Source: an uncultured Bacteroidales bacterium
GTDB lineage: Bacteria > Bacteroidota > Bacteroidia > Bacteroidales > Paludibacteraceae
Assembly: GCA_900317885.1 (NCBI GenBank)
Contig: ONIM01000010.1
Location: 1 to 53,689 of the forward strand
Direction of reading: 5' to 3'
DNA length: 53,689 nt
Shown here: piece by piece, positions 1 through 53,689 of the stretch
How the letters are laid out: each line of letters begins with the position of its first letter
Position numbering within the stretch: position 1 is the stretch's first letter
Notes under the pieces: generated by a model
The model's database searches: none
Seen by the model: only the letters and a program-made list of their open reading frames with translations
What the model was told of the DNA's origin: nothing
Position numbers and translations under genes: made by a program

Positions 1-447
1 GTCGAGTTTGGAGTACTGCTTCCGGTAGAGTTTGGATGCGCCGGGACGCAGTTTTTTCTCGAAAGGCGCTTCCGGGTCGGGTTTCTTGAATTGGGCATAG
101 AAACGGGTACGGTAGTTCTCCAACCGGAGGCGGAGTTCGGCTACGTGTGCGCGCTCTTCGGGTGTCATCGCGGCGAGTTCATCGTCGGTGTAACGCTCGG
201 AACGGATGATTTCGGTCGTCATCCGGCTGACTTCGCCAAAAGAGCGCATATTGGCGAGTTCGGCGCCTTGCGCGGGCGTTCTGTCAAAATCGCGCGGATG
301 GGCAATCTTATAGGACTCCTGAACGCCGACTTTGAGGACCGCGCCGTTGGGTGCGCGATACTTCTTCTGGCGCATGATAATTCCGCTGTTTTTCTCAAAT
401 TCTCCGTGCATTTCTGCCACGGGTGCATGTAACTTAACTTTTGTCAT
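1..447 (-). CDS. Hypothetical small basic protein, C-terminus cut by window edge
   Basis: The frame opens with ATG at 447 and stays open to base 1 (149 codons), so the C-terminus lies outside the window. The N-terminus looks beta-rich (MTKVKLHAP). It is followed by SGIIMR, a QESYK motif and a charged helical region rich in Arg and Glu. The layout recalls the protein at 32368-32772, which has SGMTMR and QEYYR at similar positions, so the two may be distant paralogues. I recognise no function. It is transcribed from the promoter at 712-742 through a leader of about 250 nt that contains a terminator-like hairpin. Confidence 0.7.
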   Translation of the reverse strand, partial: MTKVKLHAPVAEMHGEFEKNSGIIMRQKKYRAPNGAVLKVGVQESYKIAHPRDFDRTPAQGAELANMRSFGEVSRMTTEIIRSERYTDDELAAMTPEERAHVAELRLRLENYRTRFYAQFKKPDPEAPFEKKLRPGASKLYRKQYSKLD

Positions 448-625
448 AAAATGGCATGATTTTTGCGGTTAATAATATAGGATTTCAAGATTTCTAACTT
501 TAGTTAGGATTTCGGGTGTTCGTCAAGTTTTCCTCCCGTTTACGTCATATGAACAACGTGCTAATGACGCGGTAACCGCCCGGTTATCACGCGCTAATCA
601 CGCGCTTTTGGATTAATTTTAGTCC

Positions 626-653
626 TATAAAAACCTCGATTTTGGTCGAGGTG
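626..653 (-). terminator. Terminator-like hairpin in the leader of the first gene
   Basis: Read on the minus strand, ACCTCGA and TCGAGGT pair around a short loop and are followed by five U residues. It lies about 80 nt downstream of the promoter at 712-742 and about 180 nt upstream of the start codon. It could act as an attenuator or end a short RNA. Confidence 0.55.
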
Positions 654-711
654 TTTGTGGGATTGAGGCGGTTGCTCCAAACGGGAAAAAGAACACTTTT
701 GAAATCGAGTG

Positions 712-742
712 CAAAGGTACAACATTTTTTTGAATTATGCAA
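712..742 (-). promoter_or_regulatory. Bacteroidota promoter for the 1-447 gene
   Basis: Minus-strand TTGC (739-742) and TACCTTTG (712-719) are separated by 19 bp. Transcription should start near 704. Confidence 0.75.
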
Positions 743-756
743 GAAACTCTTACAAA

Positions 757-784
757 AAAGCGACCCACATTGTTGTGAGCCGCA
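757..784 (-). terminator. Intrinsic terminator with no intact gene in front
   Basis: On the minus strand GCGGCTCACA pairs with TGTGGGTCGC, using G-U pairs, and is followed by six U. The G-U pairs survive only on the minus strand, which fixes the direction. The only minus-strand coding trace upstream is the transporter relic at 805-900. The stem sequence is related to the hairpin at 4833-4860. Confidence 0.65.
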
Positions 785-804
785 GATAATCGTTCTATAA
801 ATCT

Positions 805-900
805 ATTCTTTCCAAATCATCCGGCACGAGGACGGAGCCGGAGAAGACGCCAGTTCTTGCGGCAGCGAGAAAACCTTGGTCAGAGCCCATGCCAGCAACG
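805..900 (-). pseudogene. Relic of a bile acid:sodium symporter-type gene
   Basis: Bases 849-895 match 45 of 47 bases of the intact transporter gene at 7654-7700. Translated on the minus strand the relic gives AWALTKVFSLPQELA, against AWALTKAFSLPQELA in the intact protein. Sequence on both sides no longer matches. It is either a fragment of a second copy or a recent partial duplication, and a terminator follows at 757-784. Confidence 0.75.
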
Positions 901-961
901 GCTTCGTCGGCGAAAGGTTTTCGAAATAGGTTCTTCTTTCTTAAGAGATATGCAAAAAAAA

Positions 962-992
962 TTGCGTATTTCAAAAAAAAGTAGTAATTTTG
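962..992 (+). promoter_or_regulatory. Promoter of the S37 peptidase gene
   Basis: TTGC (962-965), 19 bp, TAATTTTG (985-992). The start codon follows about 16 nt after the expected start site. Confidence 0.8.
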
Positions 993-1014
993 CAGGCGTT
1001 TTTGAAAATAGGTT

Positions 1015-2721
1015 ATGAAAAAGATTTATTTTTTGATGGCGGTATTCATTCTGAGCATCGCTGCAAAGGCTCAAAATCCGAGCGATAATCCGCAATGGTT
1101 ACAGGAATTGCAGCGGCAGAATCCGGAGTTGATAGACTCCACGGCTTATTATGACGCTCATCCGTCGGCACCCGGGTATCGGACATACGTGATTTATTAC
1201 CATCAGCCTCTGGAGCACGCTAATCCGAGTAGCGGACAGTTCCATTTGCGTGCGTTGATTACGGTGAATACCAATAATGATCCGACCAAGGCGATAAACC
1301 ATTTTTATTGCACGGGCTATTCGATCAATTACGACTGTATTTTTAAGCACCCGGATTCGACTTTCGTAGCGGAGGCCAAGATGTGTTCGTCGGAGATTGC
1401 GCACCGTTATAACGCCAATTTTATCCAGATCGAGCACCGCTATTTCCAGTACTCGGCTCCGAACCAATGTTGGACCAACTTAGACTATCTGCGTGCAGAA
1501 GAGGCAGCGGAGGATTTTCATAACTTTGTAGAAGGTATGAAGAAAGTGCTGAAAGGCAAATGGATCATGTCGGGAGTAAGCAAAGGCGGAATAACGACCT
1601 TGCTGCAACATGCTTTCTATCCGAACGATATGGATATTTATGTGCCGTATTCGGCTCCGTTCTTCCGCACGGACCGCGACACGTTGATGCAGGAATACTG
1701 GTACACGCACGGTTGGAACCAAGGGTTGTTAGATTGGTTCATGTCCGTCCGTCGTGCCGCCTTTGAAGGAGCACCGAGACAGGCGGGTTCAACGAACACG
1801 ATATGGCCGATTTTCTACAAGATGAACGCAGGAAGAGACGGCTCGCAAGCACGTATGGATACCGTTTTCGGCATTTATATGAGTAATGCGGCGTACTTCG
1901 GTTTTATGGAGCACGCGTATTCGGACACCGTCTCGATAAAGAAACAGTTCGTGAAAAACGACAGTATTCTCAGGAGTTATAACTGGAATAATTACAACGA
2001 CACGGTGCTGGCATATATCTATTCGACCGACCGGTTTGCATTAGACAGCATCGGCAAATGGCTGGACACGCTGCGTAAATACCCGGAAAAAAAGCAGATC
2101 CCGGGTCGCAGGCTCGTTACGCATCATTACCGTCCATTCGGAATCACGGAGAAAGAATGGTGGGGTGAAGATGACCCATATCATACCGACAATGCGAAAG
2201 CATATGAATACCAAGCCAAGCGCGAGTTGGGATCGTACGATTTCCGGTTTGATATGTTAGCGCCTACGCCGGAAGAAGGGGCGTGGTATAATGCGTATTG
2301 GCAGGAGAAGATGGGATGTCTGTATAATCTCACGTATCCGTGCTTTGCTTCGCTGACATATAGTCCTGCGTTGTACGACCGCGTAATGGAGACGACGCAG
2401 AATGCGACCAAGCCGATTGTGCTGATCTACGGAGAAGACGATACATGGACAGGTGCAGCGGTCAAAGATGAGTATATCAACGGCAGCAACGTGAAGAAAT
2501 TCATTCTTCCGGCGCAAAACCACTTGGCGTGCTTCAGTTCGAATACGGACAAGACGCAATGCGACGCGATCCGTGCGGCGATAGATGCGGTATTGGGAGC
2601 GCCGCAAGGGGTAGACCCCCCCTCCGACTCCCCCTCAAGGGGAGAGAAAGTGCTCCGCGACGGACAGTTGCTGATTAAGCGAGGAGACAAGATTTACACG
2701 CTTACCGGCCAGCAGTTATAA
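1015..2721 (+). CDS. Secreted S37-family (PS-10) serine peptidase with C-terminal sorting-type tail
   Basis: A signal peptide (MKKIYFLMAVFILSIAAKAQ) is followed by an alpha/beta-hydrolase-type peptidase matching family S37 (tripeptidyl aminopeptidase type). Visible marks are YHQPLEHANP near residue 62, IEHRYFQYS near 139, the nucleophile elbow SGVSKGG with Ser189, an acid in YGEDDTW near 475, and His503 in AQNHLACF. The last 25 residues form a KVLRDGQ...YTLTGQ tail shared with the proteins at 33452 and 49650, typical of Bacteroidales secretion cargo. A G/C-rich micro-repeat forms the linker between catalytic domain and tail. Product: extracellular or surface peptidase, probably releasing short peptides. 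Family assignment is from recognisable motifs; the substrate is unknown. Confidence 0.85.
   Translation: MKKIYFLMAVFILSIAAKAQNPSDNPQWLQELQRQNPELIDSTAYYDAHPSAPGYRTYVIYYHQPLEHANPSSGQFHLRALITVNTNNDPTKAINHFYCTGYSINYDCIFKHPDSTFVAEAKMCSSEIAHRYNANFIQIEHRYFQYSAPNQCWTNLDYLRAEEAAEDFHNFVEGMKKVLKGKWIMSGVSKGGITTLLQHAFYPNDMDIYVPYSAPFFRTDRDTLMQEYWYTHGWNQGLLDWFMSVRRAAFEGAPRQAGSTNTIWPIFYKMNAGRDGSQARMDTVFGIYMSNAAYFGFMEHAYSDTVSIKKQFVKNDSILRSYNWNNYNDTVLAYIYSTDRFALDSIGKWLDTLRKYPEKKQIPGRRLVTHHYRPFGITEKEWWGEDDPYHTDNAKAYEYQAKRELGSYDFRFDMLAPTPEEGAWYNAYWQEKMGCLYNLTYPCFASLTYSPALYDRVMETTQNATKPIVLIYGEDDTWTGAAVKDEYINGSNVKKFILPAQNHLACFSSNTDKTQCDAIRAAIDAVLGAPQGVDPPSDSPSRGEKVLRDGQLLIKRGDKIYTLTGQQL
2611..2650. repeat. G/C-rich quasi-palindromic micro-repeat inside the S37 gene
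   Basis: The core CTCCCCCTCAAGGGGAG (2628-2644) encodes the linker PPSDSPSRGE. Read on the minus strand it resembles the elements in murF (19020-19058), murI (31705-31743) and rlmI (43531-43574). Confidence 0.6.
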
Positions 2722-2728
2722 AGAAAAC

Positions 2729-3052
2729 ATTAAATTTCAATTTTTCCTTACTTGTATGATGGCGTTGCTGTCGGTTCTACCGGCAGCAAAGGCGCAAGAT
2801 CACGATTTCAGCAATATGGAGAAAGAGTACCCGTTGCTAATGCAGCGTTACGGCGACCGACTTGTCTATCTCGTGCTGCAAACCGGCATGGTCTCCGGGG
2901 TTGTATTTCTCACCCAAGAGACGCAGACCGTGAATCAGTTCTTCCATGCTCTCCAGCCAGCGGCAGAAGATGTGCCTTGTATTACTGTTTCTTGTAATAC
3001 TTGCTGTGCTGGTATTGCCCGTGGGATTGCGTTTTGTTGTTATAGTGGATAG
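2729..3052 (+). pseudogene. Decayed small secreted-protein gene (ATG start replaced by ATT)
   Basis: From 2729 the frame reads I-K-F-Q-F-F-L-T-C-M-M-A-L-L-S-V-L-P-A-A-K-A-Q, a good signal peptide with ATT where ATG is expected. In-frame ATG codons exist at 2756 and 2759 but lie inside the hydrophobic core. The mature part starts DHDFSNMEKEYPLLMQRYGD and then turns Cys-rich and unlike a folded protein. It lies 7 nt after the S37 stop. A minus-strand promoter at 3069-3099 fires into it from the other end, and the minus-strand frame also has a protein-like stretch (FCRWLESMEELIHGL). I read the region as gene debris, possibly from two genes. Confidence 0.45.
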
Positions 3053-3068
3053 CAAGTAAGGCGGAGTC

Positions 3069-3099
3069 CGAAGGTACAACTTTTTGGGGAATTATGCAA
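3069..3099 (-). promoter_or_regulatory. Promoter-like element pointing into decayed region
   Basis: Minus-strand TTGC (3096-3099), 19 bp, TACCTTCG (3069-3076), with one mismatch in the -7 box. No intact gene lies downstream. Confidence 0.5.
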
Positions 3100-3122
3100 G
3101 TTTTTATGTAATTATTACTATT

Positions 3123-3509
3123 TTACCGTTCATATAGTTCGATCGGCAGATCGTCCGGGTCGGAGAAAAAGACGAAACGCTTGTGCGTGTACTCGTCCGT
3201 GCGGATGGGCTCATGCGCAATTCCTTTTTCTGTCAGTTCATGTTCTGCCGCTTCTATATCATCCACCTCAAATGCCAAATGTCGCAACCCTACTGCCTCG
3301 GGGTAGGATGGTCGCGGTGGCGGAGAAGGAAAGGAAAACAACTCAATGACATAACTTCCGTTCAGCGACAAATCGGCTTTCCATGACTGCCGTGTTTCGC
3401 GGAAATGCTCCGCCATAACTTCCAACCCCAGCACTTCGGTATAAAAGCGTTTGCTCCGCTCATAGTTGGAACAGATGATGGCGATATGATGTACTTTGTT
3501 CAGGTGCAT
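3123..3509 (-). CDS. VOC-superfamily (glyoxalase-like) protein, YaeR/GloA2 type
   Basis: At 128 residues it is a single VOC-fold protein. Candidate metal ligands are His8 (HHIAI), Glu in YVIELFSFP near residue 56, His in GLRHLAFEV near 76, and Glu in LPIELYER at the C-terminus. VHHIAIICSNYERSKRFYTEVLGLEV at the N-terminus is typical of the YaeR/GloA2 branch. These are metal-dependent lyases or isomerases acting on small carbonyl or thioester substrates. The exact reaction cannot be read from sequence. It is flanked by gene debris on one side and a small ORF on the other. Confidence 0.8.
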   Translation of the reverse strand: MHLNKVHHIAIICSNYERSKRFYTEVLGLEVMAEHFRETRQSWKADLSLNGSYVIELFSFPSPPPRPSYPEAVGLRHLAFEVDDIEAAEHELTEKGIAHEPIRTDEYTHKRFVFFSDPDDLPIELYER

Positions 3510-3557
3510 AGATACTATTTTAATTAATTTTTTCTGCTTTGGGCGGTGTTGTCAGAT

Positions 3558-3671
3558 TTAATGTCCGCGAACAAACTGCCCTTCGGGCTGATACTCCAGG
3601 AAGCAACTGTCATCCCGCTGCTCCTCATCCATCGCTTGCTGTTCTTGGGCTATGTATTCGTCGTAGGTCAT
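3558..3671 (-). CDS. Small acidic hypothetical ORF (37 aa)
   Basis: ATG at 3671 gives a 37-residue Gln/Glu/Asp-rich peptide (MTYDEYIAQEQQAMDEEQRD at the start, QFVRGH at the end). It lies 23 nt after the stop of the EamA gene on the same strand, so it could be co-transcribed. No family is recognised. It may be a real small protein or chance. Confidence 0.4.
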   Translation of the reverse strand: MTYDEYIAQEQQAMDEEQRDDSCFLEYQPEGQFVRGH

Positions 3672-3694
3672 ATGAGTTTCGGATGATCTTATTT

Positions 3695-4579
3695 TTACTT
3701 CTCGCTGAGGATCATGAACAGGACGGCGGCGATGCAGATGACGATGCCGACGAGGATGTTCACCGTCAGCGGTTCGCCAAAGACCAGCGTGCCGACCAAG
3801 ATAGCCGTTACGGGTTCGAAAGCGCCCAAAACAGACGTTTTAGTCGGACCGATAAGGCGTGTGGAAAGGGCTATCGTCAGCATGGCTATCATAGTCGGGA
3901 AGATAGCCAGACCGATGAGATTCAGTACGTCCGGAGTGGTGTCAATGCCTTGCAACACCGGCGTTCCGTCAACAAGCAGGTACGCCAGAAAAGCGATGGC
4001 ACCCACCACCAGACCATAGAACGTGAGCATATGCTCGGAGATATGCTTGATACGCTGCGAGCGGTTGACAATCACCAGATAAACGGCGTAACTCAAAGCG
4101 GACATTGCCGCGAGAACAATGCCGAGCCAGTGAATCTCTGTTCCGGCGGCGGGCCAGCTGAGCAAGACCACTCCCGTAACCGTGGCGGCTATAGACAGCC
4201 ATACCTGCCATTTGGGATAGACATGCAGCCCGACCATGATAAGCGCTACAAAGACCGGATACAGATAAACGAAGGTCGTTGCCAGCCCCGAAGGAATGAA
4301 CCGGTACGACTCGAAGAGAAAGACACTACTGGCGGCGAACAGACAGCCGAGCACGACCAACAGCCGCATTTCCCGCCCGTTGACGCGGAAAGACTCATGA
4401 CGGAACGCCATCCAGAGACCTAAGATCACAGCCGAGATAGCATAACGGAAGAACAAGAGCGACAACACCGGCACGCCGCCGTCCAAGAGCGGTTTGCCGA
4501 ACAGCGGATTCAGTCCGTACGAGACACCCGCCGTCACTCCGGCTGCAAAGCCGAGAACTGTTTTCTGTTTCTGAGTCAT
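3695..4579 (-). CDS. EamA/DMT-family transporter
   Basis: The 294-residue protein has about ten hydrophobic segments in two homologous halves, the standard EamA (drug/metabolite transporter) arrangement. The first half begins GFAAGVTAGVSYGLNPLFGK and the second near residue 150 with LGIVLAAMSALSYAVYLV. Length is normal for the family. Members are inner-membrane exporters of metabolites or amino-acid derivatives; the substrate is not predictable. Its promoter is at 4658-4688. Confidence 0.85.
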   Translation of the reverse strand: MTQKQKTVLGFAAGVTAGVSYGLNPLFGKPLLDGGVPVLSLLFFRYAISAVILGLWMAFRHESFRVNGREMRLLVVLGCLFAASSVFLFESYRFIPSGLATTFVYLYPVFVALIMVGLHVYPKWQVWLSIAATVTGVVLLSWPAAGTEIHWLGIVLAAMSALSYAVYLVIVNRSQRIKHISEHMLTFYGLVVGAIAFLAYLLVDGTPVLQGIDTTPDVLNLIGLAIFPTMIAMLTIALSTRLIGPTKTSVLGAFEPVTAILVGTLVFGEPLTVNILVGIVICIAAVLFMILSEK

Positions 4580-4657
4580 ATCAATGGTTGGGCGATATTG
4601 TCAAATTCATCAATGGGGGCTGCAAGACAATCTCGGCGTCTCCTTCCAAAGCGAGTG

Positions 4658-4688
4658 CAAAGGTACTACTTTTTTGCGAGATATGCAA
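4658..4688 (-). promoter_or_regulatory. Promoter of the EamA transporter gene
   Basis: Minus-strand TTGC (4685-4688), 19 bp, TACCTTTG (4658-4665). Confidence 0.8.
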
Positions 4689-4832
4689 GGGGAAAGGCTA
4701 TTTTCTTAAATTTGCCGGTTAAGGCTTACCCCCTGGAGAAAGAAAAAAGAAAAAGAAACTTCCTCCGTCATGGGAACGCGCTGTCCTTCGCCTTACCATC
4801 ACGGGACCATCATACGAGGAAAGGCTGACCAG

Positions 4833-4860
4833 AAGCGGCTCACATTGCCGTGAGCCGCTT
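4833..4860. terminator. Perfect 11-bp hairpin, terminator-like
   Basis: AAGCGGCTCAC (4833-4843), a six-base loop, GTGAGCCGCTT (4850-4860). No clear U tract follows on either strand. It is related to the stem of the terminator at 757-784. It lies between the end of the 5014-5703 gene (minus) and the EamA promoter, so it may terminate the former. Confidence 0.5.
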
Positions 4861-4907
4861 ACTTCGTACATTGTACTTTGTCACTTGGTATGCTTATGGG
4901 GCGCTAT

Positions 4908-4936
4908 CGTCTCGTCAGCGTCCCGTCAGCCTCTCG
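4908..4936. repeat. Short 11-bp tandem repeat
   Basis: CGTCTCGTCAG and CGTCCCGTCAG are adjacent, followed by a partial third unit. It sits in the 434-base gap 4580-5013, where I see otherwise only the promoter and the hairpin. Confidence 0.5.
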
Positions 4937-5013
4937 TGTGCGGCAGGTAAGGGCAAAAAGTGACGATTATTAAGAATATAGTGTTTTCCTGAAAGACGAA
5001 AAATAGATTTAAT

Positions 5014-5703
5014 CTAATCCTTGACGATTAGAGGGTCTTTTTCTTTTTTGATTTTCCGTATAATACCCCACCATAAACCAACAAGAATTAGAACAACTAT
5101 ACTATGTCTAATCGGTGCTTCTACTCTATGTGCCTTTTGCTGAGCTTTTGCGAAAAAGACATCCGGAATCATGGAATCGTTCTTAGATAGTTTTCTTTCT
5201 TGCAATATGGCATCTGTCTGGTCTTTGTCGGCTTGATAAAAGAGTGTGTCGTATGTTTCTGCATATACAGGAAAAGCAAAGAGAGAAAAGGTACTATCTT
5301 TGTCTACACATAAAGCCGTAACAGTATCTTCATTTTGCCATAAATATTTAACCGTACCACAACCTATATAGTAATTAACATCTTCATATGTATGCACAAA
5401 TGCTCTTTCCGGGTCATCTATGGCACTTATGCAAAATTTCTCATTGAGCGGAGCTTTCCAATAGTCGCCAAAACCACAATCCACTTTGTCTGTTACAAAG
5501 CATTCACCAATAAGCCCAATAAATAATTCGGAGAATAGGAAGATAAATGGTGTAAGCAGAGACAGGGCATAGAGGAAACCTTTATTCTTATACGGCTTTT
5601 TACGCACTATCAAGTAAACGATGAAAAAGCATATCCCTCCCAATATGCCTGACACTATTGCAAATACAATAATCCAGATGAGAAGTACAATACCAGCACC
5701 CAT
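5014..5703 (-). CDS. Hypothetical membrane protein
   Basis: The 229-residue protein has two hydrophobic N-terminal segments (IVLLIWIIVFAIVSGILGG and a second near residues 45-65). A soluble domain of about 120 residues with several Cys follows, then a final membrane segment near 200-215 (IVVLILVGLWWGI) and a Lys-rich tail. No known family is recognised. Base composition is more A/T-rich than its neighbours, consistent with accessory DNA. It has its own promoter at 5817-5847. Confidence 0.75.
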   Translation of the reverse strand: MGAGIVLLIWIIVFAIVSGILGGICFFIVYLIVRKKPYKNKGFLYALSLLTPFIFLFSELFIGLIGECFVTDKVDCGFGDYWKAPLNEKFCISAIDDPERAFVHTYEDVNYYIGCGTVKYLWQNEDTVTALCVDKDSTFSLFAFPVYAETYDTLFYQADKDQTDAILQERKLSKNDSMIPDVFFAKAQQKAHRVEAPIRHSIVVLILVGLWWGIIRKIKKEKDPLIVKD

Positions 5704-5816
5704 ATCTATTTTGATAATTTGTTATTCTTCGCGATATTACCTTTTTCCCTTTCCCGAAGTGCTCGTAAGCACCGCTCGGAGAGGGACGTGTATTTTATTT
5801 GCATCAATTACGCTTG

Positions 5817-5847
5817 CAAAGGTAGTGCTTTTTTTTGACATATGCAA
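5817..5847 (-). promoter_or_regulatory. Promoter of the 5014-5703 gene
   Basis: Minus-strand TTGC (5844-5847), 19 bp, TACCTTTG (5817-5824). Confidence 0.8.
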
Positions 5848-5905
5848 GAAAAGGGATGTTTTTTGTCAGAAAATTTGCGGCGTAGCTGCCGGTTGCCAGT
5901 GTAAA

Positions 5906-6079
5906 TCAGTTGGCGAGTGTCCATTTGCAACGAACGGGCGACACGATGGCGCCTTCTTTTTTAAGATCTGCAAAGGCTTTGTCCACCTCTTTGCGGTCTG
6001 CGTTCATGGACTTGGCTACTTCACCTGCCGATACCGGCTTGCCTGCTTCGCGCATGGCGTTCAATACTTGCTCTTTCAT
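5906..6079 (-). CDS. Small winged-helix-like DNA-binding protein (57 aa)
   Basis: ATG at 6079 opens a 57-codon frame beginning MKEQVLNAMREAGKPVSAGE and ending VSPVRCKWTLAN. The pattern (helix, turn with AGKPVSAGEVA, recognition helix DRKEVDKAFADLKK, beta wing GAIVSPVRCKW) is a compact winged helix. Similar tiny proteins occur widely in anaerobes, sometimes annotated as transcriptional regulators. The target is unknown. It follows the 6118-6345 gene by 38 bases on the same strand. Confidence 0.75.
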   Translation of the reverse strand: MKEQVLNAMREAGKPVSAGEVAKSMNADRKEVDKAFADLKKEGAIVSPVRCKWTLAN

Positions 6080-6117
6080 AAAAATATAAATTTGTTAGTT
6101 AATTATTTCGTTGTCTA

Positions 6118-6345
6118 TTATAATAATTCTGTCAATTTATCTTCTCTTATTATTTGGGGTGCACTCTTGCCGGCCAACACCAACACTTTCTTTCCGTCGC
6201 GATAGATATGTAACTGCCGTGAACGGACAACAGCCGTCAGCGTCGGGTCGTTCTCTATCTGTTCACGGATAGCGCTGTATTCGCCATCCGGGGCAAATAG
6301 TTTGCGTTGCAAATGCGAGCACATGTTTGTGGTATCAATATTCAT
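6118..6345 (-). CDS. Hypothetical protein (75 aa)
   Basis: A short protein with an acidic N-terminal half (APDGEYSAIREQIENDPTL) and a beta-rich C-terminal half (SRQLHIYRDGKKVLVLAGK, then APQIIREDKL). The composition looks like a real folded protein. It is upstream of the winged-helix gene on the same strand and may share a transcript. I recognise no family and see no clear promoter directly in front of it. Confidence 0.6.
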   Translation of the reverse strand: MNIDTTNMCSHLQRKLFAPDGEYSAIREQIENDPTLTAVVRSRQLHIYRDGKKVLVLAGKSAPQIIREDKLTELL

Positions 6346-6399
6346 TTCTTTGTTACGGGTGATTTGTATTACTATTATTTTGCAGGATTGCCGGAAGCT

Positions 6400-7017
6400 T
6401 TACTCTACGTACGTCACATAACTTCCCCGGACGCATTTCCATGTGCCGTTGTTGAGGAGGAAGATATTGTCGCCATAGACGCCGGAGATTTTGTCGCCGT
6501 CCTGGTCCACGGCGTACCACCATTTGCCTTGCTTGACGCAGAAACAGCCGTTTCCGAACATTTGCGGAATCTCATAGGAATAAGTTTCTACTTTGCGTCC
6601 CGAACAATGGTAGATGTCCCAGTAGCCTCCCGAACGCTGAATGGTCACGTATCCAAACGGATAATACAATATCTCCTTGCCGTAGATGCCGCTGACGAGG
6701 TCGCCGTCTTCGTCCGCGAGATACCATGTGCTGCCGCGGCGTACACGGTAATAGCCGTTGTAGAGCAGGTTGATCTCATCGCCGTAGAGGATGGAATAGC
6801 CACCACGGTAGATATAAACCCTCCTGCCGGAGAGACGCACCTGGCAGTCATTCCGCAAGTCCTGGTAGTGCTCCGTGCAATACTCCGGTTTGCGGGTGGT
6901 CATCTCGTAGTCGGTATCCTCGAACCACAGGTCGTACTTGTCCGACACGACATACTGTGCCTGCATCGTCAGGGTGGCTATGAGGGCTATCCCAAAAGTC
7001 AGTAAAGAGCGTTTCAT
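6400..7017 (-). CDS. Secreted protein with WG-repeat-like motifs
   Basis: A signal peptide (MKRSLLTFGIALIATLTMQA) precedes 185 residues rich in Tyr, Gly and Trp. Two clear units, GSTWYLADEDGDLVSGIYG and GKWWYAVDQDGDKISGVYG, recall WG (KWG) beta-repeats. It probably acts in the periplasm or at the surface. Its ATG overlaps the transporter stop by ATGA, so the two are translationally coupled. Function unknown. Confidence 0.75.
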   Translation of the reverse strand: MKRSLLTFGIALIATLTMQAQYVVSDKYDLWFEDTDYEMTTRKPEYCTEHYQDLRNDCQVRLSGRRVYIYRGGYSILYGDEINLLYNGYYRVRRGSTWYLADEDGDLVSGIYGKEILYYPFGYVTIQRSGGYWDIYHCSGRKVETYSYEIPQMFGNGCFCVKQGKWWYAVDQDGDKISGVYGDNIFLLNNGTWKCVRGSYVTYVE

Positions 7018-7943
7018 AAGGCGTTGTTTTTTGAATAGATGCGTGCGATGATGGCGCCGCTGATGTTATGCCAGACGCTGAAGACTGCGCCGGGAATGGT
7101 AGCTAAGGGGAAAGCGGCAAAATGCATTACCGCCAGCGAGGTAGCCAAACCGGAGTTCTGCATGCCGACTTCAATGCTGAGCGCCACACTCTTCGGTCGT
7201 GGCAGACGCAACAAGCGACCGACCAGATAGCCGATACCGAGTCCGAAGAGGTTATGCAGCATCACCACGAGCACGACGAGCATACCTGCGGTCAGCAGCC
7301 GGTCGGCGTTATGCGACACGACGATGCCGACAGTAAGAGCCACCGCGAGGGACGAGAACGCCGGCAGATAAGGCGTGACGCTTTGCGTGAGTTTGGGAAT
7401 AAAACGCTGGCATAGCAGTCCGCAGACGATGGGCAGAATGACGATATAGACGATGCTGAGCAACATTCCCGTGGTTTGTACATCAACCATCGTGCCCGCC
7501 AACAGCCAGACGAGGAGCGGCGTCAGGATAGGTGCAAGCAAAGTAGAAGCTGCCGTCATGCCTACAGAAAGAGCCAGGTCGCCTTTGGCAAGATAAGTGA
7601 TGACATTCGATGCCGTTCCACCGGGACAGCAACCGACGAGGATGACGCCGATTGCCAGTTCTTGCGGCAGCGAGAAAGCCTTGGTCAGAGCCCATGCTAG
7701 AAAAGGCATGACTGTGAACTGCGTGAGGCAACCGATGAGAATATCTTTGGGACGACTCAGCACTATCTTGAGGTCATTCGCCGAGAGCGTCAATCCCATA
7801 CCGAACATGATTACGCCTAACATCGGATTGATTACCCACGTGCCGATCCACGCGAGCGAAGAGGGCACAACAAGACTTAATGCAGCTACCAGCAGCACGA
7901 TCACACCCATCCATTTGGCTATAAAATCACAGATACGTTGCAT
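7014..7943 (-). CDS. Bile acid:sodium symporter (BASS) family transporter
   Basis: The 309-residue protein has about ten membrane segments and the family signatures GVILVGCCPGGTASNVITYL near residue 100 and SIEVGMQNSGLA near 260. Despite the name, bacterial members carry various organic anions, such as pantoate or other carboxylates, with sodium. Length is normal. It lies 13 nt after the DUF2130 gene and overlaps the next gene by 4 nt, so it belongs to a minus-strand operon. A 47-bp piece of this gene recurs at 849-895. Confidence 0.9.
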   Translation of the reverse strand: MQRICDFIAKWMGVIVLLVAALSLVVPSSLAWIGTWVINPMLGVIMFGMGLTLSANDLKIVLSRPKDILIGCLTQFTVMPFLAWALTKAFSLPQELAIGVILVGCCPGGTASNVITYLAKGDLALSVGMTAASTLLAPILTPLLVWLLAGTMVDVQTTGMLLSIVYIVILPIVCGLLCQRFIPKLTQSVTPYLPAFSSLAVALTVGIVVSHNADRLLTAGMLVVLVVMLHNLFGLGIGYLVGRLLRLPRPKSVALSIEVGMQNSGLATSLAVMHFAAFPLATIPGAVFSVWHNISGAIIARIYSKNNAL

Positions 7944-7956
7944 TTTATAGTACTTT

Positions 7957-9120
7957 TTACTCCTCCGGGTCGTTGCCGCGAGCTTCGTCGAACTTGGCTT
8001 TCATCGTGGGATTACCGGCGGTGAGACGTTTGATAGTCACCTCCTGGAGTTTCTTATCAGCGAGGTTGAGGTTATCGCCTGACTTAACGAGGTTCTCCCG
8101 CACTTTCTGAAGATGGGCGATGGTCTTGTCGATCTCGTCGATAGCATCGGAGAAACGCTCGTTAGCGAGGCGTACGTTACGTCCGAAAGCGTCCTTGAAG
8201 GTCATCAGTTTGTCTTCAAAATTCGTCACATCGACCTGTTGTGCCTTGACTAACGCCAGTTCGCGTTTGGCATCGAGACTCTTCTTACTGGTCTGACAAA
8301 GGAGCGTGATAAGCGGAATGAAGAACTGCGGGCGGATGACATACATCTTCTCGAAACGATGGCTCATATCGACAATACCGCCGTTGTAGAGTTCACTCTC
8401 GGGCTCAAGCATGGAGACGAGGACTGCGTACTCGCAGCCTTTCTTACGGCGGTCGGCATCCAGTTTGGCAAGGAAGTCCTCGTTCTTATGCTTGGTTGCC
8501 GTCTCGTCGTTCTCGTTTTTCATCTCAAACATGATAGAGATATACTCGACCCCATCTTCGGACTTGTCCCGGAAGACGAAATCACCCTTCGTTCCCTCGA
8601 CCACCTCGTTGTCTTTCTCGAAATAGGCATAAGGCATGAGCGGCCGGAGGAGTTGATTGAACTGGGTGGAGCAATGTATCTCCAGCGTCTCTCCGACCAT
8701 CTTGGTAGAGAGGCGCGTCTTGAGTTCCTTGTAGTAGGCTATCTGTTCCTGCGCCGCCTTGCGTTCAGCGTCCCATTGAGCTTTGGCTTGCGCCAGCTCC
8801 TGCTCCTTCTTCATATATGCCTCTGTAGCCTGTTGCCGCACCTGCGCCACCGCTAACTGCTTCTGTTGCTCTGCTTGCTGGATCTGCGATTGGAGCGATT
8901 GTAGCTGGAGTTGCATCTGGGCTTGTGCAGCCTGCTGCTCTGCCGTCTTACGCGCCTGTTCGGCTTGCTGACGAGCCCGCTGGTTCTCCTCAAGTTCGTG
9001 AATACGGCGTTGTAATTCTGCGTCGAACTCCGCGTTCTTCACCTGACTCAGGAGAGCGACATAATCGCTCTCATCGACAGTAAACACATTCCCACACTTC
9101 GGGCATTTTAACTCTTTCAT
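7957..9120 (-). CDS. DUF2130 domain protein with zinc-ribbon N-terminus
   Basis: The N-terminus has a CPKCGNVF half zinc ribbon. A Gln/Ala-rich coiled coil follows over about residues 30-130, then the DUF2130 core (TQFNQLLRPLMPYAYFEKDN, GTKGDFVFRD, SIMFEMKNENDET), which resembles a PD-(D/E)XK-type nuclease fold. A second coiled coil lies near the C-terminus. Length 387 is within the family range. Members are cytoplasmic and uncharacterised; a nuclease role is inference. Six bases separate it from the DUF362 gene. Confidence 0.85.
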   Translation of the reverse strand: MKELKCPKCGNVFTVDESDYVALLSQVKNAEFDAELQRRIHELEENQRARQQAEQARKTAEQQAAQAQMQLQLQSLQSQIQQAEQQKQLAVAQVRQQATEAYMKKEQELAQAKAQWDAERKAAQEQIAYYKELKTRLSTKMVGETLEIHCSTQFNQLLRPLMPYAYFEKDNEVVEGTKGDFVFRDKSEDGVEYISIMFEMKNENDETATKHKNEDFLAKLDADRRKKGCEYAVLVSMLEPESELYNGGIVDMSHRFEKMYVIRPQFFIPLITLLCQTSKKSLDAKRELALVKAQQVDVTNFEDKLMTFKDAFGRNVRLANERFSDAIDEIDKTIAHLQKVRENLVKSGDNLNLADKKLQEVTIKRLTAGNPTMKAKFDEARGNDPEE

Positions 9121-9126
9121 AGGCTG

Positions 9127-10110
9127 TTATTTTTCGTCCAAGGAGACCAACTGATACTCGCGGGAGCCAAGGCCGATTTGCGCCGCGTGCTCAAGAATAT
9201 GAATTCCATGACGCGTGTTGATGCGCTCGATGAGCGCAGCTGCGTCATCCCCCTCTTTGGACGGATAATTGAACACGAGGTCCACACAAGCCTGATCCAA
9301 CGCCACGGGATCCAGCGAAGCGAGGATGCCTATATCGTTCATCTCCGGGTCCGCCGGATGGCTGTCGCAATCGCAATCTACGGAGAGGTTATTCGCCACG
9401 TTGATATAGAGGATGCGCTCACCGTGACCAAAATAATCATGAACCGCTTGCGCTGCCGCCGCCATGGACTCCAGGAAAGCGTCCTGGTTACCGGTATGAT
9501 TCCAACATTCATTCACATCATCCGTCACGCCGGCAGAGTGGATATACGCCTTGCCGGCCGCAGAGGCAACTCCGATAGACTGATTCTTGAGCACACCGCC
9601 AAAACCGCCCATTGCATGGCCTTTGAAATGCGCGAGATTGATCATGAAATCGTAGTTCGCCAGGTGCTTTCCGACGATATCGTATTTAATCCACGTCGTG
9701 TCTTGTACGGGGATTCGCATATCGCCCTCTTCGTCCATCAAATCAACCTTGGCTATATCCAGAAAGCCATGATCTTTGATGGTTTGCCAGTGTGCATCAA
9801 AGGTGTTGCGTTTGCCGGGATAGGCCGTGTTACACTCCACGATCGTACCGTTCACTTTTTTTACTAACTGCCCGATTAGTTCAGGCTTGAGGTAGTTATG
9901 CCCACCTGCTTCGCCGGTAGAGATCTTCACCGCCACGCGACCTTCCGTCGGACGTCCCAGCGTTTCGTAGATACGTACCAACGCTTCGGGCGAAATATCC
10001 TTGGTCATATAGACCACCGGTTTGTCGTTTGTAACGGGCGTTTGCGCTTTAGGGGAAGAACAAGAAGTAATGATAACAGCGCAGAGGCTGAGAAGAGTAA
10101 GATGTTTCAT
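9127..10110 (-). CDS. DUF362 family lipoprotein
   Basis: The N-terminus MKHLTLLSLCAVIITSCSSP is a lipoprotein signal with lipobox Cys17. The DUF362 core follows (GRVAVKISTGEAGGHNYLKP, YDFMINLAHFKGHAMGGFGG). The [4Fe-4S] ferredoxin motifs seen in many DUF362 proteins are absent. The neighbours suggest cell-envelope function, but no reaction is known. A heptamer repeat lies directly upstream of the start codon. Confidence 0.85.
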   Translation of the reverse strand: MKHLTLLSLCAVIITSCSSPKAQTPVTNDKPVVYMTKDISPEALVRIYETLGRPTEGRVAVKISTGEAGGHNYLKPELIGQLVKKVNGTIVECNTAYPGKRNTFDAHWQTIKDHGFLDIAKVDLMDEEGDMRIPVQDTTWIKYDIVGKHLANYDFMINLAHFKGHAMGGFGGVLKNQSIGVASAAGKAYIHSAGVTDDVNECWNHTGNQDAFLESMAAAAQAVHDYFGHGERILYINVANNLSVDCDCDSHPADPEMNDIGILASLDPVALDQACVDLVFNYPSKEGDDAAALIERINTRHGIHILEHAAQIGLGSREYQLVSLDEK

Positions 10111-10115
10111 ATACT

Positions 10116-10135
10116 TATTTATGATTTATGATTTC
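10116..10135. repeat. Heptamer array upstream of DUF362 start
   Basis: About three 7-bp units of the GATTTAT type lie between the previous stop and the ATG at 10110. The same unit occurs at 18291, 41742 and 42860. Confidence 0.7.
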
Positions 10136-10171
10136 TTAGCCACAAGGGCACGATTACTTCAAATTTAGGAT

Positions 10172-10774
10172 TTATTTCTGGACGATACGGTAATGCGGAT
10201 GGTAAGCGTTCCGGAACGCTTCGCTATGACGTACGGCGCAAGGGACAGACGCGGCGTGACGCAACTCAGCCTGCAATGCGGAGTCCTGCCACTGAGGATG
10301 TACCTCCAAGGCAATCGTCTCAATCTGCTGCCATTCGGCAGACCAGTTATCGCTATAGGCGTTATTCTGCCCCGCCGCATCTACGAAACGCGAGAATAGT
10401 TCGCTCTCGCTCAACTGCCCGGCATGTACCAGCGAGAGGTTCACGCGCGTGAAGCGATGACGAAAACCTGTGGGCTCATAATCCGGCATAGCGCTCAGGT
10501 CGCGATTCTTACAGAGGGCTATTTCTGCAGCCAGATAACTATGCGCCATGGCTGTATCACGCAGCAGATGCTCAGCTCCGAAGAAGTCCTGAAAACAAGT
10601 CTTATAAACATCTTGCAGCGTCGCCTGGGGATAATGTTCTGCTATCTCCGCACACATGGTACGAATCGCTTTTTCCTCGCTTTCCGGTGCCTTTGTACAG
10701 GCAATGAGCAGAGAGGTAAGTACAGCAAAAGCCACTCGCAAGTGGCTTTTGCTATTCACAAAGGTTGTACACAT
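10172..10774 (-). CDS. Hypothetical lipoprotein, N-terminus overlapping a terminator hairpin
   Basis: The best start is the ATG at 10774, four bases after the ExbD stop, giving 200 residues. The signal peptide ends LTSLLIACTKAPE with a lipobox Cys. The mature protein is conserved-looking (YPQATLQDVYKTCFQDFFGA, YEPTGFRHRFTRVNLSLV) and ends HSEAFRNAYHPHYRIVQK. I cannot name the family. Codons 8-17 (around SKSHLRVAFA) coincide with a perfect 13-bp hairpin at 10724-10753 that looks like the terminator of the ExbD operon. Ribosomes entering from ExbD could therefore influence termination. Confidence 0.7.
   Translation of the reverse strand: MCTTFVNSKSHLRVAFAVLTSLLIACTKAPESEEKAIRTMCAEIAEHYPQATLQDVYKTCFQDFFGAEHLLRDTAMAHSYLAAEIALCKNRDLSAMPDYEPTGFRHRFTRVNLSLVHAGQLSESELFSRFVDAAGQNNAYSDNWSAEWQQIETIALEVHPQWQDSALQAELRHAASVPCAVRHSEAFRNAYHPHYRIVQK
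10724..10753. terminator. 13-bp perfect hairpin after exbD, inside the next coding sequence
   Basis: AGCAAAAGCCACT, a four-base loop, AGTGGCTTTTGCT. It starts 26 nt after the exbD stop on the minus strand and ends in U-rich sequence, as an intrinsic terminator would, but it is also translated as the signal peptide of the following gene. Confidence 0.7.
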
Positions 10775-10778
10775 AGGA

Positions 10779-11249
10779 TTAGTAACTTGTACGCGGTGTC
10801 GCGGCATAACTAATCTTCAGCGCGTACGCACGACGGAGTTCCTGTTTGATGTCAGCAATGACACCCATCTTGGTCTCCTTGTCGGCCTTGATAGAGACAG
10901 TCATCATACCTTGGTCGGACTCTTTCATAGACGAACGCTCATTAATGATATATTCGCCAATCTCCTTTACCTCAGCGAACTGGTCGTTCAGCTGGATACG
11001 AGTCTCTGCTCCATACTGCTTACGAAACTCAGCAGTAGGTGTACCAACGTAGATGTATCGCACAAGGGATTTATTCTCCAGTTTGGTGAGTTCGGTAGCC
11101 TGGGGGTTCTTGAACTGCACCTTATAGCTGACCTCTTTCATAGACGTAACGGACATGAAGAAGAAGAGCAGCATGAAGATAATATCAGGGAGTGACGACG
11201 TGTTCAACGCCGGCATCTCGCGTTTCTCATTTCTACGAATCTTAGCCAT
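10779..11249 (-). CDS. exbD: ExbD/TolR-family biopolymer transport protein (second copy)
   Basis: The start at 11249 (MAKIRRNEKREMPALNTSSL) gives 156 residues, and only 1 nt separates it from the stop of the preceding exbD. One membrane helix follows with the proton-path Asp (LPDIIFMLLFFFMS, Asp22), then a periplasmic domain. With ExbB it forms the proton-driven stator that energises TonB-type outer-membrane import. Twin ExbD genes after ExbB are common in Bacteroidota. TonB is not in the window. Confidence 0.88.
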   Translation of the reverse strand: MAKIRRNEKREMPALNTSSLPDIIFMLLFFFMSVTSMKEVSYKVQFKNPQATELTKLENKSLVRYIYVGTPTAEFRKQYGAETRIQLNDQFAEVKEIGEYIINERSSMKESDQGMMTVSIKADKETKMGVIADIKQELRRAYALKISYAATPRTSY

Positions 11250-11250
11250 A

Positions 11251-11829
11251 TCAATTACCGTAATTTTTAGGTTCAGCCTCGGAAATCTTCTGAGGATAGA
11301 TCTTCTGGATCTGTTTCTGTTGATCCTCTTCGAGTTCGTTGTAACTCTTGTGGAAATACTTCTGCGCGCATTCTTCACGCAGTTCGTTATACGCAGCTAC
11401 GAGTTCGTTCTGGACATCGAGGTACGCCTGATACTGGGTATCCACATCGTTTTGAACGGAGATGACGTGATCCTTGGTATATCTGATGATACCGAAAGGA
11501 GCGCCAAAATCCTCTTCCACGAGTTTCGGATAGTAGTCGGCGTTCTGCTCGTTCTTAATGAACTCTTTGGCTCTCTCACGAAGTTGCTTCACATCCATCA
11601 ACTGGCCTTGCACCATCAGCTGGTTAGCGGAGTTGATCTTGACAACCAGAAGGTTGCGTTTGTTGATATCCTTGTCCTCTACTTTTTGATCAGGAGGAAT
11701 AGGAGCAGGCAGACGGCGAGCCAGTCCCTGGTTCACATCCATAGAGGTGGTCACCAGGAAGAAAATCAGCAACAGGAACGAGATGTCGGCCATAGAGCTG
11801 GCGTTGATCTGTGGGACTTTCTTTGCCAT
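11251..11829 (-). CDS. exbD: ExbD/TolR-family biopolymer transport protein (first copy)
   Basis: The 192-residue protein starts MAKKVPQINASSMADISFLL, with the conserved Asp15 at the head of its single membrane helix. It has a longer periplasmic domain than its neighbour and a C-terminal helical extension (EEDQQKQIQKIYPQ). It is 12 nt after the 4-TM protein gene in the same operon. Role: inner-membrane proton-motive-force coupling with ExbB. Confidence 0.88.
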   Translation of the reverse strand: MAKKVPQINASSMADISFLLLIFFLVTTSMDVNQGLARRLPAPIPPDQKVEDKDINKRNLLVVKINSANQLMVQGQLMDVKQLRERAKEFIKNEQNADYYPKLVEEDFGAPFGIIRYTKDHVISVQNDVDTQYQAYLDVQNELVAAYNELREECAQKYFHKSYNELEEDQQKQIQKIYPQKISEAEPKNYGN

Positions 11830-11841
11830 GATAAATGTGAT

Positions 11842-12321
11842 TTACTTCGATAGTTTTTTAGTGTAGCAGTATCCCCAGATCATTGTACCGATAGTAGCAA
11901 TGATGAGGAAATAGCAAGCATAGATTACAGCGTCAGCCATCTGAGCCCAGAAGCCTTCGTTATCCGTACCCTCATAGCCGATGATATTGATTTTCTCCGG
12001 GCTACCGAGGAACCAGCATACGCATGCCAAAACGATGAATCCGCAAACTACGCCGAGCGTCATATATGCTTTGCGGCGATTGGTCTTCCAGTTATTCACA
12101 AAATCTACGATCACTACGGCAAGTGTGATCAGGACTACAATACCGAAGAGGATGTAGTTCCAGATGAGGAAAGCATCGGTGAAGCGAGGAATATCCAGGA
12201 AATCACCAGCCACCTCCAGACTACCGTTCGAACCACCGAGGAAGAACAACGCGATAAACACGATGCCCAGACCCAACAGCGACCAGAGGGCAATCTTAGG
12301 GATCATTTTATAGTTTTTCAT
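11842..12321 (-). CDS. 4-TM hypothetical inner-membrane protein in the exbBD operon
   Basis: The ATG at 12321 (MKNYKMIPK) is preferred to an upstream in-frame TTG at 12330. The 159 residues contain four hydrophobic helices. Its position between exbB and exbD suggests an accessory subunit of the ExbBD complex. That is inference from context only. Confidence 0.75.
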   Translation of the reverse strand: MKNYKMIPKIALWSLLGLGIVFIALFFLGGSNGSLEVAGDFLDIPRFTDAFLIWNYILFGIVVLITLAVVIVDFVNNWKTNRRKAYMTLGVVCGFIVLACVCWFLGSPEKINIIGYEGTDNEGFWAQMADAVIYACYFLIIATIGTMIWGYCYTKKLSK

Positions 12322-12350
12322 TTTGCTCAAAATTGTTTAATGATTAAACA

Positions 12351-12383
12351 TCAGTGTTCAGCGATCTGCGATCAGCGATCAGC
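12351..12383. repeat. Heptamer array between exbB and the 4-TM gene
   Basis: Four full units and a partial, in exact register: TCAGTGT, TCAGCGA, TCTGCGA, TCAGCGA, TCAGC. The array fills most of the gap between the exbB stop (12387) and the next start (12321). Confidence 0.8.
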
Positions 12384-12386
12384 TTA

Positions 12387-13211
12387 TTACTTTTTTTGAG
12401 CTTTGTCGTACTCTACTACGATATCGAGCAGGCTGATGGAGCTATCCTCCATTTCGTTAACCAGACCCTCTACGAGCGAAAGGATATAGTTGTAGAACAA
12501 CTGAAGCACAACAGCAATGATCAAACCGAGGAGGGTAGTCAACAGAGCGACCTTGATACCACCGGCAACAACGGTAGCGGAGATATCACCTACTTGCTGA
12601 ATCTTATCGAATGCCTCGATCATACCGATGATGGTACCCAAGAATCCGAGAGACGGAGCGATAGCGATGAAGAGGGTGATCCAAGAGAGGTTCTTCTCGA
12701 GGAGACCGAGCTGAACGCCACCATAGGAAGCGACAGTCTTCTCAACAACATCGATGCCCTCGTCGTAGCGGCTGAGACCCTGATAGAAGATTGAAGCCAC
12801 CGGACCACGTGTATTGCGGCAAACCTCCAATGCTTTCTCAATACCACCCTCTTTGAGAGCAGCTTCTACGTCAGCGAGAAGTTTCTTGGTGTTGGTCTTG
12901 CTAAGGGAGAGATAGATGATACGCTCAATACAGAGAGCCAAACCGAATACGAGAGTAACGAGGGTCAGCGCCATGAATCCTGCTCCACCTTCGATGAACT
13001 TCGTCTTCAGGGTTTTGTGGAGAGCCACGAGACCGCCAGCCTCCTCAGCCGGAGCCTCAGCTACTTCTTCTACTGCCTCAGGAGCAGCTACTTCATCTAC
13101 GTTTTCTACAGCTGCTTCCTCAGCAGGAGCTGCTGCCTCTTGTGCCATTACTGCTGCGCTACCGAAAGTAAGCATAGCCAGCACTGTAAGGGTTGCAAAT
13201 ACTTTTTTCAT
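12387..13211 (-). CDS. exbB: ExbB/TolQ/MotA-family proton channel protein
   Basis: The start at 13211 (MKKVFATLTVLAML) gives 274 residues: a signal-like segment, an Ala/Glu/Pro-rich stretch (residues about 25-60), then the three-helix ExbB core with a large cytoplasmic loop. The conserved IAPSLGFLGTIIGMIEAF motif is near residue 190 and a Thr-containing helix (KVALLTTLLGLIIAV) near 225. It forms a pentameric channel around an ExbD dimer in the inner membrane. It is the first gene of its operon; the leader contains a 40-bp direct repeat and the upstream tRNA-Ser shares the strand. Confidence 0.9.
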   Translation of the reverse strand: MKKVFATLTVLAMLTFGSAAVMAQEAAAPAEEAAVENVDEVAAPEAVEEVAEAPAEEAGGLVALHKTLKTKFIEGGAGFMALTLVTLVFGLALCIERIIYLSLSKTNTKKLLADVEAALKEGGIEKALEVCRNTRGPVASIFYQGLSRYDEGIDVVEKTVASYGGVQLGLLEKNLSWITLFIAIAPSLGFLGTIIGMIEAFDKIQQVGDISATVVAGGIKVALLTTLLGLIIAVVLQLFYNYILSLVEGLVNEMEDSSISLLDIVVEYDKAQKK

Positions 13212-13269
13212 GAGATAAATTGTTAATTGATTATTTGTGTTTATTGTATTTCGGTTAATGTCTGCCTTC

Positions 13270-13417
13270 ATCCGTGTCCGTAAGCAAGCTTACTTCCCCG
13301 GCTCGACGCTCTCCACGGGGATTGCTTCGTAATCCCCACAAGCTGCCGCTGGCACCTTGTTCAAAGCTTTTGCCTCTATCCGTGTCCGTAAGCGAGCTTA
13401 CTTCCCCGGCTCGACGC
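13270..13417. repeat. 40-bp direct repeat pair with hairpins in the exbB leader
   Basis: Copies at 13270-13309 and 13378-13417 differ at one base. Each contains the palindrome GTAAGCNNGCTTAC. Between them GGGGATT and AATCCCC (13317-13337) form another hairpin. The block lies between tRNA-Ser and exbB on their shared strand and contains no gene. Confidence 0.75.
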
Positions 13418-13427
13418 AAAATCTTTG

Positions 13428-13515
13428 CGGAGAGACGGGGATTCGAACCCCGGAAACCCTTTTGGAGTTTACACGCTTTCCAGGCGTGCCTCTTCAACCA
13501 CTCGAGCATCTCTCC
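13428..13515 (-). tRNA. tRNA-Ser(GGA)
   Basis: The 88-base cloverleaf has acceptor GGAGAGA/TCTCTCC, a long variable arm as expected for serine, anticodon loop CTGGAAA (anticodon GGA) and T loop TTCGAAT. CCA is not encoded. It is driven by the promoter at 13553-13583. Confidence 0.95.
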
Positions 13516-13552
13516 TAATAGTTATGATTAACTCATTTTCGCTAATCGGGTA

Positions 13553-13583
13553 CAAAATTACTGCTTTTTTACGACATACGCAA
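13553..13583 (-). promoter_or_regulatory. Promoter of tRNA-Ser(GGA)
   Basis: Minus-strand TTGC (13580-13583), 19 bp, TAATTTTG (13553-13560). Confidence 0.8.
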
Positions 13584-13613
13584 ACATTTATGCATTTTTT
13601 TTGAAAATTTTCG

Positions 13614-14423
13614 TTATTTTAGCCCAAAAAGTGCTTTTGCGTTAGCAGTTGTTGCATCAATTATCGTTTCATTGGAACATTTATAGACTTGCGCAAGGCG
13701 TTCGACAACATAGGTCATCAACCGACTTTCGTTCCTCTGACCTCGAAAAGGTGTGGGTGCCAAATACGGGCCATCTGTCTCCAGGACCAAGCGATCCAAA
13801 GGAACGGGATCAAAGCGGTTGTCACCTGCGAGTGTGTCAGCCAGTTTGCAGTTTTTGAAAGTTATGACACCTCCTATACCCAAATAGAACCCCATATCCA
13901 AGATCTGCCGGGCGGTCTCACGGCTACCGTTGAAACAATGAATGACGCCGGTTAATTTACCATCTGGACTTGTACCATGCGCCATTTGCGCTTCGCGGAG
14001 GATACGGAGTGTGTCTTCGGTCGCTTCGCGATTATGGATCATCACCGGCAGGTTCAGTTCTTGCGCCAAGGCCAGTTGGAGACGGAGGAGTTCTTGCTGC
14101 TCGGCTTTGAAAGTCGTGTCCCAGTAGTAGTCGAGTCCGATCTCTCCTATGGCGATCAGTCTATCGCGGTGCTCGCGAATCGCAGCCTCAATAAGGGTCC
14201 ATTGGGTTTTCCAATCTTCTTTGACTTCCTGCGGATGAAATCCCAAAGCCGGGTAGCACAGTCCTGCAAAGGTAGTACAAAGGTCTAGGATTGGTCTTAC
14301 TGAGGACGCATTTACCCCAGGAATGAGCATTGCTTCTACTCCACTCTCGCGCTGGCGGAGAATCATCTCTTCTCGGTCGGGAGCATAAGCCTCCTCGTCT
14401 AAATGGATATGGGTGTCAATCAT
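13614..14423 (-). CDS. tatD: TatD-family metal-dependent deoxyribonuclease
   Basis: The start at 14423 (MIDTHIHLDEEAY) is preferred; an upstream extension would translate a heptamer repeat. The 269-residue TIM-barrel hydrolase shows metal ligands in DTHIHLD, the Glu in AIGEIGLDYY near residue 95, His in MIHNRE, His in VIHCFNG and Asp in ETDGPYLAPTP. Family members are 3'-5' DNases or hydrolases. It lies directly after queA on the same strand. Confidence 0.9.
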   Translation of the reverse strand: MIDTHIHLDEEAYAPDREEMILRQRESGVEAMLIPGVNASSVRPILDLCTTFAGLCYPALGFHPQEVKEDWKTQWTLIEAAIREHRDRLIAIGEIGLDYYWDTTFKAEQQELLRLQLALAQELNLPVMIHNREATEDTLRILREAQMAHGTSPDGKLTGVIHCFNGSRETARQILDMGFYLGIGGVITFKNCKLADTLAGDNRFDPVPLDRLVLETDGPYLAPTPFRGQRNESRLMTYVVERLAQVYKCSNETIIDATTANAKALFGLK

Positions 14424-14424
14424 A

Positions 14425-14452
14425 GAGGGGTGAGGGGTTACGGGGGATGGGT
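14425..14452. repeat. Heptamer array between queA and tatD
   Basis: Units GAGGGGT, GAGGGGT, TACGGGG, GATGGGT run from one base after the tatD start codon to the queA stop codon. Confidence 0.75.
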
Positions 14453-15681
14453 TATTTCCGGGTGAGGATGGAGCTGTCTCCATATGAGAGGAAGCGGAAG
14501 TCGTGGGAAAGGGCGTAGTCGTAGATGGTATGCCAATCGCCGCCGACGAACGCGCTGACGAGCAGAAGGAGGGTCGATTGCGGCTGGTGGAAATTAGTGA
14601 TCAGCTGGTCCACGACGTGGAAGGTGTAGCCGGGTTTGATCATAATCTGGGTCTCGGCATGGAGCGTTTGCTGATGCGTAGCATCGAGGTAGTCGAGGAT
14701 GGACTGCAAGGCCTCCGCAGTTGAGAGTCGAGGGCTAAGAGCCGAGTGCTGAGAGTCGTTCTCGTATGGTTCAAACTGGTCCACGTGGATGGAATCGATA
14801 TTTCGATATTCCGACATTTCGGCATTACGAAGTTGGCAGCCGATGAAATAGAGCGATTCAAGGGTACGCATGGAGGTTGTTCCGACCGCAACGATGGAAC
14901 CGAGTTTGGCGAGGATATGTGCAATGGTCTCTCGCGGGACGGCGATGATCTCCGTGTGCATGGTATGCTCGTTGGCATCAGCGGTCTTCACCGGCAGGAA
15001 TGTTCCTGCGCCGACATGGAGGGTCAGTTCGTCGGTCTCGATGCCCCGTCGATGGAGGTCAGCAAGGACGGATTCGGTAAAATGCAGGCCGGCTGTGGGC
15101 GCAGCGACCGAACCTTTGATGCGCGAATAAACGGTCTGGTAGGTCTTGAGATCCGAAGCTTCGGTCTTGCGGTTCAAGTAGGGAGGAATGGGCAGTTCCC
15201 CTGCGGCATCCAAGATCTCCGCGAAGGAGATGTCATCTCCGTCCCACTCAAAACGCACGGCGAAGGTATTTCCCAAAGCTTGCTCCTTATAGGCGCGTAG
15301 CGTGAAACTGCCAGCCTGCAGCGAGACGGGTTCGTCGTGCCATTTCTTGGCATTACCGACCATGCACTTCCAGGTACAGCCGGTTGTGGAAGAGAGTGAG
15401 AGCTGGTAGTCATGGGGAGTGAGCGGCTCCAGACAGAAAATTTCGATACGTGCGCCGGTGGTCTTGTAGAACTCCAGACGCGCCTGTATCACGCGCGTAT
15501 TATTATATATAAGGAGTGCGGAGGGTTTGATATATTCCCCCACGTTGTAAAAATGGTCTTCGCTAACCGCGCCATCGCGATAGATGAGCAGTTTGCTGTG
15601 GTCTCGCTCGGGCAGCGGATACTTGGCAATGCGCTCGTCCGGCAGCGGGTAATTGAAATCAGCTATGTATAATGGATTCAT
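14452..15681 (-). CDS. queA: tRNA preQ1(34) S-adenosylmethionine ribosyltransferase-isomerase (QueA)
   Basis: The ATG at 15681 gives 409 residues, and the gene overlaps the end of rlmL by 23 bases. Signatures include RIAKYPLPERDHSKLL near the N-terminus, SVAAPTAGLHFTE, LHVGAGTFLPV and TNFHQPQSTLLLLVSAF near the C-terminus. It transfers and rearranges the ribose of SAM onto preQ1 in tRNA to make epoxyqueuosine. A heptamer array at 14721-14755 encodes an insert (DSQHSALSPRLS) before AEALQSILDYL. Confidence 0.93.
   Translation of the reverse strand: MNPLYIADFNYPLPDERIAKYPLPERDHSKLLIYRDGAVSEDHFYNVGEYIKPSALLIYNNTRVIQARLEFYKTTGARIEIFCLEPLTPHDYQLSLSSTTGCTWKCMVGNAKKWHDEPVSLQAGSFTLRAYKEQALGNTFAVRFEWDGDDISFAEILDAAGELPIPPYLNRKTEASDLKTYQTVYSRIKGSVAAPTAGLHFTESVLADLHRRGIETDELTLHVGAGTFLPVKTADANEHTMHTEIIAVPRETIAHILAKLGSIVAVGTTSMRTLESLYFIGCQLRNAEMSEYRNIDSIHVDQFEPYENDSQHSALSPRLSTAEALQSILDYLDATHQQTLHAETQIMIKPGYTFHVVDQLITNFHQPQSTLLLLVSAFVGGDWHTIYDYALSHDFRFLSYGDSSILTRK
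14721..14755. repeat. Heptamer array inside queA
   Basis: Five units in register: TTGAGAG, TCGAGGG, CTAAGAG, CCGAGTG, CTGAGAG. It encodes a Ser-rich in-frame insert in a loop of QueA. Confidence 0.75.
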
Positions 15682-16855
15682 TACGTTTTCCTGCAAAAAG
15701 GTCGTATTTATTAAATTGGCAATCGAGTTCGCCGTTGAGGAGGTGGTATTTCTTGGAAGGTTTGAGACCGATGCACTTCATCGCCGCAGCGTTGGAAGAG
15801 ATGATCCACGCGGTAGAACCTGCAAACTGGTGTTTGAGGGTCGAACCGATAGCGGCATAGAGGTCCTCCATCTCTTTGTTGGAATGGAGCCGCTCGCCGT
15901 AAGGGGGATTCAGCATCACCAGAGGTGAGGTCCCACCCTTGGTCTCCTCCGTAGGGAGGGTATAAGGACTCTTGATTTCCTCGATGCGAATCTGTTTGAG
16001 TTCGATATCTTTCTGCACACCGGCAGCTTTGATATTCTTGGCAGCTTGCTGGATGGCATAGAAAGAGGCATCGGAGCCGTATATCTTATGGGTAAAATCC
16101 CGCTCGTTACTATCGTCGTTGTAGATATCACTCCAGAGGTCGGCATCGAAATCCGGCCATTTCTCAAAGGCGTACGATGAACGGAAGACACCCGGAGCGA
16201 TGTTGCGTGCGATGAGTGCTGCCTCGATGAGGAAGGTTCCCGAACCGCACATCGGGTCATAGAGGTCGGATTGCCCGTTCCATCCAGCCATGAGCAACAT
16301 GCCAGCAGCCAGCACTTCGGAGATGGGTGCTTCGGTTGTTGCGACGCGGTAGCCGCGCTTATGGAGACTCTCGCCGGAGCTGTCAAGCGAGACCGTCACT
16401 TGCTCGTTACCGATATGGATATTGATGAGCAGGTCGGGTTCGCGGGTGCTCACCGAGGGGCGTTGGTTTTCTTTCTCCAGCCAGTAGTCGGCGATGGCGT
16501 CCTTGACACGGTACGTGACGAAACGGCTGTTTCGGAAGGTCTCGCTATAGACGGTAGCGTCGATGGCAAAGGTAGTGGAGGATTGCATGTACGCGCTCCA
16601 ATTGATTTTCTTGAGTTGGTTATAGAGCGCGTCGGTATCTTTGACTTTGAAAGAAGCGATGGGTACGAGAATGCGCAAGGCGGTACGCAGACAGAGATTC
16701 GCACGATACAGGAGCGCTTTGTCACCACGGAAAGAAACAGCTCGGCGTTCGAGTTGCACCTCGTTAGCTCCAAGAGCTATCAGCTCCTGCGCCAGAACCT
16801 CTTCGAGACCTTTAAAAGTCTTCGCTAACATAGAAAAAGTAGCCTGCTGTTTCAT
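15659..16855 (-). CDS. rlmL: THUMP-domain 23S rRNA guanine-N2 methyltransferase (RlmL-like)
   Basis: At 398 residues it equals the methyltransferase half of E. coli RlmKL plus a THUMP domain (residues about 45-165). The catalytic domain carries SAM-binding [15 protein letters not shown] near 200 and the amino-methyltransferase motif NPPYG near 318. Expected activity is m2G formation in 23S rRNA. A repeat-like stretch at 15922-15966 encodes [17 protein letters not shown], directly before the NPPY motif. Confidence 0.88.
15922..15966. repeat. G/C-rich micro-repeat inside rlmL
   Basis: CCTCCGTAGGGAGG lies beside a GGTCCCACCC block. It encodes an extra loop just before the NPPYG motif. Its layout resembles, but is not identical to, the murF/murI element. 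Confidence 0.45.
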
Positions 16856-16871
16856 TTTTTAGCAAAAATAT

Positions 16872-16902
16872 TTGTATAATTCAAATTTTTGTAGTACCTT
16901 TG
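16872..16902 (+). promoter_or_regulatory. Promoter of tRNA-Ser(TGA)
   Basis: TTGT (16872-16875), 19 bp, TACCTTTG (16895-16902). Confidence 0.8.
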
Positions 16903-16915
16903 CACCCGCTTTTGA

Positions 16916-17000
16916 GGAAAGATGGCAGAGTGGTCTATTGCGTCGGTCTTGAAAACCGAAGTACTGAAAGGTACCGGGGGTTCGAATCCCTCTCTTTCCG
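16916..17000 (+). tRNA. tRNA-Ser(TGA)
   Basis: 85 bases; acceptor GGAAAGA/TCTTTCC, anticodon loop CTTGAAA (anticodon TGA), long variable arm, T loop TTCGAAT. CCA is not encoded. Confidence 0.95.
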
Positions 17001-17144
17001 CTTTAAAATTCATAGGGACATCTCCATAGGGGTGTCCCTATAAATTTTATTGAGAAGGCAGGGCCTTCTCACCCCATCGGTCGGGGGGTCTCCGCCGCTG
17101 CGCTCTGTCGATTAATGCTCCGCATTTCTCGAATCCCTCTCTTT
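16982..17144. repeat. 16-bp duplication of the tRNA-Ser 3' end
   Basis: TCGAATCCCTCTCTTT at 16982-16997, inside the tRNA, recurs at 17129-17144, where it touches the stop codon of the next gene. The 129 bases between hold the terminator and no gene. Confidence 0.75.
17005..17047 (+). terminator. Terminator of tRNA-Ser(TGA)
   Basis: ATAGGGACA pairs with TGTCCCTAT around a 12-base loop, extended by AAAATT/AAATTTT and ending in a U-rich tail. Confidence 0.8.
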
Positions 17145-18021
17145 ATTTCTTCAGTTGGAAGGGGAAGGAGCCGATGAGATTTCCTTCGCAGAAGAAATCG
17201 ATGGTATAGAATCCTTTCTCCACTCCGGTATTTTCGTCGAGCGGGCAGTAGCAAATGCCTGCGTAAGGCTCGCCTGTAAACTCTATCTGCTGGGTCATCG
17301 AGAAGGATATTTCTCCGCTCTCGAAGGCAAAGAGTTTTGTTTCAGACTCACCGATGAGGTCTCCGTTGGGTGTGATCACACGTACATAGAGGTCTTTAAG
17401 TCCGGGTGTACAAGTGATATTTTTTGCGATCGCGTAGTCGAATTGCAGTTTGCGCACATGGCTGGCAATGCGGGTCTTGCGGTCGTTCTTGTTGAGCATC
17501 GTGACGGTGCAAGAAGTGATCTCCAACATGGAAGCACGCGTAACGGTCTCGGTGAGTTGGGTGTTCGCCTGAGTCAGTTGTTCGTTATGCTGACGGACTT
17601 GCTGGTTCTCTTGGCGAACCTGGATATTCTCCTCCGTAAGGCGCGCGTTGGTAGCATTGAGCGAGTCAATCTGGCGGACATAATCGCGCATGACGGCACG
17701 TACGGTAGCCAGTTCTTTTTTCAGTTCCGCAATCTTACGGGCGTTAGAGGCCTTGGTGGTACGCAGTTCCTCAAGGAGATCCTGAACGCGCTGTTGCTCA
17801 CGGCTCAAGAGATCTTGGAGGCTATCGTTGCGGATATCCATCTGCTGATAGCCGTCGAACTGAAGGGCGAGATCTTCGTACTCCTCCTGCAGTTCTTCTT
17901 TCTCAATGGTCATCTGCTCCACCATCTCGTTGAGCTCCTGCCGCTGGGAGAGATTCCAGATGACGAGTCCGATGATGGCAGCCACTAATAGGATTAAAAC
18001 TATGATATATGATTTTTTCAT
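17143..18021 (-). CDS. Membrane-anchored coiled-coil protein, hypothetical
   Basis: One N-terminal membrane helix (IIVLILLVAAIIGLVIWNL) is followed by about 130 residues of coiled coil (Glu/Gln-rich, to about residue 165). A C-terminal beta domain of about 120 residues follows (SCTVTMLNKNDRKTRIASHV to FFCEGNLIGSFPFQLKK). The same architecture is frequent in Bacteroidota. Its ATG overlaps the murF stop as TAATG, so it is translated after murF. A structural envelope role is inference. Confidence 0.8.
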   Translation of the reverse strand: MKKSYIIVLILLVAAIIGLVIWNLSQRQELNEMVEQMTIEKEELQEEYEDLALQFDGYQQMDIRNDSLQDLLSREQQRVQDLLEELRTTKASNARKIAELKKELATVRAVMRDYVRQIDSLNATNARLTEENIQVRQENQQVRQHNEQLTQANTQLTETVTRASMLEITSCTVTMLNKNDRKTRIASHVRKLQFDYAIAKNITCTPGLKDLYVRVITPNGDLIGESETKLFAFESGEISFSMTQQIEFTGEPYAGICYCPLDENTGVEKGFYTIDFFCEGNLIGSFPFQLKK

Positions 18022-19271
18022 TATAGGAATGGGATTACTTTTTCTAATTGGTTCGACCGACTACCCTTGAGGAGGATGGTATATCCGCTGAGGGCTTCGG
18101 TCTGCAAGTATGCACAGAGATCTTCCACGTTGTTGAAGATGGGATACGGGGCTGTGGTCGCTTTGTATTCCTCTCCGACGAGGAGGACGCGATCGGCTTT
18201 GCGCTCAAGGAGCATGTTGACGATATTCTGATGCTCGAGATGGCTGTACTCGCCGAGTTCTCGCATGGCGCCGAGGATATAGGCCTTCGGCATTTGTGAT
18301 TTATGATTTATGATTTGTGATTTGTCAAAAGCGTTTATAGCTGCGGTCATGGAGGTAGGGTTGGCGTTATAGGCATCCACGACAACCGTGTTGCGCCCGG
18401 TCTGCATGAGTTGGGAACGGTTGTTGGAGGGAATATAGGCGCGGATAGCTGCTAACGCCGCTTCCTCGCTCACGCCAAAATAGCGTCCGACACAGATTGC
18501 TGCCGAGACGTTCTCGGCATTGTAACCTCCGACCAGATGGGTGTCTGAAGGCATTGAGCCGGTGTGATACTCCACGGTTTTCAAGTCTCCTGCCATTTGC
18601 GCCAAGTACGGGTTATCGATGTTTCGGAAACAGAAACCATTATGCGCGCGAAGGAAATCGTATAACTCGGCTTTGGTACGCATGACACCTTCAAAAGAGC
18701 CGAATCCCTGCAGATGTGCTTTGCCGACGTTGGTAATGAGGCCGTAGTTCGGTTCGGCTATCTCCACCAGTTCTTTGATGTCTCCGGGATGCGACGCGCC
18801 CATCTCCACAATCGCCATCTCGTGCGCGCGCGTTATAGATAATAAGGTGAGGGGCACGCCAATCTGGTTGTTGAGATTGCCTTGGGTGTAATAGAGGTTG
18901 TACTTCGTAGAGAGGACAGCGGCACAAAGCTCTTTGGTTGTTGTCTTTCCGTTCGTGCCGGTGATGCCGAGGATCGGCAGAGCGAGTTCACGCCGCCAAG
19001 CGCGGGCGAGGTCTTGAAGCAAGCCTACCCCCGCCCCCTCCCTGAAGGGAAGGGAGATACGTTCTTTATATTCGGCAGGAAGAAGATTATACTTCTCTTT
19101 ATCTTCCATCAAAACCCACTCTGCCCCTTGACGGAAGGCTTGCTCCACGAAGTCGTTACCGTCGAAGTGTTCCCCTTTGAGCGCAACAAAGATAGAGCCG
19201 GAAGTGACCTTCCGGCTATCTGTCGTTACGTGCAGGGATTCCTTATTTTTTATTAGGAAGTTCCAGTCCAT
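18021..19271 (-). CDS. murF: UDP-N-acetylmuramoyl-tripeptide--D-alanyl-D-alanine ligase (MurF)
   Basis: The ATG at 19271 (MDWNFLIKNKESLHVTTDSR) gives 416 residues and overlaps the end of the MFS gene by 29 bases. Signatures: TTDSRKVTSGSIFVALKGEHFDGN, the ATP loop GITGTNGKTTTKEL near residue 105, and GYNAENVSAAI. It adds D-Ala-D-Ala to the peptidoglycan precursor in the cytoplasm. Two foreign-looking inserts are present: RISLPFREGAGVGLLQ from a G/C-rich micro-repeat and KSQIINHKSQ from a heptamer array, both in-frame. Confidence 0.93.
   Translation of the reverse strand: MDWNFLIKNKESLHVTTDSRKVTSGSIFVALKGEHFDGNDFVEQAFRQGAEWVLMEDKEKYNLLPAEYKERISLPFREGAGVGLLQDLARAWRRELALPILGITGTNGKTTTKELCAAVLSTKYNLYYTQGNLNNQIGVPLTLLSITRAHEMAIVEMGASHPGDIKELVEIAEPNYGLITNVGKAHLQGFGSFEGVMRTKAELYDFLRAHNGFCFRNIDNPYLAQMAGDLKTVEYHTGSMPSDTHLVGGYNAENVSAAICVGRYFGVSEEAALAAIRAYIPSNNRSQLMQTGRNTVVVDAYNANPTSMTAAINAFDKSQIINHKSQMPKAYILGAMRELGEYSHLEHQNIVNMLLERKADRVLLVGEEYKATTAPYPIFNNVEDLCAYLQTEALSGYTILLKGSRSNQLEKVIPFL
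18291..18325. repeat. Heptamer array inside murF
   Basis: Five units in register: CATTTGT, GATTTAT, GATTTAT, GATTTGT, GATTTGT. It encodes KSQIINHKSQM on the minus strand, between DAYNANPTSM and KAYILGAMRELG. Confidence 0.85.
19020..19058. repeat. G/C-rich quasi-palindrome inside murF
   Basis: On the minus strand, 37 of 39 bases are identical to 31705-31743 in murI. Core CCCTTCAGGG with flanking G runs. In murF it is read as SLPFREGAGVGL; in murI the same DNA is read one frame over. Confidence 0.9.
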
Positions 19272-20613
19272 AGTTTTTACGTTTATCCTCCACTTTGAGG
19301 GCGAGGGACAATAAGAATGCCAGTACGCCGAACGAAGCAAAGACAATCATAGGCACGAGGTATCCGTCGGTAGCCACACGCAGTTTGCCGATGAGCAGCG
19401 GCACGAGACAGAGACCGATATTCTGCACCCAGAAAATCAGGCAATACGCAGAGCCGAGCACTTTCTCGTCGATGATCTTCGGCACGGAGGGCCACATGGA
19501 TGCAGGTACGAGCGAGAAGCTGACACCGAGTACCAGAATAGTGATCAGTGCGAGCGTCTTCGAGGGATAGAGCGGTAAGACAAATGCGAAGACACTATGG
19601 CAAGCGATCATGATCACAGCTCCCAAAAGCATCATCGATGCACCTTTGCCTTTGTAATCTATGAAGGCACCGAGGAACGGCGTGAGTACCATTGCGAGTA
19701 TCGGGAACCACTTGAAGAGTCCAGCTGCCTCGGCATTGGAGATGGCGAGTGTCTCTTCCAGGAAGTTCGTTGCGAAACGCTGGAAGGGGAAGATTGCGGA
19801 GTAATAGAGTACGCAGAGGAGTGCGATGATCCAGAACATCTTCGAGGTCAAGATCTGCTTGAGGTCGGAAACGTGGAACTCGTCCTCCGGATCTTTCTCC
19901 AGAGTAGCCTCTCCGATAGCCACAAGTTGGGAATCGAAGGACTTATCCATGATCGTGAAGACAAAGAAATTGAGCAGACCGATGACAAGGAGCGCTGATG
20001 CAAAGAGCAGCGGAGCGGTAACTGAATTAACACCATCCACCGCGAAGTGCTGGCTGATCATCGGGGAGAGCCACATCGCTCCGAAGACGCCGAGACGTGC
20101 GATAGCCATCTCCAAGCCCATAGCGAGCGCCATCTCTTTGCCTTTGAACCATTTCGCAAGGACCTTACTAACCGTCGTTCCAGCCATCTCACAGCCGCAG
20201 CCGAAGATCATGAATCCGAACATCGCCAGTTTGGCGGAACCGGGCATAGAAGGCCACCATGCGTTAAGCCATTCAACGGTATTGGCGTCCGCCCAGGAGA
20301 TGCCCCAGAACTTGATGGCTGCGCCGATCACCATGAGTGAAGCGGATAGCAATCCGGTGAAACGGACTCCCATCTTATCGAGGATGATACCAGCGATGAT
20401 GAGGAAACCGAAGACGTTCAGCAGGTACTCACCCGCGGCATAAGTTCCAAACACGCCCTGATCCCATCCCAGCGTGTCGTTGAGCAGGGAAGCCAGCGGC
20501 GAGAGGATATCTACGAACATGTAAGCGAAGAACATCATCGAAGCCACTAGGACCAGGACTGTCCAACGCGCCACAGCGCTATCGCGAAGGGTCTTTTGGA
20601 GTTTTTCTACCAT
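19243..20613 (-). CDS. MFS transporter
   Basis: The 456-residue protein has twelve predicted membrane segments. Typical MFS features are visible: the helix 2-3 loop with DKMGVRF near residue 80, and a central cytoplasmic loop of about 40 residues (EATLEKDPEDEFHVSDLKQILTS region). It resembles the nitrate/oxalate-type or uncharacterised Bacteroidota MFS group; the substrate is unknown. Its end overlaps the murF start, so it heads a coupled unit with murF. Confidence 0.85.
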   Translation of the reverse strand: MVEKLQKTLRDSAVARWTVLVLVASMMFFAYMFVDILSPLASLLNDTLGWDQGVFGTYAAGEYLLNVFGFLIIAGIILDKMGVRFTGLLSASLMVIGAAIKFWGISWADANTVEWLNAWWPSMPGSAKLAMFGFMIFGCGCEMAGTTVSKVLAKWFKGKEMALAMGLEMAIARLGVFGAMWLSPMISQHFAVDGVNSVTAPLLFASALLVIGLLNFFVFTIMDKSFDSQLVAIGEATLEKDPEDEFHVSDLKQILTSKMFWIIALLCVLYYSAIFPFQRFATNFLEETLAISNAEAAGLFKWFPILAMVLTPFLGAFIDYKGKGASMMLLGAVIMIACHSVFAFVLPLYPSKTLALITILVLGVSFSLVPASMWPSVPKIIDEKVLGSAYCLIFWVQNIGLCLVPLLIGKLRVATDGYLVPMIVFASFGVLAFLLSLALKVEDKRKNYGLELPNKK

Positions 20614-20704
20614 AATTGTAGGAATATGAATTTTTCTTTTTTAGCCACTCAGCCTTTTTCTTCTCGTACTCGGCGTAGTGGGATTCCAAATAGCCGTCAG
20701 CCAT
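20579..20704 (-). CDS. Small Lys-rich protein (41 aa) coupled to skp
   Basis: ATG at 20704 shares one base with the stop of the upstream Skp-like gene (TAATG), strong evidence for translational coupling. The peptide starts MADGYLESHYAEYEKKKAEW and ends in a Lys-rich tail; it overlaps the MFS start by 35 bases. Small proteins with YLE...YEKKKAEWLKKK motifs recur beside Bacteroidales genes but have no assigned function. Confidence 0.6.
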   Translation of the reverse strand: MADGYLESHYAEYEKKKAEWLKKKNSYSYNYGRKTPKDPSR

Positions 20705-21195
20705 TATTTGATGCCGAGTTCTTTTTTGACAGCCGGTGTAACATCGCTGGCATCAGCTCCGATATGAACCATAGCCTGGCTATCGAAGATATAGGTATAT
20801 CCTTCGCGCTCGCCGACAGCCTTGATCGCCTTAGCCATCTTCTCGTGCACGGGAGTCAGGAGTTCCTGTTGCTTACGCTGGATATCCTGCTCTGCAGTCT
20901 GATAGAAGAGCTGGATGCGCTGCTGCATCTCCTGAAGCTCCTGCTGGCGGATTTGTTTTACTGCGTCAGCCATGGTAGCCTCCTGCGCCTGGTAGTCCTG
21001 CGCTTTCTTCTGTATCTCCTCGTTCATGGAAGCGAGTTGGGTCTCGTACTGGTTCTGGATGGTATCCATTTTCAGTTTTACCTGTGCTACTTCGGGCATC
21101 TGCGCGAAGAGTTCCTGGGTGTTGATGTGACCAAATTTCTGTGCGCTGGCAAGCATCGGCAGAGCCAGCATGAGAGTGATGATAATTTTTTTCAT
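20704..21195 (-). CDS. Skp/OmpH-family periplasmic chaperone (second copy)
   Basis: A signal peptide (MKKIIITLMLALPMLASAQ) is followed by an OmpH-type fold. The N-terminal strand is KFGHINTQELFAQMPEV, a long coiled-coil tentacle runs over residues about 40-115, and the C-terminal strand is GYTYIFDSQAMVHIG. Length 163 is typical. It keeps unfolded outer-membrane proteins soluble for BamA, encoded upstream. It is separated from the first copy by a structured gap at 21233-21299. Confidence 0.88.
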   Translation of the reverse strand: MKKIIITLMLALPMLASAQKFGHINTQELFAQMPEVAQVKLKMDTIQNQYETQLASMNEEIQKKAQDYQAQEATMADAVKQIRQQELQEMQQRIQLFYQTAEQDIQRKQQELLTPVHEKMAKAIKAVGEREGYTYIFDSQAMVHIGADASDVTPAVKKELGIK

Positions 21196-21232
21196 TTTTT
21201 CGATATTTTATATTATTTATTACGTTTTGAAA

Positions 21233-21299
21233 TGTTCCACGACCCTTATTTAAGTCTTACTTGAGTCTTACTTAAGTCTTACTTGCCTTCCGTGGAACA
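21233..21299. repeat. Hairpin enclosing three 11-bp tandem repeats between the skp genes
   Basis: TGTTCCACG (21233-21241) and CGTGGAACA (21291-21299) are perfect inverted arms. Inside are TAAGTCTTACT, TGAGTCTTACT and TAAGTCTTACT (21251-21283). It fills the gap between two co-directional skp genes. Confidence 0.75.
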
Positions 21300-21305
21300 A
21301 TCTTA

Positions 21306-21824
21306 TTATTTTGCGCCGAGTTTGCGGAGTACCTGATCGGAGATGTCGAGTTTGGAGGACATATAGATCAGGGATGGGTCTGCAGAGCGGTCCTTGACGA
21401 TGTCGATCCGTTTCTCGTTGGCGAGATCCTGGATGGCCGTGTATATCTCGTCCTGGATGGGTTTGATGAGCGCTTCGCGTTTCTTGTATAGTTCACCCTC
21501 CTGTCCGAAATACTTGCGTTTGAGTTCCAGGACTTCCTGTTCTTTTTTCACGATCTCCTGCTCGCGTTGGGTCCGCATGGTCTCCGAGAGGAAGATCTGC
21601 TCCGTTTGGTAGTTGGTAGCCATGACGCGTGCTTCCTGTTGGGCCGCGTCTATCTCCTTCTGCCACCGCTTGGAGAGCATCGAAAGCTGCTCATTCGCCT
21701 GCTCGTATTGGGGCAGGTTTTTGAGGATATACGCCATGTCGATATAGGCTATCGATTGGTCTTTAGCAAAAGTTGTGCCAGAAGCCATTACGGCAATCAA
21801 TAATAGGATAATAATTCTTTTCAT
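21306..21824 (-). CDS. Skp/OmpH-family periplasmic chaperone (first copy)
   Basis: The start at 21824 (MKRIIILLLIAVMASGTTFA) gives 172 residues. After the signal peptide comes SIAYIDMAYILKNLPQYEQA, then a long coiled coil, and the C-terminal beta part KRIDIVKDRSADPSLIYM. It lies 5 bases after bamA. With the second copy it forms a tandem pair as in many Bacteroidota. Confidence 0.88.
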   Translation of the reverse strand: MKRIIILLLIAVMASGTTFAKDQSIAYIDMAYILKNLPQYEQANEQLSMLSKRWQKEIDAAQQEARVMATNYQTEQIFLSETMRTQREQEIVKKEQEVLELKRKYFGQEGELYKKREALIKPIQDEIYTAIQDLANEKRIDIVKDRSADPSLIYMSSKLDISDQVLRKLGAK

Positions 21825-21829
21825 AATCT

Positions 21830-24424
21830 TTATAGTTCTTGTCCGAGGACGAAGTGGAACTGGCTTCCGCCGTATTGTTTGGAGCCGTTGATCTCGTCGA
21901 ATCCCCATCCCCAGTCAATACCGAGGAGTCCGAACATCGGCAGGAAGATACGTACACCCAAGCCGGCTGAACGCTTGAGGTTGAAGGGGTTGTAGTCTTT
22001 GATATCCGAGAAGCAGTTACCGGCCTCGAGGAAGACGTGCGCCCAGATGGTAGCATTCTGCTCCAGAGAGATCGGGTAACGGAGCTCCATGGTGAATTTG
22101 TTATAAAGGTAACCCATATTACGTCCGGTAGCCACGTCGTACGGGGTAAGTGAACCGGATGAGTAACCACGCATAGCGACATACTCGGTAGCGTAGCTGG
22201 TATAGCTAGACATACCATCACCACCCATATAGAAGGACTCAAACGGGGATTTAGCATACTGGTTGTAGTGGCCCAGATAACCAAACTCCGCACGGGTCAT
22301 GAGGACCAGTTTGCTGTCGCGCGTAAGCGGCGTGAAGACCTTTCCGGAGAACTTCCACTTATGATACTCGATGAGGTGGTACTTCTCGGAAGTGGAGAGT
22401 TGGGAGTAGTCTTTCTTGTTAAAGAGCGACCAAGGCGGCGTAAGTTTGACACCGATGGTGAACTGCGAACCGCGGCGTGTGTAGATCGGGTTATCGATGG
22501 ACGAACGGGATATCTGCAGGTTCAGGGCGAGGTTATGAGAGGTACCATCGGAGATCAGCAAGTACGGCCAATCCTTCATCATATACATCTGATAACTCAG
22601 TTCGCCGTAGAAGGTGAAGTAGTCGTCGGGCCAGCGGAGACGCTTACCATAACCGACCGAGATACCGAGCGTACGGAGGTATTTATCCTTATCCGCCTCA
22701 GACTCCGCGAGCTGCTGGTAGTAGTTGCTGTTTCCGGAGTAGTAATAGTAGTTGGAATAGGTGTTATAGAGGTTCTGGTAGGCGCGTTGGTAACGGCTGG
22801 AGTAACCCGTCTGGTTGGCGAAATAGATACTTGCGCTCAAGCTGTTCGGGCGCTTACCACCGAGCCAAGGCTCCAAGAAGGAGATGGAGGCGGAGGTATA
22901 ATAGATACCGTTCGTGCGCGCGTTAATAGAGAAGGTCTGACCCTCACCCTGCGGCACGATGCGGTAGGATTTCTTATTGAAGAGGTTCTGGATGGCGAAG
23001 TTGGTGAACTTGAGTCCCAGAGAGCCCACGAGACCCGTTGCGCCCCAACCGAGTGAGAACTCAATCTGGTCGGAGGACTTGGTCTCCAGCTGGTAGGTGA
23101 TGTCCACGGTTCCCTCTTCGGGGTTCGGCTGGATATCCGGCACAAGTTTCTCCTGGTCAAAATGGCCCATCTGCGCCAACTCACGGAGCGAACGCATAAT
23201 ATCCGACTGCGAGTAGAGCTGACCGGGTTTGGTATATAACTCACGGCGGACAACATGCTCATAAACGCGGGTGTTTCCGACAATCTTGACCTCGTTGATG
23301 GTAGCGGGTTTGCCTTCGTACATACGCATCTCAAAGTCGATGGAGTCGTTGGAGACGTTGACCTCGACGGGCTCGACGTTGAAGAAGAGGTAACCGCGGT
23401 CGGTATAGAGTTTGGATACCGCATCGTCGTCGTTGGTGAGACGGTCGTTGAGAGTCTTGAGGTTATAGACATCGCCGGGTTTGACACCCAGAGTAGCGTC
23501 CAGCAGTTCGTACGGATAGACGGTATTGCCAACCCATTTGACAGAGCGGACGTAGTATTTGTCACCCTCGCTGATGGTCATATAGATATCCACACGGTTC
23601 GGGTCCTCAGGGTTCGGGACGACACTATCCGCCACGATATAAGCGTCGCGGAAACCATGCTCGTTATACTTCTCGATAACCGCCTGTTTGTCCTTCTCAT
23701 ACTCCTCGCGAACGAATTTCTTGGTCCGAAAGAGGTTGACGATATCGTTATCATTGGTTTTCTTCATCGCCTTGTTGATCTGGCGATGGGTGAGGTTCTT
23801 GTTGCCGGTGATATAGATCTTTCCGACCTTGGTTTTGGACTTTTTATCCACGCCGATGAGGACTTTGACGTAGCCCGGATGGTCGGCATCGTTGCGCTGG
23901 ATGACATGCACTTCGGCGTTATGGAAACCTTTCTCCGCAAGGTATTTCTTGATTACCGTTTTCGCATGATCCTCGAGGTTGGGCGTCATCTGCGAGCCCT
24001 GCCGGATACCGGCTTTCACCTCCACGTCCTCGCGCTCGCTTTTCTTGAGTCCTTCGTAGCGCACTTCGCTGATACGGGGCCGTTGCTCCAACTCAATAAC
24101 CAGCCATATCTTGGTGCCTTCGATCTTCTTCGCTTTGATCTTGACGGAGGAGAAGAGTCCTTGCTTCCAGAAGCGTTTGATAGCCTTGGTGATCTGGTCT
24201 CCCGGCACTTCAATCTTATCGCCGACCGCCAAGCCGGAGAAACCGATAAGCACGAAATCCTCGTAGCTATCGGCGCCCTGCACCTCGATGCCCGCGATCT
24301 CGTAGGTCTTACGCGTCATACCGTATTCGATCTCAGGTACATCAGCGGCAGGCACAGAGTCGTTCTGCGCCCACAAGCCAAGACTGAATACCAGCAATAA
24401 TAGTATATTAATGAATCTGTTCAC
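21830..24424 (-). CDS. bamA: Outer membrane protein assembly factor BamA
   Basis: The likely start is GTG at 24424 (read [20 protein letters not shown]), inside the end of uppS; the longer frame lacks a plausible start. The 864-residue protein has five POTRA domains (about residues 40-420) followed by a C-terminal 16-strand barrel. The lid-loop motif is visible as [11 protein letters not shown] and the end reads [13 protein letters not shown]. It inserts barrel proteins into the outer membrane. Its neighbours uppS and two skp genes match the conserved envelope cluster. Confidence 0.93.
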
Positions 24425-25148
24425 TCGTTTTGCCAAATCTTCGTTCACGTTTCTGATAGTCCACGATTGCCTTATAGAACTCCTCGTCGGTAAACTCCGG
24501 CCAGAGGCAATCGGTGAAGTATAGCTCACTATAAGCCAACTGCCACAACAGGAAATTGCTGATACGATACTCGCCGCTGGTACGAATCAGGAGGTCGGGA
24601 TCCGGCATCTCGCGGGTCGTCATAAGGGAGCTGACCATCTGCTCGGTTACATCCTCCGGACGGAGTTGGCCGGCCTGGGTGAGGCGAACGGCCTCGCGTA
24701 CCGCCTCGATGATCTCCCACCGCGCGGAATAACTGAGGGCGATGACCATCGTCAGGCCGGTATTGCGGCTGGTTTGGTCTATACACGCAAGAAATTTCTG
24801 CTTCGTTCCCTCCGGGAGGCGGTTGATATCACCGATGGTCTGGAGGCGGACGTTGTTATTCATCAGCGTCGGCGTCTCCTTGGCGATCGTGTCCACCAGG
24901 AGCGTCATGAGGGCGTCCACCTCCTCCTTCGGGCGGTTCCAATTCTCCGTAGAGAAGGTATAGAGCGTGAGATACTCAATACCGAGTTTGGTAGCAGCCA
25001 CGGTAATATTATGGACGGTCTCCACGCCCTTTTTATGTCCAAACATACGCGCCAGGCCTTGCTTCTTAGCCCATCGGCCGTTGCCGTCCATGATGATCGC
25101 CACGTGACGTGGAAGACGCGCTGTGTCTATTTGTTCTTTATAGCTCAT
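24408..25148 (-). CDS. uppS: Isoprenyl transferase (undecaprenyl diphosphate synthase)
   Basis: The start at 25148 ([20 protein letters not shown]) gives 246 residues. Signatures of the cis-prenyltransferase family: [14 protein letters not shown] with the catalytic Asp, [13 protein letters not shown], and [19 protein letters not shown]. It makes the C55 lipid carrier for peptidoglycan. A longer frame upstream uses a non-ATG start and is not preferred. It overlaps bamA by 17 bases. Confidence 0.94.
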
Positions 25149-25152
25149 TGTA

Positions 25153-25869
25153 TCAGAAATTACAAATCCTGCACGCTTTTTTCGCCTGTGCAAATTCAAA
25201 AACTATGCCAAGTGTGACCATTCCGGTCAAGTCGCAGTTCATTATATTACTTCCGTTCAAGTCATGACGGTTATTGAGATCCGGTCTATTCTCCAAGTTA
25301 TCAGCGAAATAGACGTTATGCTGCCACGCGATATTCAGACCCACTTGCTCGTGGAATTTCCATTTGAATCCGATGCCGAAAGGGAAATACGCCATCACTT
25401 TGTTATAATTGGCGTTCTGATAGCCCTCGGCGCCATAGAGCCCCACTCCGAGGCCCAGGAAAATATACGGGGTATAGGGCCGGATACGCTTGTCGTACTT
25501 ATTCCGGTCTCCAAAACGGAAGAAGTTGAACTCCGCCATGACGTCGGCATTGATGAGTTGGTTTTGCCATTTGGAATCCAGCTTCACAGGCATCTTCCCG
25601 GTCTCGAAATAGTACTCGTTTCCGGTAATACGCTGGGAGGAGAACTTCGCCTGAATCGCCCACCGTTTCGTGAACTTATAGCGGAAATGCAAGCCGAATG
25701 CCTCGCGGGGGTTCATGAAAATATGCTGCGCGGCGTTGCCTACATAATAGCCGCAGCCACCTTGCAAGCCGAATTCACAGAGGAACGGCTGGCCCTGCGC
25801 ACGAACGCTCATACTCGCACACGCGAGCAATAAAAATAGACATATTATGCGGCTGTTTTTAGACATCAT
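25153..25869 (-). CDS. DUF6089-type outer-membrane beta-barrel protein
   Basis: The likely start is one of two adjacent ATGs at 25869/25866; an upstream TTG lies at the expected transcription start. A signal peptide ([17 protein letters not shown]) precedes a barrel of about eight strands rich in Gly, Tyr and Phe ([43 protein letters not shown]). DUF6089 proteins typically lie next to uppS-bamA, as here. It is first in the operon after the promoter at 25885-25915. Confidence 0.82.
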
Positions 25870-25884
25870 TACAAAATAAGCGTG

Positions 25885-25915
25885 CAAAGATACACATTTT
25901 TTCTCACATACGCAA
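25885..25915 (-). promoter_or_regulatory. Promoter of the DUF6089-uppS-bamA-skp-skp operon
   Basis: Minus-strand TTGC (25912-25915), 19 bp, TATCTTTG (25885-25892). Confidence 0.8.
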
Positions 25916-25939
25916 GAAAAAAAGACATTTTTGCACGAT

Positions 25940-27304
25940 TTATGCCTTAATCAGCAGCCTAAAAGCGTCTGTAACTTTCCTTACAGGAACCACTTCGATG
26001 GAAAAACGTGAAAAATCGCCTTTCTGGTCGGCAGGAATGATGATGCGTTTGAAGCCGAGTTTCTGCGCCTCAGCGATGCGTTGTTCGATGCGGTTGACAG
26101 AGCGGATCTCTCCGGCTAATCCCACTTCGCCGCAGAGACAGGTAGCAGCATCGAGGGCGATATCCATATTACTGCTCAAGACGGCAGCAAGAACCGCGAG
26201 GTCGATAGCGGTATCATCGACGCGGAGACCTCCGGCGATATTGAGGAAGACATCTTTCTGCAGCAGTTTGAAACCCACGCGCTTCTCCAAGACAGCCAGA
26301 AGCATGTTCAGACGCCTTCCGTCAAAGCCCGTAGAGGAGCGTTGGGGTGTGCCGTACGCTGCGGAGGAGACAAGGGCTTGCACCTCGATCATGAACGGCC
26401 GGACACCTTCTACTGCCGCTGCGATAGCGATGCCGGAGAGGCCTTCGCGCGCCGTGGAAAGGAGCAGTTCAGAGGGGTTGGTCACTTCGCGTAAGCCATC
26501 CTGCCGCATCTCATAGATGCCGAGTTCGGAGGTAGAACCGAAACGGTTCTTCTGCGCCCGGAGAATGCGGTACATATACTGGCGGTCGCCCTCGAACTGA
26601 AGGACGGTATCGACGATGTGCTCCAGCACTTTGGGTCCCGCAAGCGAACCCTCTTTGTTGATGTGACCGATGATGATAAAGGGTATGTTGCGCGTCTTGG
26701 CGAACTCCATGATCCGCGCGGCGCACTCTTTGACCTGCGTGAGGCTGCCGATAGTCGCTTCGACGGCTTCGGTTCCGATGGTCTGGATGGAGTCGATGAC
26801 CACGACGTCGGGTTCGAGTTCCTTGACCTGCTCCAGGATGCGCTCGAGCGAGGTCTCCGAGGATATATAGAGGTTCTCGGCGTTTCCCGCAAGGCGTTCG
26901 GCGCGCAGTTTGAGTTGGCGGACGGACTCTTCGCCGGAAGCGTAGAAAGTCTTCCGCTCGCCTTGCTGCATAAGCACCTGAAGCGCGAGAGTGGATTTGC
27001 CGATACCCGGTTCGCCACCCAGAAGCACAAGGCTTCCCGGCACGAGACCTCCTCCCAAGACGCGGTTCAGTTCACCGTTATGCAGGTCAATACGCATCTC
27101 GTCGGTGGCCACTACTTCTTGCAACCTTTGCGGGTGGACAGACAGCCCCGGACGGCTTTGAGCGAAGCGGTCTTTTGTCTTTCGACTTTCGACTATCTCC
27201 TCCTCATACGTCCCCCACTCTCCGCAGACCGGGCAGCGTCCGAGCATCTGCGGGGCTTTTGCGCCGCAGGATGAGCAGACATATTGGATGGAGGGCTTTG
27301 CCAT
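25940..27304 (-). CDS. radA: DNA repair protein RadA (Sms)
   Basis: The 454-residue protein has the N-terminal zinc finger (CSSCGAKAP...GRCPVCGEW), a RecA-like ATPase with Walker A GGEPGIGKST near residue 97, the RadA-specific KNRFG motif near 250, and a Lon-protease-like C-terminal domain. It drives branch migration in recombination. A repeat-derived insert (VESRKTKDRFAQSRPG, residues about 38-53) lies between zinc finger and ATPase. Confidence 0.94.
   Translation of the reverse strand: MAKPSIQYVCSSCGAKAPQMLGRCPVCGEWGTYEEEIVESRKTKDRFAQSRPGLSVHPQRLQEVVATDEMRIDLHNGELNRVLGGGLVPGSLVLLGGEPGIGKSTLALQVLMQQGERKTFYASGEESVRQLKLRAERLAGNAENLYISSETSLERILEQVKELEPDVVVIDSIQTIGTEAVEATIGSLTQVKECAARIMEFAKTRNIPFIIIGHINKEGSLAGPKVLEHIVDTVLQFEGDRQYMYRILRAQKNRFGSTSELGIYEMRQDGLREVTNPSELLLSTAREGLSGIAIAAAVEGVRPFMIEVQALVSSAAYGTPQRSSTGFDGRRLNMLLAVLEKRVGFKLLQKDVFLNIAGGLRVDDTAIDLAVLAAVLSSNMDIALDAATCLCGEVGLAGEIRSVNRIEQRIAEAQKLGFKRIIIPADQKGDFSRFSIEVVPVRKVTDAFRLLIKA
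27155..27193. repeat. Micro-repeats inside radA
   Basis: Three heptamers (TTTTGTC, TTTCGAC, TTTCGAC at 27173-27193) adjoin TTTGAGCGAAGCGGTC, a sequence that also occurs at 30138-30186 between dnaN and DUF4954. Confidence 0.75.
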
Positions 27305-27337
27305 AGGGGGTTATGGGTTAGGGGATTAGGGGTTAGA
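27303..27337. repeat. Heptamer array between rnz and radA
   Basis: Five units: ATAGGGG, GTTATGG, GTTAGGG, GATTAGG, GGTTAGA. It spans from the radA start codon into the stop codon of rnz. Confidence 0.8.
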
Positions 27338-28142
27338 GGGGTATCACATCATTTTCCTCGGCGAGGAGAGTGTTCTCGAAGATGGGTTTGGCTTCCGCGA
27401 GGAAGAGCGAGTGGTCTTCGATCCGCGCGGAATAATGGCCGAGAATCAACTTGCCGGCCTTCGCCAGAGAAGCAATCTTCGCCGCGTCCGCAGCGGTAGA
27501 GTGTTGCACCTCTTTGCTCCGCCCAGCGAGGGTCTGCAGGAAGGTGGACTCGTGATAAAGCGTCCCGACGCCTTCGATGATCGGAACGATCTTCTCGCTG
27601 TACATCGTATCGGAGCAGTACGCGTAGCGTTTCTTCGTCTCATAACTGAACGTGCCATCCTCATGCTTGACGCGGTGGGTCTCTTTGAAGAGAAAACCGC
27701 AAGTCGGCACCCCGTGCTTGAGCGGGATGGTCTCCACGGAAACGGTGCGATCCTCGAAGATCACTTCGTGTTTGCGGGGGTTGATGGGATGGAAGATGAT
27801 GTCGTAGAGACGGTCGTTGGCGTGATAGTTCAGCAGCGGCGTAAGCAGTTTCTCCAAATCCGGATGGGCGTAGATATGCATCGGCTGCGTGCGTTTGAGC
27901 ATGCCGAGCGTCGTCAGAAGCCCGATGAGACCGAAACAATGGTCTCCATGGAGATGGGAGATGAAGATATTATACAGCCGCCCGGTGTGAACACCGAGCC
28001 GCTGCATGGTCAGCAGCACTCCTTCGCCGCAATCGACGAGGAAGGACTTGTCGCACAGCTCCACCAACTGCCCCGATGGGGAAGTGGTTTTTGTCGGCTT
28101 TGCGCTGCCGCAACCTAATATCGTTACTTTCGCTTCGCTCAT
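27333..28142 (-). CDS. rnz: Ribonuclease Z
   Basis: A metallo-beta-lactamase-fold protein of 269 residues, somewhat shorter than the usual 300 or so. It shows the metal motif SHLHGDH near residue 62, and the conserved LKHGVPTCGFLF and GKLILGHYSAR blocks. It trims tRNA 3' ends; none of the tRNAs here encode CCA, consistent with its use. It starts 5 bases after the DUF4954 stop, with a heptamer array at the junction. Confidence 0.9.
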   Translation of the reverse strand: MSEAKVTILGCGSAKPTKTTSPSGQLVELCDKSFLVDCGEGVLLTMQRLGVHTGRLYNIFISHLHGDHCFGLIGLLTTLGMLKRTQPMHIYAHPDLEKLLTPLLNYHANDRLYDIIFHPINPRKHEVIFEDRTVSVETIPLKHGVPTCGFLFKETHRVKHEDGTFSYETKKRYAYCSDTMYSEKIVPIIEGVGTLYHESTFLQTLAGRSKEVQHSTAADAAKIASLAKAGKLILGHYSARIEDHSLFLAEAKPIFENTLLAEENDVIPL

Positions 28143-28144
28143 GC

Positions 28145-28172
28145 TGATTACTGATGGCTGACAGCTGACAGC
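28145..28172. repeat. Heptamer array at the DUF4954 / rnz junction
   Basis: TGATTAC, TGATGGC, TGACAGC, TGACAGC, in register. It covers the last codons of the DUF4954 gene (RLSAVSHQ) and runs to 3 bases before the rnz start codon. Confidence 0.75.
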
Positions 28173-30133
28173 CTTTCTAATATCCTATTGCCGAGGGCGG
28201 TCTTTTTCTCGATATGTTCGAGGACGGCTTTGACAAACGAGTTGGACTCAAACGATCCGCGCACCTCTTCGAAGTCCGCTTCCGCTTGTTCGCGGTCGCC
28301 ATCGACGCCGAAGCCCGTCTGGCTGTTGAGGTCGAACTCTTTGCGGGCATCGTCATAGACCATCCGGTCAAGTTTGACTACCGCGTCACGCCAAGACTCG
28401 ATGGTCTGACGGATCTGCGGAAGGGTCACTTCGCTGACCGGACAACCCCACACCTGTTCGAGTTTGTCGAGCGCCCAGGTCCACTCGTAAGAGTAGTAGT
28501 TCGCGTGCATCTGCTCCATGCATGTCTGGATCGCTTCGAGGCTCATTTGTCCGGCTTCGATGGCGTCCAGCATCTTCGTCACTTCGCCACGCGGAGCGAT
28601 CAGACCTGCCATATCGACCCAGTCTCCCAAGCCTGCCCGGCTATCGGGCTGCAAGGCCGCACGTACCTCTTCGATCGTCTTCCATTCCTTCTTCTCCAGC
28701 CGGCTGATGAGGCTGTTTCCGAGGAATTTCTGGATGCCGATGGTATAGAGTTCGCGTCCGTGCTTGAGGGACGAGTTACGGATCTTACAGTTCCTGTAAC
28801 CATAGACCTCGGTGTTCTCGCCGCTGAGGGCTTGCAGTTCATCCAACACCTCGCGTCCGCGCCACATCTTCTGGACCGTATAAGGGCTCAGGAGGTTGAA
28901 ATTGATCTGGTCGAGCTTGTGCGGATCCTTGCGGTTGTCACGCTTCGGCCATTTCTGCGCGTCACGGATCGTACCTACGGTACGCAGGTTCGCGCCGGGT
29001 ACCAAATAACTCTCAGAGTTATTCTCTATGAGGTACGAGAAGGGCAGATCGGAGGTGTCGGCGTGGTGGGTGTGACGTCCCATAACAAGGGAGAAGGCCC
29101 CCACTCTGGACGGCCAGAGCAGATAACTGTCGCTGGTCGTTTTCGCGCCGCGTTCGGCGATACCCTGGTGAATAGGACCGAGTTTGTACATGTGGTTCGA
29201 CTGGTTCGAACCCGAACCGGCGTTCAGGAAAGAGAACATACCGGCAATCAACAAAGTCGATTTATGGTGGGTCACGGTATAAGGACCTGCGAAGATTGCA
29301 CAGGCCTCTCCGTGCATGCCCTGGCAGTTACTAAAGAACAGACTCTCGCCCGCAGAGTAGTGCTTGTCGAAGATGCATCCCTGCCCCACGAAGCACTTGT
29401 CCACCAGCGTCGAGTCGCCAATCTCTACGCCCGAGGCGATGATAAAATCCGTACACTTGACACCGCTGCCGAGCCGTACAGGAGCCGCTTCGTTGGAGTT
29501 GATTGTTCCGTTCTTGAGACGGCTCACACCGGTCAGTTCGGCAAAATCGCCGACCTTGACATTCTTGATCGAACCGCAGTTGAGGATGTGTACGTTGTTG
29601 CCGATGTAGCCATGATCGGAAGCCTGCGCTTCTGCGTACTCGTCGATGCGGCGCTCCAACTCATGAATCATCGCCGGACGGTGACGGTAGAGCGTGAGGA
29701 TATATGCCAGGCTGGCGGAGAGCTCATTGAAAATCGGGATCTCCCGTCCGCCGCCTTCGTTCATCACCGGCACGCGAACCCCGTTGCCGAAAGTCGTCTT
29801 GCGGTCCACGAGGATGGCGTTGACGTTCTCGATACAGGTGTTGTCGCCGATGTGATAGTTGGCGATATAGTTATGGATGTTATAGAGGTGCGCATCATTG
29901 CCCACTTCGCAGTTATGCAAGGTGGCGTTATAGATGCCCGAATGGATCTTCAGCCCACCCGGCAGGGTTATCTCCCGTTTGAATGCTCCCAGACGGTTAT
30001 GACCGGAGAAACGGGTGTGATGCACGTAGCGCGCGTCGAACGCTTCCGCCACCTCTATCTCCGCCCAGTTCTCCGCCGAGCAGCCCTGTGCCTCCAATAC
30101 CCGAATCTCTTCGGACGTTAATTTACGAAACAT
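28148..30133 (-). CDS. DUF4954 family protein (left-handed beta-helix, NTP-transferase-like)
   Basis: The 661-residue protein has imperfect hexapeptide repeats (GVRVPVMNEGG, ILNCGSIKNVKVGDFAELTG, LGSGVKCTDFIIASGVEIGD) forming a left-handed beta-helix in the first two thirds. A mostly helical C-terminal third follows. This matches DUF4954, found in Bacteroidota and spirochaetes and related in shape to sugar-nucleotide acyltransferases. No activity is known. It follows dnaN in the same direction with a repeat-filled gap. Confidence 0.85.
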   Translation of the reverse strand: MFRKLTSEEIRVLEAQGCSAENWAEIEVAEAFDARYVHHTRFSGHNRLGAFKREITLPGGLKIHSGIYNATLHNCEVGNDAHLYNIHNYIANYHIGDNTCIENVNAILVDRKTTFGNGVRVPVMNEGGGREIPIFNELSASLAYILTLYRHRPAMIHELERRIDEYAEAQASDHGYIGNNVHILNCGSIKNVKVGDFAELTGVSRLKNGTINSNEAAPVRLGSGVKCTDFIIASGVEIGDSTLVDKCFVGQGCIFDKHYSAGESLFFSNCQGMHGEACAIFAGPYTVTHHKSTLLIAGMFSFLNAGSGSNQSNHMYKLGPIHQGIAERGAKTTSDSYLLWPSRVGAFSLVMGRHTHHADTSDLPFSYLIENNSESYLVPGANLRTVGTIRDAQKWPKRDNRKDPHKLDQINFNLLSPYTVQKMWRGREVLDELQALSGENTEVYGYRNCKIRNSSLKHGRELYTIGIQKFLGNSLISRLEKKEWKTIEEVRAALQPDSRAGLGDWVDMAGLIAPRGEVTKMLDAIEAGQMSLEAIQTCMEQMHANYYSYEWTWALDKLEQVWGCPVSEVTLPQIRQTIESWRDAVVKLDRMVYDDARKEFDLNSQTGFGVDGDREQAEADFEEVRGSFESNSFVKAVLEHIEKKTALGNRILERLSAVSHQ

Positions 30134-30137
30134 TCTC

Positions 30138-30186
30138 GTCTTTTGTCTTTGAGTGAAACGGTCTTTTGTCTTTGAGCGAAGCGGTC
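30138..30186. repeat. 23-bp tandem repeat between dnaN and DUF4954
   Basis: Two 23-bp units (30138-30160 and 30161-30183), each GTCTTTTGTCTTTGAG plus GAAACG or GAAGCG type endings. The array fills the gap from the DUF4954 start codon to the dnaN stop. The same sequence occurs inside radA. Confidence 0.8.
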
Positions 30187-30188
30187 TA

Positions 30189-31313
30189 TTAGTCGTTCAG
30201 CAACATCGGCATCAGCAACATGAGGACATCTTCGTTCTCCTCGTTCTCTGCCGGCAGAATCAGACCTGCGCGAGCCGGGTCAGCCAGCTTCAGCAGGACA
30301 TCTGCGGAAGTGATGGAGCTGAGCAAATCAATCAGGAACGGCGCCTTGAAACCGATTGCCATCGGCGTGCCGTTGTAGTCGCATGCGATTGTCTCCTCTG
30401 CGCTGGTCGAGAAATCGATGTCCTGTGCGGAGATCTTGATCTGGTTCTCGCTGAGCGCCAGACGCAGCTGTGCGGTACCGTTGTTGGCGAAGACCGCCAC
30501 ACGCTTACAAGCGTTGATGAGGGTCTGACGGTCGATGGTTACGACGTTCTGGTTCGCCTGCGGGATGACGGCGTTATAGTTCGGGAAGCGGCCCTCGATC
30601 TGGCGGCAAACCACAATCGTGTTGTCGAACTCGAAGCGCGCGTTCTTAGCACCGAAAGTCACTTTCACATCCTCGTCAGCCTTCGCCAGGAGGTTCTTCA
30701 AGAGGCTTGCCGGTTTTTTCGGCAGGATGAAACTTGCAGCCACGCCGGCTTTAACACCCTCGTTCGTGTAACGAACCAGACGGTGCGCGTCGGTAGCTAC
30801 CATCGTCACTTTGTCCTCGGCGATGTCAAAGAAAATACCGTTCATCACAGGACGCAACTCATCGTCCGCGGTGCAGAAGATCGTCTTCTCAATCGCGCTC
30901 TGGAGCACGCCGGCAGGCATGTTCACCACCTTCGCGTCACCCTCAGCCTCCGGCATCTCCGGATACTCGTTGCCGTTCACGCCGACAAACGAATAGGTAC
31001 CGTTCTGGCTAACCATGTTCACCGCAAAATTATTCTCGTCGATGGTGAAGGCCAGCGGTTGCTCGCTGAACTCCTTGAGGGTCTCTAACAACAACTTAGC
31101 CGCCGAAGCCACTTTGCCGCTACCTTCTACGCCCTCAACCTCTACAGAGGTACGAATGGTGGTCTCGCCGTCGGAAGCCGTCAGACGCAGCTCGTTGCCC
31201 GCCAAATCAAACAGCACGTCATCCAGAATCGGAAGCGCATTTTTACTGTTAATCACGCGGCTCACAGCCTGCAATTGGGAAAAGAGTTTTGAACTCGAAA
31301 CATTGAATTTCAT
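30189..31313 (-). CDS. dnaN: DNA polymerase III sliding clamp, beta subunit
   Basis: The 374-residue protein has the three-domain clamp layout, with clamp signatures LRLTASDGETTI near residue 52, ATDAHRLVRY near 170 and the C-terminal LLMPMLLND (the MPMR-like end). It tethers DNA polymerase III to DNA. It is not next to dnaA or recF here; instead it leads into DUF4954, rnz and radA. It shares a divergent promoter region with murI. Confidence 0.95.
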   Translation of the reverse strand: MKFNVSSSKLFSQLQAVSRVINSKNALPILDDVLFDLAGNELRLTASDGETTIRTSVEVEGVEGSGKVASAAKLLLETLKEFSEQPLAFTIDENNFAVNMVSQNGTYSFVGVNGNEYPEMPEAEGDAKVVNMPAGVLQSAIEKTIFCTADDELRPVMNGIFFDIAEDKVTMVATDAHRLVRYTNEGVKAGVAASFILPKKPASLLKNLLAKADEDVKVTFGAKNARFEFDNTIVVCRQIEGRFPNYNAVIPQANQNVVTIDRQTLINACKRVAVFANNGTAQLRLALSENQIKISAQDIDFSTSAEETIACDYNGTPMAIGFKAPFLIDLLSSITSADVLLKLADPARAGLILPAENEENEDVLMLLMPMLLND

Positions 31314-31370
31314 ATACGTATATTTTTAATTATTTTTTACAATTTATTGTAATTTTCACATTTTAGCGTG

Positions 31371-31401
31371 CAAAGATACAATTTTTTTCTGATATACGCA
31401 A
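31371..31401 (-). promoter_or_regulatory. Promoter of dnaN
   Basis: Minus-strand TTGC (31398-31401), 19 bp, TATCTTTG (31371-31378). Confidence 0.82.
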
Positions 31402-31408
31402 GAAAAAT

Positions 31409-31439
31409 TTGGATATTTGCAAAAAAAGTAGTACTTTTG
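31409..31439 (+). promoter_or_regulatory. Promoter of murI
   Basis: TTGG (31409-31412), 19 bp, TACTTTTG (31432-31439). It is back-to-back with the dnaN promoter, with 7 bases between their -33 boxes. Confidence 0.78.
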
Positions 31440-31448
31440 CAGCGAATT

Positions 31449-32357
31449 ATGGCAAAAATCGGTATTTTTGACAGCGGTTATGGCGGTTTGACCATCTTGG
31501 AAGCGATCCGTCGGGAGTTACCTCAGTACGACTACTTGTACCTGGGGGACAACGCCCGTGCGCCGTATGGCACGCACTCGTTCGATGTTATTTACCGATA
31601 TACGCTGCAGGCGGTCAAATACCTCTTCTCCCAAGATTGCGCGTTGGTCATTTTGGCTTGCAATACCGCCTCTGCCAAAGCCCTCCGCACCATCCAACAA
31701 AAAAATCTCCCTTCCCTTCAGGGAGGGGCTGGGGGTAGGCTTGTTAACGTGCTGGGAGTAATCCGTCCGACGGTAGAAGCCGTGCCGGCAATCACCAAGA
31801 CAGGCCACATAGGCATCCTCGCCACCCCGGCTACCGTCTCCTCCGAGAGCTATGTCCTGGAATTGGAAAAACTGTCTGTCAGCAAAGCGGTCTGTCAGCA
31901 AAGCGGTCTGTACTCTGTCAGCCCGCAGGGCGGTCTTATCATTACCCAACAGGCTTGTCCCCTTTGGGTGCCATTAATCGAGAACGGCGAGCACCTCAAC
32001 CCCGGTGCAGACTATTTCGTGGATCTCTACCTGCGGCAGATTTTAGAGAAGGACCCGCAGATTGACACCCTCATTCTCGGCTGCACCCACTATCCGCTGT
32101 TGCTGCCGAAGATCAGTCAATGGATTCGCAACAACGGCAAACGCTTTGCGGCGAGCGATATTCAGGTCATTTCGCAGGGGTACCTGGAAGCAAAGAGCCT
32201 GGCGGATTATCTGGTTCGTCATCCGGAATATGCGTCCCAGCTCTCGCAAGGCGGTAGTTGCCGCTACCTGACCACAGAAAATGCGGACCGCTTCTCGCAA
32301 TCCGCATCGCTCTTCCTCTCCTCCCCCGTCCAGGCGGAGCACATTGATCTGGAGTAA
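31449..32357 (+). CDS. murI: Glutamate racemase
   Basis: The start at 31449 (MAKIGIFDSGYGGLTILEAI) gives 302 residues. Catalytic cysteines are in VILACNTASAKA near residue 77 and TLILGCTHYPLLLPK near 212; substrate contacts include FDSGYGG. It makes D-glutamate for peptidoglycan. It is about 30 residues longer than usual owing to two repeat-derived inserts: LPSLQGGAGGRL (31705-31743), sharing DNA with murF, and SVSKAVCQQSGLYSVSPQGG (31874-31932). Confidence 0.93.
   Translation: MAKIGIFDSGYGGLTILEAIRRELPQYDYLYLGDNARAPYGTHSFDVIYRYTLQAVKYLFSQDCALVILACNTASAKALRTIQQKNLPSLQGGAGGRLVNVLGVIRPTVEAVPAITKTGHIGILATPATVSSESYVLELEKLSVSKAVCQQSGLYSVSPQGGLIITQQACPLWVPLIENGEHLNPGADYFVDLYLRQILEKDPQIDTLILGCTHYPLLLPKISQWIRNNGKRFAASDIQVISQGYLEAKSLADYLVRHPEYASQLSQGGSCRYLTTENADRFSQSASLFLSSPVQAEHIDLE
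31705..31743. repeat. G/C-rich quasi-palindrome inside murI
   Basis: 37/39 identical to the minus strand of 19020-19058 in murF. Here it is read as LPSLQGGAGGRL. The insert lies between RTIQQKN and VNVLGVIRPTVEAV, where other MurI proteins have a short loop. Confidence 0.9.
31874..31932. repeat. 16-bp tandem repeat inside murI
   Basis: GTCTGTCAGCAAAGCG occurs twice in tandem (31874-31889, 31890-31905), followed by a longer diverged unit ending GGGCG. It shares AGCRAAGCGGTC with the repeats at 27155 and 30138. It encodes an in-frame insert before ITQQACPLW. Confidence 0.8.
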
Positions 32358-32367
32358 TTTTCCACCT

Positions 32368-32772
32368 CTACCCTTTTCTCTCCTTCAGAAGTACCATCCG
32401 CACAAACACCGGAAACATCCCGTAAACCTTCTTTTCCGCCAACCCCTCATTCAAAAACGCATCCGGCTTTTCTTTAAATTGCGCATTCCATCGTGCCCGC
32501 AACTCTGCATACCTTGCATGGTTCTTGTCTTTCACAATCGCACTTGCCTCTCGGCAAACCTCCTGCCACACCAACCTCTGCGCTTCTTCTTTCTCGCTCC
32601 GCGGATGGCGTTTGAAATCACGCTTGTCTTTGCGGTAATACTCCTGCGGACCCATCTTAACGATATTCCCCTCATCGTCACGATAAGATTTGACACGCAT
32701 GGTCATGCCCGATTTTCCGCTTACTTTTCCTCTCCATATATCAATCCCCGGACTTAATGTTACTCTTGACAT
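32368..32772 (-). CDS. Hypothetical small basic protein, possible paralogue of the 1-447 gene
   Basis: 134 residues: a beta-rich start (MSRVTLSPGIDIWRGKVSGK) with SGMTMR, a QEYYRKDKRDF block, then a Lys/Arg-rich helical region (WQEVCREASAIVKDKN, ARWNAQFKEKPDAFLNE). Spacing of these blocks resembles the gene at 1-447. Small proteins of this style are scattered through Bacteroidales genomes without known function. It converges with murI; only 10 bases separate their stops. Confidence 0.7.
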   Translation of the reverse strand: MSRVTLSPGIDIWRGKVSGKSGMTMRVKSYRDDEGNIVKMGPQEYYRKDKRDFKRHPRSEKEEAQRLVWQEVCREASAIVKDKNHARYAELRARWNAQFKEKPDAFLNEGLAEKKVYGMFPVFVRMVLLKERKG

Positions 32773-33265
32773 ATCCTTTCTCCTTTCTTTTTATTTCGTT
32801 TTATTTTAGTGAACGGATTTGATTTGAAAATGTTTTTTTGGTTTATGTCTTTGTGTGCTTTATACTCGCTAGAGTTGGCTAATTGGTGGTAAAAGCTGTC
32901 TGGAAGCTTGCTTACAAGCAGGTTTTAGTATCAATTTGTCAAAGAAGCATCGCTTCTAAAGCACTCAAAGGGTTTATCTTTGTTTTTGTTTATTTTTAAT
33001 GGGACATTACTGATTTCTTTTAATTTTGCGCTTTTTTTATTTCGTCTCTCATTTTATGATTGACTTGCCTGTTTTTTATGATTGACTTACCTATCTTTCC
33101 TTATCTTTTCTTTGGTAAATCTTTAGTTATTCTTTGGTAATATTTTAGATATTGTTTGGTTATTCACGGTATTATCACGTGACGATATTTGGACAGAACC
33201 GCAAAAACCACGGCCCCAAAAGACTAAAATCTACCGAAAATCTGTTAAACTTCTAAAATCTTCTG

Positions 33266-33296
33266 CAAAGATACTCAAAATTTCTGACATACGCAA
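33266..33296 (-). promoter_or_regulatory. Promoter toward the 32368-32772 gene
   Basis: Minus-strand TTGC (33293-33296), 19 bp, TATCTTTG (33266-33273). CAAAATTT and AAATTTTG flank the -33 box as inverted arms. The leader would be about 480 nt. Confidence 0.7.
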
Positions 33297-33326
33297 ATTT
33301 TGATGATATTTTTAGGCGTTCATTCC

Positions 33327-33411
33327 GCGGGATTATATCCCGCCTGACTTTGTCTCTGCTGCGGGATTATACCCCGCCTGACTTCGTCTTTTGCTGCGGA
33401 ATTGTATTCCG
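33327..33411. repeat. Three tandem 34-35 bp units, each with a GCGGGAT hairpin
   Basis: Units start at 33327, 33361 and 33396. The first two contain GCGGGATTATA(T/C)CCCGC followed by CTGACTT(T/C)GTCT. The third is GCGGAATTGTATTCCG followed by six T, which on the plus strand is a terminator shape. A single related unit lies at 46284-46300. Confidence 0.7.
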
Positions 33412-33451
33412 TTTTTTATAGCGTTTATGCGCCGCTCATCTATGTGCGGCT

Positions 33452-34879
33452 TTATTTCACTTCCTGTCCCGTAAGGGTATATACCTTCTCTCCTCGGAGA
33501 ATGAAGATTTGGCCGTCACGGAGGATCTTAGTGGTTTTGGCATTGGCCTTGGTGTTTTCAATAGCTTGCGGGCGATCAGATTTACCGATGATGTTTAATT
33601 TACCCCAAACAGGGTGAGCCTTGTAAGTTGTGACACTCTCATCCGGGACATAGACAGGTGCTTCGGTTGAAACCTCGTAGAAAGTCTTATCTTCAACTGC
33701 CGGTGGCAGTACGGCGTCCACATTCATCTGACTGATTTTCGAGCAGAGCGCAAAGCAGTTATCACCTATTGATTGAACCGAAGCCGGCATAGACAAGTTA
33801 TTCAAATAGGTGCAGCCATAGAAAGCGCCTGCTCCTATTTCCGTTACGCCTGCAGGGATTTCGATATTCTCCAATGCGTGGCAGTTATAGAATGCCCAGT
33901 TGCCGATTCGGCGCAATGCGTCTCCTGCAAAGTTGACACTACCTAAACTGCGGCAATCTTCGAACGCACGATCATCAATTTCTGTTACTCCTGCCGGTAT
34001 TACGACAGAGTTTAGTTTGATACATTCAGCCACTGAATTATAACTGATATGTGTTAGTCCAGCAGGCAATACTAATTGCTGCAGATTGTAACAACCTTTG
34101 AATGCCTCATCCGTAAACTCCGTGTTCGTTACACCGGACACGTCTAATGTTTGGAGAGTCTTGTAAGAACGATTGATGAATAACAAGGCTTTCCCCGATA
34201 ACTCACCGCCATTGACTACTACATGGGTTAAGATCTTAGTATAATAAGACCAATCATCTTCTAAAATGTCAAAGAATACCGCAGGAGCCTCCACATAAGT
34301 CAAACCAGTGCAACTAGAGAAGGCAAAATTTCCAATACTTGTAACGCTATTAGGAATGGTCACAGAGGTCAAACCGATGCAATTCCAGAAAGCATTACCA
34401 GCAATGGATTCTATGCCATCCGGGATGGTGTATGCTCCTGAAAAAGAGGTTGGCATGTACGCAAATACATGTGCATTATATACAGGAGAGGTCAAACCGG
34501 TGCATTCCCGAAATGCCATATTTTCTATGATGGTGACGCTATTAGGAATGGTCACAGAGGTCAAACCGGTGCAATGATAGAAAGCTTCTTTTCCAATGGT
34601 GGTGACACTATTGGGAATGGTTACAGAGGTCAAACCGGTGCAATATCTGAAAGCATAACTTCCAATGCTTGTGACGCTATAAGTCACAGACTTGTAGGTC
34701 ACAGATGCTGGGATGACAATATCGCCGGAATATTCGCCGCTGTTTGGCGAAGTAACTTCTACTCTATGGTTTGTGAGAAGGTAGTAATACAAATCGCCGA
34801 TTTGGACTTCATTTCCAGCAAACATTGTTCCTATGCTAGCTGCTACAGCGAGCAATAGGGTTAAAAGTTTTGTTTTCAT
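33452..34879 (-). CDS. Secreted BspA-type leucine-rich repeat (LRR_5) protein with C-terminal tail
   Basis: The start at 34879 (MKTKLLTLLLAVAASIGTMF) gives 475 residues. About eight LRR_5 units follow, with near-identical cores CTGLTSVTIPNSVT.IG..AF. Between the repeats lies a diverged stretch around residues 195-270. The end carries the KILRDGQ...YTLTGQEV tail shared with the S37 and 1307-aa proteins. BspA-like proteins act in surface adhesion. Units CTGLTSVTIPNSVT are repeated almost exactly in the DNA, allowing expansion or contraction. Confidence 0.88.
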   Translation of the reverse strand: MKTKLLTLLLAVAASIGTMFAGNEVQIGDLYYYLLTNHRVEVTSPNSGEYSGDIVIPASVTYKSVTYSVTSIGSYAFRYCTGLTSVTIPNSVTTIGKEAFYHCTGLTSVTIPNSVTIIENMAFRECTGLTSPVYNAHVFAYMPTSFSGAYTIPDGIESIAGNAFWNCIGLTSVTIPNSVTSIGNFAFSSCTGLTYVEAPAVFFDILEDDWSYYTKILTHVVVNGGELSGKALLFINRSYKTLQTLDVSGVTNTEFTDEAFKGCYNLQQLVLPAGLTHISYNSVAECIKLNSVVIPAGVTEIDDRAFEDCRSLGSVNFAGDALRRIGNWAFYNCHALENIEIPAGVTEIGAGAFYGCTYLNNLSMPASVQSIGDNCFALCSKISQMNVDAVLPPAVEDKTFYEVSTEAPVYVPDESVTTYKAHPVWGKLNIIGKSDRPQAIENTKANAKTTKILRDGQIFILRGEKVYTLTGQEVK

Positions 34880-34936
34880 AATGATATTGTTGTTAATAAT
34901 ATGCACAATAAAAGCGTGCGCTTTCGTTCACTTTAT

Positions 34937-35076
34937 TTGATACTTTGAGGTCCTAGACTTACCTTACTTATTCAAATAAATGCACGGAAAACCCACGCTG
35001 ATACGTGAGCGTGCATAAACCGTACTTGAATAAGTAATGATTCTTTGTAAACTTGTCTAGGGTTTCAAAGCATCAA
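34937..35076. repeat. 140-bp nested inverted repeat between genes
   Basis: Outer arms of 22 bases (34937-34958 and 35055-35076) match at 18 positions. Middle arms TTACTTATTCAA / TTGAATAAGTAA (34964-34975, 35026-35037) are perfect. Inner arms ATGCACG / CGTGCAT (34980-34986, 35010-35016) are perfect. Three of the four outer mismatches are G-U pairs if read as plus-strand RNA, but only one is on the minus strand. No ORF is inside. Confidence 0.85.
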
Positions 35077-35134
35077 GTTGGGCTTATTACGCTATTTCTT
35101 TGCGCGACGCTTCGCGCTTATATTTCTATATTTC

Positions 35135-35181
35135 TCACCGCTTTTTTACGCTGTCGGTGCCAGCGGTGGTTGAGTTATAAA
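35135..35181. repeat. Dispersed repeat, copy 1 (other copy at 35730-35772)
   Basis: TCACCGCTTTTTTACGCTGT and the following CGGTGCCAGCGGT...GTTATAAA recur almost exactly at 35730-35772. Each lies just downstream of a minus-strand gene and can fold (ACCGCT...AGCGGT), so it may be a mobile terminator-like sequence. Confidence 0.7.
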
Positions 35182-35232
35182 CTAATATCCAACAGATGGC
35201 CGATTAGTTTATTATTAGCAAGATAAACTATA

Positions 35233-35478
35233 CTATATACGTTCTCTAATACGATAGCGGACGTAATACAGAGTTTTACCATCTACACAATACCGATTGA
35301 AATATTCAGGGGCTGCGACAGATACTGAATTTTGCAGATTTAGCGCAAAATACCTAAATATATCACGCATGTACATAACGGCGTAGTCTTCCTCGCCGAA
35401 ATAGCCCTGTTCAACTAACTCTTTTACACTTTCTTCAAACTGCAAAAGAGCTTGCTTGGTGTAAACAACTTCTTTCAT
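35233..35478 (-). CDS. RelE/ParE-like toxin, apparently C-terminally truncated
   Basis: The 81-residue protein has the family pattern: TKQALLQFEESVKELVEQGY, a DYAVMYMRDIFRYF helix and YFNRYCVDGKTLYYVRYRI. Related Bacteroidota toxins continue for about 20 more residues with an NKRTTWYI(F/T)F strand; here the frame stops after RIRERI. Its ATG overlaps the stop of the small upstream gene as ATGA, typical of an antitoxin-toxin pair. It may be inactive. Confidence 0.6.
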   Translation of the reverse strand: MKEVVYTKQALLQFEESVKELVEQGYFGEEDYAVMYMRDIFRYFALNLQNSVSVAAPEYFNRYCVDGKTLYYVRYRIRERI

Positions 35479-35618
35479 TGGAACATAGCACGAATGCGCG
35501 GTTCAAGGAAAGCGATTGCTTCATCGGCAGTATAGTACTTTTTCTGCACATTTCCGGTACCTATTGCATCTGTTGTAATAGGTGCTTCTTGGGGTTGATT
35601 TTTAACGTCTGTTTGCAT
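35475..35618 (-). CDS. Putative antitoxin (47 aa) coupled to the RelE/ParE-like gene
   Basis: ATG at 35618, 47 codons, ending KKYYTADEAIAFLEPRIRAMFQ. The first half looks disordered (Gln, Thr, Pro) and the second half helical, fitting a small antitoxin with a toxin-binding C-terminus. The stop overlaps the next start (ATGA). It is the first gene after the promoter at 35651-35681. Assignment rests on operon layout. Confidence 0.6.
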   Translation of the reverse strand: MQTDVKNQPQEAPITTDAIGTGNVQKKYYTADEAIAFLEPRIRAMFQ

Positions 35619-35650
35619 AGTCGTTCTTGTTTTCTAAACCTTTGCGGGTG

Positions 35651-35681
35651 CAAAGGTACACAAAAAAAATGACATACGCAA
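35651..35681 (-). promoter_or_regulatory. Terminator-embedded promoter of the toxin-antitoxin-like pair
   Basis: Minus-strand TTGC (35678-35681), 19 bp, TACCTTTG (35651-35658). The -33 box sits in the loop of an AAATGGCATAC/GTATGTCATTT hairpin (35667-35698) whose U tract forms the spacer. The hairpin should terminate the 35765-36157 gene. Confidence 0.8.
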
Positions 35682-35729
35682 ATTTGTATGCCATTTTTAG
35701 AGAATTTATTCAATTTTTATTGATTTATG

Positions 35730-35772
35730 TCACCGCTTTTTACGCTGTCGGTGCCAGCGGTTAGTTATAAAT
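35730..35772. repeat. Dispersed repeat, copy 2
   Basis: Near-identical to 35135-35181. Its right end overlaps the stop codon (35765-35767) of the gene upstream on the minus strand. Confidence 0.7.
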
Positions 35773-36157
35773 CTCCAGACCAGCCGTGACCTAAGTCCCA
35801 GTGTTCGTCGTATTTGAATTCGAAGTACGGTAGGGCGAAGTATTTTTCCAACAATGCGGTCAACTCCTCCTCTATGTCCTTTGCCCACTGACCGACAAAG
35901 ACCACAAAATGATCCACTGCCCATGCCACACGCCCACGAGTATTTTGCCGATGATCAGGTTCTTCGTAGTTAATGACCTTTATTCCGCTAGCTTTTGCAT
36001 CCTCTACCATCTTTGGCGTCAGTTCTTTCTTGTACACACCGAAGAAATCGTGCTCCTCCGGGTCGTACCAAAAGATCCCCACCGCCGGCATGGGCTCATC
36101 GAAGGACTTCATATCCTTCATAATGGCTTCTTTTTCGCTATGTGTTAAAGTGGTCAT
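35765..36157 (-). CDS. Conserved hypothetical protein (130 aa)
   Basis: The start at 36157 (MTTLTHSEKEAIMKDMKSFD) is chosen because earlier in-frame codons lie in the promoter. The protein has clear conserved-looking blocks: MPAVGIFWYDPEEHDFFGVY, NTRGRVAWAVDHFVVFVGQW and YFEFKYDEHWDLGHGWSGDL at the end. I have seen the same C-terminus in other Bacteroidales hypotheticals, often beside toxin-antitoxin genes. Function unknown. Confidence 0.75.
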   Translation of the reverse strand: MTTLTHSEKEAIMKDMKSFDEPMPAVGIFWYDPEEHDFFGVYKKELTPKMVEDAKASGIKVINYEEPDHRQNTRGRVAWAVDHFVVFVGQWAKDIEEELTALLEKYFALPYFEFKYDEHWDLGHGWSGDL

Positions 36158-36182
36158 ATTCTCTATCAAACCTTTGCGGCTG

Positions 36183-36213
36183 CAAAGGTACACAAAAAAA
36201 ATGACATACGCAA
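36183..36213 (-). promoter_or_regulatory. Terminator-embedded promoter of the 35765-36157 gene
   Basis: Minus-strand TTGC (36210-36213), 19 bp, TACCTTTG (36183-36190). It has the same ATGGCATAC...GTATGTCAT hairpin (36199-36230) as at 35667. CCTTTGC and GCAAAGG around 36171-36188 form a further palindrome at the start site. Confidence 0.8.
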
Positions 36214-36289
36214 ATTTGTATGCCATTTTTTTATTCATTACAGAGTGTTTATGTAATAAAGGCAATAGGAAATACGCTTCATAGGCCGG

Positions 36290-37186
36290 TTAGAAATACT
36301 TAAATGCTACAATATGACCCCATGCCAGATTGTTCCGGATGAGAAAATAGCCCCCGTTACCGTATTCAAAAACATAATAATTGTCCTTCGAGTTAAAATC
36401 AATCGTTCCTCCCATGGGCACAAGTTTAGCCGTTTTTCCTTTATTATTGTCAAATTCTTCCCAAAGGGACTCGGTGGATGTAGAAGAGCGAACGGTTGTG
36501 GGGTACACATTATACAGCATCCATGTCTTATACCTGAACTCCATCCCTTTCTCCCATCTTTCTTTCTCCGACATTCGGACTCCGAGTCCGCTGGAGATGG
36601 AGGAGGCAAACAGTTCCAATTCGTAGTTGCCGGGTATAAACCATCCGTCGCCCAACTTTAGCGCCCAGTCAATAGAACTAAAATATACAGGAAGCGAAAC
36701 TCCGTTTTCCTCGCAGTAGTCAATGATCATTTGTTGGTCTTGCGCACCGTATCCGGTCATCATGGGAGCGACTTTACGAAGCATTTCGCGCTCTTGTTTC
36801 TCATTAATCTTCGAGATATACATCAGCGGCATAGACGGAAGCCATTCCATAACGACGTCGAACAGTTCATCCGCCTGGTTTTTATATCCCTCAACAGGCG
36901 TAATATCGATTTTATATTTGGACATTATAGCCTTCTCGTCTCTTAGATCGATCTTGCTATACGTCTTTTTGTGGCTTTTAATATCCTTCATATCCCTTGC
37001 GATGGATTTCTCCGTAGAATAGCCGCCCGCGGGCGACATAATGAGTCCGTGCGCACCCGTCTGGTCCACAAACACAACCACAGAAGGAATGCCCGTCTGC
37101 GGATCAAAGAACCAGTCGCCAACCTCATAAGCGTTCACAAGTGTCGATAGCGCGATAAACGCGACAAGTAGAAAATTCTTTTTCAT
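36290..37186 (-). CDS. Secreted hypothetical protein
   Basis: The start at 37186 (MKKNFLLVAFIALSTLVNAY) gives 298 residues with a signal peptide. The mature part begins EVGDWFFDPQTGIPSVVVFV; this EVGD-x-F-D--TG-PG-VF-V pattern and MSPAGGYSTEK resemble Bacteroidales secreted proteins with a fimbrillin-like or DUF1566-like N-terminus, but I cannot assign a family. The C-terminus ends NNLAWGHIVAFKYF. It lies 19 bases after the protease gene on the same strand. Confidence 0.7.
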   Translation of the reverse strand: MKKNFLLVAFIALSTLVNAYEVGDWFFDPQTGIPSVVVFVDQTGAHGLIMSPAGGYSTEKSIARDMKDIKSHKKTYSKIDLRDEKAIMSKYKIDITPVEGYKNQADELFDVVMEWLPSMPLMYISKINEKQEREMLRKVAPMMTGYGAQDQQMIIDYCEENGVSLPVYFSSIDWALKLGDGWFIPGNYELELFASSISSGLGVRMSEKERWEKGMEFRYKTWMLYNVYPTTVRSSTSTESLWEEFDNNKGKTAKLVPMGGTIDFNSKDNYYVFEYGNGGYFLIRNNLAWGHIVAFKYF

Positions 37187-37205
37187 GATCTTTACTATTT
37201 TGTTT

Positions 37206-38690
37206 TTACCAAGCGAGGCCGAGGGTGAGGCCGACGCCGTGCTGGAGGTACTGGTTGAGATTGACTCTTCCGGTAATGGTTTTGAGGGGTTGTATAGCAA
37301 GCGTGCCGCTATTCCAGAGCCAGTTCATGTCGTAATGGAGTCCAATGACAAACTCGCTTGATTTCGATTTTGAAGGGATACGCCAATCCAAACCAATACG
37401 CGTGTCGGTAGCAATAGCCACCTTGGTATTAAAGGCGTCACCGTTAAAGAACGGTCCGGCGGATGCGCTTTGGTTGATTCGCGGAGCAAGAATGAATTTC
37501 CCTATCTGGATAGGCACCTGAGCACCGAGATAGACGCCGAACATAGGTCCTGCGTTGAGTGCTTGCGTGCCCGAATTAACGGCCTCCGCCATCAAAGCGG
37601 CTATTTGCACTCCCGTAGAAATGTAGCCCAGCCAATCGTGCCCAATCTGGATTCCCACCAATTGGTTCAAGCCCAAATAGTTATCATATAGCAGAAGAAT
37701 GTGATTCATATTGTCCAGATCGGTCACAACGTGCGGAGCGGAAGCCTCATATTTCTTTGCACTTTTCCCTTTATACTCCACCAGACTATCACGGACAGCA
37801 AGTGTGCGCAGAGCCGGGTCGAAGGGCAAATGCCAATCCGTCTCCCTTAAATCTTTTTGAACCGAATCCGGCAGATGGCGGAAGACAAACAACCAATCTT
37901 CGCCGGAGAGGTTCTGAAGGGGTTCCAGCTCCGGGTGTGTGGCGGCTTTCGGCGAAGCCAAGGTCGTCAAGAAAGCCTGAACATCTTCTTTTCCGATCGC
38001 CAGCCCCACTCCTTCGCGATAGAAAGCCTTCCAGGTGTTGATACCTAAGATCTCATATTTGCCTTCGGCATTCTTGAGCAAGAGCGGTCCACCGCTGCTA
38101 CCGGGATCGATAGACGCGGTATGCTGAATGATACGCGAAGCGCGCTCACGGGCATCGACATCCACGCGGGCGTTGGAGATGCTTCCGCGCGTGAGTTGCC
38201 ATGAGGGTTTGCCGGCCAAGCCGGGAAAGCCCGCCGCTACGATAGATAGGTCTTCGTCAATCTCACCGGCATAAAGCGGCAGCGCGATCATCTCACACTC
38301 GGCAGGAAGAGCAACCGCCGCCAAGTCCGTTTCGCCGATATTCGCCACTTCGCAATGTTCGTAGCGGAGCGTTTTCTCGTGGAGTTGGAAAGTGATGGTT
38401 GCTTTCTCGGCGTAGCCGATGACATGTAGGTTGGTGAGCACATATTTCTTACCACCCTGCTCCACTACGACACCCGAACCAAAGGTTCCTTCGTTCTTAT
38501 AGGCCGTCAAAGCCTGCGAGGCACTCCTCATTCCAGCGCGCGCCATGTACAAAGAGTAATCCGCCATCATCGCTCTTTCCGAGTCCGCAAACTCAGGAGA
38601 AACGATACATACGCTGTGTCGCAGTCCTTGTGCGGACGCCGAAAAAAGGACCAAGAGCAGCATTGCTGCCAAAGAGTAGAAACGTTTCAT
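37206..38690 (-). CDS. Secreted trypsin-like serine protease with C-terminal barrel-like region
   Basis: The start at 38690 (MKRFYSLAAMLLLVLFSASA) gives 494 residues. A chymotrypsin-fold protease domain spans about residues 60-255, with His89 (TNLHVIG), Asp122 (ETDLAAV) and Ser199 (DPGSSGGP). After a linker, residues about 340-494 alternate hydrophobic and Gly/aromatic strands (AGPMFGVYLGAQVPIQIGKF, FVIGLHYDMNWLWNSG) and end in GVGLTLGLAW, as in outer-membrane barrels. It may be a protease anchored by its own barrel, recalling omptin or autotransporter logic, but the domain order differs from both. Confidence 0.75.
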   Translation of the reverse strand: MKRFYSLAAMLLLVLFSASAQGLRHSVCIVSPEFADSERAMMADYSLYMARAGMRSASQALTAYKNEGTFGSGVVVEQGGKKYVLTNLHVIGYAEKATITFQLHEKTLRYEHCEVANIGETDLAAVALPAECEMIALPLYAGEIDEDLSIVAAGFPGLAGKPSWQLTRGSISNARVDVDARERASRIIQHTASIDPGSSGGPLLLKNAEGKYEILGINTWKAFYREGVGLAIGKEDVQAFLTTLASPKAATHPELEPLQNLSGEDWLFVFRHLPDSVQKDLRETDWHLPFDPALRTLAVRDSLVEYKGKSAKKYEASAPHVVTDLDNMNHILLLYDNYLGLNQLVGIQIGHDWLGYISTGVQIAALMAEAVNSGTQALNAGPMFGVYLGAQVPIQIGKFILAPRINQSASAGPFFNGDAFNTKVAIATDTRIGLDWRIPSKSKSSEFVIGLHYDMNWLWNSGTLAIQPLKTITGRVNLNQYLQHGVGLTLGLAW

Positions 38691-38700
38691 ATAAGGAAAA

Positions 38701-39438
38701 TTATTCGTCGTCGCCAACTACGCCATTAGACACTGAATCGGTCTTGATCTCCGGAATGATTTTTGCGGGTTCTTCCGTTTTCTTGCCACCTGCCATTTCG
38801 TCCAAGATATACTGCATGTCCGAGCCTTTGAGTTTGCCTTTCTTGATAGCTGTAGCGATCTCTTCATTCTCGGCAAACAGTTTCGCTGCCGCTTTCTTCA
38901 TTGCCATAAAACTGCCATTCACCATTGCCAATTCTGCCAGTTCCAACTCCGGGCGGACGAGATAATAGAGGGTTGGGGTGTCCGGTCCGTTTCCACCTAC
39001 AAACTTAATAAAATTCAAATCGCCTGTTTTCTTATCCATCTGGTAGTTCTGCTCGCACTCAAAAATCACACCCCAAGCGCTGCCCATAACGGGATTTCCC
39101 CACTGGTGCTCGCTCTGCATGAATGATTTGCGGGCGTGGATATAATACAACACGTGCTTCTTGTCCGGGAAATCCTTGTGCCAGATTTTAATGCCGATAA
39201 TATCCGCCGCCTCTATATTGATGTGTCCTTTATCCTCTGCATTCTTTTTTGCTCCGAGTTTGCTTTTGCCGACGCGGGGCAACTCCAGCTCCGCGAACTC
39301 TTCGGAATGTCCGTCCTTAAAATACACCTCTCCCGGGTAGTAATGAGGCGTGAGCAAGCTCATTTGTGTAATAAACTGCGCGTGAAGCGCTACGCTGACA
39401 AAGACTGCTGCCAGAACAAGAAGAAATCTTTTTTTCAT
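38701..39438 (-). CDS. Secreted hypothetical protein
   Basis: The start at 39438 (MKKRFLLVLAAVFVSVALHA) gives 245 residues with a signal peptide. The mature part has YYPGEVYFKDGHSEEFAELELP near residue 35 and an acidic, Lys-rich C-terminus (KTEEPAKIIPEIKTD). A beta-sandwich-like N-terminal half is suggested. It lies 10 bases before the protease gene, so the two and 36290-37186 probably form one operon of secreted proteins from the promoter at 39469-39499. Confidence 0.72.
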   Translation of the reverse strand: MKKRFLLVLAAVFVSVALHAQFITQMSLLTPHYYPGEVYFKDGHSEEFAELELPRVGKSKLGAKKNAEDKGHINIEAADIIGIKIWHKDFPDKKHVLYYIHARKSFMQSEHQWGNPVMGSAWGVIFECEQNYQMDKKTGDLNFIKFVGGNGPDTPTLYYLVRPELELAELAMVNGSFMAMKKAAAKLFAENEEIATAIKKGKLKGSDMQYILDEMAGGKKTEEPAKIIPEIKTDSVSNGVVGDDE

Positions 39439-39468
39439 AAATTTGAACGTTTTATTAACAATTCGCTG

Positions 39469-39499
39469 CAAAATTACACAAAAAAAATGACATACGCAA
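39469..39499 (-). promoter_or_regulatory. Terminator-embedded promoter of the secreted-protein operon
   Basis: Minus-strand TTGC (39496-39499), 19 bp, TAATTTTG (39469-39476). The hairpin ATGGCATAC...GTATGTCAT with U tract (39485-39516) lies 29 bases after the aqpZ stop and holds the -33 box in its loop. Confidence 0.8.
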
Positions 39500-39545
39500 A
39501 TTTGTATGCCATTTTTTGAGATTTTTCGAGAGATCGAAAGTGCTC

Positions 39546-40259
39546 TTATTTCTTGCAGTTTCCTTCGCAGGTGATGTACTTGTAGCAAAGGCCTGCGAGG
39601 GCTGCGCCAACGAGCGGAGCAACGATGAAGAGCCAGAGCTGCGGGAGAGCGAGTGCGTTCTCGGAGAAGAGTGCCTGCGAGATCGAACGAGCCGGGTTAA
39701 CCGAAGTGTTGGTCAACGGAATAGAGATCAAGTGGATGAGGGTCAGAGTCAGACCGATTGCCAGACCACCGAAAGCACCGTTAGCGTGCTTGCTGTCCGT
39801 CACGCCGAGGATGACCATGAGGAAGACAAACGTCAGGACGCACTCGGTAGCGAAAGCACCCCATACATTCGTCTGGAGGTAACCTGCCTCTACATCTGCA
39901 GCAGAGAAGAAATCGCCGTAGCCGTTCGCAGCGAACGTACCGATCTCCATACCTGCGGATTTAGCGATACCAAAGAGGATAGCAGCCGCAGCGATAGCGC
40001 CGAGGATCTGTGCGCACCAATAGCAGAACATCTCTTTTGCGGACATACGACCGTTGACAAAAACACCCAGGCTGACAGCGGGGTTGAGATGTGCGCCACT
40101 AATGTGGCCGATTCCGTAAGCCGCAGCGACAATCGTCAGACCGAACGCGAGGGCTACGCCCAGAAAACCAACATGTCCAAACAGGGCCGTTCCACAACCG
40201 CCCAGAACCAAAACTGCCGTTCCGAAGAACTCTGCAGCAAACTTGTTACATAATTTCAT
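39546..40259 (-). CDS. aqpZ: Aquaporin Z (MIP family)
   Basis: 237 residues, six membrane helices and two half-helices with NPA motifs in SGAHLNPAVS near residue 57 and NTSVNPARS near 185. The selectivity-filter Arg follows the second NPA. AEFFGTAVLVLGGCGTALF at the N-terminus is the aquaporin Z type. It conducts water across the inner membrane. The C-terminus has two Cys (ITCEGNCKK). Confidence 0.93.
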   Translation of the reverse strand: MKLCNKFAAEFFGTAVLVLGGCGTALFGHVGFLGVALAFGLTIVAAAYGIGHISGAHLNPAVSLGVFVNGRMSAKEMFCYWCAQILGAIAAAAILFGIAKSAGMEIGTFAANGYGDFFSAADVEAGYLQTNVWGAFATECVLTFVFLMVILGVTDSKHANGAFGGLAIGLTLTLIHLISIPLTNTSVNPARSISQALFSENALALPQLWLFIVAPLVGAALAGLCYKYITCEGNCKK

Positions 40260-40299
40260 TTTGTTTTATTATTTAAGGGTTAAACAATAAATTGCTTTT

Positions 40300-41736
40300 T
40301 TATCCGACAGAGCCTTCGAGACTCACTTGCAGAAGTTTCTGCGCCTCGACGGCAAACTCCATCGGGAGCTTGTCCATGACCTCTTTGGCGTAACCGTTGA
40401 CGATGAGTCCGACGGCGTCCTCGAGGGATATACCCCGCTGCTGGCAGTAGAAGAGCTGATCCTCGTTGATCTTGGAGGTCGTTGCCTCATGTTCGACGGT
40501 CGCCGTGGGGTTGGAGATGATCATGTCGGGGAAAGTGTGCGCGCCGCATTTATCACCCAAGAGGAGCGAGTCGCACTGACTGTAATTACGCGCGTTCTCG
40601 GCATGGATACCCATCTTCACGAGTCCCCGGTACGCGTTTTGGCTATGGCCCGCAGAGATACCTTTGGAGACGATACGGGAGCGGGTGTTTTTGCCGATGT
40701 GGATCATCTTCGTTCCGGTATCTGCCTGCTGGTAGTTATTAGTGAGGGCTACGGAGTAGAACTCCGCCGAGGAGTTATCGCCGCGGAGGATGCAGGAGGG
40801 GTATTTCCAAGTGATGGCAGAGCCTGTCTCGACCTGTGTCCAAGAGAGGCGCGCGTTCTCGTGGGTGATGCCGCGTTTGGTGACAAAATTATAGATACCG
40901 CCCTTGCCGTTCTTGTCGCCGGGGTACCAGTTCTGGACAGTCGAATACTTGACTTCAGCATCCTTATGAACGATGATCTCCACGATGGCTGCGTGGAGCT
41001 GGTTTTCGTCTCGCATCGGCGCCGTACATCCCTCTAAATAAGAGAGATACGCCGCCTCGTCGGCGATGAGAAGGGTTCGCTCAAACTGACCCGTGTTGCC
41101 GGCATTGATGCGGAAATAGGTGCTCAGTTCCATCGGGCAACGAACGCCCTTGGGGACATAGACAAACGAACCATCGGAGAAGACAGCGGAGTTGAGCGCC
41201 GCATAGAAATTATCGGAAGGCGGAACGACCGAACCGAGGTATTTCTGAACGAGTTCAGGGTACTCACGCACAGCTTCGGAGATCGAGCAGAAGATGATAC
41301 CTTTCTCGGCGAGGGTCTGGCGGAAAGTGGTCTTGACAGAGACAGAGTCCATGACCGCATCAACCGCCATGTTTCCTGCGAGTGCTGCGCGCTCCTCCAG
41401 AGGGATACCGAGTTTGTCGAAGGTCTTCATGATCTCCGCGTCGATTTCCTGATTTTCGTCTTTCGACTTTTTTGTCTTCGGAGCGGCGTAATAGGAGATA
41501 GCTTGGAAGTCAATCTCCGGGATATTGAGGTGCGCCCACGTAGGGAGCTTCATGGTCTGCCACTTGCGGAAGGCCTTGAGGCGGAACTCGAGGAGCCACT
41601 CGGGTTCGTGCTTCTTCGCAGAGATAAGCCGAACGATGTCTTCGTTCAGTCCTGCAGGGACAATTTCGGTTTCTACATCGGTGGTAAAACCGTATTTGTA
41701 GTCCTGCGAAGTGATATCTTGGATGATAGAATCCAA
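40300..41736 (-). CDS. sufB: Fe-S cluster assembly scaffold protein SufB
   Basis: 478 residues, full-length SufB, with YEYGFTTDV-type start ([13 protein letters not shown]), [24 protein letters not shown] near 280 and the conserved Cys/His region ([18 protein letters not shown]). No in-frame ATG precedes the conserved N-terminus; the frame begins with TTG at 41736, directly next to a heptamer array. A second array at 41451-41471 lies inside the gene. sufC, sufD and sufS are not next to it; the neighbour downstream is aqpZ. Confidence 0.92.
41451..41471. repeat. Heptamer array inside sufB
   Basis: GATTTTC, GTCTTTC, GACTTTT in register, with a further TTGTCTT. It encodes the KKSKDENQE part of the variable loop after YYAAPKT. 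Confidence 0.6.
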
Positions 41737-41741
41737 ATTAT

Positions 41742-41762
41742 GATTTATGATTTATGATTTTA
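41742..41762. repeat. Heptamer array at the sufB start
   Basis: GATTTAT, GATTTAT, GATTTTA, ending five bases from the presumed TTG start codon. Confidence 0.75.
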
Positions 41763-41769
41763 TAAAATT

Positions 41770-41797
41770 AAGAGCCACCCTTGGTCGGGCGGCTCTC
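41770..41797 (-). terminator. Terminator of tRNA-Cys
   Basis: On the minus strand AGAGCCGCCC pairs with GGGTGGCTCTT (one G-U), followed by AATTTTAT. It starts 3 bases after the tRNA 3' end. Confidence 0.75.
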
Positions 41798-41799
41798 TG

Positions 41800-41871
41800 A
41801 GGCCGGTAGCGGAGTCAAACCGCTCTATACGGTTTTGCAGACCGCTGACTAAGTCGCTCATCCAACCGGCC
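41800..41871 (-). tRNA. tRNA-Cys(GCA)
   Basis: 72 bases; acceptor GGCCGGT/ACCGGCC, discriminator U, anticodon loop CTGCAAA (anticodon GCA), T arm with TTTGACT loop. CCA is not encoded. Confidence 0.95.
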
Positions 41872-41910
41872 GGAGCGCGTTAGCGCGACTTCTCTTTCGA
41901 AAAGCGGGTG

Positions 41911-41941
41911 CAAAGGTACTACTTTTTTTTGAAATATGCAA
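41911..41941 (-). promoter_or_regulatory. Promoter of tRNA-Cys
   Basis: Minus-strand TTGC (41938-41941), 19 bp, TACCTTTG (41911-41918). Confidence 0.8.
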
Positions 41942-41970
41942 ATATTTGCAGTATTTTCTGTGATTTTTTG

Positions 41971-42855
41971 TTAAAAAAGGCACAAATCGGCGTCAGAGAT
42001 GGTTCCTTTGGGTCTTTTTTTGCCCCGAGAAGCAGGAAGCGGGGATGTCGCTACCGGTGTTTCCGCTGTAGGTTTGAAGGGCGAGGTATAGCGACCCAAA
42101 AACGGGTTGATGATGTCGCGCGTCTGGTCGTCGGTCCATTTGCATTTATCGACAATCCACTCCAGATAACTGCGGTCGATGCGCATCATCGATTCGAGCG
42201 ACTCGCCTTTGTGGGCACCCTGGGTGAGGTAGAAATAGTCGCCTTTTTTCGTAAGCCATCGGTCAAAACAGATGAAGGAGAACTCGTCTCGTTGGGCCCA
42301 CTGCCAACCGTGTGCGGCTACTTGTGCCTTGAAGACCTCGATAGTTGCCATGACGTCGTCGAGGGAGTTATGGGCTCCTTCGAAGGGATGACCGTAGTAG
42401 CGGGTGTACGCGGCGGTGAGGTTATTATGCACTTTCTCTCCGTTCTCATCGACCATGCCGGCGGTATGAATACGCTCCAGCAGGAGGGCATCGTACCAAG
42501 TCCGTCCTTCGAACGCGAAGGAGAGCCCGAGGCGCGCGAGGTTATAATGGAGGATCGGCGCATCGTAGCCGTTGCCGTTATAGGAGAGGAAGTCGCAACC
42601 ATCGGTGAAGGCGATGAGGTCGTCATAGACAGAACGAAGCGAGACACCGTTCTCCAACAAGAAGGGTTTGGATATATGATGCACCGCCTCGGCTTCCGCA
42701 GGGATGGTGAACTCTCCTTCGGGGAGAATATACCAATCGCGGGTGTCGATCACATGCCAATCGGCGGTATCAATTTTCACGAGAGAGAGCTGGATAATAT
42801 GCTCTTTCTGCACATCGAGGCCGGTGGTCTCTGTATCAAAACAAACGAGGGTCAT
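41971..42855 (-). CDS. DEDDh 3'-5' exonuclease (DnaQ/RNase T-like)
   Basis: 294 residues. Exonuclease motifs: CFDTETTG (Asp7, Glu9), SYNGNGYDAPIL (Asp near 97) and GAHNSLDDVMA (His and Asp near 162-166). A C-terminal extension of about 100 residues follows, with a Pro/Ser-rich low-complexity part (TPVATSPLPASRGKK). Similar Bacteroidota proteins are annotated as exonuclease or DNA polymerase III epsilon-like. It lies after rlmI on the same strand. Confidence 0.85.
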   Translation of the reverse strand: MTLVCFDTETTGLDVQKEHIIQLSLVKIDTADWHVIDTRDWYILPEGEFTIPAEAEAVHHISKPFLLENGVSLRSVYDDLIAFTDGCDFLSYNGNGYDAPILHYNLARLGLSFAFEGRTWYDALLLERIHTAGMVDENGEKVHNNLTAAYTRYYGHPFEGAHNSLDDVMATIEVFKAQVAAHGWQWAQRDEFSFICFDRWLTKKGDYFYLTQGAHKGESLESMMRIDRSYLEWIVDKCKWTDDQTRDIINPFLGRYTSPFKPTAETPVATSPLPASRGKKRPKGTISDADLCLF

Positions 42856-42859
42856 TGGG

Positions 42860-42887
42860 GATTTATGATTTAGGATTTATGATTTAT
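42860..42887. repeat. Heptamer array between rlmI and the exonuclease
   Basis: GATTTAT, GATTTAG, GATTTAT, GATTTAT in exact register. It runs from 4 bases upstream of the exonuclease start codon into the rlmI stop codon (TAA within the last unit). Confidence 0.85.
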
Positions 42888-44128
42888 TCCACGTAGAGGA
42901 CGAGGCCTTTGAGGTATTCGCCTTCGGGGTGGTAGATGTTTATAGGGTGATCTTGGGGTTGATGCAGCTGGTGGAGGATGCGCACGGAGCGTCCCACTTG
43001 CGCTGCCGCAGAGAAGACGGCGAGCCGGAAAGCCTCTTTGTCCACCGCCTGGGAGCAGGAGAAGGTGAAGAGGATGCCGCCGGGTCGGATCATCTCAATC
43101 GCCTTGGCGTTAATGCGCTGGTAGCCGCGAAGGGCATTCTTCACCGCATCGCGGTGTTTGGCAAAAGCCGGAGGATCGAGGATGATCAGATCGTACGTTT
43201 TTCCTGCTGATTTTTGTGCGCTGAGATACTCGAAGGCGTCCGCTGCGACGGCAGTATGGTTCTTGGCCTTCGGGAAGTTCTTCGCCACATTGATATTGAC
43301 GAGGTCTATCGCTTTCTGGCTGACATCAACGGAGTCCACGGTTTTGGCGCCACCACGAAGGGCATATAGGGAGAAGCCGCCGGTGTAGCAGAACATATTC
43401 AGGACATCTTTGTCTTTCGCGTAGCGCTCGACGAGTGCACGGTTCTCGCGCTGGTCGATGAAGAAGCCCGTTTTCTGGCCCTGTAGCCAATCGATGCGGA
43501 ACGAGAGCCCGTTTTCGATGGACCAGAACTCGTCCGCCCCTTCCTGTCCTTCCCCTAAAGGGGCAGGAAATTGGTAATCAGAGATTAAATAGCCTATCTT
43601 ATCGCCTTCTATGGGTGCCTTGAAAGGCAGGGTATCGTCGGATTTGTAGTAGATATTCTTGACCTGCGGTACGGTCTCGAGGATGGCGTCGGCTATCTCT
43701 TTTCGGCAGACATGCATGCCGACGGAGTGCGCCTGAACGACCGCGGTGTCGGCGTAGATATCGACGATGAGTCCGGGGAGATTATCTCCTTCACCATGGA
43801 CAAGGCGGAAAGTGTTATTGTCCTTTCTTACCAAGCCCAAAGACTCGCGTACCTTATAGGCAGCGTGGATACGGGAGTGCCAGAAGTCTGCGGGGAGGGA
43901 TTCCACTCCGAACGCCAAGATGCGCACGGCGATGGAGCCGACTTGCCAGTGACCGACGCCCAGGGGTGTGTTAGCGGAAGAGAAGACCGAGACGAGTTCG
44001 CCTTCTTCGGGTGCATCGCCTTTATGCTTGGCATCCAAGACGACGCGGGCTATCGCTCCTGAGAAGACCCAGGGGTGAAAACGAAGGAGGGATTCTTCTT
44101 TATGGGGCTTTAAGATGACGGTAGTCAT
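42884..44128 (-). CDS. rlmI: 23S rRNA (cytosine(1962)-C(5))-methyltransferase RlmI
   Basis: 414 residues: N-terminal PUA domain (HPWVFSGAIARV), a central EEHEE-like domain, and a Rossmann methyltransferase with VLNMFCYTGGFSLYA, the motif LILDPPAFAKHR and the catalytic Cys in FTFSCSQ. It methylates 23S rRNA. A G/C-rich micro-repeat at 43531-43574 encodes the insert FPAPLGEGQEGADE between SDYQ and the conserved FWSIENGLSF. Confidence 0.92.
   Translation of the reverse strand: MTTVILKPHKEESLLRFHPWVFSGAIARVVLDAKHKGDAPEEGELVSVFSSANTPLGVGHWQVGSIAVRILAFGVESLPADFWHSRIHAAYKVRESLGLVRKDNNTFRLVHGEGDNLPGLIVDIYADTAVVQAHSVGMHVCRKEIADAILETVPQVKNIYYKSDDTLPFKAPIEGDKIGYLISDYQFPAPLGEGQEGADEFWSIENGLSFRIDWLQGQKTGFFIDQRENRALVERYAKDKDVLNMFCYTGGFSLYALRGGAKTVDSVDVSQKAIDLVNINVAKNFPKAKNHTAVAADAFEYLSAQKSAGKTYDLIILDPPAFAKHRDAVKNALRGYQRINAKAIEMIRPGGILFTFSCSQAVDKEAFRLAVFSAAAQVGRSVRILHQLHQPQDHPINIYHPEGEYLKGLVLYVE
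43531..43574. repeat. G/C-rich quasi-palindrome inside rlmI
   Basis: CCCCTAAAGGGG core with a flanking CCCCTTCCTGTCC block. It is related in form to the murF/murI element, with similar G runs on one side. Confidence 0.65.
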
Positions 44129-44141
44129 TTTTAATTACGAA

Positions 44142-44633
44142 TTATTCAACGCCGTGGGTTAGTTCGTGGTAGGTATGGAGCGAGAGATTATCGCTGACAT
44201 ACTTGAGGCTATGGAGACGGGTAAAACCGAGGGCGGCGATAAACGCCAGCTCCATATCGAAGACGCAGTCTTTGTAGTCGGAAGCGAGGACAAAATCCGT
44301 GTTCGTGTAGCAGATTGCCCGGCGGCAGTTGGAGAGCGGAGACTGGAGATTCGGGATTTTGAGTTCCGGCTCGGGGTAGGTCACGTTAGGGTGATTGAGA
44401 CGCACCTCGGAGACCTCTACCCAGGTACCGATATCAAAATTCGCGCTGCCGGCGTAACCGATGTTATAGAGCTCTGCATCGCGATCGAGGGACTGCAGAG
44501 AGCGGATGATATTGATGGCTCCGACGCCCGTGAAGATGACCTCTGCGTCCGGGAGGTCCAGACCGAGTTGTTCGCGGGCTTTGGAGAGCAATTCGCGCTC
44601 ACCTTCCTCCGCCATAATGATATATTTTGCCAT
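44142..44633 (-). CDS. Nucleoside phosphorylase-like protein (PNP/MTAN fold)
   Basis: The start at 44633 (MAKYIIMAEEGERELLSKAR) gives 163 residues, shorter than full MTA/SAH nucleosidases (about 230). Present are VIFTGVGAINIIRSL, the YNIGYAGSANF core and CVFDMELAFIAA near 130, with Asp/Glu that bind the nucleoside ribose in relatives. It is likely a compact nucleosidase as seen in other Bacteroidota. A heptamer array encodes the insert IPNLQSPLSNC near residue 95. Confidence 0.78.
   Translation of the reverse strand: MAKYIIMAEEGERELLSKAREQLGLDLPDAEVIFTGVGAINIIRSLQSLDRDAELYNIGYAGSANFDIGTWVEVSEVRLNHPNVTYPEPELKIPNLQSPLSNCRRAICYTNTDFVLASDYKDCVFDMELAFIAALGFTRLHSLKYVSDNLSLHTYHELTHGVE
44330..44357. 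repeat. Heptamer array inside the nucleosidase-like gene
   Basis: TGGAGAG, CGGAGAC, TGGAGAT, TCGGGAT in register, encoding IPNLQSPLSN on the minus strand. Confidence 0.7.
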
Positions 44634-44652
44634 AGTTTTCAGAATTTGGGTG

Positions 44653-44683
44653 CAAAGGTACAAAAAAAATCTCACATACGCAA
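44653..44683 (-). promoter_or_regulatory. Terminator-embedded promoter of the nucleosidase-like gene
   Basis: Minus-strand TTGC (44680-44683), 19 bp, TACCTTTG (44653-44660). The hairpin AAAAATCTCA/TGAGATTTTT (44664-44701) terminates tRNA-fMet and carries the -33 box in its loop. Confidence 0.82.
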
Positions 44684-44705
44684 GTGTACATGAGATTTTT
44701 TCTTG

Positions 44706-44777
<72 letters not shown>

Positions 44778-44807
44778 ATATAACACCACTTTTCTCAAAT
44801 GGGACTG

Positions 44808-44838
44808 CAAAATTACTGCTTTTTTTTGATATATGCAA
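44808..44838 (-). promoter_or_regulatory. Promoter of tRNA-fMet
   Basis: Minus-strand TTGC (44835-44838), 19 bp, TAATTTTG (44808-44815). Confidence 0.8.
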
Positions 44839-44855
44839 ATTTTTTTATGTTTTTT

Positions 44856-44886
44856 TTGCATATATACCGATTTTTTTGTAATTTTG
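44856..44886 (+). promoter_or_regulatory. Promoter of the EEP nuclease gene
   Basis: TTGC (44856-44859), 19 bp, TAATTTTG (44879-44886). Confidence 0.8.
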
Positions 44887-44906
44887 CGCCATAAAAGACA
44901 TTTCTT

Positions 44907-46178
44907 ATGCGAAAATTGCTAATTCTCGTTAGTTTTTTGGCCCTCACGGCGCAAGCGTTAGAGCGGGTGTCGTTGGCAGAGCTTCAAGGACGCTGGAGTA
45001 CATATCAAAACCAAGTAGTGGAGATCACGGACGAGTTGGTGGTCTGCGGAAGTTATTATGACTCGCTCGTGTTGGCAGAGGAGCGGTTGTTTTGTCCGGA
45101 GGAGCGCGGAGTGGGTCTGGCGGACGGGGACAGCACGGCATATTTGATGATAGAGAAAGCGAATAAAGCGAAGAGTATCGTCGTTCACTGCCGAAACGCG
45201 TATTACAAAGTGCGCACGGGGGATAAGATCCGGCGGTTACGCGCCCGGGTGACGAGCGAAAGGCATTTGCTAACGGGTAAGACCTTGGGTACACGACATC
45301 AGCCCAAAGACCGTCTGGCGGGTCCAAAGAAAGGCGAGTTGCGGATTGTGGGCGCGAATGTGGAGAATTATTTCGCAGACTTAGGCGGCTACGCGACGAA
45401 GCGTACTACCCCAGCCCAGCAGGCAGTGAAGACGCAGAAAGTAGTAAAGGCGATGAAGAAGATGAAGGCAGATATCTATGCGTTATGCGAGATACAGGTA
45501 GGGAAGAAAGCGCCGGAGATGTTACTCAGGGCTCTGAACAAAAGGAAAGAGAGATACGGGTACATCACTATGCCGCAAGGGGACAAGGACCGAATCGGCG
45601 GATGTATTATTTACAATAAGGAGCGCGTACGCACGTACGGAGAACCGATGTCGGCTTACAGGGACAGCGCGAGTCATTATTACGGGCGGATGTTCGCCGT
45701 GGGGTTTGAAGAGAAGAAGAGCGGAGAAAGGCTGATTGTAAGCGTGAACCATTTCAAGTCCAAGCGACCGGGGAGAAATCAGTACGACACGAACGCAAGG
45801 AGGATGCAGAATACGGATTCGTTATTAGCGATGCTACCGAGAGCAAAAGAGACGTTCGGAGATGAGGATATACTGCTATTAGGCGACTATAATTGCTACA
45901 CGCAGGAACAACCGATTCAGACAATTGTCCGCGCGGGATATCAGGAGTTGCTGCCGATAGGCGGAGAGGGAGACTACTCGTACAGTTTCCGAAGCGAGGT
46001 AGGATATCTGGACCGCTGTTTCGGCAGTCCGAGTATGGCAGGACAGGTAGTGAAAGTACGGCCGTGGCACGTCAATTGCGACTGGTACTACTCGCACGGG
46101 GCGTACAAGATGAAGGACAAGAGCGCGCACCGCTACGCGGATCATGAGCCAATCATAGTTGATATCAAATTAAAATAA
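44907..46178 (+). CDS. Secreted endonuclease/exonuclease/phosphatase-family protein with N-terminal OB-like domain
   Basis: A short signal peptide (MRKLLILVSFLALTAQA) is followed by an OB-like domain (WSTYQNQVVEITDELVVCG to about residue 135). An EEP catalytic domain follows: GANVENYFAD, ALCEIQVGKKAPE, IVSVNHFKSKRPGRNQYD, LLLGDYNCYTQEQPI and YADHEPIIVDIK at the end. This is the layout of extracellular nucleases related to ExeM/NucH. A role in DNA scavenging is inference from family. Convergent with tRNA-Arg over a shared terminator. Confidence 0.87.
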   Translation: MRKLLILVSFLALTAQALERVSLAELQGRWSTYQNQVVEITDELVVCGSYYDSLVLAEERLFCPEERGVGLADGDSTAYLMIEKANKAKSIVVHCRNAYYKVRTGDKIRRLRARVTSERHLLTGKTLGTRHQPKDRLAGPKKGELRIVGANVENYFADLGGYATKRTTPAQQAVKTQKVVKAMKKMKADIYALCEIQVGKKAPEMLLRALNKRKERYGYITMPQGDKDRIGGCIIYNKERVRTYGEPMSAYRDSASHYYGRMFAVGFEEKKSGERLIVSVNHFKSKRPGRNQYDTNARRMQNTDSLLAMLPRAKETFGDEDILLLGDYNCYTQEQPIQTIVRAGYQELLPIGGEGDYSYSFRSEVGYLDRCFGSPSMAGQVVKVRPWHVNCDWYYSHGAYKMKDKSAHRYADHEPIIVDIKLK

Positions 46179-46208
46179 CAAAAGGCAGCCAGGCTTGGCT
46201 GCCTTTTG
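46179..46208. terminator. Bidirectional terminator
   Basis: CAAAAGGCAGCC (46179-46190), 6-base loop, GGCTGCCTTTTG (46197-46208). It serves the EEP nuclease on the plus strand and, with U-rich flanks, tRNA-Arg on the minus strand, whose 3' end is the next base. Confidence 0.88.
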
Positions 46209-46282
46209 TGACCCCGCTGGGGCTCAAACCCAGAACCTTCAGAACCGGAATCTGACACTCTATTCAATTGAGCTACGGGGCC
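46209..46282 (-). tRNA. tRNA-Arg(CCG)
   Basis: 74 bases; acceptor GGCCCCG/CGGGGTC, discriminator A, anticodon loop TTCCGGT (anticodon CCG), T loop TTTGAGC. CCA is not encoded. No promoter of its own is seen; it lies 30 bases after yugP on the same strand and is probably the last member of the tmRNA unit. Confidence 0.94.
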
Positions 46283-46283
46283 G

Positions 46284-46300
46284 CGGGATGTATATCCCGA
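46284..46300. repeat. Single GCGGGAT hairpin unit
   Basis: GCGGGATGTATATCCCG, related to the tandem units at 33327-33411. It lies between yugP and tRNA-Arg and could help processing. Confidence 0.5.
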
Positions 46301-46312
46301 GTTTGTTTTTAA

Positions 46313-47005
46313 TTATCTACGGTTTCCTCCCATAAAGATGAGGATGTAGTACACCAGTGTAGCGAGGGACGAGAGGGCAGCTACGACGTATGTGTAGGCT
46401 GCGCTATGGAGTGCGTCGGACGCCATTTCGGTGGTGGAGTTATCGGTGATACCTGCTTCTCTAAGCCAGTTCACTGCACGCTGGCTGGCGTTCACCTCCA
46501 CAGGAAGGGTGATCAGGGAGAAGAGGGTTAGCATCGCATAAAGGATGATGCCGAGCAGCATGAGTACTTGTCCGGGACCGGAACCAAGCAGGAGGAGTCC
46601 GGCAAGGATGATCCAAGTGACCCATTTGCTGGAGAACGACACCACGGGAACGAGGGCTGAACGTAGTCCGAGGGGTCCGTACGCCGTAGCGTGTTGCACC
46701 GCGTGTCCGCACTCGTGTGCAGCTACTGCGGCTGCCGCCACGTTCGCTCCGTGATAAACATCCTCGGAGAGGTTGACGGTCTTGGACGCAGGATTATAAT
46801 GATCAGTCAACTGGCCTTTGATGCAAGTGATCTTGACATCAAAGATGCCATGATCGTGCAGCATTTTCTCCGCCACCTCTCTTCCGGTCATGCGGAGGGG
46901 TTCCTGCGAGTAGCGCTTGAACTTCCGCTCCAAGGAAGCGGAGACAAGCCAGCTCGCCAGGGCGATGCCGATGAATAGAATCCAATATATTGCTGTAGGT
47001 GTCAT
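46313..47005 (-). CDS. Zinc metallopeptidase, YugP family
   Basis: 230 residues: N-terminal membrane helix, a DHYNPASKTVNLSEDVYHG block, the zinc motif AAHECGHAVQH near residue 97, then two central and one C-terminal membrane helices and a conserved VEVNASQRAVNWL stretch. YugP proteins are inner-membrane zinc peptidases of unknown substrate. Its ATG overlaps the Fur-like gene's stop (ATGA). Confidence 0.9.
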   Translation of the reverse strand: MTPTAIYWILFIGIALASWLVSASLERKFKRYSQEPLRMTGREVAEKMLHDHGIFDVKITCIKGQLTDHYNPASKTVNLSEDVYHGANVAAAAVAAHECGHAVQHATAYGPLGLRSALVPVVSFSSKWVTWIILAGLLLLGSGPGQVLMLLGIILYAMLTLFSLITLPVEVNASQRAVNWLREAGITDNSTTEMASDALHSAAYTYVVAALSSLATLVYYILIFMGGNRR

Positions 47006-47472
47006 TCCTTATTATTTTTCAGTGTTTTCTTGCGGCATATCTTACATTCGCCATAGACGAAGAGCGAAAAATGCTGCATATTCAAGTTCGAGTACTTACG
47101 GTCCTGAATGAGCGTAGTAATCGCTTTGTCGGTAAAATTAGTAACCCGTCCGCATTTCTGGCAGATTATCTGCATCCTGTTGGCGCTACCGGTAATGAGT
47201 TCGTACTCGGCTGCATTCTTCCCCATCTGTCTTTCAAAAGCCACCAAGATATTTGCGTCCACGAAGGTCTCTAATGAGTTATAGATCGTCCCGACGGATA
47301 TCCGGTCTGCTTCGCAGGCTTTGAGCAACTGATCCGCCGTAAAAGGCTGGGGCAACTGACAAATCTGCGTCAAGACCATGTTTCGCACCTTAGAGGGTCG
47401 CTTCTCATTCTCCCGCAAATAGCGTGCCAATTTCTCCTGCGCGAGGTTATATGCCCGTGCAATCTTCTGCAT
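47002..47472 (-). CDS. Fur-family transcriptional regulator
   Basis: 156 residues: N-terminal winged helix (FTADQLLKACEADRISVGTIYNSLETFV) and a C-terminal dimerisation domain with two zinc-type CxxC pairs (CQKCGR and CKICRK). The usual HHDH metal ligands of iron-sensing Fur are not evident after LITGSANRMQI, so the sensed signal is unclear (PerR-, Zur- or other-like). It lies 3 bases after the GNAT gene. Confidence 0.85.
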   Translation of the reverse strand: MQKIARAYNLAQEKLARYLRENEKRPSKVRNMVLTQICQLPQPFTADQLLKACEADRISVGTIYNSLETFVDANILVAFERQMGKNAAEYELITGSANRMQIICQKCGRVTNFTDKAITTLIQDRKYSNLNMQHFSLFVYGECKICRKKTLKNNKE

Positions 47473-47475
47473 AAA

Positions 47476-48609
47476 TCAGTCAATCGTCTTGATATACGCT
47501 CTGCGGCGTTTATGCTGCTTATGGTCGAACTGAGTAAAGTTCGCAATATTCTTGGTATTGGTTTCCAAGATCGAGGTCGTCTCAAGGCGTTTCATTCCGT
47601 ATTTCGCCATCAGAGGGATCTGGTCCTGGAAGAACAGAGCGTTAACTCCGGTATTCTGGTAATCGGGTCTCACGGCGATGAGGAGGAGATTGAACGTATC
47701 AATCTGCTTTGCTTTAAGCGCCTTGAGAATATGATACCAGCCAAACGGGAAGAGTTTGCCTCCACATTTGCGCAGCGCGTTGGAGATATCCGGCATGCCG
47801 AGTCCGACTCCGACAATCTCATCCTTCTCATTCACCACGATAGTAACGAAGTCGAAGTTGAGAATCGGGAAATACATGTTCTTATAGTAGTTCTTCTGGG
47901 CGATGGTCATGGGCTGGAAGTTATAGAGCTTCTGGTATGCCTCATCAATCACGTCCATGTACTCAATGCCATACTTACGAACGAGTTCGCGGGAGTTCTT
48001 GACTTTATCCACGCGCACGTGCGAGCGTTCCTTAACTATATTAGCGATTCGGTCGAGTCTCTCGGGGACGGTCTTCGGCGGATAGACCTGAATCTCGATC
48101 CAGTCTGCCTCTTTAGTCAACCCGTACGCCTCAAAATGGCGGACATAATAGGGGTAGTTATAGAGGGAAGCCATGGGCGCGAGGTATTCGTATCCCTCGA
48201 GGAGCAAGCCCTCATGGTCGAAGTCGGTAAAGCCTACAGGTCCGTTGATGGCATCCATGCCACGCTCTTTACCCCACGCAGCGACGGTATCGAGGAGAGC
48301 TTTAGAGACCTCGAGGTCGTCAATAAAGTCGAACCATCCGAAGCGCGCGTGCTTAAAGCCCCATTTCTCGTTAGCCTTGCGATTGATGATTCCTGCGATG
48401 CGTCCGACGGGTTTGTTATCGCGGTACGCCATCCATAGCTGGTACTCGCTGACCTCCAGCGCAGGATTGTGCTTAGGGTCGAAGCAATTCATCTCATCGA
48501 AGAAGAGGGGCGGGCAGTAGTACGGGCAATCGGCATACAAATCGTTAGCGAACTGAATAAACTTCTTCAGTTCGCATTTCGTACCTATTTTCCGTATTTC
48601 CAAAGCCAT
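47476..48609 (-). CDS. GNAT-like acyltransferase family protein
   Basis: The start at 48609 (MALEIRKIGTKCELKKFIQF) gives 377 residues, matching a conserved Bacteroidota family annotated as N-acetyltransferase. Marks include PYYCPPLFFDEMNCFDP, INGPVGFTDFDHEGLL near 140, YNYPYYVRHFEAYG, and LLLIAVRPDYQNTGVNALFF near 325, which resembles the acetyl-CoA loop. The substrate is unknown. Its ATG is five bases after the 3' end of tRNA-Ala, so RNase cleavage of the tRNA would leave an almost leaderless mRNA. Confidence 0.85.
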   Translation of the reverse strand: MALEIRKIGTKCELKKFIQFANDLYADCPYYCPPLFFDEMNCFDPKHNPALEVSEYQLWMAYRDNKPVGRIAGIINRKANEKWGFKHARFGWFDFIDDLEVSKALLDTVAAWGKERGMDAINGPVGFTDFDHEGLLLEGYEYLAPMASLYNYPYYVRHFEAYGLTKEADWIEIQVYPPKTVPERLDRIANIVKERSHVRVDKVKNSRELVRKYGIEYMDVIDEAYQKLYNFQPMTIAQKNYYKNMYFPILNFDFVTIVVNEKDEIVGVGLGMPDISNALRKCGGKLFPFGWYHILKALKAKQIDTFNLLLIAVRPDYQNTGVNALFFQDQIPLMAKYGMKRLETTSILETNTKNIANFTQFDHKQHKRRRAYIKTID

Positions 48610-48613
48610 TTTG

Positions 48614-48686
48614 TGGAGCATAGGGGAGTCGAACCCCTGACCTCAACATTGCGAACGTTGCGCTCTACCAACTGAGCTAATACCCC
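48614..48686 (-). tRNA. tRNA-Ala(CGC)
   Basis: 73 bases; acceptor GGGGTAT/ATGCTCC with two G-U pairs, anticodon loop TTCGCAA (anticodon CGC), T loop TTCGACT. One base separates its 5' end from the tmRNA 3' end. Confidence 0.93.
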
Positions 48687-48687
48687 G

Positions 48688-49076
48688 TGGAGCTAACGGG
48701 AGTCGAACCCGTGTCCAAACAAGGAATACTTGTGCTTTCTACACGCTTATCTTGGCCTTGGTTTTAGTCCGGCGGCAAGACCCAAGCCACCAACCACCGG
48801 CTTATCTGCTAAAGTTTCGGCATCGCATCGCAGCCTGCGATACCTATTCTGTGAATTTCTGCGCCACTATATCCATTCAGCCCACAGACTCGGCTTGGAG
48901 TGACGTCTCGTTCAAGCGCCTTGCGCTCGAATAGGCCGATCTACTATACTTCGATCAGGCAGCGAGAGCATAAGAAGTGTTGCCAGTTATATTTCGAAGC
49001 GAGATTAACGAGCATTGCCTCATTGCTCGGCGTGCTTACACAACCATTCTACCTGCTGTCAAAACCAGATAGCCCC
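48688..49076 (-). ncRNA. ssrA: Transfer-messenger RNA (tmRNA)
   Basis: 389 bases. The 5' end GGGGCTATCTGGTTTTGACA and the 3' end TTCGACTCCCGTTAGCTCCA form the tRNA-Ala-like half (GGGGCTA/TAGCTCC). The tag reading frame (48955-48984) encodes GNTSYALAA followed by TGA, giving the (A)GNTSYALAA degradation tag on stalled proteins. The Bacteroidota ALAA ending is retained. CCA is not encoded. Confidence 0.96.
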
Positions 49077-49087
49077 GAAAAAGTGCG

Positions 49088-49118
49088 CAAAGGTACTACT
49101 TTTTTTTGATATATGCAA
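49088..49118 (-). promoter_or_regulatory. Promoter of the tmRNA unit
   Basis: Minus-strand TTGC (49115-49118), 19 bp, TACCTTTG (49088-49095); tmRNA begins at 49076. Confidence 0.82.
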
Positions 49119-49135
49119 TAAAAATTCAAAAAAAT

Positions 49136-49166
49136 TTGCGTATTTGCGAATTTTATTGTACCTTTG
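49136..49166 (+). promoter_or_regulatory. Promoter of secG
   Basis: TTGC (49136-49139), 19 bp, TACCTTTG (49159-49166). Confidence 0.8.
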
Positions 49167-49219
49167 CACCCGATTTGTACCCGGTGGGGTCGGTTTATGA
49201 AACTAAATTTTATAAACAT

Positions 49220-49543
49220 ATGTACGTATTTATTACTATTTTGATTGTAATTGCCGCGATTTTGCTTACGCTTCTGGTATTGGTACAGAACAGTAAGGGC
49301 GGCGGTTTGGCAGCCGGATTTGCAAGTGGAAACCAAGTAATGGGTGCTCCCAAGACGGCTGACTTTCTGGAGAAAGCAACGTGGACGTTGATCGCTCTGA
49401 TCGTAGTATTCAGTATTGCCGCAGTTGGCTTTGGCAAAGGTCAAGAAGAGGCACGCGAAGATCAGTCGGTAATCCAAGTAGAGCAGAGCGCTCCGGCAGC
49501 AGAAGTTCCTGCAGCTGAGGTTCCTGCAGAGGGCGCAGAGTAA
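49220..49543 (+). CDS. secG: Preprotein translocase subunit SecG
   Basis: The start at 49220 (MYVFITILIVIAAILLTLLV) gives 107 residues: two membrane helices joined by the conserved LVQNSKGGGLAAGFASGNQ loop, the SecG signature, and a C-terminal Ala/Glu/Pro tail (PAAEVPAAEVPAEG) with a duplicated AAEVP unit. It assists SecYEG export. It is alone between its promoter and a terminator. Confidence 0.93.
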   Translation: MYVFITILIVIAAILLTLLVLVQNSKGGGLAAGFASGNQVMGAPKTADFLEKATWTLIALIVVFSIAAVGFGKGQEEAREDQSVIQVEQSAPAAEVPAAEVPAEGAE

Positions 49544-49590
49544 GGAATAATGCGAAGGCATTAGGACAGAAAAGCACAAAGCTTTCTAAC

Positions 49591-49636
49591 CAACAAAAAA
49601 ATACGACTCGCGAAGTGCGAGCCGTATTTTTTGTTG
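49591..49636. terminator. Bidirectional terminator of secG and the 1307-aa gene
   Basis: CAACAAAAAAATACG.CTCGC pairs with GCGAG.CGTATTTTTTGTTG, one mismatch, around a five-base loop. Confidence 0.88.
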
Positions 49637-49649
49637 TCCCTAAGGGAGT

Positions 49650-52600
49650 TTATTTGACAGCCTGACCCATTACGTTATAGGTCTTGTTGCCCTTACGGAT
49701 GAGGAGCATGCCGTTGTTGAGAACTTTCACAGCCTCAGCGTCAGCAGCGGTGTTGGAGATAGCGGTAGCCTCTTTCTTAGCAGCGTAGATGTAACCATAG
49801 TGCCAACCTTCACCGCCGTCACCATTCGGACGGAAGTAAACGGTGTAGTCACCAGCCTCAGAGATCACGAAGTCGTTGCCCATACCATCGGGGTACCAAA
49901 CCTCTTTGTTGTTCTTGACAACTTTGAATGCATCGTTCGCTGCGAAAGTGAACTCGCCCATGAACTCTTGGCCTTCCGCCTCATTGTTCGGAGTGAGGAT
50001 ATAATCCTCGCTTACTTCCCAATCGGTCATCGAACCGATGACATAGTAGTTTGCTACGGGTTCAGGAGTACCGCCCTTAGCGTTATAAACGGTGAAGACG
50101 ATGTCGTTGCCTTCGCAGTTAACGGTTACTTCGGTATATTCCTCCGTAAATGCGGAGCAGTAGAACACTATACCTGCGCCATCGATAACGTACTGGCCTT
50201 CTGCCAGCGAGATGGTACCAAAGGCAGCACTCGGGAATGTCATGTAGATACCTGATTCAGCAGCCCATCCCGGCTTCTGGATATTAACCACACTCATTCC
50301 TTCCGGCTTGCAAACCTTGAATTGGTTTCCGAAAGTCTGCTCAGGGCTGCCATCACCGAGGAAGTCGATGTTGTCCCAATCGCATCCTTGCGGTTGCGGC
50401 TCTACATAGAAGTTGCCGGCAAGTGTGAATGCCTCAGCGGTATAGGTAACAACTACATCGCCAGCCTCTGCGAGAGTGAAGCAGATATTTCCGTCACCGT
50501 CAGCGGTCAGACCGTCAGCTACGGTAGTCAGGTCAGAGAAGCCCTTCACCATTCCGTCGCCCCAAGTACCATCCAAAGTTACTTTGAGTTTGTAGTCGCC
50601 AGCTGCGAGGTTCTCGAAGGTATAGCTATCCTCGGTTACCTTGATTGCTGCAGGGTTCCATGCGAGCGATTCGCCAAGGAGAGCAGCGTCGCCGGTGATG
50701 TAGAACTTAGCTGGCTCTACTACCGGCTCTTCGCCTGTCTGCTTCGGGTAAACTTTCACATAGCGCAGATAGATGCGCTGACTTCCGGTCTGAGCGATTG
50801 TGATTGCGGAAACTTTGCCTTCCGGAGTGAGTTTGCAGTCTGTCGGAACTTTGTTTCCTTGGGTTAAGTCAAACTTAACGCCATTTACAGTTACTTCTGC
50901 TGCTGTACCGCTATATTGGGTAGCGTTTACAATAATAGAATCGACCTCAATTTCTTGAGCCAATGTGAACGCTAATGTTCCCTTTGCGGAAGAGGTTCCG
51001 AATTTAAGGCTGGAGTTGTCATCTGCTATCGGACGACCTGCATAAACTCTCTCTGCTGTTTCTACGGAAGCAACATAGCCCTTCGTTTCAGCTGTGAAGA
51101 TAGCATCTACTTCTGCAGCATAAGCATTGGAATTATCCGTTCCACTTTCGCCAGTACCATTAAACAGCAGCGTGAAAGGTTTCGTAAAGTCAACCTCAGC
51201 GGGTTGCGGCTCAGCGTTCGGAGCGATATAGATGCAAGCGCCAAACCAATCCTCGCCACCTTGGTTGTCCGGGCGGAAGTAGATAGTCTTCTCACCAGCG
51301 TGGTTAGCGTCCACTACGTAGTTATCACCCTCTGCGGGGAACCAAGCGGTAATATTGCCATCCAGTACATTAACGACTTTGAGTTGATCGTTCTCAGCGA
51401 GAGTAACATTAACCATAAACTCAGCATTGTTATCGGGGTTGCCAACGAGATGATACTCAGCAGCCGGATTCCAGGTATTGAAGTTACCTACGAGATAGAA
51501 ACCGTTCTCCAAAGCAGGAGCAGCAGGAGCTGCAAAGGTAATACTATTGAGGACAGCTTCCGACCATTGGGTTGCGTTGGTGAGTTTCACCTTATAGCTA
51601 CCAGCAGCAGGAACAGTGATAGCGCCTAATTCCTTAACGCCAGTATCCCAAGCCTGAGCTTCAGCGACAACACCGATTTGTGACTCTCCATCCGCAGAGA
51701 GGAGAGCTACACCATAAGTGTGTCCGTTTGTAGCGGTCATGTCAATGGTTACATTATAGTCACCAGCTTCTGCAAAGATTACGTTCCAAATAGCGTATTC
51801 GTTATTTGCCGTGCTCGGAGCGAAAGCGATAGCGTTGTTAGCAATCGATGCTCCGGCAGAGAGTTCTGCATAAGCAGGAAGCAGTGTACCGGGCAGGTCA
51901 ACATTAACGCCCTGATAATCAGCCGTAAAGATCACATCTTTGAGTTTCATCTCCGACCATGCAGTAGCTGCGCGTGCGCGAACCTTATAGTCTCCTGCCT
52001 CCAAGTCGCTCAGATCCAAAGAACCGATAGCGAATTGTCCCTTCTCACCTGAATGACCTTTATAATACAAGGCCTTAACTGTATCACCGGTTTGGTTGAG
52101 GAGGTAGAGTCGTACAGACCAGCTGTTGATGTTGTAAACATCTACGGCAATGTTGTACTTCATCGGCTCAATCGTTACATTCCACTCTGCATAGAGAAGC
52201 GTGTCGTTGGAGCTGTCATGCGCGCCCATATCGAAGTATGTTCCGGCATAGTCCTGACCTTCCTCAATTACGAAGTCCGGCATGCCCTCGGAGCGGAAAC
52301 TTACGTTCGTCACATCCAGTGTAGCAGGCAGAACAACTGCTGCTGCCGGTTGAGGATCAGCGTTCGGAGCGATATAGATGCAAGCGCCAAACCAATCTTC
52401 ACCACCTTGGTTGTCCGGACGGAAGTAGATAGTCTTCTCACCAGCGTGGTTAGCGTCCACTACGTAGTTGTCGCCCTGTGCGGGGAACCAAGCGGTAATG
52501 GCGTCGTTGAGGACATTCACCACTTTGATCTCGTCACCCTCTGCGAGAGTAGCGGTCAGCACGAACTCAGCGTTGTTCTCCGGATTGCCCTCAAACTTGC

Positions 52601-53573
52601 GGTCAGCGCTCAGATCTGCAGCAGTCCAGCCTTCAACGCCGTTGATCTTACCGATGAGATAGAATCCGTTAGCCAGCGTCGGAACATAGGGAGCGGGTTC
52701 TTCACCATAAACGGACCAAGTACCGTTACATTCGCTACCCGTACCGCCGGAAACAACGGTAAAGAGGTTGTCACCGTTGGTCGGAACATCGAGGTTCACG
52801 GTCTGGCTCCATTTGTTTTCCCAAGTAGGTTCAGAAGCCTCTCCATCGTGACGAACGAAAATCATCTTGTCATAGCCATCAGGGATTGTGCCGGTATAGA
52901 TATTCGTCGTATCCGGTACAGCGGTCATGAAAGCAGAGAATCCATTAGCGTCGTTCTCGCTCTTGAAGTAGTACATGGAGTACTTAGCCGGCCAACCAGC
53001 CCAGTCTGCGCTCAGAGCCAGATAGAAGGTCTTGCCGGTAGCAGGAGCGTCAGATACCTCTTTGTAGAGGTTCGGCTTGATGTACTGCGCCTGAGTTTGA
53101 GTGTTGTAACAAGCAAAGCAAGTCGTACCATTCAAATAGAGGATGTTACGGGAAGCCTTACCGTTGCAAGTAATAGTCGTTACACCATCCGCAATAGCGA
53201 TTGTGAAATAGGCATAGTCATCCAAGTCAGCTACCACTTTCAGGTAGTTACTACCCGTAGAACTGGTAGCATTCAGATAGCCGGCAGCTCCTAAATAATT
53301 GTCCGTAGCGAAAGTCCATGCGTCAGCTTCACCACCGAGGGTAAAGACCATCATGTCATCCGTACCTTCCACCACATTCTCCGTAATAGTACCGTCGGTA
53401 ATTTTACGGTTGTTGCCGTTGGAAGTAGTGGCAATAAACTTGCCGGAAGCCGTACCAATCACGTACTTAGCGCCAGCCTGCAGTTGAGAAGCAGAGGTCA
53501 CCAACTCGTAATTCGTAGCCATCATGGAACCTGCAAATAGAATTGCAGTCAAAAAAGAAAGAATCTTTCTCAT
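49650..53573 (-). CDS. Large secreted multidomain protein with three SusE/SusF-like carbohydrate-binding-type modules
   Basis: 1307 residues with signal peptide MRKILSFLTAILFAGSMMA. An N-terminal beta domain (YELVTSASQLQAGAKYVIG) spans residues about 20-170. Three related modules follow near 300-405, 690-795 and 1180-1275, each with a GFYLIG/NYYVIG start, a WFP/WYP(A/D)GDN block and an IYFRPDNQGGEDW-type end, recalling the starch-binding modules of SusE/SusF. Between them are beta-sandwich stretches (LPATLDVTNVSF, ATNGHTYGVALLSADG). The protein ends with the KVLNNGMLLI...YNVMGQAV tail shared with the S37 and BspA-like proteins. Role: surface glycan or matrix binding, inferred. Confidence 0.8.
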   Translation of the reverse strand: MRKILSFLTAILFAGSMMATNYELVTSASQLQAGAKYVIGTASGKFIATTSNGNNRKITDGTITENVVEGTDDMMVFTLGGEADAWTFATDNYLGAAGYLNATSSTGSNYLKVVADLDDYAYFTIAIADGVTTITCNGKASRNILYLNGTTCFACYNTQTQAQYIKPNLYKEVSDAPATGKTFYLALSADWAGWPAKYSMYYFKSENDANGFSAFMTAVPDTTNIYTGTIPDGYDKMIFVRHDGEASEPTWENKWSQTVNLDVPTNGDNLFTVVSGGTGSECNGTWSVYGEEPAPYVPTLANGFYLIGKINGVEGWTAADLSADRKFEGNPENNAEFVLTATLAEGDEIKVVNVLNDAITAWFPAQGDNYVVDANHAGEKTIYFRPDNQGGEDWFGACIYIAPNADPQPAAAVVLPATLDVTNVSFRSEGMPDFVIEEGQDYAGTYFDMGAHDSSNDTLLYAEWNVTIEPMKYNIAVDVYNINSWSVRLYLLNQTGDTVKALYYKGHSGEKGQFAIGSLDLSDLEAGDYKVRARAATAWSEMKLKDVIFTADYQGVNVDLPGTLLPAYAELSAGASIANNAIAFAPSTANNEYAIWNVIFAEAGDYNVTIDMTATNGHTYGVALLSADGESQIGVVAEAQAWDTGVKELGAITVPAAGSYKVKLTNATQWSEAVLNSITFAAPAAPALENGFYLVGNFNTWNPAAEYHLVGNPDNNAEFMVNVTLAENDQLKVVNVLDGNITAWFPAEGDNYVVDANHAGEKTIYFRPDNQGGEDWFGACIYIAPNAEPQPAEVDFTKPFTLLFNGTGESGTDNSNAYAAEVDAIFTAETKGYVASVETAERVYAGRPIADDNSSLKFGTSSAKGTLAFTLAQEIEVDSIIVNATQYSGTAAEVTVNGVKFDLTQGNKVPTDCKLTPEGKVSAITIAQTGSQRIYLRYVKVYPKQTGEEPVVEPAKFYITGDAALLGESLAWNPAAIKVTEDSYTFENLAAGDYKLKVTLDGTWGDGMVKGFSDLTTVADGLTADGDGNICFTLAEAGDVVVTYTAEAFTLAGNFYVEPQPQGCDWDNIDFLGDGSPEQTFGNQFKVCKPEGMSVVNIQKPGWAAESGIYMTFPSAAFGTISLAEGQYVIDGAGIVFYCSAFTEEYTEVTVNCEGNDIVFTVYNAKGGTPEPVANYYVIGSMTDWEVSEDYILTPNNEAEGQEFMGEFTFAANDAFKVVKNNKEVWYPDGMGNDFVISEAGDYTVYFRPNGDGGEGWHYGYIYAAKKEATAISNTAADAEAVKVLNNGMLLIRKGNKTYNVMGQAVK
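51211..51353. repeat. Intragenic duplication, copy 1
   Basis: 137 of 143 bases identical to 52357-52499, within two modules of the 1307-aa protein, which otherwise have diverged. Recent duplication or gene conversion. Confidence 0.88.
52357..52499. repeat. Intragenic duplication, copy 2
   Basis: Partner of 51211-51353. It encodes the WFPAQGDN to IAPNADPQP part of the first module. Confidence 0.88.
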
Positions 53574-53591
53574 GATACTTTGATTTTTAGG

Positions 53592-53622
53592 TTGTATATT
53601 TAAAATATTTTTTGTATCTTTG
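53592..53622 (+). promoter_or_regulatory. Promoter pointing out of the window
   Basis: TTGT (53592-53595), 19 bp, TATCTTTG (53615-53622). The product lies beyond the window; an ATG at 53666 begins MVLKPLLT but only eight codons are visible. Confidence 0.7.
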
Positions 53623-53689
53623 CACCCGATTTAACATCTAAGTATGGATTAAGGCCGAGTTTAGGATGGTTTTAAAACCGTTATTAACG

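Follow-up and report, generated by a model that had tools for sequence, protein, structure and literature searches.

The initial annotation of the 53,689-nt window (the whole stretch of DNA analysed here) describes nearly identical segments that lie inside murF and murI and are read there in different frames. Direct comparison confirms the match itself, with 37 of 39 positions (95%) common to 19020-19058 (minus strand) and 31705-31743 (plus strand), and the same DNA is translated in different phases as ISLPFREGAGVGL in MurF (minus strand) and as LPSLQGGAGGRL in MurI. The features concerned are listed below, where R1 denotes the repeat family and the sequence model built from six of its copies, the murI and murF copies among them.

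18021..19346, minus strand: murF, host gene; ORF as listed, with a TTG start; Pfam Mur_ligase, Mur_ligase_M and Mur_ligase_C
18291..18337, unstranded: a different repeat, of the GATTTATGATTT type (family D8), in a second loop of murF, read KSQIINHKSQ
19020..19058, minus strand: R1 copy inside murF in sense orientation, translated as SLPFREGAGVGL; scores 49.1 bits against model R1
19035..19054, minus strand: hairpin of the murF copy, with stem and TTCA loop as in the murI copy, at the same alignment columns
31449..32357, plus strand: murI (glutamate racemase), host gene; the Pfam Asp_Glu_race match spans the element
31705..31743, plus strand: R1 copy inside murI in sense orientation, translated as LPSLQGGAGGRL; scores 51.3 bits against model R1
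31709..31728, plus strand: hairpin of the murI copy, in which 8 pairs form the stem and TTCA the loop; model columns 3-10 pair with 15-22
31892..31918, unstranded: a different repeat, of the AGCAAAGCGGTC type (family D11), in a second loop of murI, read SKAVCQQSGLYSV

With up to 3 mismatches allowed, a 21-base core pattern has two occurrences in the window where 0.01 would be expected, a count reached in none of 100 shuffles, and when the window is scanned with model R1, filters off, the murI and murF copies stand out and all else scores 4.3 bits or less. The related copies earlier proposed in rlmI (43531-43574; 2.4 bits, E 9.0) and in the S37 gene (2611-2650; 2.5 bits, E 8.6) are therefore not members by score, and the possible rlmL copy is not found in the scan of the whole window. 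We note that the rlmI and S37 stretches share a general build by eye, with a C-rich arm, TTGA or TTTA, a G-rich arm, and a G-rich tail. The GATTTATGATTT-type stretch of murF consists of extra residues relative to most of the relatives shown, as does the AGCAAAGCGGTC-type stretch of murI relative to nearly all of them. Rfam gives no match at E<=1 for positions 31600-31850.

A dispersed hairpin repeat

The 2.12-Mb genome (G000; 89 contigs, 88.78% completeness) carries at least 62 R1 copies at E<=1e-3, in genes and between them, so that the match is not unique to murF and murI; the number is bounded by the scoring of 150 of 372 candidates, and includes near-duplicate stretches on contigs C40 and C47 with two copies each. 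The family recurs in 109 of the 178 genomes of the genus (E<=1e-6, 38 candidates scored per genome), and in an order-wide sample of 393 genomes just 3, each of them from the genus, carry it (E<=1e-5); the other 390, of which 20 are listed, are negative within the 17 candidates scored per genome. There are also 31 pattern matches in named genomes, all with Bacteroidales-type titles and in records from different projects. Neither phage nor plasmid records are matched, and a pattern scan of viral contigs gives two stretches, one of them, in L192, close to the end of a 213-residue ORF. Titles and abstracts in the openly accessible literature covered mention no elements of this kind for the order. 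The R1 family has so far been seen in one genus.

R1 is an imperfect palindrome of about 36 bases, whose 8-pair hairpin, CCCYTCCY-TTYA-GGGARGGG, leads into a G-rich tail that closes with TAGGC. The stem is paired in 97.4% of 730 cells (95 distinct copies), compared with 47.5 to 83.4% when the alignment is slid and 96.8% in shuffles, and covariation is weak, with one cell changed on both sides versus 0.7 in shuffles. Single-strand DNA folding of the consensus and of the 39-mers gives no excess stability over shuffles, and we therefore limit the claim to pairing being kept. At the three variable stem pairs the wobble is one-sided, with T.G in 86 cells and C.A in 2. The right end is conserved, with GGC in nearly all of the 62 copies, and the flanks are biased, with the right flank rich in pyrimidines and position -2 occupied by A or T in 58 of 62. 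To the left of the hairpin the sequence is A/T-rich and then CT, with no GT[AG]G at the 5' foot; GTAG occurs solely 3', in the tail. Terminal inverted repeats with no more than 1 mismatch are found in none of 62 copies at 7 or 8 bases and in two at 5 or 6 bases, and 2-5 base repeats sought at 16 offsets as target-site duplications show no clear excess over shuffled flanks (90, 54, 494, and 356 of 500 shuffles, respectively, reach the observed value).

Of the 62 copies, 34 lie strictly within genes; they occur in both orientations and fall into five frame classes (sense and antisense classes were counted by eye, since automatic labels put antisense PSLKG readings under sense); part of the other 28 lie near gene ends. 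Recurrence in several frames and on both strands upholds the earlier view of a DNA element as opposed to a shared protein motif. The frame read by the host is open through the element in 32 of the 34 against 18.7 expected (P 2e-7), the other two carrying a stop within it, and in other genomes of the genus 19 of 48 copies are strictly intragenic and all 19 are open against 12 expected (P 1e-4); both P values assume independence among copies, although some copies are related and so not independent. Validation of the codon score was limited to the ORFs it had been trained on (176 of 184 pieces). The element is read in several frames, but not all of its frames are open: of the 62 copies, 17 have one particular sense phase open and 5 one particular antisense phase. 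Among 20 scanned host ORFs, 18 match a Pfam family, the hosts include DapB-, MurB-, ArgS-, and HisS-type proteins, and the copies encode Gly/Pro/charged stretches.

Native residues at the element sites

R1 is absent from the murF site in 28 relatives with sequence covering it, and from the murI site in 28 relative genomes, which runs against the presence in orthologues that could have undone the proposal of an inserted DNA element. Orthologues were also compared at ribD, prmC, and lpdA, giving nine measured loop sites, six of which are among the 62 copies (murI, murF, ribD site 1, prmC site 1, and lpdA sites 1 and 2). R1 codes for 12 to 13 residues, and at five of these six sites (all except murF) the shortest same-genus relative is fewer than 12 residues shorter, so native residues have been replaced. 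Relatives may carry inserts themselves, unscreened here, and the medians are lowered as a result; the shortest relative is therefore the measure we rely on. The exception is murF, whose loop is at least 12 residues longer than in 6 of 21 relatives. The other three measured sites fall outside the 62 copies: ribD site 3 scores 19.2 bits (E 0.002), with 1 of 17 relatives shorter by at least 12 residues; ribD site 2 scores 14.4 bits (E 0.06), with 13 of 17; and the prmC site 2 insert, SLPLKGKGRERG, was read by eye and is unmatched by R1 in the genome search.

Among 103 genomes of the genus, out of 129 LpdA matches and with one genome per species, LpdA site 1 has native length in 82, an R1 family member in 5 (two orientations), and other fillings in 16; the comparison is thus between species and not within them. 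One LpdA hairpin in one tight clade is found in native, sense-element, antisense-element, and other-palindrome forms, and comparison of L251 with L264 (96.5% flank identity) shows native loop DNA to be lacking at the element's position. Judged from alignments, from which the term loop also derives, R1 sits at length-variable spots of its host proteins and takes the place of native residues at most scored sites, with a net growth smaller than the element. The initial description as insertion of a DNA element is thus right as to a dispersed element, but plain insertion is too simple. Loop replacement could have occurred as two steps.

Relationship to known repeats and possible origin

It is chiefly from Rickettsia that protein-coding palindromic repeats are known. 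Rickettsia palindromic elements (RPEs) are described as palindromic repeats lying in frame within many unrelated protein-coding genes of one genus (PMC10969869, PMC3733652); elements of ~150 bp are among those described, and their effect on proteins is said in the same source to be unexplored (PMC10969869), while RPE-4 and RPE-6 have been equated with small REPs (PMC3733652). The analogy drawn in the initial annotation holds for behavior, as R1 also lies in frame inside many unrelated genes, is a hairpin whose 8-pair stem is kept, and varies in copy number among species. As to membership, several features differ: R1 is ~36 bp and not ~150 bp (PMC10969869), it lives in a Bacteroidales genus whereas the RPE host is an intracellular alphaproteobacterium, it uses both strands, it displaces native residues of the loop at most of the sites scored, and other repeats occupy the same loops. 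R1 behaves like the RPEs yet looks like a separate family, judged by size and host.

The GTAG and CGTC super-families of REPs are 20-40 bp hairpins, often species-specific and mostly between genes with some inside them, in which GTAG or CGTC stands unpaired at one end, and the CGTC type is reported in Bacteroidetes among other phyla (PMC3733652). R1 differs in lacking such an unpaired tag 5' of the hairpin and in lying mostly in ORFs. It is also unlike MITEs, as the 62 copies are without terminal inverted repeats or target-site duplication. The small dispersed repeats of cyanobacteria are very small mobile repeats that also occur inside genes; they belong to a different phylum and are likened to R1 by general description only.

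RAYT subclasses 2.4 and 2.6 are abundant in, or mostly in, Bacteroidetes, and subclass 2.4 has REPs in frame inside the RAYT gene itself (PMC6006769). We sought PF01797 (RAYT) in 41 genomes, 25 of them from the 178 of the genus, and obtained 15 matches; 11 genus genomes had a match. One locus was taken from each of these 11 (33,081 bases in total), and none contains an R1 match, which speaks against R1 as a RAYT-flanking repeat. In 6 of the 11 loci some 14-mer occurs at least three times, and at L007 a repeat other than R1 flanks the RAYT gene and also lies inside it, much as for subclass 2.4.

These observations bear on whether a RAYT (TnpA-REP) transposase has R1 as its REP, so that a cognate Y1 HUH nuclease belonging to the genus would move it. 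The small hairpin, the biased flanks, the one-sided wobble, the lack of inverted repeats and duplications, the presence of RAYT-like genes, and the L007 arrangement are all consistent with it, but we consider it rather unlikely given the empty RAYT loci and the missing 5' GT[AG]G. Moreover, the single RAYT-like gene of this genome contains a TAG, and its own 36-base repeat is not R1. Copy number does not track RAYT presence: G006 has 29 R1 copies and no PF01797 match at 84% completeness, whereas G009 has no R1 copy and the best PF01797 match of the genus. A possible, if doubtful, alternative is that repair or replication patches breaks or stalled forks with copies of short hairpin DNA, replacing a few tens of bases with no dedicated transposase. 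The loss of native loop DNA between L251 and L264 and at the scored sites, the lack of target-site duplication, and the quite different sequences in the same loops of close species all fit such patching; the conserved right end and non-random flanks instead suggest an enzyme that recognizes ends.

An assembly or binning artefact is very improbable: this metagenome-derived genome is in many contigs, is incomplete, and includes the C40 and C47 near-duplicates, but the family recurs across the genus and in named records from different projects, and many copies lie inside open ORFs. It is scarcely conceivable that the Gly/Pro-rich loop peptides arose independently with incidental likeness of the DNA, even though R1 copies do encode such stretches, as several frames and both strands are used and the same DNA yields different peptides in them, and a 37/39 DNA match with different peptides cannot stem from peptide selection.

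We favor the reading, with a probability of about 0.8, that R1 is an RPE/REP-like hairpin repeat family, kept where a variable loop tolerates it. R1 would multiply as a single-stranded hairpin, on which an enzyme in trans (a RAYT- or IS200-like nuclease) or a repair process may act; selection would then discard landings that break frame or fold, and further insertion, deletion, and between-species recombination would keep R1-bearing loops turning over. To its host proteins R1 is probably a tolerated filler rather than a functional part. We suggest more tentatively, and would not expect it to hold, that the genus runs a loop exchange in which several unrelated short-repeat families, R1 among them, repeatedly replace the same surface loops of core enzymes rather than just entering them, target bases being removed on insertion. 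If so, sister species would exchange whole protein hairpin loops, and a mobile-DNA mechanism would dictate how fast loops evolve.

Rickettsia-like behavior is thus seen in a genus of gut metagenomes, for which 178 genomes allow sites to be traced at fine evolutionary steps. With native, sense, antisense, and other-palindrome forms of one LpdA hairpin at hand, two questions can now be put to the test: which core-enzyme loops tolerate foreign residues, and whether these repeats arrive by clean insertion or by replacement.

R1 in the window and across the genus

The element described in the initial annotation as shared by murF and murI is confirmed, with 37 of 39 bases identical between the two copies, and its core pattern matches twice in the window against 0.01 expected. 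R1, the family of ∼36-base G/C-rich palindromic repeats to which it belongs, has only these two members in the window, as shown by a scan whose model was made from six copies (the murF and murI copies among them) and in which the runner-up place scores 4.3 bits. Further copies proposed in the S37 gene and rlmI score just 2.5 and 2.4 bits and are rejected on score, although both have R1's general build.

19020..19058, minus strand: R1 copy in murF, translated as SLPFREGAGVGL
31705..31743, plus strand: R1 copy in murI, translated as LPSLQGGAGGRL
2611..2650: stretch in the S37 gene, rejected as R1
43531..43574: stretch in rlmI, rejected as R1

Copies extend far beyond murF and murI: the window's genome (G000; 2,119,167 bases in 89 contigs) has at least 82 matches at E<=10 and at least 62 at E<=1e-3, counts that come from scoring 150 of 372 candidates. 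Two of its contigs, C40 and C47, carry near-duplicate stretches with two facing R1 copies apiece; paralogous genes and an assembly duplicate both stand as readings. R1 is present in 16 of 41 genomes searched, every one from the window's genus, and in 0 of the 16 from other genera. Within the genus it is found at E<=1e-6 in at least 109 of 178 genomes, with a maximum of at least 35 matches per genome, and of 393 genomes sampled evenly across the order, with 17 candidates scored in each, 3 have it, all of this genus. A degenerate pattern finds 31 stretches in named genomes, which may or may not be of this genus; all are titled as metagenome genomes of Bacteroidales type (Bacteroidales, Prevotellaceae, Paludibacteraceae, Bacteroidaceae, Prevotella, and Bacteroidia). 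The phage and plasmid records searched give no R1 match, and the pattern is found in two viral contigs. In one of these (L192:3314-3345) the element lies close to the end of a 213-residue ORF, and it may thus travel with phage.

Fold and residence in genes

The R1 stem has eight pairs and a loop that is mostly TTCA or TTTA (122 matches, 95 distinct rows). Standard pairs form in 97.4% of 730 stem cells, compared with 47.5 to 83.4% for partners slid by one to three columns and 96.8% after within-column shuffling of letters; both sides are changed in just one cell. At pair 6-19, T.G occurs in 52 rows, T.A in 21, C.G in 19, and C.A in none, and the three variable pairs pooled give 86 T.G cells versus 2 C.A cells. 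This imbalance, which few independent events underlie, hints that one particular strand folds; folding energy taken alone gives no signal. The right end is GGC almost without exception, the flank base at -2 is A or T in 58 of 62 copies (P = 2e-13), and the six bases directly to the right are rich in pyrimidines (P = 4e-10). R1 shows neither terminal inverted repeats nor a clear target duplication.

Gene residence was called by codon scoring, with 26 ORFs of the window as the training set, and copies were termed strictly intragenic where both sides favor the same frame and strand. By this measure, 34 of the 62 G000 copies are strictly intragenic (24 sense, 10 antisense), the other 28 being close to gene ends, intergenic, or ambiguous. 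For 32 of these 34 copies, no stop within the element interrupts the frame in use, against 18.7 expected from each copy's number of open frames (P = 2e-7), and the same holds for all 19 of the strictly intragenic copies (10 sense, 9 antisense) among 48 in other genomes of the genus, against 12 expected (P = 1e-4), P values that are indicative because R1 copies share kinship. Counted by eye, there are three frame classes among the sense copies (11 LPSLQGG, 8 SLPFREG, and 5 TPFPSGEG type) and mainly two among the antisense copies (types KPTPSPSLKG and AYPRPLPEGKG, with shortened mixtures).

Eighteen of 20 host ORFs picked from the strictly intragenic set match a Pfam family. Read from these families, the hosts are, in a first set, DapB, MurF, LpdA, a ComEC-type protein, alpha-amylase, signal peptidase, aminopeptidase P type, KdsD type, and DUF5686, and in a second, MurI, MurB, PrmC, ArgS, KorA type, Dus, a THUMP-like protein, a GH32 enzyme, and HisS; several of these proteins are usually essential. 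One 681-residue ORF (L015, 603-2648, minus) has three copies, at the hydrophobic N terminus, in the middle, and near the C terminus. Several G000 copies (C43:6205, C75:1503, C45:85649, C86:456, C49:82839, and C38:19449) sit in one linker directly ahead of a C-terminal KILRDGQLYI-like tail that may serve type IX secretion; the ORFs concerned are 186 to 538 residues long. The 2611-2650 stretch of the window has a comparable place in its own gene.

Orthologous sites and loop turnover

R1 is absent from the murI site in all 28 other genomes and from the murF site in all 28 relatives with sequence across it; thus, within this sample, the two copies are gains specific to the lineage, rather than a match unique to two genes and present in distant orthologues. 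G024 has a copy in a different murF loop. The three ribD sites (two weak-scoring in G000) lack R1 in all 25 relatives, prmC site 1 has it in 1 of 17 (G007, adjoining another repeat), and the lpdA site 2 copy is common to G000 and G006 among the relatives compared.

Gain need not be simple addition. R1 encodes 12 to 13 residues, and the shortest same-genus relative is shorter than G000 by 7 residues in murI, 9 at ribD site 1, 6 at prmC site 1, and 3 and 8 at lpdA sites 1 and 2. In murF the gap reaches 22 residues, with 6 of 21 relatives shorter by 12 or more, and ribD 2, ribD 3, and prmC 2, which are weak or unscored R1 relatives, have median differences of 14, 10, and 8 residues. Loci L251 and L264, with flanks 96.5% identical over 300 bases, place ∼40 native bases opposite ∼48 element-bearing bases (by eye). 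Either target bases are lost on insertion or the old loop is trimmed later, and the species-level data fit both.

Length variation in LpdA from 103 species of the genus is gathered in few loops. At site 1, 82 have a 21-residue form, four have R1 in antisense (G000, G062, G180, and G154), and one (G061) has it in sense in another frame; the other 16 include 10 further G/C palindromes and 3 GCGAAGCG-type repeats, read by eye. Site 2 carries R1 in sense in G000 and G006 and in antisense in G180 and G154. A FastTree phylogeny of 354 loop-free codons unites, with support of 1.0, two R1 carriers (G000 in antisense, G061 in sense), two native forms (L254 and L256), and L253, which has a different palindrome, with poor support for the inner branches, and groups native L264 with G180 and G154 (0.998). 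The filled site 1 loop is nearly identical in G000 and G180/G154, on separate branches, and between-species recombination therefore probably shifts these loops too.

Neighboring repeats and the placement of R1

Two further dispersed repeats occur in the window.

27156..27182, 30147..30196, 31892..31918: AGCGAAGCGGTCTTTTGTC type, one copy forming a second variable loop of MurI
18291..18337, 41728..41760, 42853..42885: short GATTTATGATTT type, one copy within MurF, read KSQIINHKSQ

A repeat similar to the AGCGAAGCGGTCTTTTGTC type is also found in other species, in loops of LpdA (L258, L302, and L305).

G000 has a single RAYT-like match (PF01797; RAYT is the transposase of the small hairpin repeats termed REPs), and it has an internal TAG. 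A 36-base repeat (CTCTGTGCATTTTTGTC...GCGACAA type) flanks it on either side (L007:743-819 and 1973-2097) and interrupts the ORF at about 1471-1506; this repeat differs from R1. Among 11 RAYT loci from the genus, 6 have some 14-mer present three or more times, and none has R1. PMC6006769 describes REPs within the transposase's own genes for RAYT subclass 2.4, a pattern that suits the L007 repeat, not R1.

REPs are closest to R1 in size, but R1 lacks their 5' tag and extragenic preference and shows no RAYT link at the 11 RAYT loci examined. In behavior, the Rickettsia palindromic elements are closest, as described in PMC10969869 and PMC3733652. R1 is therefore best filed, on present comparison, with the protein-coding palindromic repeats, probably as a distinct variant.
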